DNA from: Liolophura sinensis
Lineage: Eukaryota; Mollusca; Polyplacophora; Chitonida; Chitonidae
Length of the DNA: 64,000 bases
NCBI RefSeq assembly: GCF_032854445.1
Contig: NC_088295.1
Span: forward strand, 51,627,249-51,691,248
Reading direction: 5' to 3'
Shown here in pieces: positions 1 to 64,000 of this stretch. Made by a program: the position numbers and the translations under genes. The first letter of the stretch is position 1; every line of letters starts with the position of its first letter. Under the pieces are notes generated by a model that made no database searches, was not told the DNA's origin, and saw only the letters and a program-made list of their open reading frames with translations.

Positions 1-19
1 CACCTTTATAATTGGTTTT

Positions 20-140
20 GGAGACAAAACAACATTGGCTTGGCTGATAATTTTAACAATGTACACAATATAATACTCTACGAATATGCTTGAATAAAGA
101 CCTTGCCAACCTGCAAAAAGGTTGAAGAATTCAAACAGTA
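20..140. repeat. Dispersed repeat, first copy
   Basis: TTTGGAGACAAAACAACATT ... GAATATGCTTGAATAAAGAC ... AGGTTGAAGAATTC resembles 6850-7000 (TTTGAGATACAACTACATTG ... GAATATGCTTAAATAAACAC ... AGTTTGAAGAATTAC). Confidence 0.55.
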
Positions 141-905
141 GTCAAGTTTTATAAGTGGAGTAAAGAGGAGTAACTGGGATGAACCATGACCATTTGGTAA
201 GTTACTCATGAACTTCATCGTGATTATCAGTTGAAAACCAAACATCTTTTGAACGTGAAACTGCACGAACAGCACCATGAACAGCACCACAAACAGCACC
301 ACGAACAGCACCAATAATACTCCTGACTGCTTATTGTCACTAAGGCTATAATAACCATCAAAGTGAGAATGACACTTAATACAAAGTTTGATGTACTGAT
401 CAAAATCAAACTGAACGCTTCACATGAGGTTGATCACTTAGTTTCTTTGAGTTAATGCCTCCATTTGTGTCTCCACGTGCATGAGAGAGCACAATGGGAC
501 TCTGATTACACAAGGTAGGATTTGTGCTGCATCTATGGAGGTTCCTTGGGAAGACAACTTGGGACAGAGTACACCCGCACTAACTCATCCCATCCACAAT
601 CAGCCAGCTGAAACACAGAACAAGGCTAGCTTGTACAGTAGCCAATATTTCCATTTAGTGGCTATACCCTTAACACTGTCAGAAAGAGAATATTAAAATT
701 CAGCATCTCAAGAGGTGAAATGCAAATGTTTACCTGCACTCTCAGTTAAACTGGATGGAAAGCACAGCCGAAGATTCCTTGATGGTGGAGGAAACCATCA
801 GCCTGTCATGTCAAGTGCCAGGTCACTGACTAACTTTCTCATATGTAACATACAGATTTTTATCTGCAGAATAAGCACCAAGATGTGTGGAGGCCAAGTG
901 ATCGC
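140..905. other. No gene recognised
   Basis: Downstream side of PEX7. Short open frames on both strands lack homology or splice context. The last PEX7 exon was looked for here on the minus strand and not seen. A short GCACCA-type repeat lies at 270-312. Confidence 0.5.
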
Positions 906-1395
906 CAATTACTTCATGACTTGATGTCATCAACACACTCAGAGCATGCTGATGACTTGATGTCATCAACACACTGAGAAAATGTTGATGACTTGATGTC
1001 ACTAACATACTGAGAGCATGTTGTTGACATCAACACACTGAGAGAATGTTGATGACTTGATGTCATTAACACACTGAGAGCATGTTGATGACTTGATGTG
1101 ATCAACACACTGTGAGCATGTTGATGACTTGATGTCACCAACACACTGAGAGCATGTTGACGACTTGATGTCAGCAACACACTGAGAGCATGTTGACGAC
1201 TTGATGTCACCAACACACTGAGAGCATGTTGATGACTTGATGTCACCAACACACTGAGAGCATGTTGAAGACTTGATGTCAGCAACACAATGACAGCACG
1301 TTGATGACTAGATGTCATCAGCAAACTGAGAGCATGTTGATGACATCAACAAACTGAGAGCATGTTGATGACATCAACACACTGAGAGCATTAGA
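905..1395. repeat. 36-bp minisatellite (GATGACTTGATGTCATCAAC unit)
   Basis: About 13 units of roughly 36 bases built on GATGACTTGATGTCATCAAC followed by ACACTGAGAGCATGTT. The period is a multiple of three, so the minus strand stays open as a 12-residue repeat; there is no sign that it is translated. Some units contain a palindromic core TGATGACATCA. Located downstream of PEX7 exon 9. Confidence 0.9.
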
Positions 1396-1615
1396 GGGAG
1401 GCAGGGTACTGTTATGAATTCCTCAGGCTGAACCTACACCTTGTGTTTCATTTCACCACGTCAAACGAGTTCTACATCAATGAGAGATCGCCAACTTTCC
1501 TGAACAAAAATAGTTTGGTGGAGACCAAAAAGAAACTGCTTTCCTTGTTTCTCAGGATTTTCTTCTATTTGGCCCTATCAATGCCTAATTTTGTGGACTT
1601 GCAAAACTGACAAAC

Positions 1616-1712
1616 CTGGCCGCTGGTGTGTAAGTTGAAGTCCAGGCCGTAGACGAACTCTGAGTGGTGTTCCAGGTTATCTGTGCACTGCTTAGATGAC
1701 GTGTCCCAAATT
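1616..1712 (-). CDS. PEX7: PEX7 coding exon 9 (last exon found)
   Basis: Completes the Arg codon (AG|A), then [20 protein letters not shown] and [12 protein letters not shown], matching EHHTEF..GLDFSL of the family. It ends in phase 0 at a weak donor GTTTGT. Without splicing, the frame would run on through VCQFCKSTK and stop at 1567-1565, giving an unrelated 17-residue tail in place of the last WD strand. Confidence 0.88.
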
Positions 1713-4700
1713 CTGAACATAATGAAATCAGACGTAAGGTGAAATTAAAACGTGTACATGATAAGCGAGCATTCTGGAAGAACTGCCAATTCACGCATCT
1801 CGTAACACTTGGCAATGTGCAAGTGCGCAGGGTTACAACCTCCATTAACAAATACAAGCAAAAGCAACAAACCTTAATATATACCCAAGTTTCACAAATA
1901 GTGAACATTTTAACAAGCTAATTAATATTTATTTATTTGATTAGTGATTTACACCATACTCAAGAATATTTCACTTATATGACGGCAACCAGCATTATGG
2001 CAGAAACTGGGCAGAGCCCGGAGGAAGCCCTCGACCATCCACAGGTTGTTATAGACCTCCTCATGTACGGCTGGAAAGGAAGCTAGCATGAGCTGGACTT
2101 AAACTCACAGCGAATGCACTCGAACTAAATGGTCATTTGGGAAAACATTATGAAATCTTGTTACGAAATATAGCGTTCAGTTACATCAGTCAGAATGTCC
2201 AGATCACGGGCACCTGAATGCACTTAATTAGTCCTATATGTTCAACACCATTTGCCTGGATCAAAGATCTATTTCATACTGCTCACCTTACCTCTCAGAA
2301 ATATCTGTACTCTTCCATTCACTAACCTGGCGTTTTGGAGAGTGCTATCCTCAACATGTCAAGATTATACGCTACAAAAACATTTGCTTCCATTCATATG
2401 AACTACGCTACAAAAACATGTTTCCATTCATATGAACTACGCTACAAAAACATGTTTCCATTCATATGAACTACGCTACAAAAACATGTTTCCATTCATA
2501 TGAATTACGCTACAAAAACATGTTTCCATTCATATGAACTACGCTACAAAAACATGTTTCCATTCATATGAATTACGCTACAAAAACATGTTTCCATTCA
2601 TATGAACTACGCTACAAAAACATGTTTCCATTCATATGAATTACGCTACAAAAACATGTTTCCATTCATATGAACTACGCTACAAAAACATGTTTCCATT
2701 CATATGAATTACGCTACAAAAACATGTTTCCATTCATATGAACTACACTACAAAAACATGTTTCCATTCATATGAACTACGCTACAAAAACATGTTTCCA
2801 TTCATATGAACTGTGCTACAAAAACATGTTTCCATTCATATAAACTAGTTAATCATGAATATCGATAAAGAAAATGAAAATGAAATTAGGATCATCTTTT
2901 GTTTCACATTAGAGTTAATTAGCGTTCTTAATGTTCATTATTAAAACTAATCTTAAAATGAATGTGTATTAGTAAATGGAAGAGTACAAATTTGTATTTC
3001 TGATTTATTTATTTATTTATTTATTTATCTGATTGGCATTTTACCCCATACTCAAGAATATTTCACTTACACCACGGCGGCCAGCATTATGGTGGGAGGA
3101 AAGCGGGCAGAGCCTAGAGGAAATCCACGACCATCCGCATGTTGCTGGCAGATGTATTTCTGAACACTAAGCTCAAAAGTTAAATCAACGGAAAGTATGA
3201 TCCAACGCCGTTGGTGGTATAATGAGATCAGCGCTTCAGTGAGGACCTTTATACTATGTGCGATAAGGCATAAGGTGTGCCACATAATCCGGCGTTTCTG
3301 GCATTTCACTACAAAATAAGTGTCATGCAGATATGATGATCTGAACACGGAATGTCTGGTAACCAGTAGTGATGTGTTAAAATATGGGCTGATCAATGCA
3401 TTGCTAAATACTACTGAAGGTTAAGGGTGTTACAACGGGTAAGAGTGTTACAACAGGGATGGGGGTTGGGTGGGGGTTGGGGTGGGGTGTGTTGCATTAC
3501 ACTATAGTAATGTTTGACTGTATAGAACATAAGCAAAGTTGCTCTTTTGTGATAAAGATATTTTGATACTGACATTGGGTCCTACTCCCCATTTTGTATA
3601 AAAAAAGATGTTTGTTGGCAGTTTACCTCACAGTGAAGTCGTACGACGTAGAAGCCAATACAGAGCCAACGTGGGGGGATGTCTGAAAGTGCATACAGTA
3701 AACTCACTTCAAACAAAATGAAGATTTATCACCCTCCAGTTACAGATATGTCCAGTTACAGATATGTCCAGTTACAGATATGTCCAGCATCAGAAAACAT
3801 GAGCAAAAAATGAACAGGGAATCTGGAAAGTGTGAGCTGCAAAATCTCTCAGTTTAAGAAGTTTCCCTTGCTTACTGTAGGAAAAGTTGAACACACAAAA
3901 TATATAAACAGTGTGGGACAGACGGACGGATGGACGGACGGACGGACAGACGGACGACCGTCATTCTAAAACTTATGGACGGATAATTATTGAACAAATA
4001 AAACAACTTTTTAAAATGTGATGTCTTTCTGATAATCATATGCAAATACTCTTCATACGGTCTAATTCTACCTCTCCTGTACACTGATTCGCTTTGATAT
4101 GCTAAGAATCAATGAATGCATGAGCGAATAGTGTCGAACACCACAATGGCAGTATTTCAGCCATATTAAGGCGAAAACATGCCAGAACCAGGAAACAATT
4201 CTCTTTGAACATGAGACTGATCTCATATAAAAAAAAACAGAAACAGATCTTTTCAAGATCGAACTTGCTATAACAATTAGAAAACTGCATTAAACATAGT
4301 TCTCACTCATCAACCTTAAAAATATCATGAAATATACTTCTTAAACAACAACATTAAAATATCTTTTGTAGCATGAATTGTTGATCAATCAATTTTAGGC
4401 ATACCACTGGTCAAAAGTGACAATACACTGCCAAAAATGGCATAGCATGATAGGTTGGCCATGTGATGGTTTTACTTGCCTGCCAGACCTACCCTCACTG
4501 CAAAGGTTTTGTCTGACCTACCCTTGCTCTCCTCACTGTGAAGGTTTTGCCTGACCTACCCTTACTCTCCTCACTGTGAAAGTTTTGTCTGACCTATCCT
4601 CGTTCTCCTCACTGTGAAGGTTTTGTCCGACCCACCCTCGCTCTATTCACTGTGAAGGTTTTGTCTAACCTACCTTCAATCTCCTGACTGCCATGTGGTG

Positions 4701-7700
4701 ACCAGTCAACTCACACAGACACCTATCCCCTCTCCGAATGTCCCACCCTCTGATAACAGCATCCACACTGCCCGTAAATAATACATTCTGAAACAAACAT
4801 TTGCAATATGCATAACACTAGTCCCATTCCCATTACACACATAAACACACAATTAAGTGTCAGAGGAAGAGTCAAACTGTCCTCAAGATTCAAAGATTTA
4901 ATCATTTAGCCCGCATAACAATCACTACCCCCAATCAGGATAAATAATGATGATTTGGGGAATTTGCTTTTGTTTCCTTTTATTGTTTTTTTTTTCTTAA
5001 ACTACAGTACAGCACAATCTTCAACTCCCATCCTACTCTGCTGACCGATCAGCATACGTGCGGACAGACGTTGGGCACAAGATGGTATCATCCTCATCGT
5101 ATGTTGGCTGGAACCTTCCCATACCAGGGGCCTCCGTGGCTCAGTTGGTTAGCACACTAGCGCAGCGTAATGACCCTGGAGCCTCTCACCAATGCGGTTG
5201 CTGTGAGTTTGAGTCCAGCTCATGCTGGCTTCCTCTCCTGCCATAAGTGAGAAGGTCTGGCAGCAGCCTGAGGATGGTGGTGGGTTTCCCCTGGGCTGTG
5301 CCCGGTTTCCGCCCACCATAATGCTGGCTGTCGTCGTATAAGTGAAATATTCTTGAGTACGCCGAAAACACCAATCAAATAAATAAATAAACCTTCGCAT
5401 ACCATATCTCAACTTCTGCATAGGGTGGCTAAACTCTAAGCCCAAGATATCATACAACTGCTGCACATTGTGGTTCTGTGCTCTTCCAAGGTTTTGTTTT
5501 ATATAGGTTCCCCAATTACAACATAAACATAACAAGCACCAAAACAACAGTATAATGCAGAAAAAAGCTGCTATGTATGTGCCAGGATGTTGAGAAGAAA
5601 AGTTTCTTTCTTTTGTAACACTGTCACCAGCTTCTGACCTAATTTTATTGACACTCCATTTGACTAAAATATCCATCCCACTAGACTGCATTTCATTTCA
5701 GTTAAAACTGGTGCGAACTGAACATTAACTTATTTTTTATCTTGAAAATTTTATTTTTTTTATCATTTCTGTTTAGTACACATGGAACGCAAGAACTGTT
5801 TGATTGCCAAGAGATACACATGCATATTTTCTCACCTGATCATATTTGGCCCAATCACAGGTCAAGATTTCAGCAGAGTGGGCAGGGATTATCATTCGGG
5901 CAGCCTCTGGGTTCCTCAAATCCCACACCCTTAGAGTCTGGTCACCTAAACACAAAAGATATGAAGACAACGTTCACATACTGTTGTACTACATGTATGT
6001 GAGGGTGGTACACAGAAAAGTACACCAGACTATGATCATGGTACATATTCCGGTATGCAAGGAGACAAGACAGCACAGAACACCCGATCAACATGGTCTA
6101 CAGTGTGTACATTTACAGATGAATTTGATCAGAGTACCTGACACAGAGGCCACACATCCTGGTATGTGAGGAGACCAGACAGCAGAGTACACCAAACCAT
6201 CATGTCCTGTGCATGTACTCAGTGGATTTTCTTTGTGGATGTCCCACTGTAAAATATACAAACACTCAATGATATCTGACACACAACAAAGAATGGTTCA
6301 TTTCCTGTGCTTGTCCTCAAAGCCCCCAAAACTCCTGCAAACAACATGCATTTCCTCTTATCAATCATGCACGGTATGGTCATCTTTTTACATTTGCCCT
6401 AGGGGCTTCCGTGGCTCAGTTGGTTAGCGCGCTAGCAGCGTGGGAAGGTCTGCCAGCAACCTGCAGATGGTCGTGGGTTTCCCCCGGGCTCTGACCAGTT
6501 TCCTCCCACCATAATGCTGGCCGCCATTGTATACATGAAATATTCTTGAGTACGGCGTAAAACACCAATCAAATAAATAAATAAATACATTTGCCCTAAC
6601 ACGCAGACAAGAGTTTGGGCTTTCGGCTTTGACCACATTGGAGGCCTAATGGTTCGAGCATTCACCTGAAAGGACGCAGTACTTCGCGGTATGCCCTGAT
6701 ATAATAAGACTTAGCAAATGTACACATTTCTCGCCAGAAGACTGAAAAAATTGCTGAGTACTAGGTAAGAACGCAAGCTTACGTAGCCTAATTTCTCAAC
6801 CTTTTTGCATAAAAATGAGCAACTTTTAATGCAATTTATGGACACGTCAATTGATTTTTGAGATACAACTACATTGGCTGGATTGACCTGTTTCATGGTT
6901 TCACAAAAAGTACAATTGTATCATTCAACACAGAGTAATGCCTTCAGAATATGCTTAAATAAACACCTTACAAACACGTGAAAAGTTTGAAGAATTACAG
7001 TACATACTCTAGGCTCTTTGTGTACAGAATGAGAACATACAGACTCATGAAGATCTGTACTGATACAGGCTGAATAGGCGGAGGTCGAAGTAGTATGCAT
7101 TTCTCTTCCCTTGCTTCAGCTCAGACTGATATCAGTGCAAGCTGCATCACTAGCTACATGCAGGCTGAATAGGCAGAGGTTGAAGTTGTATGCATTTCTC
7201 TTCCCTTCCTTCAGTCCAGACTGATATCAGTGCAAGCTGCATCACTGGCTACATACAGGCTGAATAGGCAGAGGTTGAAGTGGTATGCATTTCTCTTCCC
7301 TTCCTTCAGTTCAGACTGATATCAGTGCAAGCTGCATCACTGGCTACATGCAGGCTGAATAGGCAGAGGTCGAAGTTGTATGCATTTCTCTTCCCTTGCT
7401 TCAGTTCAGACTGATATCAGTGCAAGCTGCATCACTGGCTACATGCAGGCTGAATAGGCAGAGGTCGAAGTGGTAAGCATTTCTCTTCCCTTGCTTCAGT
7501 TCAGACTGATATCAGTGCAAGCTGCATCACTGGCTACATGCAGGCTGAATAGGCACGGGTTGAAGTTGTATGCATTTCTCTTCCCTTGCTTCAGTTCAGA
7601 TTGATATCAGTGCAAGCTGCATCACTAGCTACATGCAGGCTGAATAGGCAGAGGTTGAAGTTGTATGCATTTCTCTTCCCTTGCTTCAGTTCAGACTGAT

Positions 7701-10700
7701 ATCAGTGCAAGCTGCATCACTGGCTACATGCAGGCTGAATAGGCAGAGGTTGAAGTTGTATGCATTTCTCTTCCCTTGCTTCAGTTCAGACCGATATCAG
7801 TGCAAGCTGCATCACTGGCTACATGCAGGCTGAATAGGCAGAGGTCGAAGTGGTAAGCATTTCTCTTCCCTTGCTTCAGTTCAGATTGATATCAGTGCAA
7901 GCTGCATCACTAGCTACATGCAGGCTGAATAGGCAGAGGTTGAAGTTGTATGCATTTCTCTTCCCTTGCTTCAGTTCAGACTGATATCAGTGCAAGCTGC
8001 ATCACTGGCTACATGCAGGCTGAATAGGCAGAGGTTGAAGTTGTATGCATTTCTCTTCCCTTGCTTCAGTTCAGACCGATATCAGTGCAAGCTGCATCAC
8101 TGGCTACATGCAGGCTGAATAGGCAGAGGTCGAAGTGGTATGCATTTCTCTTCCCTTGCTTCAGTTCAGACCGATATCAGTGCAAGCTGCATCACTAGCT
8201 ACATGCAGGCTGAATAGGCAGAGGTTGAAGTTGTATGCATTTCTCTTCCCTTGCTTCAGTTCAGACTGATATCAGTGCAAGCTGCATCACTAGCTACATG
8301 CAGGCTGAATAGGCACAGGTTGAAGTTGTATGCATTTCTCTTCCCTTGCTTCAGTTCAGACTGATATCAGTGCAAGCTGCATCACTAGCTACATGCAGGC
8401 TGAATAGGCACAGGTTGAAGTGGTATGCATTTCTCTTCCCTTGCTTCAGCTCAGACTGATATCAGTGCAAGCTGCATCACTGGCTACATACAGGCTGAAT
8501 AGGCAGAGGTCGAAGTGGTATGCATTTCTCTTCCCTTCCTTCAGTTCAGACCGATATCAGTGCAAGCTGCATCACTAGCTACATGCAGGCTGAATAGGCA
8601 GAGGTTGAAGTGGTATGCATTTCTCTTCCCTTGCTTCAGTTCAGACCGATATCAGTGCAAGCTGCATCACTGGCTACATGCAGGCTGAATAGGCAGAGGT
8701 CGAAGTGGTATGCATTTCTCTTCCCTTGCTTCAGTTCAGACCGATATCAGTGCAAGCTGCATTACTGGCTACATGCAGGCTGAATAAGCAGAGGTCGAAG
8801 TGGTAAGCATTTCTCTTCCCTTGCTTCAGTTCAGACTGATATCAGTGCAAGCTGCATCACTGGCTACATGCAGGCTGAATAGGCAGAGGTTGAAGTTGTA
8901 TGCATTTCTCTTCCCTTGCTTCAGTTCAGATTGATATCAGTGCAAGCTGCATCACTAGCTACATGCAGGCTGAATAGGCAGAGGTTGAAGTTGTATGCAT
9001 TTCTCTTCCCTTGCTTCAGTTCAGACTGATATCAGTGCAAGCTGCATCACTGGCTACATGCAGGCTGAATAGGCAGAGGTTGAAGTTGTATGCATTTCTC
9101 TTCCCTTGCTTCAGTTCAGACTGATATCAGTGCAAGCTGCATCACTGGCTACATGCAGGCTGAATAGGCAGAGGTCGAAGTGGTATGCATTTCTCTTCCC
9201 TTGCTTCAGTTCAGACCGATATCAGTGCAAGCTGCATCACTAGCTACATGCAGGCTGAATAGGCAGAGGTCGAAGTGGTATGCATTTCTCTTCCCTTCCT
9301 TCAGTTCAGACTGATATCAGTGCAAGCTGCATCACTGGCTACATGCAGGCTGAATAGGCAGAGGTCGAAGTGGTATGCATTTCTCTTCCCTTGCTTCAGT
9401 TCAGACTGATATCAGTGCAAGCTGCATCACTAGCTACATGCAGGCTGAATAGGCACAGGTTGAAGTGGTATGCATTTTCCCCTGCTTCAGCTCAGACTGA
9501 TATCAGTGCAAGCTGCATCACTGGCTACATGCAGGCTGAATAGGCAGAGGTTGAAGTGGTATGCATTTCTCTTCCCTTGCTTCAGTTCAGACCCATATCA
9601 GTGCAAGCTGCATCACTAGCTACATGCAGGCTGAATAGGCAGAGGTCGAAGTTGTATTCATTTCTCTTCCCTTGCTTCAGCTCAGACTGATATCAGTGCA
9701 AGCTGCATCACTAGCTACATGCAGGCTGAATAGGCAGAGGTTGAAGTTGTATGCATTTCTCTTCCCTTGCTTCAGTTCAGACCGATATCAGTGCAAGCTG
9801 CATCACTAGCTACATGCAGGCTGAATAGGCAGAGGTCGAAGTGGTATGCATTTCTCCTCCCTTCCTTCAGTTCAGAGTGATATCAGTGCAAGCTGCATCA
9901 CTGGCTACATGCACGCTGAATAGGCAGAGGTTGAAGTTGTATGCATTTCTCTTCCCTTGCTTCAGTTCAGACTGATATCAGTGCAAGCTGCATCACTAGC
10001 TACATGCAGGCTGAATAGGCACAGGTTGAAGTTGTATGCATTTCTCTTCCCTTCCTTCAGTTCAGACTGATATCAGTGCAAGCTGCATCACTGGCTACAT
10101 ACAGGCTGAATAGGCAGAGGTCGAAGTGGTATGCATTTCTCTTCCCTTGCTTCAGTTCAGACTGATATCAGTGCAAGCTGCATCACTGGCTACATGCAGG
10201 CTGAATAGGCAGAGGTCGAAGTGGTATGCATTTCTCTTCCCTTGCTTCAGTTCAGACTGATATCAGTGCAAGCTGCATCACTGGCTACATGCAGGCTGAA
10301 TAGGCAGAGGTCGAAGTGGTATGCATTTCTCTTCCCTTGCTTCAGTTCAGACTGATATCAGTGCAAGCTGCATTACTGGCTACATGCAGGCTGAATAAGC
10401 AGAGGTCGAAGTGGTAAGCATTTCTCTTCCCTTGCTTCAGTTCAGACTGATATCAGTGCAAGCTGCATCACTGGCTACATGCAGGCTGAATAGGCAGAGG
10501 TTGAAGTTGTATGCATTTCTCTTCCCTTGCTTCAGTTCAGATTGATATCAGTGCAAGCTGCATCACTAGCTACATGCAGGCTGAATAGGCAGAGGTTGAA
10601 GTTGTATGCATTTCTCTTCCCTTGCTTCAGTTCAGACTGATATCAGTGCAAGCTGCATCACTGGCTACATGCAGGCTGAATAGGCAGAGGTCGAAGTTGT

Positions 10701-13700
10701 ATGCATTTCTGTTCCCTTGCTTCAGTTCAGACCGATATCAGTGCAAGCTGCATCACTGGCTACATACAGGCTGAATAGGCAGAGGTCGAAGTGGTATGCA
10801 TTTCTCTTCCCTTGCTTCAGTTCAGACCGATATCAGTGCAAGCTGCATCACTAGCTACATGCAGGCTGAATAGGCAGAGGTTGAAGTTGTATGCATTTCT
10901 CTTCCCTTGCTTCAGTTCAGACTGATATCAGTGCAAGCTGCATCACTAGCTACATGCAGGCTGAATAGGCACAGGTTGAAGTTGTATGCATTTCTCTTCC
11001 CTTCCTTCAGTTCAGACTGATATCAGTGCAAGCTGCATCACTAGCTACATGCAGGCTGAATAGGCACAGGTTGAAGTGGTATGCATTTCTCTTCCCCTGC
11101 TTCAGCTCAGACTGATATCAGTGCAAGCTGCATCACTAGCTACATGCAGGCTGAATAGGCACAGGTTGAAGTGGTATGCATTTCTCTTCCCTTGCTTCAG
11201 TTCAGACCGATATCAGTGCAAGCTGCATCACTAGCTACATGCAGGCTGAATAGGCAGAGGTCGAAGTTGTATGCATTTCTCTTCCCTTGCTTCAGCTCAG
11301 ACTGATATCAGTGCAAGCTGCATCACTAGCTACATGCAGGCTGAATAGGCAGAGGTTGAAGTTGTATGCATTTCTCTTCCCTTGCTTCAGTTCAGGCCGA
11401 TATCAGTGCAAGCTGCATCACTAGCTACATGCAGGCTGAATAGGCAGAGGTCGAAGTGGTATGCATTTCTCTTCCCTTCCTTCAGTTCAGACTGATATCA
11501 GTGCAAGCTGCATCACTAGCTACATGCAGGCTGAATAGGCAGAGGTTGAAGTTGTATGCATTTCTCTTCCCTTGCTTCAGTTCAGACTGATATCAATGCA
11601 AGCTGCATCACTAGCTACATGCAGGCTGAATAGGCAGAGGTTGAAGTTGTATGCATTTCTCTTCCCTTGCTTCAGTTCAGACTGATATCAGTGCAAGCTG
11701 CATCACTAGCTACATGCAGGCTGAATAGGCAGAGGTCGAAGTGGTATGCATTTCTCTTCCCTTGCTTCAGTTCAAACTGATATCAGTGCAAGCTGCATCA
11801 CTAGCTACATGCAGGCTGAATAGGCAGAGGTTGAAGTTGTATGCATTTCTCTTCCCTTCCTTCAGTTCAGACTGATATCAGTGCAAGCTGCATCACTAGC
11901 TACATGCAGGCTGAATAGGCACAGGTTGAAGTTGTATGCATTTCTCTTCCCTTGCTTCAGTTCAGATTGATATCAGTGCAAGCTGCATCACTGGCTACAT
12001 GCAGGCTGAATAGGCAGAGGTCAAAGTGGTAAGCATTTCTCTTCCCTTGCTTCAGTTCAGACTGATATCAGTGCAAGCTGCATCACTGGCTTTAAACAGA
12101 CTGATTAGGCAGTGGAGGTTGAAGTGGACTGCATTCCCCCTCTCTTGCTTCAGTTCAGCCTGATATCAGCACAACTCGCCCATTGTGTCAGTTGGTCCAC
12201 CTACAGTACTGCAGCAATGCAGTTCTGAGAAAATTACAACAGGCTTTGCGAAAAAAATGTCTGCAGATTTAACAATTTTAGAGGCACGTTAATATTTCAT
12301 ATGTATATTTAAATCGTGTGTTGTACTTGTTGTATTTCATAAAGTATCTGTCTTGTTTTCAAATGTATATGTGTGTATACCTTATTAATATTCATGACCA
12401 TAAGAAACCAGGAAACCTTATCACACATTGTTGACTAACTGTGTTGAAGCTACATGTAAATAAACACACGAAAAATTGTGGCATTTTATAACTCTTTTAT
12501 CACTCTATTAATTTTCAGAATCACAAGCCTCTGGACTAGAACAAAGGCTCCCATATGATGAACCTGTATTGTAGTGTATTATACCCACATGTATGACCAG
12601 TAGAGGGGAAATATAGGATATCTCACCAGTTTAATAGTTCTGTCCCATGATGCTGATATTATGAAATGTTCATTTCGTGTCTGACTCCAATGAACACTAT
12701 ACACCTGTCAATCAAACATGTACATTTGTTGGCAAAAATGTCTTATATGTTAACATAATACAAAGCCTTTCTATATGAAATTTCGGTATTTAAACAAGCA
12801 AAACAGTACTGCACTTACCAGTAAAAAACAACAAAAAGAGTCAACAAAATGAACGAGACTAGATCTAATCAAACCCAGATATTAAAGGAATACAGAATCA
12901 ATGCTGACTGGCTGACGGTGAAGATTCATTTCAGACAACGCATAGTCTGGACTGGTGGGTCCAAACCAGCCAATCAGTGACGATTCTGTATCCAGTAAAC
13001 TCTAAGGAAATCAATCTACAATATTCCATAAGCAAAATAGTATGTGGATTTCTGTTCATTTTCAGATGACTACAAGGCTAAATAATTACGAGAAAATTAT
13101 AACAGGAACATCAAAGGGGAAAAAGAAATCTGGAAGTCTGCATATATTCTAATGTCATTTTGGTTGCTCTGCATAATAATATGCAGGGCTCAGACCTCAG
13201 CTTCATACAAGTGTCTAGATATTAGTTGGACTTTGTCTTAACTTACAAACAGTTTACTGCCCTGAAGTTGTGACTTACCTCAGGAATGAAAATTTTAATA
13301 CTTTAAAGGAGAAGAAAACTTAAAAACATGAAACTATAGGCTGAAAAGAGCACAATTTTTTCTATCTGGTGGTGCCTGCTGCATAATTTTGTCATTTTAC
13401 CTCGCCATACACGTAAAGCCTAAAAATGGCAAAGCTGGCATAAATCGCCGAGTCCATCCAAGTTATCACTATGGATGTTTAACACCCTGTAATTTATGCT
13501 GGGGGTGTGTTGGCTCTCAGCCAGTTGGAGTCACTGAAACTGCCTGCTTGTTCGTGTAAACTCGGAACCTATGTCCAACATTCTGGTTTCCAGATCGTCA
13601 AGCGCAAAACGAACTGTACTGTTCACTACCTTCTGGTAAGAAGATTTCTACTGGAAATGTACGAACTGCACTTCGGCGGTTTCTAATGCTAATTCTCCTC

Positions 13701-14941
13701 CTAACACAGAAGACTTCAGGACAAGTTCTTAGGCAAAATGGAGTCGTTCACAGCGGATTTTGGCGCTAACTTTATTTATAATTTGTCAACTTGAGGTACA
13801 TATTAGAATTTTTTATGGCATGCACCTGCAAGGAAAAGCATACTCTTTTCAATGAAATTTGATTGATATTTAAATTTTCTTCTCCTTTAATAGGGCTGTC
13901 TCAAACTTTCATGACAATTTTGTCCAGGAATATTAACACCACAAGACAGCTTTATAATACTGAGGAATTCAGTTGCCCTGCACACATATTAATGTATTCA
14001 CTGGTTTCATATTTAAACCTCTGCTCAAGAATGTTTCACTTTATGTAATGGTGATTAGGTTTATGAGGGAGGATACCAAGAAAAATTTGTTGAGAACCCA
14101 TTTAATTATTTATTTATTTATTTGATTGGTGTTTTACCCCGTACTCAAGAATATTTCACTTATACGACAGTCAGCATTATGGTGGGTGAAAACCAGCATG
14201 ATCTTGGACTTGAACTCACAGCGACAGAACCCATTTGCCACCTTTCCAAGAACTTCATTTCCTAACACACTGTTAACCTCTGCCCCCTAAACAGATCAGT
14301 TTAGGAACTCCTAGTAAATGTCCATTACCTGACCATCACTCCCATACCAGGGCCATTTATAATCTGATTACCTCTCTCGTGTGATCCTTTAGAACCTTCA
14401 GTGGGGCCTGTAAGAAGATGTCAGTGAATCAGCACTGCAAAATAACACTGGCAAATTCTACCAGAAACAAAAGTTAGAGAACATCAAAAATGTCACCCCA
14501 GCAAACGAGCATGAAAACATTTAAGTGATTAAACAATCAAACATTTTTTTTTGTGGAAGGAGCAAAGCAATCAGAATTTGGGTAGGCTCTAAATGATCAA
14601 GCTTAACTTCATCTGACATGGGACAAATTTCCCTGGTGTGACAGGACCATGGGCATTCGAATCTAGTCCGTAACCCCTACACAGGCTATCATCAGCCTCC
14701 TACATGTATACATAAAGTAATGGAACAAAACGACTTTTGACCGCCATCAAGCTACGTCCTCGAAATTCAGGAAATAAGGTCTTCAACCTCCACCCTTTCC
14801 ACTTGTTTCCCTACCTGGAGCGATCATCTGCTCAAATCCATCATTAGTATTTCCAAATGAATTATATTTTGTCCCAGTTGCACATATATGTGCTATCTGA
14901 GCCTAGTAGACATGCATTGTCTCAGTCACCATCTTACTTTG

Positions 14942-14994
<53 letters not shown>

Positions 14995-17900
14995 AGATGA
15001 CGTAAACTGTAAATATGACCGAGCTACCACCCAAGGACTGAAAGGTCACACATGCCTTATATGGGATGTGACCTTGGTTGACAGGCTCTGGTAAGATATA
15101 GACTAGGAACTTCACTTATTGGTTATCTCCCTTGTAAAGGGAGTTTCTAGTCTAAGCTGGGATTAAGACAGACTATCTTAATCCCAGGTCTAAGCAAGAC
15201 ACAACAGACATCTAGTGGGCTCAGATAACACATATTAGTGTCACTGCCAAGGACTAGATTCTGGGGCCAGTGGACGGAACTTGGAAGCTCTGGGTTTCCA
15301 GTACTCTCTTCTACCCCTTACACTAAAGGGAAATCCCCAACCGGCAACCCCCGCTACACATGGTGTTGCAAGCAGGGTTGCTGGGGTAGCTTTGACTCTC
15401 CTTCCATGGGAAGTCACAAAGCTGTTACTAAAGAAAGGAGTTGAATGTAACAGAGTGGTATTTAAGTGCAATTTACGTTCAGGCTGAGGGAAATTAACTT
15501 TAATCTCAAAACCCAGAGATTGCTGGCTCAATTCTCCAACTAGTACACCTAATTGTTTGGCAACAAATCAAATTTGTTTTTGGAACAAATAGAATCTGAT
15601 GAGGTTAAAGCATGGACAATTTCAACACAATACATAGTACTGTTGGAAATCTAGTGACTATGTCAACTGGGTGGTTTATGACAGTTTGTTTATCAGAATG
15701 GACAGAATTTCAGAGCACTTGTCCCGTATTAGGAAAGATGCCGTTATTTCCCCCTGGCCACAAGAGTAAAATCTCACCGCTGGCTGCATGGCATCCCAGA
15801 CTTGTAGTGAGCCATCACCACTTCCTGTCACCAACACGTTTTCATTGTCTTCACTCCACGTCACATCAAACAGACCACTGTTCCAGTCCAACACTCTGAT
15901 TGGCTGAATTCCATGGCCTGGGGTGAAATCTAGCACAAATAGTCTGCCACTTCCTACAAACCACAAAACCTACAGATCAGTGATCATGTGGAGGTGCTCT
16001 ATTTTTCAGCACTCATCAGAATAAATGACTTTTACCGCATCAGAATATTATTACACTAAACTAATCAATAAGTATACAAGTCAGCACTCAAGCTGCCTTT
16101 TATCCAAAAAGACTCCCTTACACACAAAACAACCTTTCCTGGTCTTTGGTGGTCATTGTCATATGGTTGTTTTCCTACTTACAATGTAAGTGAAATATGA
16201 ATGTATGTGAAATATGAATATATGTGAAATATGAACGTATGTTCAGTATGAATGTATGTGAAGTATGAATATATATATATATGGGTACATATACTGCATC
16301 TCCTTGTTTCAAGGTGAATCCATGCCACTAAAGTGCTGCCGTTGCTGATGTACCATGCCGAAGACACCAGGCATGACACCCCAGCCAGTAACATTTTACT
16401 GACACTTGACCAACCAGTCCCGTTTCGCCATTTGACATGAGCTTGTCTGATCCACATATATGAGCTCATCTGACCCTTATATATGAACCTGTATAATGTA
16501 TTTGAATTTATTTATTTATTTATTTGTTTGATTGGTGTTATACACCATACTCAAGAATATTTCACTTATACGACGGTGGCCATCATTTTGTTATTTATTT
16601 ATTTATTTGATTGGTGTTTTACGCCGTACTCAAGAATATTTCACTTATACGACGGCGGCCAGCATTATGGTGGGTGGAAACCGGGCAGAGCCCGGGGGAA
16701 ACCCACGCCATCATTTTGGTCGGAGGAAACCGGGCACAGTCTGGGGGAAACCCACAACCATCCGCCGGTTGCTGGAGGCCTTCCCAAGTATAGCCAAAGA
16801 GGAAACCATCATAATCTTGACTTGAACTCACAGCGACCACATTGGTGAGAGGCTCCTGGGTCATTACGCTGCAATAGCGAGCTAACCAACTGAGACACAG
16901 AGGCGCCCAGCAGCTTGTATAAGCTTGTTTACTGGTGAAGAGTTTTATACATTCAGCGCTTTCACATGATACCAGTCTTACAGATTCAGTGCTTTCATTG
17001 ATCAAGAGTCTATTTATAGATTCAGCACTTTCATTGGTCAAGAGTCTTATAGACTCAGCACTTTCAGTGGACACGATTGTTATAGTTTCAGTGCTTTCAT
17101 TGGTCAAGAGTCTATTTATAGACTCAGCACTTTCACTGGTCAAGAGTCTTATAGACTCAGCACTTTCAGTGGACACGATTCTTATAGTTTCAGTGCTTTC
17201 ATTGGTCAAGAGTCTATTTATAGACTCAGCACTTTCACTGGTCAAGAGTCTTATAGATTCAGCACTTTCAGTGGACACGATTCTTATAGATTCAGCACTT
17301 TCATTGGTTAAGAGTCTATATATAGATTCAGTGCTTTCATTGGTCAAGAGTCTTACAGACTCAGCACTTTCAGTGAACACGATTCTTACAGATTCCGCGC
17401 TTTCATTGGTTAAGAGTCTATGTATAGATTCAGTGCTTTCATTGATCAAGAGTCTACTTGTACAAGCAGCACTTTTACTGGTCAAGAGTCTTATACATTC
17501 AACACATTCATTGTCTGAGCGAGTGGAATATCTTAAAAATAAGCAATCCTCAGTCCGGATTGTCAAGACTGGCTATCCACCATCCCTTCCACAAGACGCT
17601 AATATTTGTGATGACCGAATGACTTCAGTTTTTTTCACCTTTATACTAAGCTTTGTAAAACTCATCTTTAAAGCTAGGTTGTTGATTCTTTCGGGGTTTT
17701 ATAGCACTTTTCATCAGACTACAGCGTAGTTGGAGGTGTGGGTTTTGTTCAGGTCAAGGTTACATTATGTCCATATGTACTTTGATCCAGCCCACCTCGT
17801 TTTGTTAGCTCTTCATCCAGTATAAGTAGGAGAGCTACGTAGAGTATTATATACACTTTTGTATCCTACATTACTACTAGCTTAATGAACCAGGCCTCGT

Positions 17901-18263
17901 TAACATACAATGTCAAATTCATTAGCTATGCGGTATTACCACTACCTTGAATATCACTAGACCGACATACACTGGTCGCAGAAATCAGAGAATTGGACAG
18001 GGATTATGGACAGCCATCTCATATCGCTGAGGACAACAAACTGAGGACTGAGGTATGCATTGTAAGTCAATGCTTTCAAGTCCACATTAACATCGCCCCT
18101 CAGAGGTACATTTATACTACGTGCATTTCCCAGTTGAAATACAGATTTATGTTTCACCTGCTATTCCATAATGTTGTGATGTAGCACAGGCCAATCTCTG
18201 AGCATAAAATGGCGAGAATTGAACAGAGTATCCATGCCGAGCTTGAGTTTGAAAAGTAAACAT
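1616..18263 (-). CDS. PEX7: PEX7, peroxisomal targeting signal 2 receptor (WD40), nine coding exons, last exon missing
   Basis: WD40 beta-propeller receptor that binds cytosolic PTS2-bearing proteins and delivers them to the peroxisomal import machinery. Exons in transcript order: 18263-18158, 15953-15778, 14407-14372, 12704-12627, 6246-6138, 5945-5836, 4787-4674, 3682-3627, 1712-1616. All junctions are AG/GT and phases join without a break, giving 294 residues. Visible WD endings are [39 protein letters not shown] and SYDFTVRIWD. Family-specific segments include [44 protein letters not shown] and LEHHSEF. Vertebrate PEX7 is about 323 residues and ends with a further WD strand of about 22 residues after the equivalent of position 1616; that piece was not found in 1-1615. 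It lies head-to-head with NPAT. The identification is firm; the 3' end is open. Confidence 0.95.
1926..2135 (-). mobile_element. tRNA-derived SINE copy (family 1)
   Basis: Reverse orientation; AAAT-type tail at the left, then the 3' domain (CTTGAGTATGG..TAAA), CCAGCATTATGG and a decayed B-box region. Lacks the A-box end. Confidence 0.8.
2365..2850. repeat. 34-bp minisatellite in PEX7 intron
   Basis: About 14 near-identical units of GAACTACGCTACAAAAACAT plus GTTTCCATTCATAT. Variation is limited mainly to C/T in GAAC/TTACG, suggesting recent expansion or homogenisation. Confidence 0.93.
3001..3150 (-). mobile_element. SINE family 1, 3' fragment
   Basis: Reverse orientation, tail (ATTT)n then the conserved 3' domain and GGTCGTGGATTTCC; breaks off after CAGCAACATG. 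Confidence 0.85.
3461..3487 (+). other. G-quadruplex-type G-run cluster
   Basis: Five runs of 3-5 G separated by one or two T on the plus strand, in the intron between PEX7 exons 8 and 9. It fits the G3+N1-7 pattern for an intramolecular quadruplex. On the PEX7 transcript it is C-rich. Confidence 0.7.
3627..3682 (-). CDS. PEX7: PEX7 coding exon 8 (56 nt)
   Basis: Encodes [18 protein letters not shown] plus two bases; the family reads FSPF.ASVLASCSYDFTV. Acceptor CACTTTCAG, donor GTAAAC, leaving phase 2. Confidence 0.9.
3919..3957. repeat. GGAC tetranucleotide microsatellite
   Basis: Imperfect (GGAC)n with single-base variants (GGAT, AGAC), about nine units, in a PEX7 intron. Confidence 0.9.
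4491..4690. repeat. 38-bp minisatellite overlapping the PEX7 exon 7 donor site
   Basis: Five to six units of GACCTACCCTTGCTCTCCTC plus ACTGTGAAGGTTTTGTCT. On the PEX7 strand each unit reads GAGG/AAG followed by GTAGGTCAGAC, so every unit carries a donor-like sequence. The first unit overlaps the last bases of exon 7 and supplies its authentic donor at 4673. Confidence 0.85.
4674..4787 (-). CDS. PEX7: PEX7 coding exon 7
   Basis: Thirty-eight codons, [20 protein letters not shown] then [18 protein letters not shown], matching NLLVTGAVDCSLRGWDLRN...LLGH.YAIRRVK of the family. Acceptor GTTTCAG, donor GTAGGT. The 3' end of the exon is the first unit of a 38-bp minisatellite running into the intron. 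Confidence 0.92.
5127..5391 (+). mobile_element. SINE family 1, near full length
   Basis: Reference copy of about 265 bases: GGGGCCTCCGTGGCTCAGTT (tRNA-like A box), GAGTTTGAGTCC (B box), a central GGTGGGTTTCCCCTGGGCTG domain, then ATAATGCTGGC, GTGAAATATTCTTGAGTAC and an (AAAT)n tail. Transcribed by Pol III in intact copies and mobilised by a LINE partner. Lies in the PEX7 intron between exons 7 and 6. Confidence 0.92.
5836..5945 (-). CDS. PEX7: PEX7 coding exon 6
   Basis: Completes the split Gly codon, then [20 protein letters not shown] and [16 protein letters not shown]. The PAH.AEIL.CDW segment is characteristic of PEX7. Donor GTGAGA, phase 0. Confidence 0.94.
6138..6246 (-). CDS. PEX7: PEX7 coding exon 5
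   Basis: Acceptor TTTTACAG. Encodes [20 protein letters not shown] then [17 protein letters not shown]. It starts in phase 0 and ends in phase 1 at donor GTACTC. The intron separating it from exon 4 carries the 5-kb 95-bp array. Confidence 0.93.
6400..6586 (+). mobile_element. SINE family 1 with internal deletion
   Basis: A-box end joined directly to GTGGGAAGGTCTGCC; the B-box segment of about 80 bases is missing. Intact 3' domain and AAAT tail. PEX7 intron between exons 5 and 4. Confidence 0.9.
6850..7000. repeat. Dispersed repeat, second copy
   Basis: Same order of motifs as at 20-140; ends about 60 bases before the 95-bp array begins. Confidence 0.55.
7062..12110. repeat. 95-bp satellite-like tandem array, about 53 units
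   Basis: Unit ACATGCAGGCTGAATAGGCA...TGCATCACTGGCT, 95 bases; units differ at a few fixed positions (GTGGTA/GTTGTA, CTTGC/CTTCC, TGGCT/TAGCT). Rare variants recur at 1611 and 1615 bases, i.e. 17 units (the former is 4 short because one unit has a 4-base deletion near 9475). The whole array is in the PEX7 intron between exons 5 and 4. No open reading frame of note. Confidence 0.96.
12111..12626. other. PEX7 intron, unique AT-rich sequence
   Basis: Between the 95-bp array and exon 4. The first 60 bases are a diverged array remnant (TTGCTTCAGTTCAGCCTGAT). Nothing else recognised. Confidence 0.6.
12627..12704 (-). CDS. PEX7: PEX7 coding exon 4
   Basis: Twenty-six codons, [15 protein letters not shown] then [11 protein letters not shown], the second WD repeat; the family reads EVYSVDWSQTR...SWDQTVKLWD. 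Acceptor TTGACAG, donor GTGAGAT, phase 0. Confidence 0.93.
12885..12995. mobile_element. MITE-like element with terminal inverted repeats
   Basis: GGAATACAGAATC at the left pairs with GATTCTGTATCC at the right, extended by CTGACTGGCTG versus CAGCCAATCAG. About 110 bases. Related left ends occur at 30598 (GGATTCAGAATCTATGCTGA) and 44968 (GGGATACAGAATCCATGCTG), so it is a dispersed family. Confidence 0.65.
12996..14107. other. PEX7 intron between exons 4 and 3
   Basis: No gene-like feature. AT-rich stretch with a TTAAAGGAGAAGAAAACTTA motif near 13302 whose reverse complement appears near 13873 (TTTTCTTCTCCTTTAATAG), suggesting the termini of a 590-base inverted-repeat element. Confidence 0.45.
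14108..14225 (-). mobile_element. SINE family 1, internally deleted copy
   Basis: Tail and 3' domain in reverse orientation, then a jump to the CCAGCATGA..TTGGACTTGAACTC B-box region. Confidence 0.8.
14372..14407 (-). CDS. PEX7: PEX7 coding exon 3 (36 nt)
   Basis: Twelve codons, [12 protein letters not shown], matching the family segment PLQVYKEH.QE. Acceptor CTTACAG and donor GTAATC, phase 0 on both sides. Too short for ORF finders, but required to link exons 2 and 4. Confidence 0.88.
14943..14990. repeat. (TA)n microsatellite
   Basis: Uninterrupted TA dinucleotides of about 48 bases, in the PEX7 intron between exons 3 and 2. Confidence 0.97.
15157..15187. other. Perfect 12-bp hairpin
   Basis: CTGGGATTAAGA, a 7-base loop, then TCTTAATCCCAG, flanked on both sides by GTCTAAG direct repeats. 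In a PEX7 intron. It resembles the tip of a small fold-back element. Confidence 0.7.
15778..15953 (-). CDS. PEX7: PEX7 coding exon 2
   Basis: Enters in phase 1 after TTTGTAG and completes the Gly codon of exon 1. It encodes SGRLFVLDF, then [20 protein letters not shown] and [10 protein letters not shown], the first full WD repeat. It ends in phase 0 at donor GTGAGAT. Confidence 0.93.
16507..16910 (-). mobile_element. Two SINE family 1 copies in tandem
   Basis: A 3' fragment (16507-16585) is followed directly by a near full-length reverse copy (16586-16910) that has an internal duplication of the GGGCAGAGCCCGGGGGAAAC segment. The right end is GACACAGAGGCGCCC, the tRNA-like head. Confidence 0.88.
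16930..17520. repeat. 36-bp minisatellite in PEX7 intron 1
   Basis: About 16 units of GATTCAGCACTTTCATTGGT plus CAAGAGTCTATTTATA and variants with GTGGACACGATTCTTATA, alternating to give a longer period. Open on both strands as 12-residue repeats (plus: [12 protein letters not shown]; minus: NESTESIRLL), caused by a period divisible by three. Confidence 0.92.
18158..18263 (-). CDS. PEX7: PEX7 coding exon 1
   Basis: Residues 1-35 plus one base. The start chosen is the ATG at 18263-18261, giving [19 protein letters not shown], because homology to the family (RHGY..(E/Q)FSPF) begins a few residues later. An upstream in-frame Met near 18338 would add about 25 residues not expected in PEX7. The donor GTGAAAC follows GIAG. 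Confidence 0.9.
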
Positions 18264-19124
18264 GACGTACGAGAACGAGCAAGGATTCAGGGAATCCTCA
18301 GTCCTGTAGCCTATAAATTGGACAACGGCAAGGTACACACATAACTGTGTTATCTGCGTAGCGCAGATCGGACATGGCGGTCATTTGACAGTAACTGTAT
18401 GGTGTGTTTGATAACATTCACGTGATACTATAACTGATCATGATTCCCATTTAAGACGCCTGACTACCATACACGTGTGCAGGGACAGGGGAGATAACTA
18501 AGCACAAGAGATGTGAACACATAACACTGTGGGTCATCGAAAACTGACCACAGAATTCATTGGTGAGACACCGTAATTATCTTGTCATGTACGGGTATGT
18601 ATGTTACTGTTAAGCACTAGTTAAAAACTTATGTTTAGTTCGTACTTGCTATTGTTTTTTTGGTATGTATAATTATGGAAGTTTTATGTGACGAAACAGC
18701 GGCTAAGAAAATAGCCTCATTAAGGTGATGTCGTAAAAGCGGAAACTGCGACAATGCTTCCCGCCAAAACTTGTCAAATTGGACGATTTTGATGAACACT
18801 CTCTGCCGTAAAGCGGAGCGACCTGAAATTGATAACAGAAAGTGTGGATAGTGAAAGTCGTCTGGTTATTTAACATTACATACCGATATGTTTTGAGTAC
18901 ACTTGGTGAAAAGTCTCTTAACCGGTCATGAAATGGAACCGGTGTACTTTCTGCCATCAGAGATTGCTCGTATGGTACTAGGTATGTATATATTCTCTTC
19001 TGCTCAAACGTCAAAATACAGTAACTGAGTAAGAAACCAGTAAGTGTTGTTTTTTCGCGGGCGTAAAACGAGAACTCTTCACAAATTTCAGCCTGATCTT
19101 GTGATCTTACCATGGCATAGTCCA

Positions 19125-19860
19125 TCCAGATGGACTCATTGTGCTATTTTAAAATTCTGACATTTGTCTTGATACTGAGTCTATCTCTCAACAAACATGG
19201 CGCGGGTTTAAATCTCTCATCTCCTTTCCACTCATGGCAATCTATATCACCCCCTCTGCTCATTTGTATGTAATTCGTTGGATTTTCCTACTACATGCAA
19301 CGTTGAACATCAACGTGTCTAAAGTCAGATGCGCACTTAAGAACTGCATCAGGACTCGTGTCACGAACTCCACCTTGGATGACACCAATTCAAAGTAGGG
19401 GGTTATCACAGGTGTTCAGGCCACAAATTCATTAACGCAGAAGACACCAAGCTGATGCTGATTGCCTTACCCCTCTGCTTTGTTTGTGTATGGTTCCTTC
19501 CAAGACGCCCTCAAGCAGGTGTTGACAGCGAACAAGAAACTAGAGTGAAACGTTATTTTGTGTCAAATAAATAGGTGTAAGTTTAAAGTAAGTATAATAG
19601 AAAAGAAATAATGACACTTTATCTAGTCATTGATGTTGATTTTAGACCGATAAATGTGAAAGAGTCATCATTTCTTAACATTACATGGAATCTCTAATAT
19701 TGTCCTCTTAATTGTTTATCATCACCGATGAAACTGATTAACTTGGTGCGTTGTCGTCACTTTGGCTGCTAGAACTTTGGTGATACCTAGTCCATCCAGA
19801 TGAACTCAGTGGGCTGTTTTAAAAATCTGACATTCATCGCAACACTGAGTCCACCGCCAA
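19125..19860. repeat. Direct repeat pair
   Basis: TCCATCCAGATGGACTCATT with the following 55 bases (19125-19185) recurs at about 19790-19860 with a few differences. A separate motif at 19577-19665 (GTTTAAAGTAAGTATAATAG) recurs at 21670-21760, so this intergenic DNA is built from repeat fragments. Confidence 0.6.
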
Positions 19861-20230
19861 CTCTCAAGCAAATCACCACACATCTGCGAACTCCAACTCA
19901 ATGGAGCCGATCTTGATGAGGTGTGCACTCAGTTTTGCAAATCGTCAAAAAAGCCTGACTGAAAATATACAGAACACAAAGATTATATAGCAGCGAAACA
20001 TGCTAAATCCTTAATAATCTCATTATCTTGAAAGATGGTGGCATGAACTAGGAAGTAGAGCATGCAGAATTCTCCTCTTGAAGACGTAAGCTAACACACC
20101 AAACATGTCTTATGTTTCCCTCTCTGGCACCTTAAATACCCCTGGCACCTTTAATATTGGCTGAGACCAATTCTAATCATCGGAGGGGTAATGAATGTTC
20201 ACCGTGAACTACCTTCTATTTTTACTTAGA

Positions 20231-20330
20231 GCCTGTTGGCCGAGTGGTCAAGACAGTTGACACATGTTGTTGGCAACTTGGTGCCTGACTCTGAGGACGC
20301 TGGTTCGAAACCTGCGGTGGTCTCTGCCAA
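20231..20330 (+). repeat. tRNA-like sequence (Leu/Ser-type), probably a SINE head or tRNA pseudogene
   Basis: TTGGCCGAGTGGTCAAGACA matches a class II tRNA A box, and GGTTCGAAACC a B box, about 60 bases apart, with a variable-arm-like segment between. The acceptor stem does not pair well, so a functional tRNA is unlikely. Confidence 0.5.
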
Positions 20331-21056
20331 TTCTGAGCATATATTCAGAAAGTGTAATCCCTAATGACGATAATACTGTTACTTAATCCACTTTCTAAAT
20401 GACATTTATATCTGTCTGATCTCTGTTTTAGTGACATAAAATAAAGGTTAATTGAAACTTTTTGTATTGGTGTTTTTATTTGAAGTGATTTTAATTAAGA
20501 GTTAAAAATATGTCTGCCACATTGTTGTCGCGATTTTGTACGCATGAAATTTGTACATGTAAACATGAGTGTGTGTACACATTAGATTCACTGGGGGTAG
20601 GCAGGTCTGGCATTGAAATTTTGTAGAAATCTATTATATTTCCATTGCTGTCTGCATATTTTCAGTGTTTTTAATTCAACCCAAAAGGCATAAAAAAAGA
20701 ACTGCTGTAAGACTGAACTTCATTGAGATCAGTGGAGTTCAGAAATGTGCTAAAGGAGGCGTTTTAAAATTTCAGGAAACAGTTGATTACTATTTAAACC
20801 TCCACCGCCTGTCCAGTTTACATTGCTTAGGGTCCTAGGCCGCCAGACAGGTAAAATCCTGAGCTGTCGATCATTCCAAAGATAAATTTACATCCGTATT
20901 TCATCAAGCTCAACCTGTCCTCTGATTCCAAGAACCCCAAATGACTGCCGTCTTCTGTCTGCCATGATTGTGAATATGGTGGTTATCCTGGTTCCTGGGC
21001 CTCACCACTGGAAACAGTGGGAATATGTGGCCCAGAAACTCAGTTATTCAACAATG

Positions 21057-22113
21057 TTAAATGTACTACCTCCATATTTTATATTTTTGACATTCATTTG
21101 GGTGGTAGACAGTTACCCACTGGCACGTAACGTTACCCACTTCTCTGAACATGAAGCTTTTTGACCGATAAAGCCTGCCTCAGTTGCTGTAATCAACCTG
21201 ATACTGTCCCTAATGTATAAACTGCTTGGTGTCAGCCAGAAAATATCTCACCCAACTTCCAAATTACATTATCAATCACCTGTTCCAACAAAATCAGCTG
21301 TTTCGTTTTTTGGAATTTTAAACAAAAAAGTTTGAAATCATCCAGTTTGAGGAAAATTCCCATGCCTGCACTTGTCAGCTAACATCATTAACACACACAA
21401 CAATAAAATAATAAATAAACAACCTGACCACACTTACAAAAAGATTATGCAAAAACTGATGAAAATTTCTGCAAACATGTAAATATAATATTGATTTGCT
21501 ACATACATACTTCACCCCCTGCATTGCATTTGGAAGTCTGGTCATTTTCATAGGCTTGCACATTTATTGATAACTGAATGCATATATTGGCGGAGGGTGG
21601 GGGGAGGAAAGGTTGTTAATAACTGTGCTTTGCTCAGTTTTCCTGCCTAATGACATGTAAAAGTAAAAGTTTAAAGTAGGCATAATAGAATAGAAAAGAG
21701 TCATTGTGACTCTTTATACCTGTCGTTGTTATTCATTTTAGGTAGGTAAATGTGGGAGAGTTGAATTTTAAAATCCGGATGCATCTTCTAAAATCTTTTA
21801 AAATTTCAACTTTTATATTTTTCTACTAATATGATAACTTCATGTGTATTAGCAAAATATGCAAAATAATATTATTGAACGAAGACAACAGCAATAATGG
21901 CTTTAAGAGACACATTGTTGCAAGGTGAGTACTCAAATATTTCTGGCTGACAGGATGCAGGTTATATATTAGGGACAGTATCAGGTTGATTACAGCGACT
22001 GAGGCAGGCTTTATCAGCCAAAGTTTTACATTCAGGGAAGCATGTGTCACCGGGTAAATGTCAACCAACTGAATGAATGTCAAAAATATAAAATATGGAA
22101 GAAGTACATTAAA
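21057..22113. repeat. Inverted (fold-back) repeat, arms of about 190 bases
   Basis: Left arm 21057-21255 (TGTACTACCTCCATATTTTA to GTGTCAGCCAGAAAATA) matches, reversed and complemented, the right arm 21925-22113 (TATTTCTGGCTGACAGGA to CCATATTTTATATTTTT..). About 670 bases separate them. Could be a fold-back element or two copies of one repeat in opposite orientation. Confidence 0.75.
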
Positions 22114-22509
22114 TCTTCTTGAATTAGGGTGAACAGGACTTCACCATTACAATCCAGATAATCTGCTTGGTAAAATGGCAAAATAAACCTGACCACCGTC
22201 AGGTATTCAATTAGCTCTGTGGGGCTAGCCACACCCTCAGGTAGCACAATTCTACAGCTAACCTTAACAGACTAGTGATATGACAGATCGCAGTGAAGCA
22301 CTTGCAGTGCGCCTTAAAAATTATGCTCTGACTGTTCCAACAAGTAATCTTAGTAAACCCACATTTGGTTTGGTCGTTGGCCTACCTTGTTAGAAAGAAA
22401 ATTGTCGATAAACATCAAAAATCTGAAATGACATTTTTCTGCGCTGCCATGTTTTGCCTCATTTTCACATGGATACATCTACTCAAGGAAATACACGTTT
22501 TTGTTCCAG

Positions 22510-22680
22510 GCTATCTGAAGCGGGAGAACTGTGCAAAGGCCTATAAAGCCTTGCTGAAAGAGTCTAGCCATTTGGGAGAATATTCAGCCTTGTTGAAACA
22601 GGGTAGAGAATATCCAACCACAGTTGCTGGGAAAACTTTGACAGAAATGCTGCAGGAATATGGCCACATCAAGCTGAGAG
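22510..22680 (+). CDS. NPAT: NPAT exon 2, LisH domain
   Basis: Acceptor TTGTTCCAG, phase 1 in and phase 1 out, donor GTAATGA. Encodes GYLKRENCAKAYKALLKESS, then an Ala/Leu-rich helix and TVAGKTLTEMLQEYGHIKLR. This matches the second LisH helix and the following LTTILNEY-type helix of NPAT. The first LisH helix (M.LPSDVARLVL in vertebrates) should sit on an upstream exon. An in-frame ATG upstream of the acceptor (22365) would encode a hydrophobic leader foreign to NPAT and is not used here. Confidence 0.88.
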
Positions 22681-24220
22681 GTAATGATGTGCTGCAGTAA
22701 CCATGACACTGGACAAAATTCTATTAATCTAGATACACATATTTTTATACATGTAATTCAAATTGGCACACATTTTATACCCCATATACATGGAGTGAAG
22801 GAATATATTATGCCTTTAACTTGTCGGTTCGTCCCGAGTTTGATTAGACTTGGCATCACACCTTGCCTTCACCCGTCTTGTTGTTTGTCTGACTGTCCAT
22901 TTTGAATTTGATTTGTACACAGTATCATAACAGAGATTCATAGGAGTCTGAAATTCAAAAATCAAGGTTTTTTTAAATTGAGTTAAAAAATTATTTTTTT
23001 ACAAACAAAGGCAAATACCATGATGTCTTGTGTAATTGTCTATAGATTTCTACAAATATTCACTTCAGAGTTTCACCAATTGATTTTAAGAAGAACAGAA
23101 GTCTGACTTTTTCTGATGGTATGCAGATTGCATTTACAGGTTGTCGAAGAATAAAAAAGAATTGAAAAGTAAACCTTGAATCAAAAAAATGCTAACAATA
23201 CCCTGTATGGGTCAATATTTGGTAAGGTCGCACATTCGTGTCATTGTGTTTTAAGTCATTAACTGTCAACTGTATATTACTCCCGGGTGTTTCTTTTTGC
23301 ATAACTAAAACAAGACAACTACTGAGAGCAAACCAATAGTAATAGTTCGTTCATTTTTTAACATATTTATATATTTTCGCACGCTTTTAGTCACGGGGCT
23401 AGGTTAAAATGGATAGCGTATCTTAACTCCACATAACCAATAAGTATGAAGAAAGCACTATTTCTGTGATATATTTATTATATATTAATTCAAAATATTA
23501 CTTGAATTCGTAATTATTACCAACAAAAATGTTTGTTGGTCCCACCGTCCGCTGTCATCTACGTTGCGCTACAAAAGCCCACCAAAGACTGGCTCAGGAG
23601 AGTCACATGTGTGACCACAAAGTTCATAAGAGTGCAACAAGGCGCCATATTTGGGCTCAGCAGACCCATGTAGAGGTAAGTTTTGTTATCATGTTCTGGT
23701 CAAATGATTCAGTTCCAGTATTGTACGTTATCTTTGTCATGTACGAACATTTGATACCCATAGTAAATATAGCTTGGCTCACTAATTCAAACATTACTCT
23801 TTTGATTTCAACTGCCCTTTTGCCTCCCAGATTACCGTGCCGCGCGTCAATATATTGAATAGGCCTGAAGTAAGTGTTGAACTATATTCCACGTCACACC
23901 TTTACGTAGATGACACTCTTGATCACCCAGATGACTATATTTGCTGTAAACATGCAAATCCTTTGATATCTGTATTTTTTTGTTTTTTTAGGGATCCCGT
24001 TCTCCCGAATGGGATCCCTATTGTAATCATTCTGTTTTTTCTTCTTATTATTATTATTTTTTTTTTTTTCACCGACTTTGTTCGCAAGGAAACTTTTTCA
24101 CCGTTCAACATACAGGTCCCAGATTTTGCACACATATTTTAGCGGTGAATATCTCGGGACAAATTCTCCATTTTTTTGCTATGTCACGTGGTTCGGACGC
24201 CATATTGGATTTTGTGTAAA

Positions 24221-24251
<31 letters not shown>

Positions 24252-27200
24252 GAACCGATCGTTTTCAAATTTGACATGCAGCAAGTAGGTTACGAGTTCT
24301 TTAAAGTTCGCGAAAATGGTTCACTTCCGGTCAAAACTCTGGAAGCTCGCCATTGGTCGAAATTGTGACGTCACAAAAAGTTCTCAAAGTTTAATTGTTC
24401 TCAACGTATTCTGATGTTTCTTGAGGTGCTAATTCCGAATCTGCTTGTATTTTTTGCATATCTGTGTAAGTTTTTGAGATATAAGCAAAAACCTCAAAAA
24501 AGTTACGTAATTTCAATGACCTGTAACTCGAGAACTATGGCAGCTAGAAATGTGCAACCTGCACGAAATTGTAGCCCAAGACATGCTCTTTGGAGCATTC
24601 TTCAACGGATTTGAGCTCCGATCAATAGTTTTTTCGCTAGAAGCATTTAAATGACAACACCTTTTTTTGTTTAGAAAAAGATGGGAATCCTATTGCTTTA
24701 ACATGGAGTTAGATGGGGACTGGACTGGGTATGTAGTATTTGACCTGATGCCTTCAGCTACACTGTCCGTGATCTCCCGAAACGGTTGTAGGATGACATT
24801 GATTCCAGTTCACAGTACTCCATTACTCTATTAGATGGCATAGAGATCTAACTACAACAGCAAACGCCCTGGACCTGTAAAAGTTAGCTTTGTTTTGCGC
24901 AGACCTCGTCCTCTTTACTATACGTTAAACAGGCCAGGGTGATTGACAGATATGGACATGTGCCGTGGTCCAAGTGCTGACTTTCTAACGATGGCCGAGC
25001 TATCAGTAGAGCAGTGAGTCTGTGCATGGCAGGTCGTGGATTGAGATGTCAATGTACAAACTTGTTGTTACACTGGTCGTGTTTTTGCATTATTTCTTAC
25101 AAATAGCGGGCTAAATCTGCCAAGGAACGACCGTTTTTCACTGGGCATAGCGTAGCATCATTAAGGTCGCCGATCTATTCGACTGAATGTAAATGACCGG
25201 CCGACTGCCTCAGTGACAAAAGGTGTAAGGTCGCATGGAAACTTTGAAAAATGGAAACTTATGTGGAACATGTGTCCTTCGAACACAGAACATGAAGGGG
25301 AAAACGTCATCGATCCGATCCGGGATCCCGGCCTAGGATCTGCTATTCGCAGATCCATTCTAGTTTTTTGTTGAAATAGTTGGTTTTATTACACTCTTTT
25401 TATGTGCTATGGTGCTCAATATTGTCAATGTATGGAAGCTGAATAAATCTCTAGGCAAACCATTGTAGATATTTCTGGTGACATTTCCTGTAAAGAACAC
25501 ATTTTATACCCAGTAATGCATTCACTGATGAATGTAACTGCGAAGGCAATGTAATTGAAGAATTTGATGAAATATTAAAACCCTGACATAGCGTGATTCA
25601 ATCTAACTTTCACTGATTAGGTTACCACTTTAATTTAGGTGACTCATTAGGTACAAGTGTGGTTGTTATTCGGAGCACTCGAGTTTCCCGAACCTGCGAA
25701 CCTGACCATTGTCAAATGCGTGAAAAATACTTGAATACAGCATTATACCCCAAAAGAATACATAAATAAATAAATAAAGAAATAAACATTCACCTGATGA
25801 ATGCAATGTTTATTTTCAGGGATGGCACTCTCCGGTGCAGAAAGAGCTAAGCGCTACAAAGAAAAAAAAGCCAATCAAGTGAAACCTTTCTCCAGAAAGA
25901 TAGAAAGAGAGAGTTGGCGTAGTCGTTATGTAAATGTGACAGGTTGTGCTAAGAGGGACTAGCAAATCACTAGGAGAAGATGGAGAAGAAAACAAAAAAC
26001 ATTTAGAGCATCTAGAAAAGTTTTAGTTAATGAAGAACAGCTCCAGACTCCTAACTTTGGATGCATTTCCACAGAGATGCACTAACGTCCAGCATAGGTC
26101 ATTGCAGCTGAAGAGGTCAAGGGCATATCGTGACATAACTCAACGGAAACATAAATTCACAAATGAGAAGAGGAAAACTGAGTACTGCAGGAAAAGGTAC
26201 ATCAGAGAACAATTAAGGCATTCCTGAATGTGCAGTTCTCCATTTTCCAGAACAGTCAAACAGCTAAGGGGTATTGACGGACGGTTTCCTTGCAATGTCT
26301 GTAGGACACTTTTTCACATTGTTTTCATTGTACACCTGAAAGAGAAGTGTAAATCCATTGACAGGCTAAGGGGAAAACAAACTATCTCAAATTTAATCCA
26401 TGGCTCTATTCTCAGGAAATATCGAATGCTAGAACGTCCTCGCCGTGCCTTGTCTATTTTCCCAAAGGAAAAACTTCTGGTTGAATTTACAAGGAAGCGA
26501 TGCCATAAGTAAGGCAAATAAGGGAGCTGTTTCTTCTTTCCTTGAGCGTTACGACAAGCAATTGATGCCAGGGCAGAGAGACACAATTAGGCAAAAGAAA
26601 ATAAAAAAACAGAAATGGTTCTGTCTGACAACATGCACTTTCTACATGCCAAGTTTTTATATGAGAACCCTCAAGTAAAGCTTGCATATTCATCTTTCTG
26701 TTCTCTGCGGCCTTACTGGCTGATCACCCCTGAAGTTAACAGAAAGGAACACGTGCCTTTGTATGAATCTCTGTTATGATACTGTGTACAACAACCAGAA
26801 GTGCATGTACGGAGAATGTATCTTGTGTGAGGACAAACAGCTCCGAAGGATTGATCAAAGCATGGTTAACACCGAAGTTACTTATCACCAGTGGGTAACT
26901 AAATTCGAGGAAAGGTCAAGAGTTACATCCCATGGTGAGGAAAAGTTTTGGGTCAAAGTTGAAGGAGTCGATCAGCATCAGATTGTCAGAGCTGTACGCG
27001 AAATTTGAAGAAGAATCGAACCCACAGGTAACGAGGACATCGCATAATCAAGCTACATTGCACACGGGGATAGTTTACACATCTAAAAGGTGGGGGGACT
27101 CATTTGGATAGCGCGAGTCTCTCACCAATGCGGTAGCAGTGAGTTCATGTCCAGCTCATGCTGGCTTCCTCTCTGGCCGTATAATGGCCGTGGGTTTCCC

Positions 27201-30200
27201 CCGGGCTCTGCCCAGTTTCCTCTCACCATAATGCTGGCCGCCATCGTATAAGTGAAATATTCTTGAGTACGGCGTAAAACACCAATCAGATAAATAAAGG
27301 ATAAAGGACAAGAATTATTGGAAAGCCGCATTGCAAAGAACTGAATATCTGAACACTCGCAAAATTGATCTGTTAAATTTAAGAGAAAGCCTGTGATTCT
27401 AGAATGTATTCTGTTATTGTAGTAGATTATTCTGTTAAATATAACACACACATTCTATTATTACAACATGGAGATTCTATTAGACTAACACGATATTGTG
27501 TTCTGATAACAATACATTCTAGCATCACTCAGATAGTCTTTCTATTAAATTTAACAGATTTGTGTTTTGAGTGAACTATTCGTTACAAGGCTGTTGGTGT
27601 GGGTTTCTAACCAATAAATGTACTTGAAAGTGTGACCCTGCGCCTTCTGTTGATTTTTATACGAAAAGCCATCCACATCACACCCTGTCATCTCTGTCAC
27701 AACCTATCATCTGCTGACATCTTGTATTAAATATTTATACTTTGGCACTTAAATTTTATAAAGTCAAATTACCTGCAGGATAAACAGTTGGTTGGCTGTA
27801 ACATGCCTTTAAAATGTGAAGGCCTGTCATAAGGAAGATGAAGATGAAGCAAACCACTTCAACATAAGTTGGGTTGCGTCAGCTTCGGGACGGGTAGATC
27901 CAGGATCAATCCTTGATCGAGTCACACCTAAGACTTTAAAAGAGGAAGTTGTAACTTCCTCGCTTGGCGTTCAGCATGAAGGGGATAGTGCAACGACTGG
28001 TTGACCTGCATCAGTATAATGGCTCGGGCGGGTTGTCTCAGTGAAGCAGCACTAAATAAAAGAGTGGTGGAAATCCGTCCTGCAACAAGGAGGCACATTA
28101 CACGTACATGCACCCTAAGGATTCCTTTGTCGTCATATGACTGAAAAATTGTTGAGTACGACATTAAACCCCAAGCACTCACTTACTCAACATAAGTTGG
28201 CATAAAAACAATTAATTTTCACAGTGAGTTGTGTTTTTCAGCAGAATGGCACAGGTTAATACAAACAGTTAGCCATTCAACTCAAGACTTTGAAAAATAA
28301 GGTTATAAATCCTGACAACCAAACCAAATATTGACCCATATATACATATCGGTTGCAGGTGGTTTTCAGTGAAATAATTAAAAAACCTTTCTGTAGTTAT
28401 TTCTCTATTTATTTAAATATGCCCTACATTAACTTTGAGTAAAATTGAACCTTGTTGCTCACCTCCCTTGTTGCACTGTTGTCCAGTACCTGGACCCTGG
28501 TATCTCCCCTGTTGTAACAACCTACATGTCAGTGGGGTCAAATTCCTGCTGAGTTGTTAAGATGCTCTACCAAGTCCTTAGTTTACTCCTGTGTCTGCAT
28601 TACCTGAGTGAAGAACTATTTTTGCTGAGATATTACCTTTCATGTCCTCTTAAACAAGGTAAATGTATGGCTTCTAATTTCAATACACCAACATGAAGAG
28701 TGGCAGCTACGATTCACAGGCTGCCTTGTGTAATAAACTGAATGATTTTTGTCACGGGCAAAGATTCTGTTTTTGGTATCCAAATTGAGTACTGGTAAAG
28801 TTATATTTCTGTTGTTAAAATTGATTTTTTGACTGAAAATATTCTGTTTCCAACCACAGAGATGAGTCTTAAACTCAGTTTTACAAACTGAATTCTTGAG
28901 TGGTTAATCCGAGTTCTGGTATGCCGTTTCCTTGTCTGTCTGTCTGTACCTGTCCCCACAGTTTTTTCGGGTGATTTCAGTGCAAGTCTTGACGAAATGC
29001 AGATGCCACTTATCTCCTCGATGTCATGAAATGCCACTCTTTTTTCAGCAGCTTGTTTTCAGGCAAACTCACAGCAACTGTGACCTTCTGGACCATGCTT
29101 ATTTCAATAGACACTATCCAACCAAGCAGACACTTTACCGCTCTTATAATAGTACCTCAGTGACCACCTTAATGGATGATCTGCAAAACTGATCATATCT
29201 TCGGCACATCAGGCTTTTGTTTAAGTACCTGGAGTTAGACATTTTATTAATTTTTTTTTTTTTTTTTTTTGGCAGAGCGTCAGTATTGTACAGCTTCAAG
29301 CTTTTTTCATCTCTGGCTGTCTCATATCCAAATTTCACCCTATTTTCCCAATCTCTTCCATGTTAATGCTGTTAGAATTATATTTAAAATAGTATTGCTA
29401 ACTTTTCTGATTCATGCATATTAGGCACAGTTACCGCCTTTTTGTCTTTTTACCTTGTTTTTTTGCAAGTCATGCATGTTTTCATGTTTTGTTTGCGCAG
29501 AGACAAGAACACTGAAATGTGGCCAACCGGCAACTGCCCTGTGGAAGCAGTTTGATGAGCTTGTGAAGGTTATTAAGCAGCAGGTTAGCCCTAAGCAACT
29601 CCAGCAGCCCCACTCTAAGCAAGGTCGTCCCCGGCTTTCTGACAGGATTTTATGCACAGGCAGATCAAGTGACCCATTGCCAGAAGTCGTGTCGACGAGG
29701 ATTAGCTCTGATGTGGAGGAAAGACGTAGTGCCAGCAGCTCTGCAGAAGGCTTCCAGTCTGTTGCATCGCCAGTTACTACATGCCCATCTCTGGTATGTC
29801 ATACAGGCACTCCTGCTTCAATGACAGCTTGCAGTTCTGTTCAGACCACTGCTATGTGCACAGGAGTACAGGAGCTTGTTACAAGACCAACTGGGACTGC
29901 AGTGTATTCCACACCTCCTAAGAGTTGTCAGAAAATCACATACACATCGCAGTTGACAGTAGCCAAGAGCCATCAATCTGAGGTAGCCAGTGATAGTACA
30001 TATTTATTGTCAGAAGATTGTGGATATCCAGTGTGTCCTGGAAGTTGTGGCTTTGATCAGCTGCAAGCTAATACTGAGGATCTCTCAGACTCTGATACAG
30101 GGGCGATAACCAAGGCACCCAACTCTGTGCAAGCTGGTGGTAGTATATTTGGTGAAAACTTGGAATTTAATGCTACTGAGAAGACGGACAATGTTCCTGA

Positions 30201-33200
30201 TTCGTGCACTGTAAAACCTCAAGAGTCATCTTCTGAGCCGCAAATGGCACCATCTGAGGCCCAAAGAGAAGAAGTGAGAATGGTGATGGTCGAAGATGAA
30301 ACAGAAAAAGAACTCCAAACTCCCATGTCAGTGTGTCAGCCTGTTAGTCAATGTGAAAATGCCATAGATTCTTTTGAACAAGCCAAAGCCTTGAACAGTC
30401 CATCTGTGGGAGGTAACCAAGTGTCAGCTGCTTGGCATGGCATGTCCCGACTCTCGGAATCGGCTTTCAGTAGCATAGGCCACACGTCAGGTGAGTCTAA
30501 TCTCAAGTGTTAGGTGTTAACCTTAAGGCATTAACTCTTAACAGCGTTCGAACGATCCTGGTCACCAGAATATCCATTTCTTAAGGTACTTAAGTTAAAA
30601 GGATTCAGAATCTATGCTGATTTGTAGACAGTGGAAGTAGGATTTCATAGATCAAAGCCTGTTGCCTTGGTCACACTTGAATAAATGTACAATCTATCAT
30701 GTACCCAATATTTCGCTTGACGTAGGCATAGATAACATTTCCTGGGTTAAAGCCTGCAAACTTGGTCATGCTTCAGTGTGCCTTAGCTAAAATTCAGCCT
30801 ATTCTTCCACACCAGCCATTCAGCAACGGTGCTGTGTCAATCCCTTTCCAAAACAAGTGTGTTTTAAGCTGTGTTGCCTGTTCATTGTTGTCTATGATGA
30901 CCAATCAGTAGCATTCTTTGTGTGGAAGTTTGGGGGAGGACGATTCAGGAGGAGTTTTTGTGTGGTCCTGCAAGATGTTTTACGGTAAATAGCCCAAAGT
31001 TTCTTCTGCTGGTTACTTCCTCACAGTTTGGGGGGTGATAAGCCCCTTCCTCGTGCCCCGAAAAAAACTCAGCAAAAAAAACCCCCATTTGCACCATTAA
31101 TTTGCGTGGAGGTTCAGGTTGCTAATCTGCACCATATGGGGTCAATAGTCAGTGACATAGAGAGGCTTAAAGAATTCCAGACAACATCTTTTTTTTATCC
31201 ATGAATTAAAATCAATGAAGTATCAAGTGACAGCTTTTACGAACCTGTGAATTCCGAAATTGTCTCAAAGCATGGTCCTGTCAAACGACTGCGTCGCTGT
31301 CTGTCAGAGTTTACCATCTACACTGTGTCGGTGAATGCATTTTATAAAGAACAGTGTTCATAGCCCCATAAGTGTTACAAATCAGCACACACCTGTAATT
31401 CAGCGATAAAGACCTGATAAGTATATGTTGTTAAGCTCCCATAAAATACAGGGGAAAGTCTGGCAATCCTCACGCATGTAGTGTTTTGTCACCTCATTTC
31501 AGAAGAGTTGTATTTTCTGCCATTTCATTTCGGAACCGTCAGTTATACACTTCACATACTGGAGGGCAAGGTTCCCAAAACTAACACATGTTCAGACTTT
31601 GTTCTCTCGTTGCTGTGACTGATTGCAGTGTATGTACATTAGTAAATTTGTATTGGACAGGTAAAGGTAGATGTCGTGAAATCTTCAAGCCTCTTTGTCA
31701 CTGACTTTAACACTGTGTGGTGCAGATTAGGAGCCAGAATGTCCGTGAAGCTTCTTAATGTAAAAGACTTGTTTTTGATATTTTTTTTGGGGGGGGGGGG
31801 GGGGGGGGGATGGGGGAGGAGACAGTGGGGATGTGTTGGATGTTTGTGTGAAGAGGCCTATTCCTCATGTCATCTTGCTGCTAACTCAGGATTCTGCAGG
31901 CCTCTGTGGCTCATTTGGTTAGCGCGGAAGCACAGCGTGATGACCCAGCAGTCTCTCACTAATGCGGTTGCTGTGAGTTCGAGTCTAGCTCATGCTGGCT
32001 TCCTCTCCGGCCGTACATGGGAAGGTCTGTCAGCAACCTGCGGATGGTTGTTGGTTTTCCGCGGGCTGTGCCCGGTTTCCACCCACCATAATGCTGACGG
32101 CCGTCCTATAAGTGAAATATTCTCAAGTACGGCGTAACACCAATCAAATAAATAAATAAATAAATCAAGTAGCTGGCAGAAGAAACTGTGGGGCATTTAC
32201 CGTTATATACATCTCACGGGACCAACGAAAAAAAAACATTTTCTGTCTAACCGACCCAACTTTCAAGAACAACAGCTTGTTATCCGCAACAAAGGACTTG
32301 TTAATGATGGTCGTTAATTGTAACCCTCCCTCCTAATGACACAACATGAAGATTGGCATTGCGGCTGTGTCCTGCTCATGTTTTACAGTTCTGTCATTAT
32401 ATATAGCACATTATTTGTGGTTCTTATAGCGTTTTGAGGGGCCTCCGTGGCTCAGTTGGTTAGCGCGCTATCGCAGCGTTAAGACCCAGGAGCCTCTCAC
32501 CGATGTGGTCGCTGTGAGTTCAAGTCCAGCTCATGCTGGCTTCCTCTCCGGCCGTACGTGGGAATCAAATAAATAATTAAATATAGCGTTTTGGGAGACT
32601 TAATGCACATACCTGGTTTGTATGCTAAGGACTTGAGTAAAACAACTGAATTAGATATGCGGTTCCAAGAAAACAGGCTACATGTATTCATTTCACCTCT
32701 GCTATAAGAAATTTGTTCAAAAATATTTAATGAAACATACATGGGATCACTTGTGGATCCTCTAGGCCGTGTTACATTATGGTCAGATTGGAACAGCAGA
32801 GAAGACTTTGGACCTACTTTCTCAGGACATAAGTTCATATTCACAGAAGTTCACAGCCTCTAAAACTGTATGCTGAGCAAAACCATAACCATTAATCTGT
32901 GTGGTTGTTAGAACATGTTGTGAAGATGTGGCCTGGTCAGTGGTAATTTTACATTGTTCGTCAGTTAAAAGGGTTTCAGAGTAAGAAGTTTGGGAGTTTT
33001 GGGGTATTTTTCTGTTATTTGTACATCATAATGACGTACACAAAGTAGTAAAACTAACAGCTTTGAGAAATGCATGCCAAAACCACTCAGTTGGACCAAC
33101 CTCTGGTAGGGCTTCTAATTATCATTAGCGTTATAAGCTAATCTATAATGTTTGTCCTTGGTACTGATTTTCTGCCTGAATTGTAGGTATAGGAGCTACA

Positions 33201-36200
33201 ACACCTGTTAAACAGACTTCATTGAGTGAACATGTCCATGTTACACCAAGCAAGAGCTGCTCTTTCCTGACCACAAACAGCACCAAAGGAAAATCACCTA
33301 GGAGGAAAAGGTACTTGTAGCTCAGAATTGTCCCACAAATACAATACAAATACGGAAAATATGCATAATACAGAGGGGTAGTTAACAGGTATAAAGGTAC
33401 CCCCAAAATGAAATTTTTTTAACAAAAATTAGGGGGGGAATTATTTTCTTTATTTGGCATAGAAACATAATCTTTGTTTTATAGTTCCCAAATGTTTGGG
33501 GTCAGGGATTATTTGACTTATTTTATGGTTGAAATAATTCTTTTGAGACTGTAATATGTTTTATGGAGACAGATTGAGAAATATGCTTGGCAGTTTGCTG
33601 TTTTTTTGGCAGTTTGTTGTTTTTTTTGTGATACTGCTGATTATTTACTTATGATCGACAGCTAGGAGGGAATAATATAAACAAATTAGGAATGAAATTT
33701 ATATTCACGTGTTTTGTTTACATATGTTTTAGATTTATTGATTGAGAAAATTCTAAATTCAAATCCACACAAGTCAGATGTGGACGATGTTAATGCATCA
33801 AGGCTGCTCATTTAATCGGTAATTTGAGACCAAGAAAGAGGGGAGAGGATTACATACCATCCTTCAATTACTCTTGTTCTTTCTTAGGAAAGTCAAAAAA
33901 AAAAAAAAAAAATTGGCGTCTAGGCATTCCCCAGGCTGTGAGCTACATGTATGTGTTGTTGTTGTGTGCCCAGGTTTGCTCCCAAGAGACGATCCTCTGG
34001 AGCTGCAGGAATCGGTGGCATTGTAACAAGTGGACTGCCAGGGACTGGCACGGGAAATGTCCCCAGGAGTGTCGAGGGATCAGGGGCACATAAATTAGGG
34101 CACAGCGAAGAGTCACTTATCAGTCATCATGAAGACAGTATGGATATTCCAGTATGTGTAAGACACCCTGTAGAATTGATGATGTTAAAAAGCTCATACC
34201 CCAAGTATTGGCGTCCAATAATAGCTAAAACAATGTAAGGTAAATGTTTAGGTTGATATCTTAAAAGTGCAGCACGTATGGAGCTCACGTTTTGAATGCA
34301 TGTAAAGCAAAATAATACTAGAGAGATGTGTCATTGTTGATGCCCCGTGGCATTTTTGTAACAATAAGGTAGAAAATTCAGGACTTAGTCTGTTGTCATG
34401 GTCATGTATTGGAATGAGTGACAAGGTAAATGTTGAGAGTGCTGTCAAAAGAAATGCATTTATAGACCTGGGATTTTGCACACAAGTAAAACAAAATAAC
34501 ACAGTGAGGATGTTACGTTGATGATGCCTCATGCATATTCATTACCGGTATGTATTGAGCTCAAGTTTTGCATACATGTACCGCAGAATAATACAGAGAA
34601 TATCGTGATTACTGTAAATTTTGTCTCTTTTTGCATAGGAATCTATGTGAAGGTAAATGTTAAAGTACTTTATGTAGTGATTTAAGTATTCATATAAGTA
34701 TACAGGTGTACTCTTTTTGTTTAGTATTTTCTGATGTTCTCTGTTTCTGTTTTTCTTTTTTTTTTTTCAATTTGGTAGAGTCTGGTAGAGCAATTGTTGG
34801 AAAACACAGAACTTCAGAAAAAGTTGGCAGAAAACATCAATAAAGGTCGTCATCTTTCCTGTGATCCAGCTGAGCAGAAGCCAGAGGGGCAGCCCCAACA
34901 GAGAGTGCCCCCTGTGACCCCCAGCAAACCACCCCCCACCCCCAGGAACACCTCTATGCAATCATTGGAGGACATACTTGATATACACGTAAGCTAATCA
35001 CGTTCAACAGTTTATTTTACTGTTTTACTTCTGCGCTGGTCATAGTTTGAAAGAGCAAATGAAAGAATAAAATTCATGTTGTGTGAAAAGTTTATAGAAA
35101 CATCATCAGAAGGAATGAAAACATTTGAATTGACAAGATTTCTATCATTAGGACAGGATACCCCTGTTTTAAAGCAGAATTGCGCTTTTTACTTGGCTTG
35201 GGATCCCTTGAAGTTTGATTTCAGCTTTCTTACGTGCACCTGGGAAACTCTAGAAGTGCTGATGTAGAAATTCACAGGCACAGTGCATATATATATAATT
35301 ATAAAGTTGTAGAGCTAACAAATCTTGATTCTTGTATTTTACTGTAAAATAAATCTCTGTACAGGTAAATCTTTTCTTTACATACAAAGCTGGGTGAAGG
35401 AAGTTTAGTGTGTATAAATTGTTTTACATGCACCCCTATCAACTGCAGTTTTGCATACTTAAGATTAATGGCAATCCGGTAAGTCTTTTCATAATTACCC
35501 TCATTTAGAACTTTTAATTAAACATATAGTCAGCCACTAAAGCTGAAGTAATTAATAAAGTAGTGTTCCAGAAATGTTCCAAGAATATCTTTAAAACTCT
35601 TCACTGCTTATCAACAAAGTAAGTAGCAAACAATCCTCAGTACCTAGCCACTCATTTGGTGACGCCATTTTGTCATGTTACAGCTATCTAGAGCGATGTC
35701 ACAAAACCTAGGAGCTCTCCTGTACCATCGGTATTAAACAATGTGAAAATGGGAAAATACAAACAAAAACACTTGATACTCAACCAAAGAGTATCAGCTC
35801 TGTTCTGTGTTCAAAGTGCCTGTGTTACTTTTAGCTTGGCGCTCGGTGAGGGCGATGTTCGTGCACACAAGCATCATATTTTAGCGGTTCTGCTCGTCCT
35901 TGTCTGCATGTGTGCAAGCATTTGGCCTAGCTGGCTGTACCTACTTCAGGGAATTTACCGAACATAGGCACGGGCAGCCGTTCTGAGCTCCCTGCTCATA
36001 AATGTATGATTCAAAATGCATCAGTTCAACGCGAACCACGAAATCCAGTTTATGGTATCAATAACTGATTGACCAAGTTCATAAGGGCTTCTACAGTATG
36101 GCTACTCAGAGTGAATTTTCCGTCAGTGCCATACCCTCAATGCTGAATTTTAAAAAGAATTTTTTTTACATATTTTTCTGTGATAACTTCTATGTATATA

Positions 36201-39200
36201 GATATATCTATGTATATATAGTGACAGACTGTATGCTCACTCTAAAAGCTTATGCTTAATTAAGATTGGGTAATTATTTTTGTAATTACTGCCGTTTAGG
36301 TACTTGGTGCCCTAATGGATTTTCATGTACACAGATTTTGTCCATGCAACTCCTGCTAAAGCATTGCACCAATTTCCCTGAAACTTTGTATGTATCTGTT
36401 ATATATCATCTAAACATCTACAGGCTTAATAGTGACAACAGTTTGATTATTATTTTTAATTTCATTTATTCATGGAAATGTGTAAGATGGAAGGGGTCAA
36501 GTTAAATGTCTTTATCTTTTCGGCATCAGGAGTTTTTTTAGTACTTTAATGCTCCCAAGTGTTGTGAATGCTGTAAATGCACGATCGGTCAGTCAATCCA
36601 AAGCATGGTATTTGACTATTTGTTACTCTGGTGAAGAGTTGTTTCTCTCTCTGTTGGCATATCACAGCTTTAAGATTTGGCTTTTAAGTTGAGTGTAAAA
36701 GACTAAAAGGTTAAATTGGAAAATGTATTAATCAGAAGACTAAATAGGCCTGCACTGAACTACCTCCCTTGAGATCACTTTCCTGTTGGGGTCAGGTGGG
36801 ACCTCATGAAATGGCTGATGGCAAGTTTCAGAGTTAAAGCGGCACGAGCTAGTTGAAGATCTGGCATTAAGACAGATGTTAATTTTGTAAACTTATCTGG
36901 AAAGTCCAGTATAAACTTTATGTGTCTTTTAATCCATTCTGACATAATTTTAAAATCCTGGCTCTAATTAAATACAATAACTGTTTTGGCGAACTGCTGA
37001 AAAGCTGAAAACCATGAATGTCAAGTCTTAAGACCAGTATCTGCAACTCCCAAAGGATGATATCTAAAAAGAATTTGGCATTACGTCATATTTGCTGCCA
37101 TGTAACGAGGGAGATAGTTCAGAGCAGTCCTATTGGCCAGTAAGAATACCAAGGATATATCTGAAATATTGAATATTATGAAGTATCCATGACACAAACA
37201 AAAACCGGCCCCTGATAGCACAGTGTGTAGAGCGTCCGCTTAGGGAGCGGTACATCCAGGGTCAATCCCTGGGTTGAGTCACACCCAAGACCTTAAAAGA
37301 GGAAGTTTTAATTTCCTCACTTGGTGTTCAGCATGAAGGGGATAGTGTAACGACTGGTTGACCCGTATCAGTATAATGGCTCGAGCAGGGCGCCTTACTT
37401 GCCTTCGTTAAGGCATCTCAGTGAAGCAGCACTAGATAATAGAGCAGTGGAAATCCATCCTGCAACAAGGAGGCACATTACATGCACTCTAAGGATTCCT
37501 TCGTTGTCATATGACTGAAAAATTGTTAAATACGACGTTACACCCCAAGCACTCACTCACTCCATGACACAAACAAGCCTCTGCATGTACGTTTTACATT
37601 GTAGTCGTGAAATAACACAGGAGAATTTGGTTGTTTTCTTTTTATGTTGCGCAGAAGCTGGGTGCAGATAAACTATTAAGGTACGATTGTGTATGTCTAA
37701 CCGTAAGTCATGGGTGTTTTCTGTTCATAGGAAGCACAGATGTCTGATGTGGAGATGAATGGAATCATTGACATGACACGGTCTGACCCAGCATTTGATG
37801 CCCTCTTTCAGTTATTTGATAATGGTTAGTGCTTCCTGTCTCTCCATCAGTGTTACATACTTTTCATGTAGGAATAGTTATACCAAACTTGATGAGAATG
37901 TACAAAAATTTTGGCATTGCTGACTATAAGCATGGTAATTTCTAGCTCTCTTAGTCTGTGCCTGGTAGTGCTACAATATTTCTTGATATTAGCTGTCAGC
38001 TTACAAAACCTGATATGATATAGAGCAAAGCTCTGAAGTGGGAAGACATTCACAGTCTTACCAGATGTGTAGGTAGGTAATATGTATCCTGTGCAGCACC
38101 AGTGACCACAGGTCTGTGGCCAGCTTCATTAAAAGCTGAAACTATGTGAAGAAGGTGGTTTGTGTATTTGATGGACCTACTTTGGAGTAAAATAAGTCAA
38201 GACAGTCATGAGCTAAGATTATTAGATGCTCATGAATAGAATTATTCAGTTAAAAGACAAAGCCTTTGCTAATCTTCAGATAGAATGGCATCTGCAGAGT
38301 TTATTGCAATAGAATGATGGATACACAGTAGTGTATGTGTAGTGATACCTTAAAGTATTTTTAAAGTAAAAGAAAGATAAAATACGAAGTAAGGTTCATC
38401 ACAAAGACAGCTGAAAACTATGTCTAAAAGTACTTTCATTTATTTTTTTCAGATTTTTTTTTAGAGTGTTGAAAGGCATTAAAATATTTGAAAACTATGG
38501 TGGGTTTTATGAGCCGTATGGACGGTAGCGAGGAACTCTGACATCACATCCTTTTTTTAGCCTGATGTTCACCAGAAGGAAGGAAGTTTTGGTAATTTTA
38601 TTTCAGTAATCTTTCACTCATGGGTAAAAGGAATTATTTCCAACATTCAGTGTCGTGATCAGAGTTGGAAAAACTTCCTGTGACGTCAACAGTTCCTAAC
38701 CTCTGATAGTATGGTCCATTAAGCCCACCTTAGAATTCAAATGTTTGAGCGCCTTCAACTGTCTTAGCAAAAATCTAAAAAAATAAATGAAGGTATATTT
38801 ATGCATAGTTCTAAGTGGTCTACTTTGTGATGCCTATTTTGATTTTTAGAGATCTTTTCCTTTAATTGAGGTTGAAGTCATTGATAGTGATCTGCATGTT
38901 TGAATGTGTTGTGTTGACAGGGAATGAACAAGATGACAAGGGGGCTGGGGACCCGACTCTTTCCTTCTCCTCTCAGATCAGGATGGCCTTAGAAACAGAC
39001 GAAGACCAGCAGCAGATAGAAACAGACATGGCCACGGCTACTCTGCTGCAACTGTCTGAACGACCTTCCACATCCAATTGTGAGACAGCCCACAGTAATA
39101 GCAGAGTAGAGTCTTGCCAAAGAGTGCTGGACTGTGGTCAGTTTGGTGATGATGGCGAGCCTGTCCAGAAGCAGATGGGAAGTGGCCAAGAAATGGACAC

Positions 39201-42200
39201 TGAAGGAGCCAAAGGAAATGGTCTGAGTGTGAACAGTGATACAAAAGTGTGTGAACAACAGAGTATGAGTGGCTGCCATGCCAACCAAGCTAGCAGCAGC
39301 CATGTTGGAGTGGGTATCGTTGAAAATAATTTTCCAGCAGTTTCTGGGTCATGTGAGAGTTATGAGAAAGTTGTTGAGATAGTTACCACTGTCCAACATG
39401 AGGATGCCTCCTGTAATGACCAAGTGCACAGAGCAGAGAGGAGAAATACTGGTCAGAACACAGGGGACAGCAAAGCTAGTGTTTGTACTGCCAGCACAAA
39501 CCATAGTCCGGCTGGTAAATCCCCAGGTGGGGCCAGGTCTGTCAGTCAGAGTGTGACGACGAAGACTGATCTGCTGTCAGATATCAGGCCCTGCTCGAAC
39601 AGGGCTTGGGTTGATGCGTCCAGGCTTGAATTTCATGTAACATCAGAGAGCACATCCTCTCCTGCTCAGAGTTATCACTCATCTGTGCTAGGTCACAGTA
39701 GCAATAATGATGCACCCATAAGTTCTACAAGGGCAACAAAACACCCGCGGAAAGGGAAAAGGCCCCAGAACTCTGCAAAGGTCCAGATAAAAACATCTTG
39801 CGAACCAGTGGTTGTGGTTCTGGCCGAAAACAGTGGAGGAAGCAACACTGTAAATGATATGGATCAAGGAACCAAAATGTCAGATTATCACAAAGACACA
39901 TACAGGAGTTCCCAAGTATTAACAGCAGATGGGAAAGCCAATGTAATGCAGAAGAAGAACAAAGTTCATTCATCGACAGACGGAAGCAATAAGTCCAAAA
40001 TTCCTTCCCAAGAGAAAGTGAACGTGTTAAATACTTCTGAGTATGTTCCACTTGGTGATAACTTTGCACATGACAGCTCATCTGACCTTGATGATGGTCA
40101 TCGTTGTAAAGTGTCCAGTGATCCAATGCTATCCTCTACACCAAAGTGTTCTTCTCACAAACTAGGCCTCAGGAAATCTGATGGCTGTCCAGGTCCAGCT
40201 AGCGGAGCCCAGGGCTCACCAATGTCCAAGTCAACCAGCTCATTTGAACTCGCTGCAGAGAGTTTTGCTGCTGGATCAGAGCAGAACACATCTGGCAGCT
40301 TAGCGACAGCCAGGAAGGGGGATCTCACACAGTCTAGTTCCACTGTATCACCAGGTAAACATGACTTGCATTATGCCAGTACCATTTTCCTACAGGCAAT
40401 CAGAAATCTGGGGGCTGCTTTACTGTTAGATATTCTTTAGCCTCTGAAATCTCTCTCCTACTTGCATCTACATGTAGGTGTAACAGAACTGCATGTTTGA
40501 ATGAATGCTATGAAAGCTTAGCATAGTCTGTTGATTCAGCAATGTAACTAGTACACAAAACCTGACCAGTGGGGAATTTTGACGGGGACTAAAGCATTGT
40601 TCAACATTTTATAGCTTGGCATTGTAAACCTACAGGCCATGGAATTTGGGTGGTTGACGTAACCAAAATTACGATTACGGGTTTAAAGTTTTGAATAACC
40701 TTTCGGTACATTTCACCACGATTCTAAAACAGCCCAATTGTTCGCCCAAATTGATTACGTGAACACGTGGCTAATAAAGTCGGCCACAGTATTTCTCTGC
40801 AGATTTTTTCCTTTTATTTACTGTATCTTTGGCAAAGCCTATTAATTTGCGTATGGAGTTGGTTGTATTGCAGTACAGTCCACCATCATACATGTCCAGC
40901 GGAATCCTTGGATAGTACAATGGCTATATGGGAGGCCACAGCATGATCAGTATAAATCAGGGAACCACTATAAACCGTATTTGTTTTACACTCTGAGAAT
41001 CACACGGCTTTCAAGGCCAGAGCAGCAATTGCTATATTCCTGAGTATTTTCAGTTTTCTTTTGATGATAAATAATTACTTGTATAGTTAGTTACTTTTAG
41101 TGTGTGTAATATCCAACTGGCTTATGGAGCCCTGACCATCATTGTCTGATAAATTTGGTTTCGTCCACAGGGTGAAATGATATAGCCATTGACACAAAGG
41201 AATGTCAAAGATGACCAGCTCATGGAAAAATTGCTAACTATTGAAAGTTTAAATTCATTTCAAATTGAATGTCAGTTTACTCTGCCGACCGCTAGCTCAT
41301 CGGCACTACACCTGACTGACGAATGTCTAGCAAGTGTTGTGTACATAACAAAGGAGACATGTAGCGTGCATGCTCACGTGCGTGAAAATGTGGCGGAAAG
41401 TCAAATTGTACTTTCTTAGGCTAGCGGAAAGTTTTAATATTTTGTTTTAACATGGGAACCTTCTCAGGAGTTACCTATATGCCGTTGCAAAATTAATAGG
41501 TAGTTTGTAGACTGGACTTAACGGCACAAATGACAAGAGGCAGTGCATATGCATTGACCTGATTAATAAATAGAGCACGAACTTCAACGAAATTTGGTCA
41601 GATCAGAAAGCTGGTGACTGCATTTAGTGCATAATGGCATTGAGTTCAAGTTCAGTAGAGCACTTTGTGGCATCACGGCACCAGATGACAGCTTCATTCA
41701 TTTGTATTAGCTCTTGTTTTTTGCCAATGGACAAGTATTAAAACAACCTGGGAAGAGGTAGCTTTAACAACTGACAGGCTGTCGCGAGATCATACGCTGA
41801 GAATGGCCGGCAGCCTTGTATGGGTAACTCTTATATACTCGTTGAGCACGACACAGTTCAAGTGCTGCATTTGTTTGCACATTCCGGGGGGACAGATCAG
41901 CATAACCAATTTTTATCGGTCGGCACAATTACACTCCATGTAACGGGCACGCGGACAGTCGTTTCGTTCGCGTCAAATTTCGTGACCTGCCTTACTTGCA
42001 GTTGTGATGACTGAAATGTTCTGTTTTCTCAGATTTAACTATTAGACAATACTCTCATATTAATGAAGCATGGCCAGCTATGGTCATTTCGGTTAAAAGT
42101 GGGAAAGCACCTGTATGTATTGATATCCTGGATCACTGTACATTCTGACACTTAATGGTAATTTTTCATACTGACTAATGAGGCGTTTCAGAGAATAGCT

Positions 42201-45200
42201 CGTAACTGCATGTAGATGTATTTCTTAAGTTGTGAGTTTAGGCTGGGGAACAGTTCACTTGTATGCTGGGTCTGTTGTTGGATTATGCAAAGATGACATA
42301 CATGTATAAACTTCATACAGCTGGGACAGAAAGTTCTTTTCTGTGTTCAACCAGGCCATATCTGTTGTATTAAGAAAATAAAAATGTTGGTGTCCTAAAA
42401 GGAGGGAAGACAGTATTTTTCACAATAAATGAGCTGAACATCCATCATTTGACTACTAAAAGTAAAGGCATATATGTCTAATATAGAGCAAACTCTGTAT
42501 TGATGTTTTGTGGTGATAATTTTTCCACTGTTCCTGTTCACAGGTCTTTCAGCATTGCTGCAAATAGCGTCCATGCTGCCAGAGAGAGAAACTGTGAGCC
42601 AGGGGCAAGTTGTCACCACCACTGTGCAAACGTCTCAAGGTCAGGTGTCTGGAGAATTCATCATTACTCAAATCCATGAGCTGGCGGAGGGGTCACTGGG
42701 TGCTGAGGACCAGTGTTTACTTCCTCCTGGCAGTGTGAGGGAAGAGAATGAACAGAGTTCACTCCTGTCCTCCCCGATTGGGACTGCACAGGCACTGGTA
42801 TCCTCAACTAGCAACGCCCAGGGTGTCAATTGTACAGTCTCAGAAGAAATAGTGGAAAAAGTACATCAGGCCAAAGACAAGACTGCAGAGACTGCCTGTC
42901 AAAGGAGGACCAGTACAGCTGCCATTCCTTTTGCAAAGAACAGCCAAGAAACACTCATTTCTAACAAACTGACAACAGACAGCGAAGAGTTGTCAGAAGA
43001 AAACCGTCACAAACCATCTGCTGAGGATCAACATTCTTGTGCCTCAAGTCCTACTGGAAGGAAGGATGGCAACAAAAACTCTGCATCTAAATGTAGTGTG
43101 AAAAAAGCATCAGCAACAAAGCAGAATAAGTCAAGTGCTGGAAAACAAGATGCAGGCTGTAGCTCCGTGTCAAAGGCATTGCCGAGACGAAGCTCAAGGC
43201 TGGCAGACAAGTCCTCATCAGTCTCTCCAGAAAACAGTGCCAGCACTCCTGTGAAACATTTGGATGTCTCTTCACCATACTTTGTCAGTCCATCAACAGC
43301 AATGTGTGAGCAGCACACAAATTCATGTGTTGACTCTGCTTCTGAAAGGAACAGGGAAAACATGGCAGCTTCTTTCACCCCAGAGAAAGTGTCTACCACA
43401 AACGCAGGGAGGAAGCTCCCAAACTTAGACTTGGATGCTAATGGCGACAAGATTGTCACCCCAGCGAAAGTGTCTACCACAAACGCAGGGAGGAAGCTAC
43501 CAAGCTTAGACTTGGATGCTCCTGGTGATAAGACTATTGCTCCAAAGAAAGTGTCTACCACAAACGCAGGGAGGAATCTCCCAAACTTAGACTTGAATAC
43601 TCCAAGTGACAAGACTATCACCTCAGAGAAGGTATCTACCTCAAGTGCAGGGAGGAATCTCCCAAGCTTAGATTTGAATACTCCTAGTGAGACTAACTGT
43701 ATTGTAGGGTTCCATTAAGAAGACACTGAAAATCCCCATGAAAACAACAACCACGAAAGAGAATTAGCCCTGTTCAGGCCATTCCTGTGGAATGGTTGAA
43801 CACAAGTGGGCTCAACACAAGTTCCAAACAGAAAAGTGGAAGGCAACAAGGAAAGTGCATTTACAAGTGGCACCAACTTGCCCAATACCTTCACCACTCG
43901 TGCTGAAGCCTGTTGGATCTTTAGTCTGGTCTGGAATTTCTGCATTTCCAAGGCTTCAGTTCACACAAGTAGCTAAAGTGTAGTGCCTCTGACGGACAAC
44001 AGACTGCTACAAGGCACACAGCCATTGGCAAAATTAAGCGTACCATCATCAAGTATGACGACGAGTCATCAAGAAGATGTTAGGCCTGTTTTGCCATGTA
44101 GGAGTCAGCTGTAGAAATGGAGGACGCAAGGGTCAGTGGCGAGCCGAAATATACAGGCACTGAAAACTGCCACTGCTGCACCTGCTAGGGGAGTACTAGA
44201 TCTGTGTACTAAGCCGTCCACCAGTGAGGCCATGGAGAAATGTAAGGCAGCATTGTCTGCAAAGCTTAAGGGGAAGAAGCAGCCCAATGCAGAAGTGTCT
44301 GGTGTGGAACTAAAGCAAAAGCCAGCATGGGTGGGGATGCTCACTCTGACCTCACCACCATTGATTGGACACAGTTTAATGAGGACAAGCAGACGAGACT
44401 CACCAGCAAAGTCATGCCAGAGAATAAGAGGAGGAGGAAAAAGAGAGGTGTTAGGGAATGTGAGCAGGCTATTACACAGGGTATGGCACCCTTAATAATG
44501 ACAGGGCTCAGATCTTATTTTCGTATTGTGGTCAATCTCCTTTTCTCAGACAGATTGTGCAAATTTGTTGCTGGGAGGCACTGTGGAAATTTTATCTTGT
44601 CTCCCACTTGGGCCCATTTTTTGAAAGAGTTCTTTAAAGATTAGTGTCCAGGTTTTGTTACTGGTCCTAATTATAATGATTATAACTTGTTTGAACAGCA
44701 TATTAACAGGAGGGTTCGTGAAAAACGTTATAATGAAACAATAGTTGTGCTGCCCTAGCGGCCCCACGCTACCACTTAGCGGATGATGTCAAGATGGCCA
44801 ACCCAAGGCTGTTCATTATTTATTTGATTGGTGTTTTACGCTGCTCTCAAGAATATTTCACTTATACGATGGCAGCCAATGTTAAAGCGAAAGCTGAAAA
44901 ATTTGTCTATACTTATTACACGTCATTATCTGCACATTAAACTCCGAAGTGTTTCATGTATCCTGTAAAGGGATACAGAATCCATGCTGATTTGGCTAAC
45001 AGTGGAGATAAGATTTTCTGTGTTAAACCCTATAACCTTGGTCAAACTTCATTGAATCTGCCATCTTGGGTTAGGCAAAGCCTGGACCTGCGTATATCTC
45101 ACACCAGCCAATTTGTCAGTGCTGGCATAGTTAGAACCTAGCATTGCCTTTGGTAGAAGTGTTGCTGTTTGTTTGTGTTGTGGTATACACTATTGTAACA

Positions 45201-46347
45201 ATCAAGTAGTTGCTAGCTGAAACAAGCGAACGTTTTGTCGTTCCAGTAGAAATATATTTAAACTGCATTCAGCTTTCTCTGTTTGCAGGGAGCAGAGGCA
45301 AAGAAATCCAAAATGGTGAGTATATGATCGTATTGTAAACTTCATAAGAAATAAAAATCAAAAAAGATACTCTACCTGTATCCTGTAGGGCTTTTTATTC
45401 TTGGCTCTTGGGCATTGCTCAAGTACTAAGCCCAAAAGTGGACATTTTGTTTTAGAGGCAGGGCTTCCTGCAGGATAAAAATTTGGGCTCCCCGTATATG
45501 TTGAGATAACGTTCAGTTGGTTTTAATAAGGACTTTCTCCTGTCTGTTAAGGGCAATATTACATATTATATCACATAATAAAGGCCTTTCAAAAACAATT
45601 CCACACTAAAACAGACAAACAAACAATTATTTTGGATATAATTAAGGTTTGCTTGCCTGGATGTGACACAACAGCATTTGGAACATTTTTTCCCACCATG
45701 CATCAGCCATTTTTCAAACATTTGAAATAGTGTTACAGATCAAAGAAAATGTAAGGTGCTGTGGAGACTAGCTATTGTTTGATTGATGCCTAGATCTGTA
45801 CCATAGAAAATTTCACCCAAAGACAAAGAAAACACTAAAATGAAAATACATGTATTTTAATTGAAAGATCATTGAACACTATAAATCAAAATAGTTTGAA
45901 TGAGTAAAATCCTTTCAGAACATTAGACTCTTTTGTGATCTGTTGGGCATCAGTGATGTTACATTCATATTTTTTGCTTGAAATAGTTTGTTTCAATATT
46001 CATTTCAGTGAATGCATTCATAACTCTATATATTTTGAATGATGGAATCTAGTGCGTTTAAAATAAATTGCAAAAAGCTCAAATGACGTCACTAGTCCCT
46101 ATATGCTCAGAAAAGGCCACCATATTATCCAAAGTTTTAAGTGCATGTTATTAGGTTGAAAAAAATTCTGAAAAAAAGTAAAACAACTTTCCTAGTTCAC
46201 ACAATACAGTTTTTGTAGAGAAAAGATGGGTATGAAATCTATTTTTTGATTTATATTTGATAACTGCTTCGTTTTCTTGTGTTTTAGGATGTTGATTTGT
46301 CTGAACTGGAGATAGAGAAGTTGTTGAGCTTTGTTCACAAGACATAA
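22510..46347 (+). CDS. NPAT: NPAT homologue, histone-gene transcription coactivator (first exon not found, exon 9 frame-broken)
   Basis: NPAT is the nuclear LisH protein of the histone locus body that activates replication-dependent histone genes and is a cyclin E-CDK2 substrate in vertebrates. Exons recognised: 22510-22680, 29501-30490, 33187-33310, 33974-34151, 34779-34988, 37731-37824, 38921-40354, 42544 to about 44453, 45289-45315, 46288-46347. Evidence: C-terminal LisH half (GYLKRENCAKAYKALLKESS), ALWKQFDELV, a basic cluster SPRRKRFAPKRRS across exons, ELQKKLAENINK, MTRSDPAFDALFQLFDNG, two long Ser/Thr-rich disordered exons, and a short acidic-hydrophobic C-terminus after DVD. Splice phases agree through exon 9, except that the first coding exon was not confirmed. 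From about 43700 to 44450 the frame is broken several times. Vertebrate NPAT is about 1,430 residues; this model is of similar size. Confidence 0.9.
22681..23528. other. NPAT intron, no gene seen
   Basis: AT-rich intron immediately after exon 2; no repeats of note. Confidence 0.55.
23529..23869 (+). CDS. Candidate two-exon coding fragment inside an NPAT intron, unknown family
   Basis: Exon 23529-23675 (49 codons from ATG, ending GTAAGT) encodes FVGPTVRCHLRCATKAHQRL and continues His, Cys and Arg rich to RRHIWAQQTHVE. A second piece, 23831-23869, has acceptor TTGCCTCCCAG and donor GTAAGT and adds ITVPRVNILNRPE in the same phase. Two consensus donors with matching phase are unusual for random sequence. 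The spaced Cys and His residues could bind metal, but no known domain was recognised. No further exon in phase was found. It may be part of the same multicopy element as the decayed copy at 25821. Confidence 0.35.
23990..24700 (+). mobile_element. Putative non-autonomous element (AACCACTGAACCGATCG type)
   Basis: A sequence with TCTTCTCAAGAACCACTGAA, TTTTCAAATTTGACATGCAG, CCGGTCAAAACTCTGGAAGC and AACTCGAGAACTATGGCAGC, phrasing I recall from dispersed repeats of marine invertebrates. It begins with a GGGATCCC..GGGATCCC inverted pair and may end at GATGGGAATCCTATTGC. Boundaries are uncertain. Confidence 0.4.
24701..25820. other. NPAT intron, unassigned
   Basis: Low coding signal. A weak tRNA-like string at 24993-25048 (GATGGCCGAGCTATCAGTAG) was noted. 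A GATCCGATCCGGGATCCCGG palindromic patch occurs at 25314. Confidence 0.4.
25821..27070 (+). pseudogene. Decayed copy of an uncharacterised multicopy metazoan coding family
   Basis: Preceded by an acceptor-like TTTATTTTCAG. Coding text in several frames: MALSGAERAKRYKEKKANQ, a Lys/Arg-rich helix (RSRAYRDITQRKHKFTNEKR), LIHGSILRKYRMLERP, AVSSFLERYDKQLMPGQRD, MVLSDNMHFLHAKFLYENPQ, KLAYSSFCSLRPYWLITPE and a Cys-containing block (NQKCMYGECILCEDKQL). The order SGAER, basic helix, RD or YD with K..KKQ, LSD...LH.KFL.E.P, F..LRP.W, C.Y.EC..C is one I recall from repeated uncharacterised proteins of fish and marine invertebrates. At least three frame changes and stops; 3' part cut by SINE sequence near 27100. 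Lies within an NPAT intron. Confidence 0.6.
27111..27297 (+). mobile_element. SINE family 1, 5'-truncated
   Basis: Starts near TCTCACCAATGCGG, retains B box and 3' domain, ends AATCAGATAAATAAA. Directly abuts the decayed coding repeat at 25821-27070. Confidence 0.85.
27815..28192 (+). mobile_element. SINE family 2, 5'-worn copy
   Basis: Shares over 300 bases with 37205-37563: AAAAGAGGAAGTTGTAACTT, TTCAGCATGAAGGGGATAGT, CAACAAGGAGGCACATTAC and the 3' end GACTGAAAAATTGTTGAGTA. Head is decayed. NPAT intron between exons 2 and 3. Confidence 0.82.
28193..29500. other. NPAT intron before exon 3
   Basis: No conserved coding segment; T-run at 29250-29272. Ends in the exon 3 acceptor. Confidence 0.5.
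29501..30490 (+). CDS. NPAT: NPAT exon 3
   Basis: Acceptor TTTGCGCAG, donor GTGAGT, phase 1 on both sides, 330 codons. It begins ETRTLKCGQPATALWKQFDE, aligning with the vertebrate segment preceding SSLWKKLD. The rest is Ser/Thr/Gln-rich and disordered, with a possible DNA-tethering basic patch (KQGRPRLSDR). Low complexity beyond the first 40 residues leaves only length and context as support. Confidence 0.88.
30595..30830. mobile_element. Relative of the 12885 MITE-like repeat
   Basis: GGATTCAGAATCTATGCTGA, GACAGTGGAAGTAGG, CCTTGGTCACACTTGA and, later, CACACCAGCCATTCAGCAAC, in the same order as at 44965. NPAT intron between exons 3 and 4. Confidence 0.45.
31788..31810 (+). repeat. Homopolymer G run
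   Basis: About 22 consecutive G after a T-run, then TGGGGGAGGAG; likely polymorphic and error-prone in assembly. NPAT intron. Confidence 0.95.
31898..32166 (+). mobile_element. SINE family 1, full length
   Basis: A box GGCCTCTGTGGCTCATTTGG, B box GAGTTCGAGTC, 3' domain and AAAT tail all present. In the NPAT intron between exons 3 and 4. Confidence 0.92.
32437..32582 (+). mobile_element. SINE family 1 with large 3' deletion
   Basis: Complete tRNA-like half to GCCGTACGTGGGAA, then joins AATCAAATAAATAA. The central and 3' domains are lost while the tail remains. Confidence 0.88.
33187..33310 (+). CDS. NPAT: NPAT exon 4
   Basis: Acceptor AATTGTAG, donor GTACTT, phase 1 in and phase 2 out. Encodes GIGATTPVKQTSLSEHVHV and ends TKGKSPRRK plus two bases of Arg, comparable to the SPGRRKS segment of vertebrate NPAT. 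Confidence 0.8.
33974..34151 (+). CDS. NPAT: NPAT exon 5
   Basis: Acceptor GTGCCCAG. It completes Arg, giving RFAPKRRSSG, a basic cluster with exon 4 that looks like a bipartite nuclear localisation signal. It continues Gly/Ser-rich to HHEDSMDIP. Donor GTATGT at 34152; a second in-frame GTAAGA lies six bases further, so two codons could be optional. Confidence 0.82.
34779..34988 (+). CDS. NPAT: NPAT exon 6, KLAENINK segment
   Basis: Seventy codons, phase 0. SLVEQLLENTELQKKLAENI then NK matches the invariant SLQEKLAENINK segment of vertebrate NPAT. A Pro-rich stretch and SLEDILDIH follow, just before donor GTAAGC. Confidence 0.93.
34989..37204. other. NPAT intron between exons 6 and 7, left part
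   Basis: AT-rich, several short open frames (35076-35267, 35743-35967) without homology or paired splice sites. TATATATAGATATATC-type simple sequence near 36190. Confidence 0.5.
37205..37563 (+). mobile_element. SINE family 2, full length
   Basis: tRNA-like head (TAGCACAGTGTGTAGAGCGT with B box GGGTCAATCCCTGG), a long body, the same ATTGTTAAATACGACGTTA 3' domain, and a CACTCACTCA tail. NPAT intron between exons 6 and 7. Confidence 0.85.
37731..37824 (+). CDS. NPAT: NPAT exon 7, SDPAF segment
   Basis: Acceptor GTTCATAG, donor GTTAGT, phase 0 in and phase 1 out. Encodes EAQMSDVEMNGIIDM then TRSDPAFDALFQLFDN, the most conserved NPAT segment after LisH (vertebrate ESDPAFQALFDLFDYG). This exon makes the identification firm. 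Confidence 0.95.
38921..40354 (+). CDS. NPAT: NPAT exon 8, long disordered exon
   Basis: Acceptor GTTGACAG, donor GTAAAC, phase 1 on both sides, 478 codons without a stop. Ser, Asn, Asp and Gln rich, no predicted fold. Basic patch TRATKHPRKGKRPQNSAKVQ near the middle; scattered SP and TP dipeptides are possible CDK sites. Corresponds by position to the large central exon of vertebrate NPAT. Confidence 0.88.
40355..42543. other. NPAT intron between exons 8 and 9
   Basis: No recognised gene or repeat family. Short open frames at 41189 and 41820 have no coding support. Confidence 0.5.
42544..44453 (+). CDS. NPAT: NPAT exon 9, intact to about 43705 then frame-broken
   Basis: Acceptor TGTTCACAG, phase 1. 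The first 390 codons are open: LSALLQIASMLPERE at the start, acidic and Ser-rich middle, a basic patch near 43180 (LPRRSSRLADKS), then four 27-residue repeats (KVSTTNAGR.LP.LDL). The frame stops at 43716-43718. Coding-like text resumes in other frames: GSIKKTLKIPMKTTTTKEN from 43708, SPVQAIPVEWLNTSGLNTSS from 43766, IGKIKRTIIKYDDESSRR before 44083, NIQALKTATAAPARGVLDLC from 44148, and TIDWTQFNEDKQTRLTSK then a KRRRKKRG basic tail to about 44453. No single reading frame spans this part. Confidence 0.75.
44816..44881 (-). mobile_element. SINE family 1, 3' fragment
   Basis: Reverse orientation, tail and the AAGAATATTTCACTTATACG domain only. NPAT intron between exons 9 and 10. Confidence 0.82.
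44965..45140. mobile_element. Relative of the 12885 MITE-like repeat
   Basis: Starts GGGATACAGAATCCATGCTG, continues TTTGGCTAACAGTGGAGATA, and ends near CACACCAGCCAATTTGTCAG, the counterpart of the other copy's right arm. In the NPAT intron between exons 9 and 10. Confidence 0.5.
45289..45315 (+). CDS. NPAT: NPAT exon 10, 27-nt microexon
   Basis: Acceptor GTTTGCAG, donor GTGAGT, phase 0 on both sides. Encodes GAEAKKSKM, a basic lead-in to the C-terminus comparable to the Lys-rich stretch that precedes MDVDKFLLSL in vertebrate NPAT. Confidence 0.78.
46288..46347 (+). CDS. NPAT: NPAT exon 11, C-terminus
   Basis: Acceptor GTTTTAG, phase 0. Encodes DVDLSELEIEKLLSFVHKT and a TAA at 46345-46347; the vertebrate protein ends DVDKFLLSLHYDE. 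Conservation of the terminal hydrophobic helix indicates selection on this end even though the upstream exon is frame-broken. Confidence 0.85.
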   Translation, partial: DVDLSELEIEKLLSFVHKT

Positions 46348-46740
46348 GGGGAGGTTCATATTTATCAGTGTTCCCTCTGTGACTCCTTTATCTCAGCTAG
46401 CGACGTGTTTCTGGTGGAACAGACTTCACGTGGTTGAGACAGACGGTGCATACATACTTATTGATGCACTTACAGACGTACTTCTAGTGATATGGATAGA
46501 CTTCAAGTGGTACAGACAGACTTCACGTGATTGAGACAGATGGTGCATACATACTTATTGATGGCACTGATACACTTCAGATGGTACAGATACACTTGGT
46601 GTTACAGACATACTTCTGGTGATATGGATAGACTTCAAGTGGTACAGACATGCTTGAGGTGTTCAGGAGCTGATAGTTCCATACTGGGCTTTCAAACCGA
46701 GTGCTCACTCAGTTGTGATATCTTATTTTAGTCTTTCAAG
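46348..46740 (+). other. NPAT 3' untranslated region with imperfect repeats
   Basis: Follows the NPAT stop. From 46419 to about 46660 a unit beginning ACAGACTTCACGTG recurs after 97 bases (46419, 46516), with shorter partial copies built on ACTTC and GATATGGATAGAC. No clear AATAAA was fixed as the cleavage signal, so the 3' end of the transcript is not defined. Confidence 0.5.
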
Positions 46741-46754
46741 TAATTTTTTGCATT

Positions 46755-47021
46755 GATTGATTGATTGATTGATTGGTGTTTTACGCCGTACTCAAGAATA
46801 TTTCACTCATACGACGGCGGCCAGCATTATGGTGGGCGGAAAACGGGCAGAGCCCGGGGGAAACCCACGACCATCCGCAGGTTGCTGACAGACCTTCCCA
46901 CATACCGCCGGAGAGGAAGCCAGCATGAGCTGGACTTGAACTCACATCGACCGCATTGGTGAGAGACTCCTGGGTCATTACGCTGCGCTAGCGCGCTAAC
47001 CAACTGAGCCACGGAGGCCCC
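46755..47021 (-). mobile_element. SINE family 1, full length, (ATCA)n tail
   Basis: Cleanest reverse copy: ends GCCACGGAGGCCCC, with intact A and B boxes. The tail is four ATCA units rather than AAAT. A T-run follows the head. Confidence 0.93.
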
Positions 47022-47503
47022 TTTTTTTTTTTTTTTGCATTGAAGATCTCAACACAATAATCACAGATTGTGTGTGGGTCCTCACTGGCTAGGTCTGGTC
47101 TTAATGCAGAGACTAGGCATGTGATCTATTAAGTTGCGTTCAAATCCAGCTCTGGTAACTTTGGGCTGTGGTATTTCAGCAGGAAATCTGTCATGGCAGG
47201 AGCTAAGTTTTGGCATTGGTCAAGGGCTAGTTGTCTGCCGAGGATAGCTTTAGTCAGCTAGGGTCCAGTGTAGCCTTAGTGTGTACATATATGTGTGAGG
47301 GCAGTCACATCTTTGACAGCATGTATTAACAGGTCATTTGTTCTGTTTGGAGTTAAAATGTTTTGAACGGTAACCAGTGCATTTTGCGAATGAATGCTTC
47401 ATCATAATTATGTTAATGTTTTCAAAAAAGAAAACATTGGAGAAGTTTGCCGGTTTATGTTTGACGTACCAGGGAACAGTGTTGATTACACCGTCCACAA
47501 CTA

Positions 47504-47636
47504 CTGTACGTGGGAAGGTTTGCCAGCAACCTGCAGATGGGCTCTGCCCGCTTTCCTCCCACCATAATGCTGGTCGCCGTCACATAAGTGAAATATTCTT
47601 GAGTGCGGCGTAAAACACCAATCAAACAAACAAACC
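47504..47636 (+). mobile_element. SINE family 1, 3' half
   Basis: From GTACGTGGGAAGG to an (AAAC)n tail. The GGTCGTGGGTTTCCCC piece is deleted. Confidence 0.87.
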
Positions 47637-47711
47637 ATCCACAACTAGTGACAGCATGCATAAGTGCTGATACAAGAGCAGATTTCTTTATACAGAGCAT
47701 GGCCATACATG

Positions 47712-47831
47712 TGTGTGGGAAGGTCTTCCAGCAACCTGTGGATGGTCATGGGTTTCACCCGGGCTCTGCCCGGTTTCCTCCCACCATAATGCTGGGTGCC
47801 GTCATATAAGTGAAATATACTTAAGTACGGC
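47712..47831 (+). mobile_element. SINE family 1, 3' half without tail
   Basis: From GTGGGAAGGTCTTCC to TACTTAAGTACGGC, then truncated. It is 76 bases from the previous copy. Confidence 0.85.
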
Positions 47832-48545
47832 AGGTCATTGGGCCTATATGTGCGATAGACAGGCTGAAAATCCAATGAAGAACGTCCTGTCTGTGTGGCA
47901 CAATGGAGCTGTGACTCCTTACAAGTGCATTTATTCTTGTTACTGTTAATATGCATTTAAAGTTCTGGTGAAACAAAAATAATTGTTGGGCGACTTTTGC
48001 ATAATCATGCGCATAGTGAAGATATTTTTTATAGTATCCAGAGCAAAATGTTTCATCCTTTTTTTTTGAGGTGTGCTTTGTGCAATAGTTCATTTTGCAT
48101 AGCGATGTACAGCTCTGTGTAAAAGAGTTTGCCTGAAACAGGATAGATATTAACAACTTTTGATTTAGTGTGTTTCACATTGAAATGAAAATACAGTAAA
48201 TGTATGGTTATACAGCATTGAAGAGAGCATCCCCAATGCATCATGAAAGTTATAGTTTTTAATTATACAGAAATGTTGCTATTATTTTCTTTTTCTTAGT
48301 ACAGAATGAAAGTGTTCTAATGTTGAGTTGAATCATTCTGAATTCAAGCCATTTCATCCCTCATTGCAAAGTGCAGGTTTGCTTTGGGAGAAAGCAGAAG
48401 AGAGATTTCTATAGAATAGGCAACATTTCTCGCCTGAAGAAATTTCAGTGTTTTGTGGCTGGAAATTACATTGCAAGAGAACAGGGTCAGTTTCACCTGA
48501 ACCCAAGTTGCTGCAGAAGAGGTATCTCATTAAATTGCAACTGTA

Positions 48546-48750
48546 TTTGATTGGTGGTTTACACCGTACTCCTATTTCAAGAATGTTTCACTTATAAGAC
48601 AGCGGCTAGCTTTATTGTGGGACGAGACTGGGCAAGCCTCTGGTCATCCACAGGTTGCTGCAGACCTTCCCAAGCCAGCATCTGGACTCACATTGATGCG
48701 CCCACATTGATAAGTGGCGTTCACAGGGCCATTTAGTTGGTCCCGGAGTT
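48546..48750 (-). mobile_element. SINE family 1, diverged copy
   Basis: Reverse orientation; 3' domain, CCATCCACAGGTTGCTGCAG and a worn B-box region can be followed with several small indels. Confidence 0.75.
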
Positions 48751-50484
48751 TCGTACACATTGTGCTTGCTGATGTGTGGGTGATAATCTATGAGTTTAAA
48801 CACTTGTACATGTACTTTCTTCTGAAGGCCAGTGTTTTTTCTGGGCTCTTCCCTTTCATCCACCCATGAAAATGACAGCCACTGCATAAGTTCAATAATC
48901 TTCAGTGTGATCTGAAATCAAAGTGAATCGTTTCAATAACTGGTTTATTGATACAGTGATGGAATTGAAGCAAGACAGTATTTTTTTTTTTTTGCAATGA
49001 AATGCTGACTTTTTGTTGACAGAAATTCAGTCAGGTGACAGTGCTTTTTGCACAATTCATGCCGGCCGACCTTCAGGCGTCATTTAGTACTTTCTTGGCC
49101 AATGAAAACACTCTGCCTCCATTTTCAACCAATGATTAATAAACAATGTTAAATCTGAGCGCAAATCACCTGCTTCGTGGCAGACTTGTTTTAGCTTGCC
49201 GTACATTGTCTGTCGTTTATGTAGTATCAGTTAATTTCGTAAATCAGTTAATTTGGTATATTTCGCTGTCCTACGATGCTTTAAGGACTTTACAGTGGGC
49301 CATGATGACCTACTTTAGATGCAGACAAGACTTCTGCACCAACACAGCAGGCAACTGGAATCCGTACCCTATTGCCATTTTGTTTCGCGGGACGAATGTA
49401 ATTGTGTTTATTCTAGGGTGTAAAACCTTCTTTGGCTGCCAGCCTGCCATTTTTGGTGTACTCGATCATGCGTGGTATCAAAATGATGAAAATTGTTTAA
49501 ACTGTGGGCAGGTATGAGTTTTTAATGATGAAAATTTGTAATTCTCGGCGAGAGGACACAAGAGACAAGTGGTGATGAGGCCCTGACTGTTGTCCCCTTG
49601 GCGCTTCCAGGCACCCCTCCCAGCTGCTGGCGTAGAAAGGTCTTGATTTTGATGGTCTCATTATGTCAAGGTTTTTATGGCTGATCTCTCACAGACAGGG
49701 CCAGGTATGCACCAAAGCTTATGTTTGGGACTGAGTTACAGTGCTAAACGTTAATACTGTCACTTATGGAAAATTAATTGAGATTAATGAAAACAGGCGT
49801 GCCAGCCTACTCTGTCAGGTTGAAGCCATGTTAATTGTCTGATTCAACAAAAGTGAAACATCAAAAGCCATTTGGTCCTGTAATTTATAGCCAGTTGATG
49901 TGATCAGTGGCTGTTTGAATGCTGCTTATCAGGACTGTAGGCCATTAAAGTCGTTAAGCATTGGTGGCCCATCAAAGTACATGTAGTCTTCCTGGATTTT
50001 TTAGAGGATGTTTTGCTTTCAGCAGTCAGCGTTACGACTGGAGGATGTCTGTTGTCTCCACCCAATGAAACTGACCACTGTTTTTTTATTAAGTGAACAA
50101 ATTATGAGTAAGCAATTAAATCGAGTTCAAATCAATAAGTTATTTGTCTTTATTGAAAGACTAAAGTTTTTAACTTTGAAAACACATTTCTTTGTTTATT
50201 CACCAATCACAGAATCTCAAGTATAGTGTATATAATTCAATACAGTGGTAATGATAATAAAAATAATAAAATAATAAATAAGCTAAGTAAAACCATTACA
50301 AGTTTCATTTATCTCAAAACATGAAGAAAGTAATTTAAGTGTATTAAAATGAGATCTGTTAGTAATGAAAAGGCATTGATTTCCATAAAGAGAGAGAGTT
50401 CTACTGCATGCTGTTCATGTTTCAGTTAGGTAACATTCAATATCTACCTTGTAAATGTTTCAACACATCCATGAGAATGGAGGA

Positions 50485-50590
50485 GGAGTTTGTGGCCCAG
50501 TGAGTATAAAGGTGTGTGTAGTTTGTAACCGTAAGATCGGGGGTTCAATCCCAGCCTTGGGCAGAGAACTTAAAGATTCTTTAAAGGGTG
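50485..50590 (+). repeat. tRNA-derived repeat, third type
   Basis: TGGCCCAGTGAGTATAAAGG (A-box-like) and GGGGGTTCAATCCC (B box) at tRNA spacing, followed by GCCTTGGGCAGAGAAC. Not related in the body to families 1 or 2. Confidence 0.5.
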
Positions 50591-51184
50591 GCAATAAGAG
50601 GAGGAGGATGTTTACTGATGGGTGTTTGCACGTCACATTCTCTGATGACTTCTTGACTTCTCCCAACATTGTGTGCGAGTATGAACACCAAACTGGTTTG
50701 CCCCTGGCTATTTGCTCTCCTCCACATATAAAAACCAGCTGCCATCGAATTCGGGAATTCTTCAGTACTTAATTACAGCAATAAACAAATAAATCCACGA
50801 GAAGTGTACTGTCTTTAACTTGCACATGTTTCAACAATCTATAAATCACATCCATGAGAAGGGTACTATCTGTATTCCTAAAGCAATATTTTATATTTTC
50901 ATAGAACAATTAATCATGTATGATAAGAGCCCAGCCATTTGCTTATCAGTGACCAATAAAAACAAGCATTCTTGAAATATTTCTTTCTTGATAGATGTCC
51001 CTACCAGGACCAAATTGAGCCCTCTGAATAAAGACCTGCATCTATAGAAATGTCCACTGTGGAGCAAAATGGCCAAAGAGTGGTCAAATATATGGGGCCA
51101 ACACGAAATAGACCAAAGTACAGCTAAATCTGTAATTTGTCTGGGTGTATGCAGCCATGTACCAAGATTCAGAATAGTTCGGCC

Positions 51185-51342
51185 CTACGTGGGAAGGTCT
51201 TCCATCAACCTGCGGATGGCCGTGGGTTTCCACCGGGCTCTGCCCAGTTTCCTCCCACAACAATGCTGGTCACAATCATATTCTTCTCATATTCTTGATT
51301 GCGGTATAAAACACCAATCAGATAAATAAATAAATAAATTCA
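51185..51342 (+). mobile_element. SINE family 1, 3' half
   Basis: From TACGTGGGAAGGTC through GTTTCCACCGGGCTC to an (AAAT)n tail. Confidence 0.88.
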
Positions 51343-52366
51343 GAATAACAAATAATTTGGATACTATCAACCATCAAAGTCTAAAACAGGACAAGAACAG
51401 GCTATACTGATAATTGCTGAAAATGCTCCAACTCATCTGAACCTGTAACACATCATTTTGAATCGCACCATGTTTCAACACAATACAACCACCCATTCTG
51501 AAAAAATATCTAAACCCTAAAATGGCCATAATTTTTTTGAAAATCAATGGAGCACTTAGAAGCCCAACTTGATCTGCAACTTATCCTGGGGAAACCATGT
51601 ACAGTGAAAAATTTTACTAAATATGATGAGGAACCAAGTTGAAGTTCAGAAAACTTTGTAAACCTTCAGATCTTATCCCAACTGGTAGTGGTAAAGAACT
51701 AATCACTGCATGAATCATCATGTACAACAGAGTGACGTACATGTATAGTGTAGAGTGGCCGATACAACAGAGTGACATACATGAATAATGTAGAGTAGCT
51801 GATACAACTGGGAGCACAACCCACCTACCAAAATAAAACATGAAACACAATAAATATATCAACACTACACCAAATAAATCCGTTTTAATTGTAGCTTAAT
51901 GTGTAAGACAATGGCATGGACTACAACATGCAGACACAAAACCCTGTTGGGCACTCTACCCACATTTAGGGAAATTTCAGACAATAGCAGTACCAAATCA
52001 CTCACTCACAGTTTACTGTTTGTGTCAAGCTTCATATCTTAACTGGTCAGCTTGGCTTGTTCATGGTTACACAGTATTTTCCAAAATCACAAGTAGTGTG
52101 GACACCAAAACCTCCAGCGATAACTGACTTGCACAATGCTTGCATCGTTAAATTATACCTTATTTAAGACTTACTTAACACTTCATCCATGAACGATTAT
52201 TAAAGAGTATATCTCGCTAATTTTGATAAGCCAAATAAGTTAAAGGCAGCAATCTGATAAGCTCTACTGACATGGTATAGAGCAAATACATCTGTGTGTA
52301 TTTCTTTGAAACAGTGAAAATGAAGTGTGTCTATCCACAATATTGATGTGGTTTAACATGAATCTC

Positions 52367-52372
52367 TTTATT
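52367..52372 (-). terminator. Candidate poly(A) signal, transporter copy A
   Basis: AATAAA on the minus strand about 425 bases downstream of the copy A stop. It is an isolated hexamer in an AT-rich region, so the assignment is weak. Confidence 0.3.
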
Positions 52373-52559
52373 AGTTATCTGTAAGACAATCGCGTTTCAA
52401 AAACGAAAGGGACTGTGTCCTGGCAGAGAAGAGGGGTTAAAGGGGAGCAGGTTTTAGCTGCTTTTAGTAGCAGAGGCCAGAACAACTTCCCAATGCCTCA
52501 GACAGAAAGATACAAATTCAATTTCCAATGAATAAAGCAGCCCGTTTTTAAATGGAAGT

Positions 52560-52665
52560 TGGTACATGCCTGGTATGCATCACTTGAACACCCGGCATGC
52601 ATCACTTGAACACCCAGCATGCATCACTTGAACACCCAGCATGCATCACTTGAACACTTGTGGTC
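52560..52665. repeat. 22-bp repeat, four units
   Basis: ATGCATCACTTGAACACCCA plus GC repeated about four times, just 3' of the transporter copy A stop and so possibly in its 3' UTR. Confidence 0.85.
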
Positions 52666-52796
52666 TAATTCTGTTTCTGGACTGATGTACTTGGATGACA
52701 AGAGAAGTGGTCTTGAACAGAACATACAGCACAAAACATATTAACAGTCATACATATGCAGGTACATGTGTACCCATACAACTGTGTGCTGGTCCC

Positions 52797-53500
52797 TTAC
52801 TGCTTATTGGTAAGAATCAGACTCATGATTGCAGCAAGATTTATTATAGCACTGCCCAAAATAGGTCCCTGTGGATTGATTTCTAAGAGAAGGCCTGATA
52901 ACAAAGGGGTTACAGTCCTCGAGATGGATGTAAAACTTTGGAGTAGTCCCATTAGTATCCCTGTATCAGCAGGGCGGACACGCTGTAGCATGACACTTAG
53001 AAAGGCCACGCGCAGGACTGCTGAGCATACACTTAGCGGAGCCTGGAACACTGAGAATACAACAAGGTTTGGGGCACTCATCAAGCCACATACTCCAACA
53101 AACAACAGAACTGTCATGGGAAGTATTGACTTGGCATCGCCACCGCAGAAATGTGAAATTTGCCCCACATAAAATCCGGAGATCGTCCCCATAATACTTG
53201 ACACAGATATCACATAGCCATTGGTTCTGGGAGATGTGTTAAAATTCTCAATCAACAATCGAGTGTAATTTGTTCTCAGAAGTAAAAAAGAAAATCCCAC
53301 CAGAAATCTGGTCAGAAATATACTCCACAGATCTGGCCTGATCACGTTTTCAAATGACTGGAAAATCTGGATGATACTTAATGTCTGACATTTTGGCTTG
53401 CCTAGTTTAACAGAGTCATCTTCGAAACTGTTGGAAGTAGACGAATCCTTCAAAGGTAGACGTTTGGTCACGGGAATAACAAGGTACATGTAGACAAGCA
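52797..53500 (-). CDS. MFSD9-like major facilitator transporter, terminal exon (copy A)
   Basis: C-terminal half of a multi-pass membrane transporter. Acceptor CTGTTTCAG; exon starts TG CTT GTC in phase 1; 704 nt to the TAA. After one hydrophobic segment (LVYMYLVIPV) comes a hydrophilic loop (KDSSTSNSFEDDSVKLGK), then about six membrane segments, with LWSIFLTRFLVGFSFLLLRT, SPRTNGYVISVSSIMGTISG and SISRTVTPLLSGLLLEI. The layout (LW.(I/L)FL.R.L, P...GY.IS, (S/G)R...P...G) matches MFSD9 in my recollection; MFSD10 or another tetracycline-transporter-like MFS member is possible. Substrate unknown. No upstream exons were found in 53501-55000. Confidence 0.8.
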
Positions 53501-54015
53501 CTGAAACAGGTACAAAACAAAAGGAGGTAGACAATAACATGCAGATAACATCAACATTAACTGTGGTACTCCAACTTCGTTTTCTCAGTGCAACGACTCA
53601 TTAAAACTGAAAAACTGGAACTGGTTTGAAACGATTTATATTTAATATATACTGGTTTTTATATTCATATATTTTGAACAACATAACCCTTGTTATCGTG
53701 CTCCCAATTTAAATTCGTGTTATCTACAAGTAAGCATTTAAATTCCATTTTAAATATTGACTTTTACCAAAACTGGGTCTGTGGAATCAGCCTCCTGAAC
53801 CGTATAAAACATACTCGTAAGGAGAGGTATGACCTAAGACATACAACGACATGTAAAATGCAGGGTTTGCAAAAACTTTCACCAATCTACCATCTCTTTC
53901 TCGACATGACTTGTGGATAAGAACAGACTGGCAGACAACAGCCATTTTCCCAGATGACCTCACATATCATATTTACATCGGTAGATGTTCATTTTTCAAA
54001 ATCTAAGTCTGTACA

Positions 54016-54112
54016 GTTTTCTCCCACCACAATGCTGGCTGCCATCGTATACATGAAATATTCTTGAGTATGGCGTAAAACACCAATCGAATTAAAAAAT
54101 AAATAAATTTAA
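54016..54112 (+). mobile_element. SINE family 1, 3' fragment
   Basis: CCACCACAATGCTGGCTGCC, TATTCTTGAGTATGGCG and tail. Upstream of transporter copy A exon. Confidence 0.82.
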
Positions 54113-54587
54113 ATCTAAATATTTCTAATCGTTTAATATATGTTTTCTACAAAAAAGGAGTCAATTTCCACACAGCTATATGTATGTACTTTATTCATGA
54201 AGCAAGTGTTAGACAAGTGGAAAATCTGTAATGAAGTCTATCAATACTGTCTAGTGCTCATAAAAGTGCTGTTACTTGTGTATATACACTGCCATGAAAG
54301 TATTCCAAGTGTGTGAAAAAGAAAAGGTACAGAACCAATAAAGACAGTTTATTACTGCAGGAGGAATGTGTAGAAACTCATGGAAAACATTTTGTATAGT
54401 TATAAAAAATATACTTCCTCCAAAACTAGTATCATTTGTATACACAATTCAGTTCATCTGAGTGAGAAAATACACGCATGATTTTGACGCTTTTCTCAGA
54501 AAATGATACACACAAGTACACTGCAGACGAGAGTGAACATACTCAAACCACACAACATGATTAAACATGATTACAAATCTCTAAAGT

Positions 54588-54735
54588 CCAGCTTATGCTG
54601 GCACCCTTTCCAGTCATACGTGGAAAGGTCTGACAGCAACCTGGGGATGGTTGTGGGTTCCCCCCACGCTCCTTCTAGTTTATTCTCGCCATAATGCTGG
54701 CTACCATTGCATAATATTCTTGTCTAAAGCAAGGA
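54588..54735 (+). mobile_element. SINE family 1, internal fragment
   Basis: Starts at the AGCTTATGCTGGC B-box flank, runs through GGTTGTGGGTTCC, and fades after ATAATATTCTTG. Confidence 0.78.
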
Positions 54736-54974
54736 CATAATACCAAAATAAACCCAAAAATATCTCTCATGTACACTGCTCACATTTGTTAAACAAATTA
54801 TTCACATCACAATGATGCTAGGCAGTTTATCACAGAGTTTGAGACATAAATGACCCATCAAATAAAAAAAATTCACAGCCTTATGTATGCACACACTTAT
54901 GTTCCTTGGGGGATACATCAGGGCTGATCCAAATCCAAAATGTCATCACATGTCCCAGCTAAAACATTTGAACA

Positions 54975-55535
54975 GACCAGGGTGATCTTTAATATATCCT
55001 GATGGGCCAGCCTTAATACATCCTGATGGGCCAGCCTTAAAACATCCTGATAGTTCAGCTTCAATATATCCTGATGGACCACCTTTAATATATCCTGATG
55101 GGCCAGCCTTAATACATCCTGATGGGCCAGCCTTAATGCATCCTGATGGGCCACCCATCATATATACTGATGGGTCAGCCTCAATACTTCCTGATGGGTC
55201 ATCTTTAATACATCCTGATGGGCCAGCCTTAAAACATCCTGATAGTTCAGCTTCAATATACCCTGATGGACCACCTTTAATATATCCTGATGGGCCAGCC
55301 TTAATACATCCTGATGGGCCAGCCTTAAAACATCCTGATAGTTCAGCTTTAATATATCCTGATGGAACACCTTTAATATATCCTGATGGGCCAGCCATAA
55401 TACATCCTGATGGGCCAGCCATAATTCATCTTGAAGGGTCATCTTTAATATATCCTGATGGGCCAGCCTTAATACATCCTCATGGGCCAGCCATAACTCA
55501 TCCTGTAGGGTCATGTTAAATATATCCTGATGGAC
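54975..55535. repeat. 24-bp minisatellite with higher-order period
   Basis: About 23 units of CATCCTGATGGGCCAGCCTTAATA. Variants (TATAGTTCAGCTT, GGACCACCTTTAATA, GGGTCATCTTTAATA) recur in order, giving longer blocks of several units. Both strands are open: plus gives HPDGPALI and minus gives AGPSGCIK octapeptides. No start context or splice sites mark it as coding. Confidence 0.93.
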
Positions 55536-55559
55536 CACTGTTGTTACATCCAGTGGGGC

Positions 55560-58500
55560 CAGTCTACACAAGAGTATGCCTTTACTGAGGCTACACTCAA
55601 TGTCAGAAAGTCTAAACAAGAGTTAGGTTCAGTATCACAGAGCCATGCTGACAGTCTACACAAGAGTTAGGCTCAGTATCAAAGAGGTATACTGACAGTA
55701 TACACAAGAGTTAGACTCAGTATCAAAGAGGTATACTGACAGTATACACAAGAGTTAGGCTCAGTATCAGTGTGGCATGCTGACAGTCTACACACGAGTT
55801 AGGCTCAGTATCAGTGTGGCATGCTGACAGTATACACACGAGTTAGGCTCAGTATCAGTGTGGTATGCTGACAGTATACACACGAGTTAGGCTTAGTATT
55901 AGTGTGGCATGCTGACAGTATGCACAAGAGTTAGGCTCAGTATCAGAGAGGTACGCTGACAGTATACACAAGAGTTAGGCTCAGTATCAGAGAGGTATAC
56001 TGACAGTCTACACAAGAGTTAGACTCAGTATCAGAGAGGTATACTGACAGTATACACAAGAGTTACGTTCAGTATCAGAGAGGTATACTGACAGTCTACA
56101 CAAGAGTTAGGCTCAGTATCAGAGAGGTATACTGACAGTCTACGCAAGAGTTAGGCTCAGTATCAGAGAGGTATACTGATGTATACGCAAGAGTTAGGTT
56201 CAGTATCAGAGAGGTATACTGACAGTCTACACAAGAGTTAGGCTCAGTATCAGAGAGGTACGCTGACAGTATACACAAGAGTTAGGCTCAGTATCAGAGA
56301 GGTATACTGACAGTCTACACAAGAGTTAGACTCAGTATCAGAGCGGCATGCTGACAGTCCACACAAGAGTTAGGCTCAGTATCAGAGAGGTATACTGACA
56401 GTCTACACAAGAGTTAGGCTCAGTATCAGAGCGGCATGCTGACAGTCTACACAAGAGTTAGGCTCAGTATCAGAGAGGTATACTGACAGTCTACACAAGA
56501 GTTAGACTCAGTATCAAAGAGGTATACTGACAGTATACGCAAGAGTTAGGTTCAGTATCAGAGAGGTATACTGACAGTATACACAAGAGTTAGGCTCAGT
56601 ATCAGAGAGGTATACTGACAGTCTACACAAGAGTTAGACTCAGTATCAGAGCGGTATACTGACAGTATACACAAGAGTTAGGCTCAGTATCAGAGCGGCA
56701 TGCTGACAGTATACACAAGAGTTAGGCTCAGTATCAGAGAGGTATACTAAGAGTCTCCACAAGAGTTAGGCTCAGTATCAGTGTGGCATGCTGACAGTCT
56801 ACACAAGAGTTAGGCTCAGTATCAGAGAGGTATACTAAGAGTCTACACAAGAGTTAGGCTCAGTATCAGAGCGGCATGCTGACAGTCTACACAAGAGTTA
56901 GGCTCAGTATCAGAGCGGCATGCTGACAGTATACACAAGAGTTAGGTTCAGTATCAGAGAGGTATACTGACAGTCTACACAAGAGTTAGGTTCAGTATCA
57001 GAGAGGTATACTAAGAGTCTACACAAGAGTTAGGCTCAGTATCAGTGTGGCATGCTGACAGTCTACACACGAGTTAGGCTCAGTATCAGAGAGGTATACT
57101 AAGAGTCTACACAAGAGTTAGGCTCAGTATCAGTGTGGCATGCTGACAGTCTACACACGAGTTAGGCTCAGTATCAGAGAGGTATACTAAGAGTCTACAC
57201 AAGAGTTAGGCTCAGTATCAGAGCGGCATGCTGACAGTATACACAAGAGTTAGGTTCAGTATCAGAGAGGTATACTGACAGTCTACACAAGAGTTAGGCT
57301 CAGTATCAGAGAGGTATACTAAGAGTCTACACAAGAGTTAGGCTCAGTATCAGTGTGGCATGCTGACAGTCTACACACGAGTTAGGCTCAGTATCAGTGT
57401 GGCATGCTGACAGTATACACACGAGTTAGGCTCAGTATCAGTGTGGCATGCTGACAGTATACACACGAGTTAGGCTTAGTATTAGTGTGGCATGCTGACA
57501 GTATGCACACGAGTTAGGCTCAGTATCAGAGAGGTACGCTGACAGTATACACAAGAGTTAGGCTCAGTATCAGAGAGGTATACTGACAGTCTACACAAGA
57601 GTTAGACTCAGTATCAGAGAGGTATACTGACAGTATACGCAAGAGTTAGGTTCAGTATCAGAGAGGTATACTGACAGTCTACACAAGAGTTAGGCTCAGT
57701 ATCAGAGAGGTATACTGACAGTCTACGCAAGAGTTAGGCTCAGTATCAGAGAGGTATACTGATGTATACGCAAGAGTTAGGTTCAGTATCAGAGAGGTAT
57801 ACTGACAGTCTACACAAGAGTTAGGTTCAGTATCAGAGAGGTACGCTGACAGTATACACAAGAGTTAGGCTCAGTATCAGAGAGGTATACTGACAGTCTA
57901 CACAAGAGTTAGACTCAGTATCAGAGCGGCATGCTGACAGTCTACACAAGAGTTAGGCTCAGTATCAGAGAGGTATACTGACAGTCTACACAAGAGTTAG
58001 ACTCAGTATCAAAGAGGTATACTGACAGTACACGCAAGAGTTAGGTTCAGTATCAGAGAGGTATACTGACAGTCTACACAAGAGTTAGGCTCAGTATCAG
58101 GGAGGCATACTGACAGTCTACACAAGAGTTAGACTCAGTATCAGAGCGGTATACTGACAGTATACACAAGAGTTAGGCTCAGTATCAAAGAGGTATATTG
58201 ACAGTATACACAAGAGTTAGACTCAGTATCAAAGAGGTATACTAAGAGTCTACACAAGAGTTAGGCTCAGTATCAGTGTGGCATGCTGACAGTCTACACA
58301 CGAGTTAGGCTCAGTATCAGAGAGGTATACTAAGAGTCTACACAAGAGTTAGGCTCAGTATCAGAGCGGCATGCTGACAGTCTACACAAGAGTTAGGCTC
58401 AGTATCAGAGCGGCATGCTGACAGTATACACAAGAGTTAGGTTCAGTATCAGAGAGGTATACTGACAGTCTACTCAAGAGTTAGGCTCAGTATCAGAGAG

Positions 58501-61500
58501 GTATACTAAGAGTCTACACAAGAGTTAGGCTCAGTATCAGTGTGGCATGCTGACAGTCTACACACGAGTTAGGCTCAGTATCAGAGAGGTATACTAAGAG
58601 TCTACACAAGAGTTAGGCTCAGTATCAGTGTGGCATGCTGACAGTCTACACACGAGTTAGGCTCAGTATCAGAGAGGTATACTAAGAGTCTACACAAGAG
58701 TTAGGCTCAGTATCAGAGCGGCATGCTGACAGTATACACAAGAGTTAGGTTCAGTATCAGAGAGGTATACTGACAGTATACACAAGAGTTAGGCTCAGTA
58801 TCAAAGAGGTATACTAAGAGTCTACACAAGAGTTAGGCTCAGTATCAGTGTGGCATGCTGACAGTCTACACAAGAGTTAGGCTCAGTATCAGTGTGGCAT
58901 GCTGACAGTATACACACGAGTTAGGCTCAGTATCAGTGTGGCATGCTGACAGTCTACACACGAGTTAGGCTCAGTATCAGTGTGGCATGCTGACAGTATA
59001 CACACGAGTTAGGCTCAGTATCAGGGAGGCATACTGACAGTATACACAAGAGTAAGACTCAGTATCAAAGAGGTATACTGACAGTCTACACAAGAGTTAG
59101 GCTCAGTATCAGGGAGGCATACTGACAGTCTACACAAGAGTTAGACTCAGTATCAAAGAGGTATACTGACAGTATACACAAGAGTTAGACTCAGTATCAA
59201 AGAGGTATACTGACAGTATACACAAGAGTTAGGCTCAGTATCAGGGAGGCATACTGACAGTCTACACAAGAGTTAGACTCAGTATCAAAGAGGTATACTG
59301 ACAGTCTACACAAGAGTTAGACTCAGTATCAGGGAGGCATACTGACAGTCTACACAAGAGTTAGACTCAGTATCAAAGAGGTATACTGACAGTATACACA
59401 AGAATTAGGCTCAGTATCAGGGAGGCATACTGACAGTCTACACAAGAGTTAGACTCAGTATCAAAGAGGTATACTGACAGTATACACAAGAGTTAGACTC
59501 AGTATCAAAGAGGTATACTGACAGTCTACACAAGAGTTAGGCTCAGTATCAGGGAGGCATACTGACAGTCTACACAAGAGTTAGACTCAGTATCAAAGAG
59601 GTATACTGACAGTATACACAAGAGTTAGACTCAGTATCAAAGAGGTATACTGACAGTATACACAAGAGTTAGACTCAGCATCAAAGAGGTATACTGACAG
59701 TCTACACGAGAGTTAGGCTCAGTATCAGAGCGGCATGCTGACAGTATACACAAGAGTTAGGCTCAGTATCAGAGAGGTATACTGACAGTATACACAAGAG
59801 TTAGACACAGTATCAAAGAGGTATACTGACAGTATACACAAGAGTTAGGTTCAGTATCAGAGAGGTATACTGACAGTCTACACAAGAGTTAGGCTCAGTA
59901 TCAGGGAGGCATACTGACAGTCTACACAAGAGTTAGACTCAGTATCAGAGCGGTATACTGACAGTATACACAAGAGTTAGGCTCAGTATCAGAGCGGCAT
60001 GCTGACAGTATACACAAGAGTTAGGCTCAGTATCAGAGAGGTATACTAAGAGTCTACACAAGAGTTAGGCTCAGTATCAGAGCGGCATGCTGACAGTATA
60101 CACAAGAGTTAGGTTCAGTATCAGAGAGGTATACTGACAGTCTACACAAGAGTTAGGCTCAGTATCAGAGAGGTATACTAAGAGTCTACACAAGAGTTAA
60201 GCTCAGTATCAGTGTGGCATGCTGACAGTCTACACACGAGTTAGGCTCAGTATCAGAGAGGTATACTAAGAGTCTACACAAGAGTTAGGCTCAGTATCAG
60301 TGTGGCATGCTGACAGTCTACACACGAGTTAGGCTCAGTATCAGAGAGGTATACTAAGAGTCTACACAAGAGTTAGGCTCAGTATCAGAGCGGCATGCTG
60401 ACAGTATACACAAGAGTTAGGTTCAGTATCAGAGAGGTATACTGACAGTCTACACAAGAGTTAGGCTCAGTATCAGAGAGGTATACTAAGAGTCTACACA
60501 AGAGTTAGGCTCAGTATCAGTGTGGCATGCTGACAGTCTACACAAGAATTAGGCTCAGTATCAGTGTGGCATGCTGACAGTATACACACGAGTTAGGCTC
60601 AGTATCAGTGTGGCATGCTGACAGTATACACACGAGTTAGGCTTAGTATTAGTGTGGCATGCTGACAGTCTACACACGAGTTAGGCTCAGTATCAGTGTG
60701 GCATGCTGACAGTATACACATGAGTTAGGCTCAGTATCAGGGAGGCATACTGACAGTATACACAAGAGTAAGACTCAGTATCAAAGAGGTATACTGACAG
60801 TCTACACAAGAGTTAGGCTCAGTATCAGGGAGGCATACTGACAGTCTACACAAGAGTTAGACTCAGTATCAAAGAGGTATACTGACAGTATACACAAGAG
60901 TTAGACTCAGTATCAAAGAGGTATACTGACAGTATACACAAGAGTTAGGCTCAGTATCAGGGAGGCATACTGACAGTCTACACAAGAGTTAGACTCAGTA
61001 TCAAAGAGGTATACTGACAGTATACACAAGAGTTAGACTCAGTATCAGGGAGGCATACTGACAGTCTACACAAGAGTTAGACTCAGTATCAAAGAGCTAT
61101 ACTGACAGTATACACAAGAGTTAGGCTCAGTATCAGGGAGGCATACTGACAGTCTACACAAGAGTTAGACTCAGTATCAAAGAGGTATACTGACAGTATA
61201 CACAAGAGTTAGACTCAGTATCAAAGAGGTATACTGACAGTCTACACAAGAGTTAGGCTCAGTATCAGGAAGGCATACTGACAGTCTACACAAGAGTTAG
61301 ACTCAGTATCAAAGAGGTATACTGACAGTATACACAAGAGTTAGACTCAGCATCAAAGAGGTATACTGACAGTCTACACAAGAGTTAGGCTCAGTATCAG
61401 AGCGGCATGCTGACAGTATACACAAGAGTTAGGCTCAGTATCAGGGAGGCATACTGACAGTATACACAAGAGTTAGGTTCAGTATCAAAGAGGTATACTG

Positions 61501-62310
61501 ACAGTATACACAAGAGTTAGGCTCAGTATCAGAGAGGTATACTGACAGTCTACACAAGAATTAGGCTCAGTATCAGGGAGGCATACTGACAGTCTACACA
61601 CGAGTTAGGCTCAGTATCAGGGAGGGATACTGACAGTCTACACAAGAGTTAGGCTCAGTATCAGGGAGGCATACTGACAGTCTACACCAGAGTTAGGTTC
61701 AGTATCAAAGAGGTATACTGACAGTATACACAAGAGTTAGGCTCAGTATCAGAGAGGTATACTGACAGTCTACACAAGAATTAGGCTCAGTATCAGGGAG
61801 GCATACTGACAGTCTACACACGAGTTAGGCTCAGTATAAGGGAGGCATACTGACAGTCTACACAAGAGTTAGGCTCATTATCGAAGAGGTACGCTGACAG
61901 TCTACTCAAGAGTTAGGCTCAGTGTCAGAGCAGCATACTGACAATTTACACCAGAGTTAGGCTCAGTGTCAGACTAGCACACTGACAGCCTACACAAGAG
62001 TTAGGCTCAGTGTCACACCAGCATACTGACAGCCTACACAAGAGTTAGGCTCAGTGTCAGAGCAGCATACTGACAGTTTACACCAGAGTTAGGCTCAGTA
62101 TCAGAGAGGGATACTGACAGTTTACACCAGAGTTAGGCTCAGTGTCAGAGCAGCATACTGACAGTTTACACCAGAGTTAAGCTCAGTGACAGAGAGGCAT
62201 ACTGACAGTTTACACCAGAGTTAGGCTCAGTGTCAGAGCAGCATACTGACAGTTTACATCAGTTAGGCTCAGTGTCAGACTAGCACACTGACAGTTCACA
62301 CAATAGTTAT
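55560..62310. repeat. 44-bp tandem array, about 150 units
   Basis: Unit ACAGTCTACACAAGAGTTAG plus GCTCAGTATCAGAGAGGTATACTG. Subtypes differ at GAGAGGTATAC, GTGTGGCATGC, GAGCGGCATGC, AAAGAGGTATAC and GGGAGGCATAC. A rare GGCTTAGTATTAG variant occurs at 55891, 57474 and 60641 (spacing 1583 and 3167, about 36 and 72 units); a rare AGAGTAAGACTC variant recurs after 1716 (39 units). The right edge (61900-62300) is more diverged, as expected at an old array margin. Confidence 0.96.
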
Positions 62311-62474
62311 GCAGTGTTTCCACATACATGCAATTATGTCTGCTATTAAAGTCATGGGTCTGTTCATTCTTTCGAGAAAGGAAATTACATAAATACTCCT
62401 GAGTGTTTCCAATGCACGTATGTGTTAAAACAGAGCGAATGCAGCATGCCCATTTTTAACACACTGGACTAGGG

Positions 62475-62480
62475 TTTATT
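62475..62480 (-). terminator. Candidate poly(A) signal, transporter copy B
   Basis: AATAAA on the minus strand about 157 bases downstream of the copy B stop, between the gene and the edge of the 44-bp array. If used, copy B ends before the array and copy A is a separate or alternative 3' end. Confidence 0.4.
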
Positions 62481-62636
62481 GCTGGTGTTGACTGCCAGTA
62501 TAATGGAACTGAAGTTGTCAATGCGTGACCAAGGTAACACTGTAACACTGTAATGTGCAAATGCAATCGAATGTCCATGGAAAACAGCCTTATGCTCTGA
62601 GTTTAAAAGAATCAGTCCGTCATCACTATATACACA

Positions 62637-63340
62637 TCAGTTTTCCTTTTTCTTGATACGCTGTTTGTGAAATTGTGTGGCCATAACAATCAGTGCCAGG
62701 CCTACACATATACAGCTGCCCATGACAGGCCCCACTGAGTGCACTTCTAACAGCACCCCTGCCGACATGGGGGACAGTGTTCGTGCGATCGCCATTAGGC
62801 TCTGGTTCAATCCCATCAACCCTCCAGCCTCGGCTTGGCCACCAGACTCCACCATAAGACTGACAACCACAACACGGTATATAGCAGAACTTAAACTTAA
62901 CAGTGTCTGCAGTATTATAAAACTTGGTAAATTTGGAGCCAAAACCATACCCATAAGTCCTAAAAAATTCAAAATAACCGCATGACAGAACAGCTTTCCA
63001 TCATCCTGATAAAAACGCGCTATTCGGCCCACAGCAAAACTTGACCCAGCTGAAAAGACTGCTCCAAATGAAATTATGTAACCGTTCATTTTGGGAGTTG
63101 TCTGAAACCTGTCACTCATCATTCTTGTGAAGTTGGCCTTCGGCATAATGGATGCAAAGCCCACGAGGAAGCTGACAAGGAATAAATCCCACAAGCTTTT
63201 CCAGTTAACATTGGCAAAAGATGAGAAGATGTTTTTCATAGCCATAAAGATGGAGATTTCAGTAGTCGAAGTTTTCTTTAATTTAATTCCAGCAGGTGCA
63301 CAATGAATATCTTCAGGAGGAAGGCAAAAGCACACAATTG
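62637..63340 (-). CDS. MFSD9-like major facilitator transporter, terminal exon (copy B)
   Basis: Second transporter terminal exon, same strand. Acceptor TATCTTTCCAG; exon starts CA ATT GTG in phase 1; 704 nt to the stop, the same length and phase as copy A. Encodes a loop, then LWDLFLVSFLVGFASIM, TPKMNGYIISFGAVFSAGSS, GLMGLNQSLMAIARTLSPMS and a basic end (HKQRIKKKEN). By eye roughly a third to two fifths of residues match copy A, so the pair is old. The N-terminal half should lie to the right of 63340, most or all of it beyond the window. Confidence 0.82.
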
Positions 63341-64000
63341 CTGGAAAGATAAATAATTTGTGTTATTATTCTAAGAGACAATTACGAGTGAGGTTAAGTT
63401 AAAATAATTACTGGTAACAGAAGCTCAACTGATATATGACCTTGTCCCAGAATCATAAAGCTGTCTTGGAAACAAAACGTTTCAGACGAGTCACAACTTG
63501 AGAGCAGTAAACTTTTTTGAAGATACAACAAGGTCTGACTTAAGATGACTTAATGATCCTTGGAACCAAAATCTGCATCAGGAGCATTTGCATCAGTGCT
63601 GAATTTGCATCAGCCTAAAGTGACATATTTTTTTCATGTATGAACTTTAAAACCCAGCTGGCCAGCAGGCAAACCATGTTTATCACTGAACACAAATTGT
63701 TAGGAACAAGTCCATGTTAGATGGTCTGCTCTGTGTGTCGTCTGAGTTGAGCAAAATGCTGCTGAATGAGCATGGTAAGTGTAATGGGTAGGCCTGCTAT
63801 TCACTCTGCTATTTGGAACTTTTATCCTTACCTTGAATAAAAACTGTATTTCTCCAAGCCTTTTTAGTAATATCAATGATAAGCTATATCCAAATATCAA
63901 ATAGTTTCAAATTATTTTTTATTCTCTCAAAGTAAAATGGTTTTATATCTAAATTCATTTTCAAATAACTATCATATGCATATAAAACTCAAGTATTTAC
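63341..64000. other. Intron upstream of transporter copy B exon
   Basis: AT-rich, no further transporter exon recognised before the window ends. TTTGCATCAG-type short repeats at 63568-63612. Confidence 0.5.

Follow-up and report, generated by a model that had tools for sequence, protein, structure and literature searches.

In a 64,000-nucleotide window of the Liolophura sinensis genome (the whole stretch of DNA analyzed here), two homologous terminal exons, each encoding the C-terminal half of an MFS transporter, lie in tandem on the minus strand, and their arrangement raises the question of whether one gene uses both exons or whether each has, or once had, an N-terminal half of its own. Exon A occupies positions 52797..53500 (−) and ends in a TAA stop, and exon B occupies positions 62637..63340 (−) and ends in a TGA stop. 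Both are 704 nt long, and in each the first 2 nt complete a codon started upstream, which gives them a common entry phase. Exon A has its acceptor, with a pyrimidine tract, at 53501..53520 (−; TTGTTTTGTACCTGTTTCAG), and exon B has its acceptor at 63341..63360 (−; CAAATTATTTATCTTTCCAG). An approximate weight table gave these acceptors scores of 5.95 and 5.09, at the 99.7th and 99.1th percentiles, respectively, of 3918 AGs on the minus strand of the window. Three further AGs in the 1.5-kb spacer upstream of exon A scored 4.5-5.4, one of them (5.4 at 54354) above the 5.09 of exon B. The frame of exon A is open from 53597, with in-frame ATGs upstream of the exon. The frame of exon B is open from 63362 and closed further upstream, so the start of this exon lies at most 22 nt from the proposed acceptor. 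Downstream, the first AATAAA was found 424 nt past the stop codon of exon A (52367..52372, minus strand; 51700-52796 searched) and 156 nt past that of exon B (62475..62480, minus strand; 61500-62636 searched). The presumed 3′ UTR of exon A also holds a short 22-bp tandem array (3.8 copies, 52575-52657). By base composition alone, 64 kb should contain an open frame of 234 codons or more only about 0.002 times. The anatomy of duplicated terminal exons is thus present, consisting of tandem homologues in a common phase, each with its acceptor, stop and poly(A) signal, and the lengths, phase, AG acceptors and terminal stops given in the preliminary description all held when coordinates and features were rechecked.

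Not all of these likenesses carry weight for a single gene. The alignment of the two exons has 12 codons gapped on each side, so their equal length is the net result of compensating indels, and we rejected it as independent evidence. A common phase is likewise what any pair of paralogous terminal exons would show. Comparison by blastn of the introns beside the two exons gave no match better than E=0.16, and homology between these introns was rejected. A looping out of exon B by RNA pairing was rejected as well, since the longest exact complement between the intron before B and the intron before A was 10 nt, which is chance level (shuffles: mean 10.3, maximum 15).

As to what the exons encode, both exceeded the gathering cut-off of the Pfam MFS_1 profile (33.4 bits), exon A with 50 bits and exon B with 38.8 bits, and their best-matching stretch was the first half of the profile (1-170), the two halves of which are alike. 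A two-sequence profile built from A and B aligned with the C-terminal half of MCT10 (294-442; E=1.9e-6) and with that of NorA (199-385; E=3.8e-4 to 0.012), and weakly with MFSD10 (271-416; E=0.73), while exon A alone found nothing better than E=0.19 in the PDB. NCBIfam returned only distant MFS subfamilies far under their cut-offs, the best at 30.8 bits for B and 25.3 bits for A; the Pfam order of A above B is therefore not general. Six long helices appear in a structure model of A, which is a poor one (mean pLDDT 39). The MFS_1 scores above the gathering threshold, together with the alignments to the C-terminal halves of solved MFS transporters, bear out the earlier claim that the exons encode related transporter C-terminal halves. 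At the level of sequence, MFS membership is established for both exons, and the proposed "MFSD9-like" identity is a lead, as yet unproven: the matches of A and B in Pfam, NCBIfam and the PDB are to generic or distant MFS. Relatives were also sought outside the window. Two short patterns taken from the A/B alignment matched 40 stretches in viral contigs and 59 in bacterial and archaeal contigs, of which none was confirmed in either set, and no relative was found in plasmids searched with A.

The two exons are old and well diverged, as had been proposed, with synonymous sites saturated and an identity of 39-40% (BLASTP: 83/209 residues, E=5e-49). Over 221 aligned codons, first, second and third positions differ at 52%, 32% and 62%, respectively. 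Differences were found at 27 of the 37 comparable fourfold sites, which is near saturation, and the JC distance at these sites has a lower 95% bound of about 1.0, or about 0.5 per lineage. Exon A nevertheless has no stop over 233 codons. In neutral simulations starting from A without indels, the frame stayed open in 53-65% of runs at 0.02-0.03 changes per site, in 34% at 0.05 and in 14% at 0.1; with frameshifts, at an assumed rate of 0.1 per substitution, these last two values fell to 3.4% and 0.15%. Simulations from B under a different base model without indels gave 22% at 0.05 per site and 6% at 0.1. Selection has thus probably maintained exon A through most of its history, and if the exon has lost its function, it did so recently. 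Its MFS_1 fit, higher than that of B, means that A does not resemble a decayed copy, and a long-decayed pseudogene was rejected on the grounds of the 233 open codons, this score and the simulations. Because the frame is intact, constraint has probably lasted until recently, which implies that an N-terminal half is supplied to exon A now or was supplied until recently. What the open frame dates is the constraint on A and not its splicing; private 5′ exons lost only recently would leave the same picture.

Of the 9,136 bp that separate the exons, 6.7 kb is a tandem array with a 44-bp unit and 0.55 kb one with a 24-bp unit, which leaves about 1.9 kb of non-array sequence. The larger array (55609..62309) holds about 152 copies, of which neighboring units match at 89%. 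Duplicated blocks within it are still nearly identical (868 nt, 98.3%; 835 nt, 98.1%; 722 nt, 98.1%), which indicates that the array turned over recently. Its minus strand carries the word CTAAC, which we take to be branch-point-like, 143 times, near one per unit; the array would lie in a long intron, and acceptor scores within it are low (best 2.5). The 24/96-bp array is located at 54987..55537, and between it and exon A lies the 1.5-kb spacer of non-array DNA (53501..54986), which gave no MFS match and includes two pieces, at about 54015-54110 and 54600-54740, that are presumably SINE-like. Further acceptor-like sites and hydrophobic open stretches are present in the non-array DNA of the interval.

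Tandem arrays are common in the window, as illustrated by a second long one at 7066-12169 (95-bp unit, about 54 copies, 95% matches), so those of the interval need not relate to the transporter. Another array, with units of 69/102/204 bp, is open on both strands (16923-17726, plus strand, 268 codons; 16622-17572, minus strand, 317 codons), probably because its repeat lacks stops. Elsewhere, the long plus-strand ORF at 42504-43715 repeats a stretch of 27 residues (81 bp), around the sequence KVSTTNAGRxLPxLDL, about four times at 43375-43690 (+), and the neighboring long ORFs at 29425-30510 and 38866-40437 may, as a guess, be exons of the same gene. Ten long ORFs of the window outside the transporter exons matched no family above its cut-off, and no Pfam family was matched above cut-off at the repeat-bearing locus.

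We then turned to the N-terminal half that either exon would need. Between the exons, the MFS_1 profile matched nothing along the minus strand (53501-62636) or, on the plus strand, within 53501-54985 or 62310-62636. Left of exon A, the minus strand of 45000-52796 also gave no MFS match, and the few other Pfam matches in the scanned regions were all under their cut-offs. Strict MFS motif A, sought with an unvalidated pattern, was absent from all six frames of the whole 64-kb window, and a looser version occurred four times in 64 kb against 4.1 in shuffles. The lack of an MFS match left of A and of strict motif A led us to reject further transporter copies on that side, where the scan of the plus strand of 45000-52796 covered motif A alone and that of 1-45000 covered motif A and, for six of the ten long ORFs, Pfam. 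Coding scores in the 1.5-kb spacer peaked at 8.6, within the range of the peak scores of ten neighboring block-strands (7.5-14.6; 45000-52424); exons A and B, both of which belonged to the training set, scored 20.8 and 30.1. The sensitivity of the profile search was gauged with pieces of A and B, which were matched by MFS_1 in none of six cases at 40-43 aa and in three of four at 69-75 aa (E 0.005-0.02, all under the gathering score). Exons shorter than about 60 aa at the 5′ end would consequently escape the search, so the preliminary statement that no MFS N-terminal exon lies between A and B, borne out inasmuch as none was found, applies only above about that size.

Together, these observations reveal two homologous, intact and old C-terminal-half exons that agree in phase and each have an acceptor, a stop and a poly(A) signal, and between which no N-terminal half was detected. 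The best reading, to which we give a probability approaching an even one, is a single minus-strand MFS gene with two alternative duplicated terminal exons. High-scoring acceptors in a common phase, an AATAAA for each exon, the intact state of an exon as old as A and the absence of a detected N-terminal half between the two argue for it; against it stand the 9-kb read-through past a poly(A) signal that A would need, the chance level of RNA pairing between the introns, and the room that the non-array DNA, with its other acceptor-like sites and hydrophobic open stretches, leaves for 5′ exons of less than about 60 aa. We know of no MFS C-terminal half that acts alone, and a long-conserved exon A should therefore need an N-terminal half. 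As none was detected beside it, the nearest plausible source would be the exons expected before B.

Under the alternative use of terminal exons, the N-terminal-half exons would lie beyond position 64000, ahead of B. Splicing and polyadenylation at B would yield the N-terminal half joined to B, whereas read-through past the poly(A) site of B, across about 9 kb of mostly repeats, would allow a common phase-1 donor to be joined to the acceptor of A and would yield the same N-terminal half joined to A. A donor exon with a final G would create GTG (Val) at the junction to A and GCA (Ala) at the junction to B. Since MFS transporters have their pocket between the two halves, a swap of the C-terminal half would change half of the transport path while the N-terminal half stayed constant. 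We infer the common donor, the expression and any change of substrate or regulation from this arrangement. In its full form, the reading states that one gene gives two 12-helix transporters, in which a single N-domain is combined with either of two anciently diverged C-domains, half of the pocket is set by the choice of terminal exon and polyadenylation site, and a 7-kb satellite tract lies in the last intron of the long form; this we consider somewhat less likely than not. The idea of a shared N-terminal half spliced to either C-terminal half, put forward in the preliminary description, thus gains from the anatomy and from a molluscan precedent (see below), while the loss of a 5′ part, which was named there as the alternative, still stands beside it.

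According to that alternative, which we consider rather unlikely, exon A is what remains of an old tandem copy of the gene; the 5′ half of this copy would have disappeared recently, perhaps in a deletion tied to array turnover, and the orphaned exon would not yet have decayed. The recent block duplications of about 98% identity in the 44-bp array point to a stretch in flux, in which a recent loss of 5′ exons is possible, and neutral drift of 0.02-0.03 per site is outlasted by an A-like frame in more than half of the runs without indels. However, the loss would have to fall within a small, recent part of the history of A, which spans, in each lineage, at least about 0.5 changes per synonymous site, and would have to take all N-terminal-half exons yet spare both the poly(A) signal of B and the acceptor of A; array expansion alone would presumably insert DNA, not delete it.

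It is also unlikely that exon A belongs to a separate gene, whether this has short exons in the spacer, 5′ exons beyond 64000 with B nested in the last intron of A, or a promoter of its own that drives a half-transporter. The detection limit of about 60 aa leaves room for short 5′ exons, and the frame of A remains open up to 53597 with its in-frame ATGs. When the frame was read from 53600, MFS_1_like matched weakly (21.8 bits against a cut-off of 25.2), with about 10 residues of the match lying in the intron, but this match is fragile, for it disappeared when the frame started at the ATG at 53540, with all matched residues kept, or when the exon was used alone. A half-transporter starting at the same ATG was rejected, as MFS_1 gained nothing (50.1 against 50 bits). 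A whole MFS N-terminal half needs about 190 aa, a size that, set against the spacer, counts against a separate gene, as do coding scores in the spacer at the level of neighboring DNA and the upstream ATG contexts of the frame, which are weak by eye. The nesting of a duplicate inside its sister gene would also be unusual. Finally, an assembly artefact, by which the 5′ exons of A were lost or misplaced at collapsed arrays, is quite improbable: assemblies can break in repeats such as the 7.3 kb of arrays that separate the exons and include near-identical blocks, but the window contains no N, and long reads can resolve 44-bp units whose neighbors are only 89% alike.

If one gene does use both terminal exons, nature would have carried out a domain swap within a very large transporter family, with one N-terminal half having to work with two C-terminal halves that are only 40% identical. 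The part played by each half in substrate choice and coupling could then be seen directly, and the range of duplicated terminal exons would grow from short segments to include a complete six-helix membrane domain.

Among known transporters, MFSD9, MFSD10, MFSD14 and SLC46 are described as 12-helix MFS proteins, whose C-domain (TM7-12) corresponds to the part encoded by A and B (PMC5648162). Among the nine proteomes scanned in that study, none of them molluscan, MFSD9 orthologs were found only in the vertebrates (PMC5648162). Set against this group, the solved chains closest to A and B are MCT10 and NorA, with MFSD10 reaching only the E=0.73 given above. A swap of MFS halves was not found in the open-licence literature, as represented by titles and abstract openings among the matches listed. 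Terminal exon substitution itself is well documented: the C-terminal class accounts for 77 of 236 human tandem-exon substitution events, and ion transporters make up six of the 12 gene families with tandem duplicated exon substitution in human, fly and worm (PMC9741552). The human C-terminal events resemble the arrangement proposed for A and B in that homologous terminal exons are swapped on a common N-terminal part, although many terminal swaps are said to concern signal peptides, anchors, single membrane helices, coiled coils or disordered parts (PMC9741552); a whole MFS C-domain would be larger. The closest parallel in a mollusc is the oyster AOX gene (CvAOX), in which terminal exon 10 is tandemly duplicated and both variants are expressed and alternatively spliced (PMC5589949). 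As described there, CvAOX shares with A and B tandem terminal coding exons in a mollusc, stops in both copies, equal coding length and divergence between the copies, but its exon encodes 41 residues of a mitochondrial oxidase, and one of its mRNAs holds both copies while the other holds only the second (PMC5589949). Exons A and B differ from it in encoding 233 residues with six predicted helices, in lying about 9 kb apart and in having separate poly(A) signals. The alternative use of duplicated terminal exons is therefore a known kind of arrangement, molluscs included.
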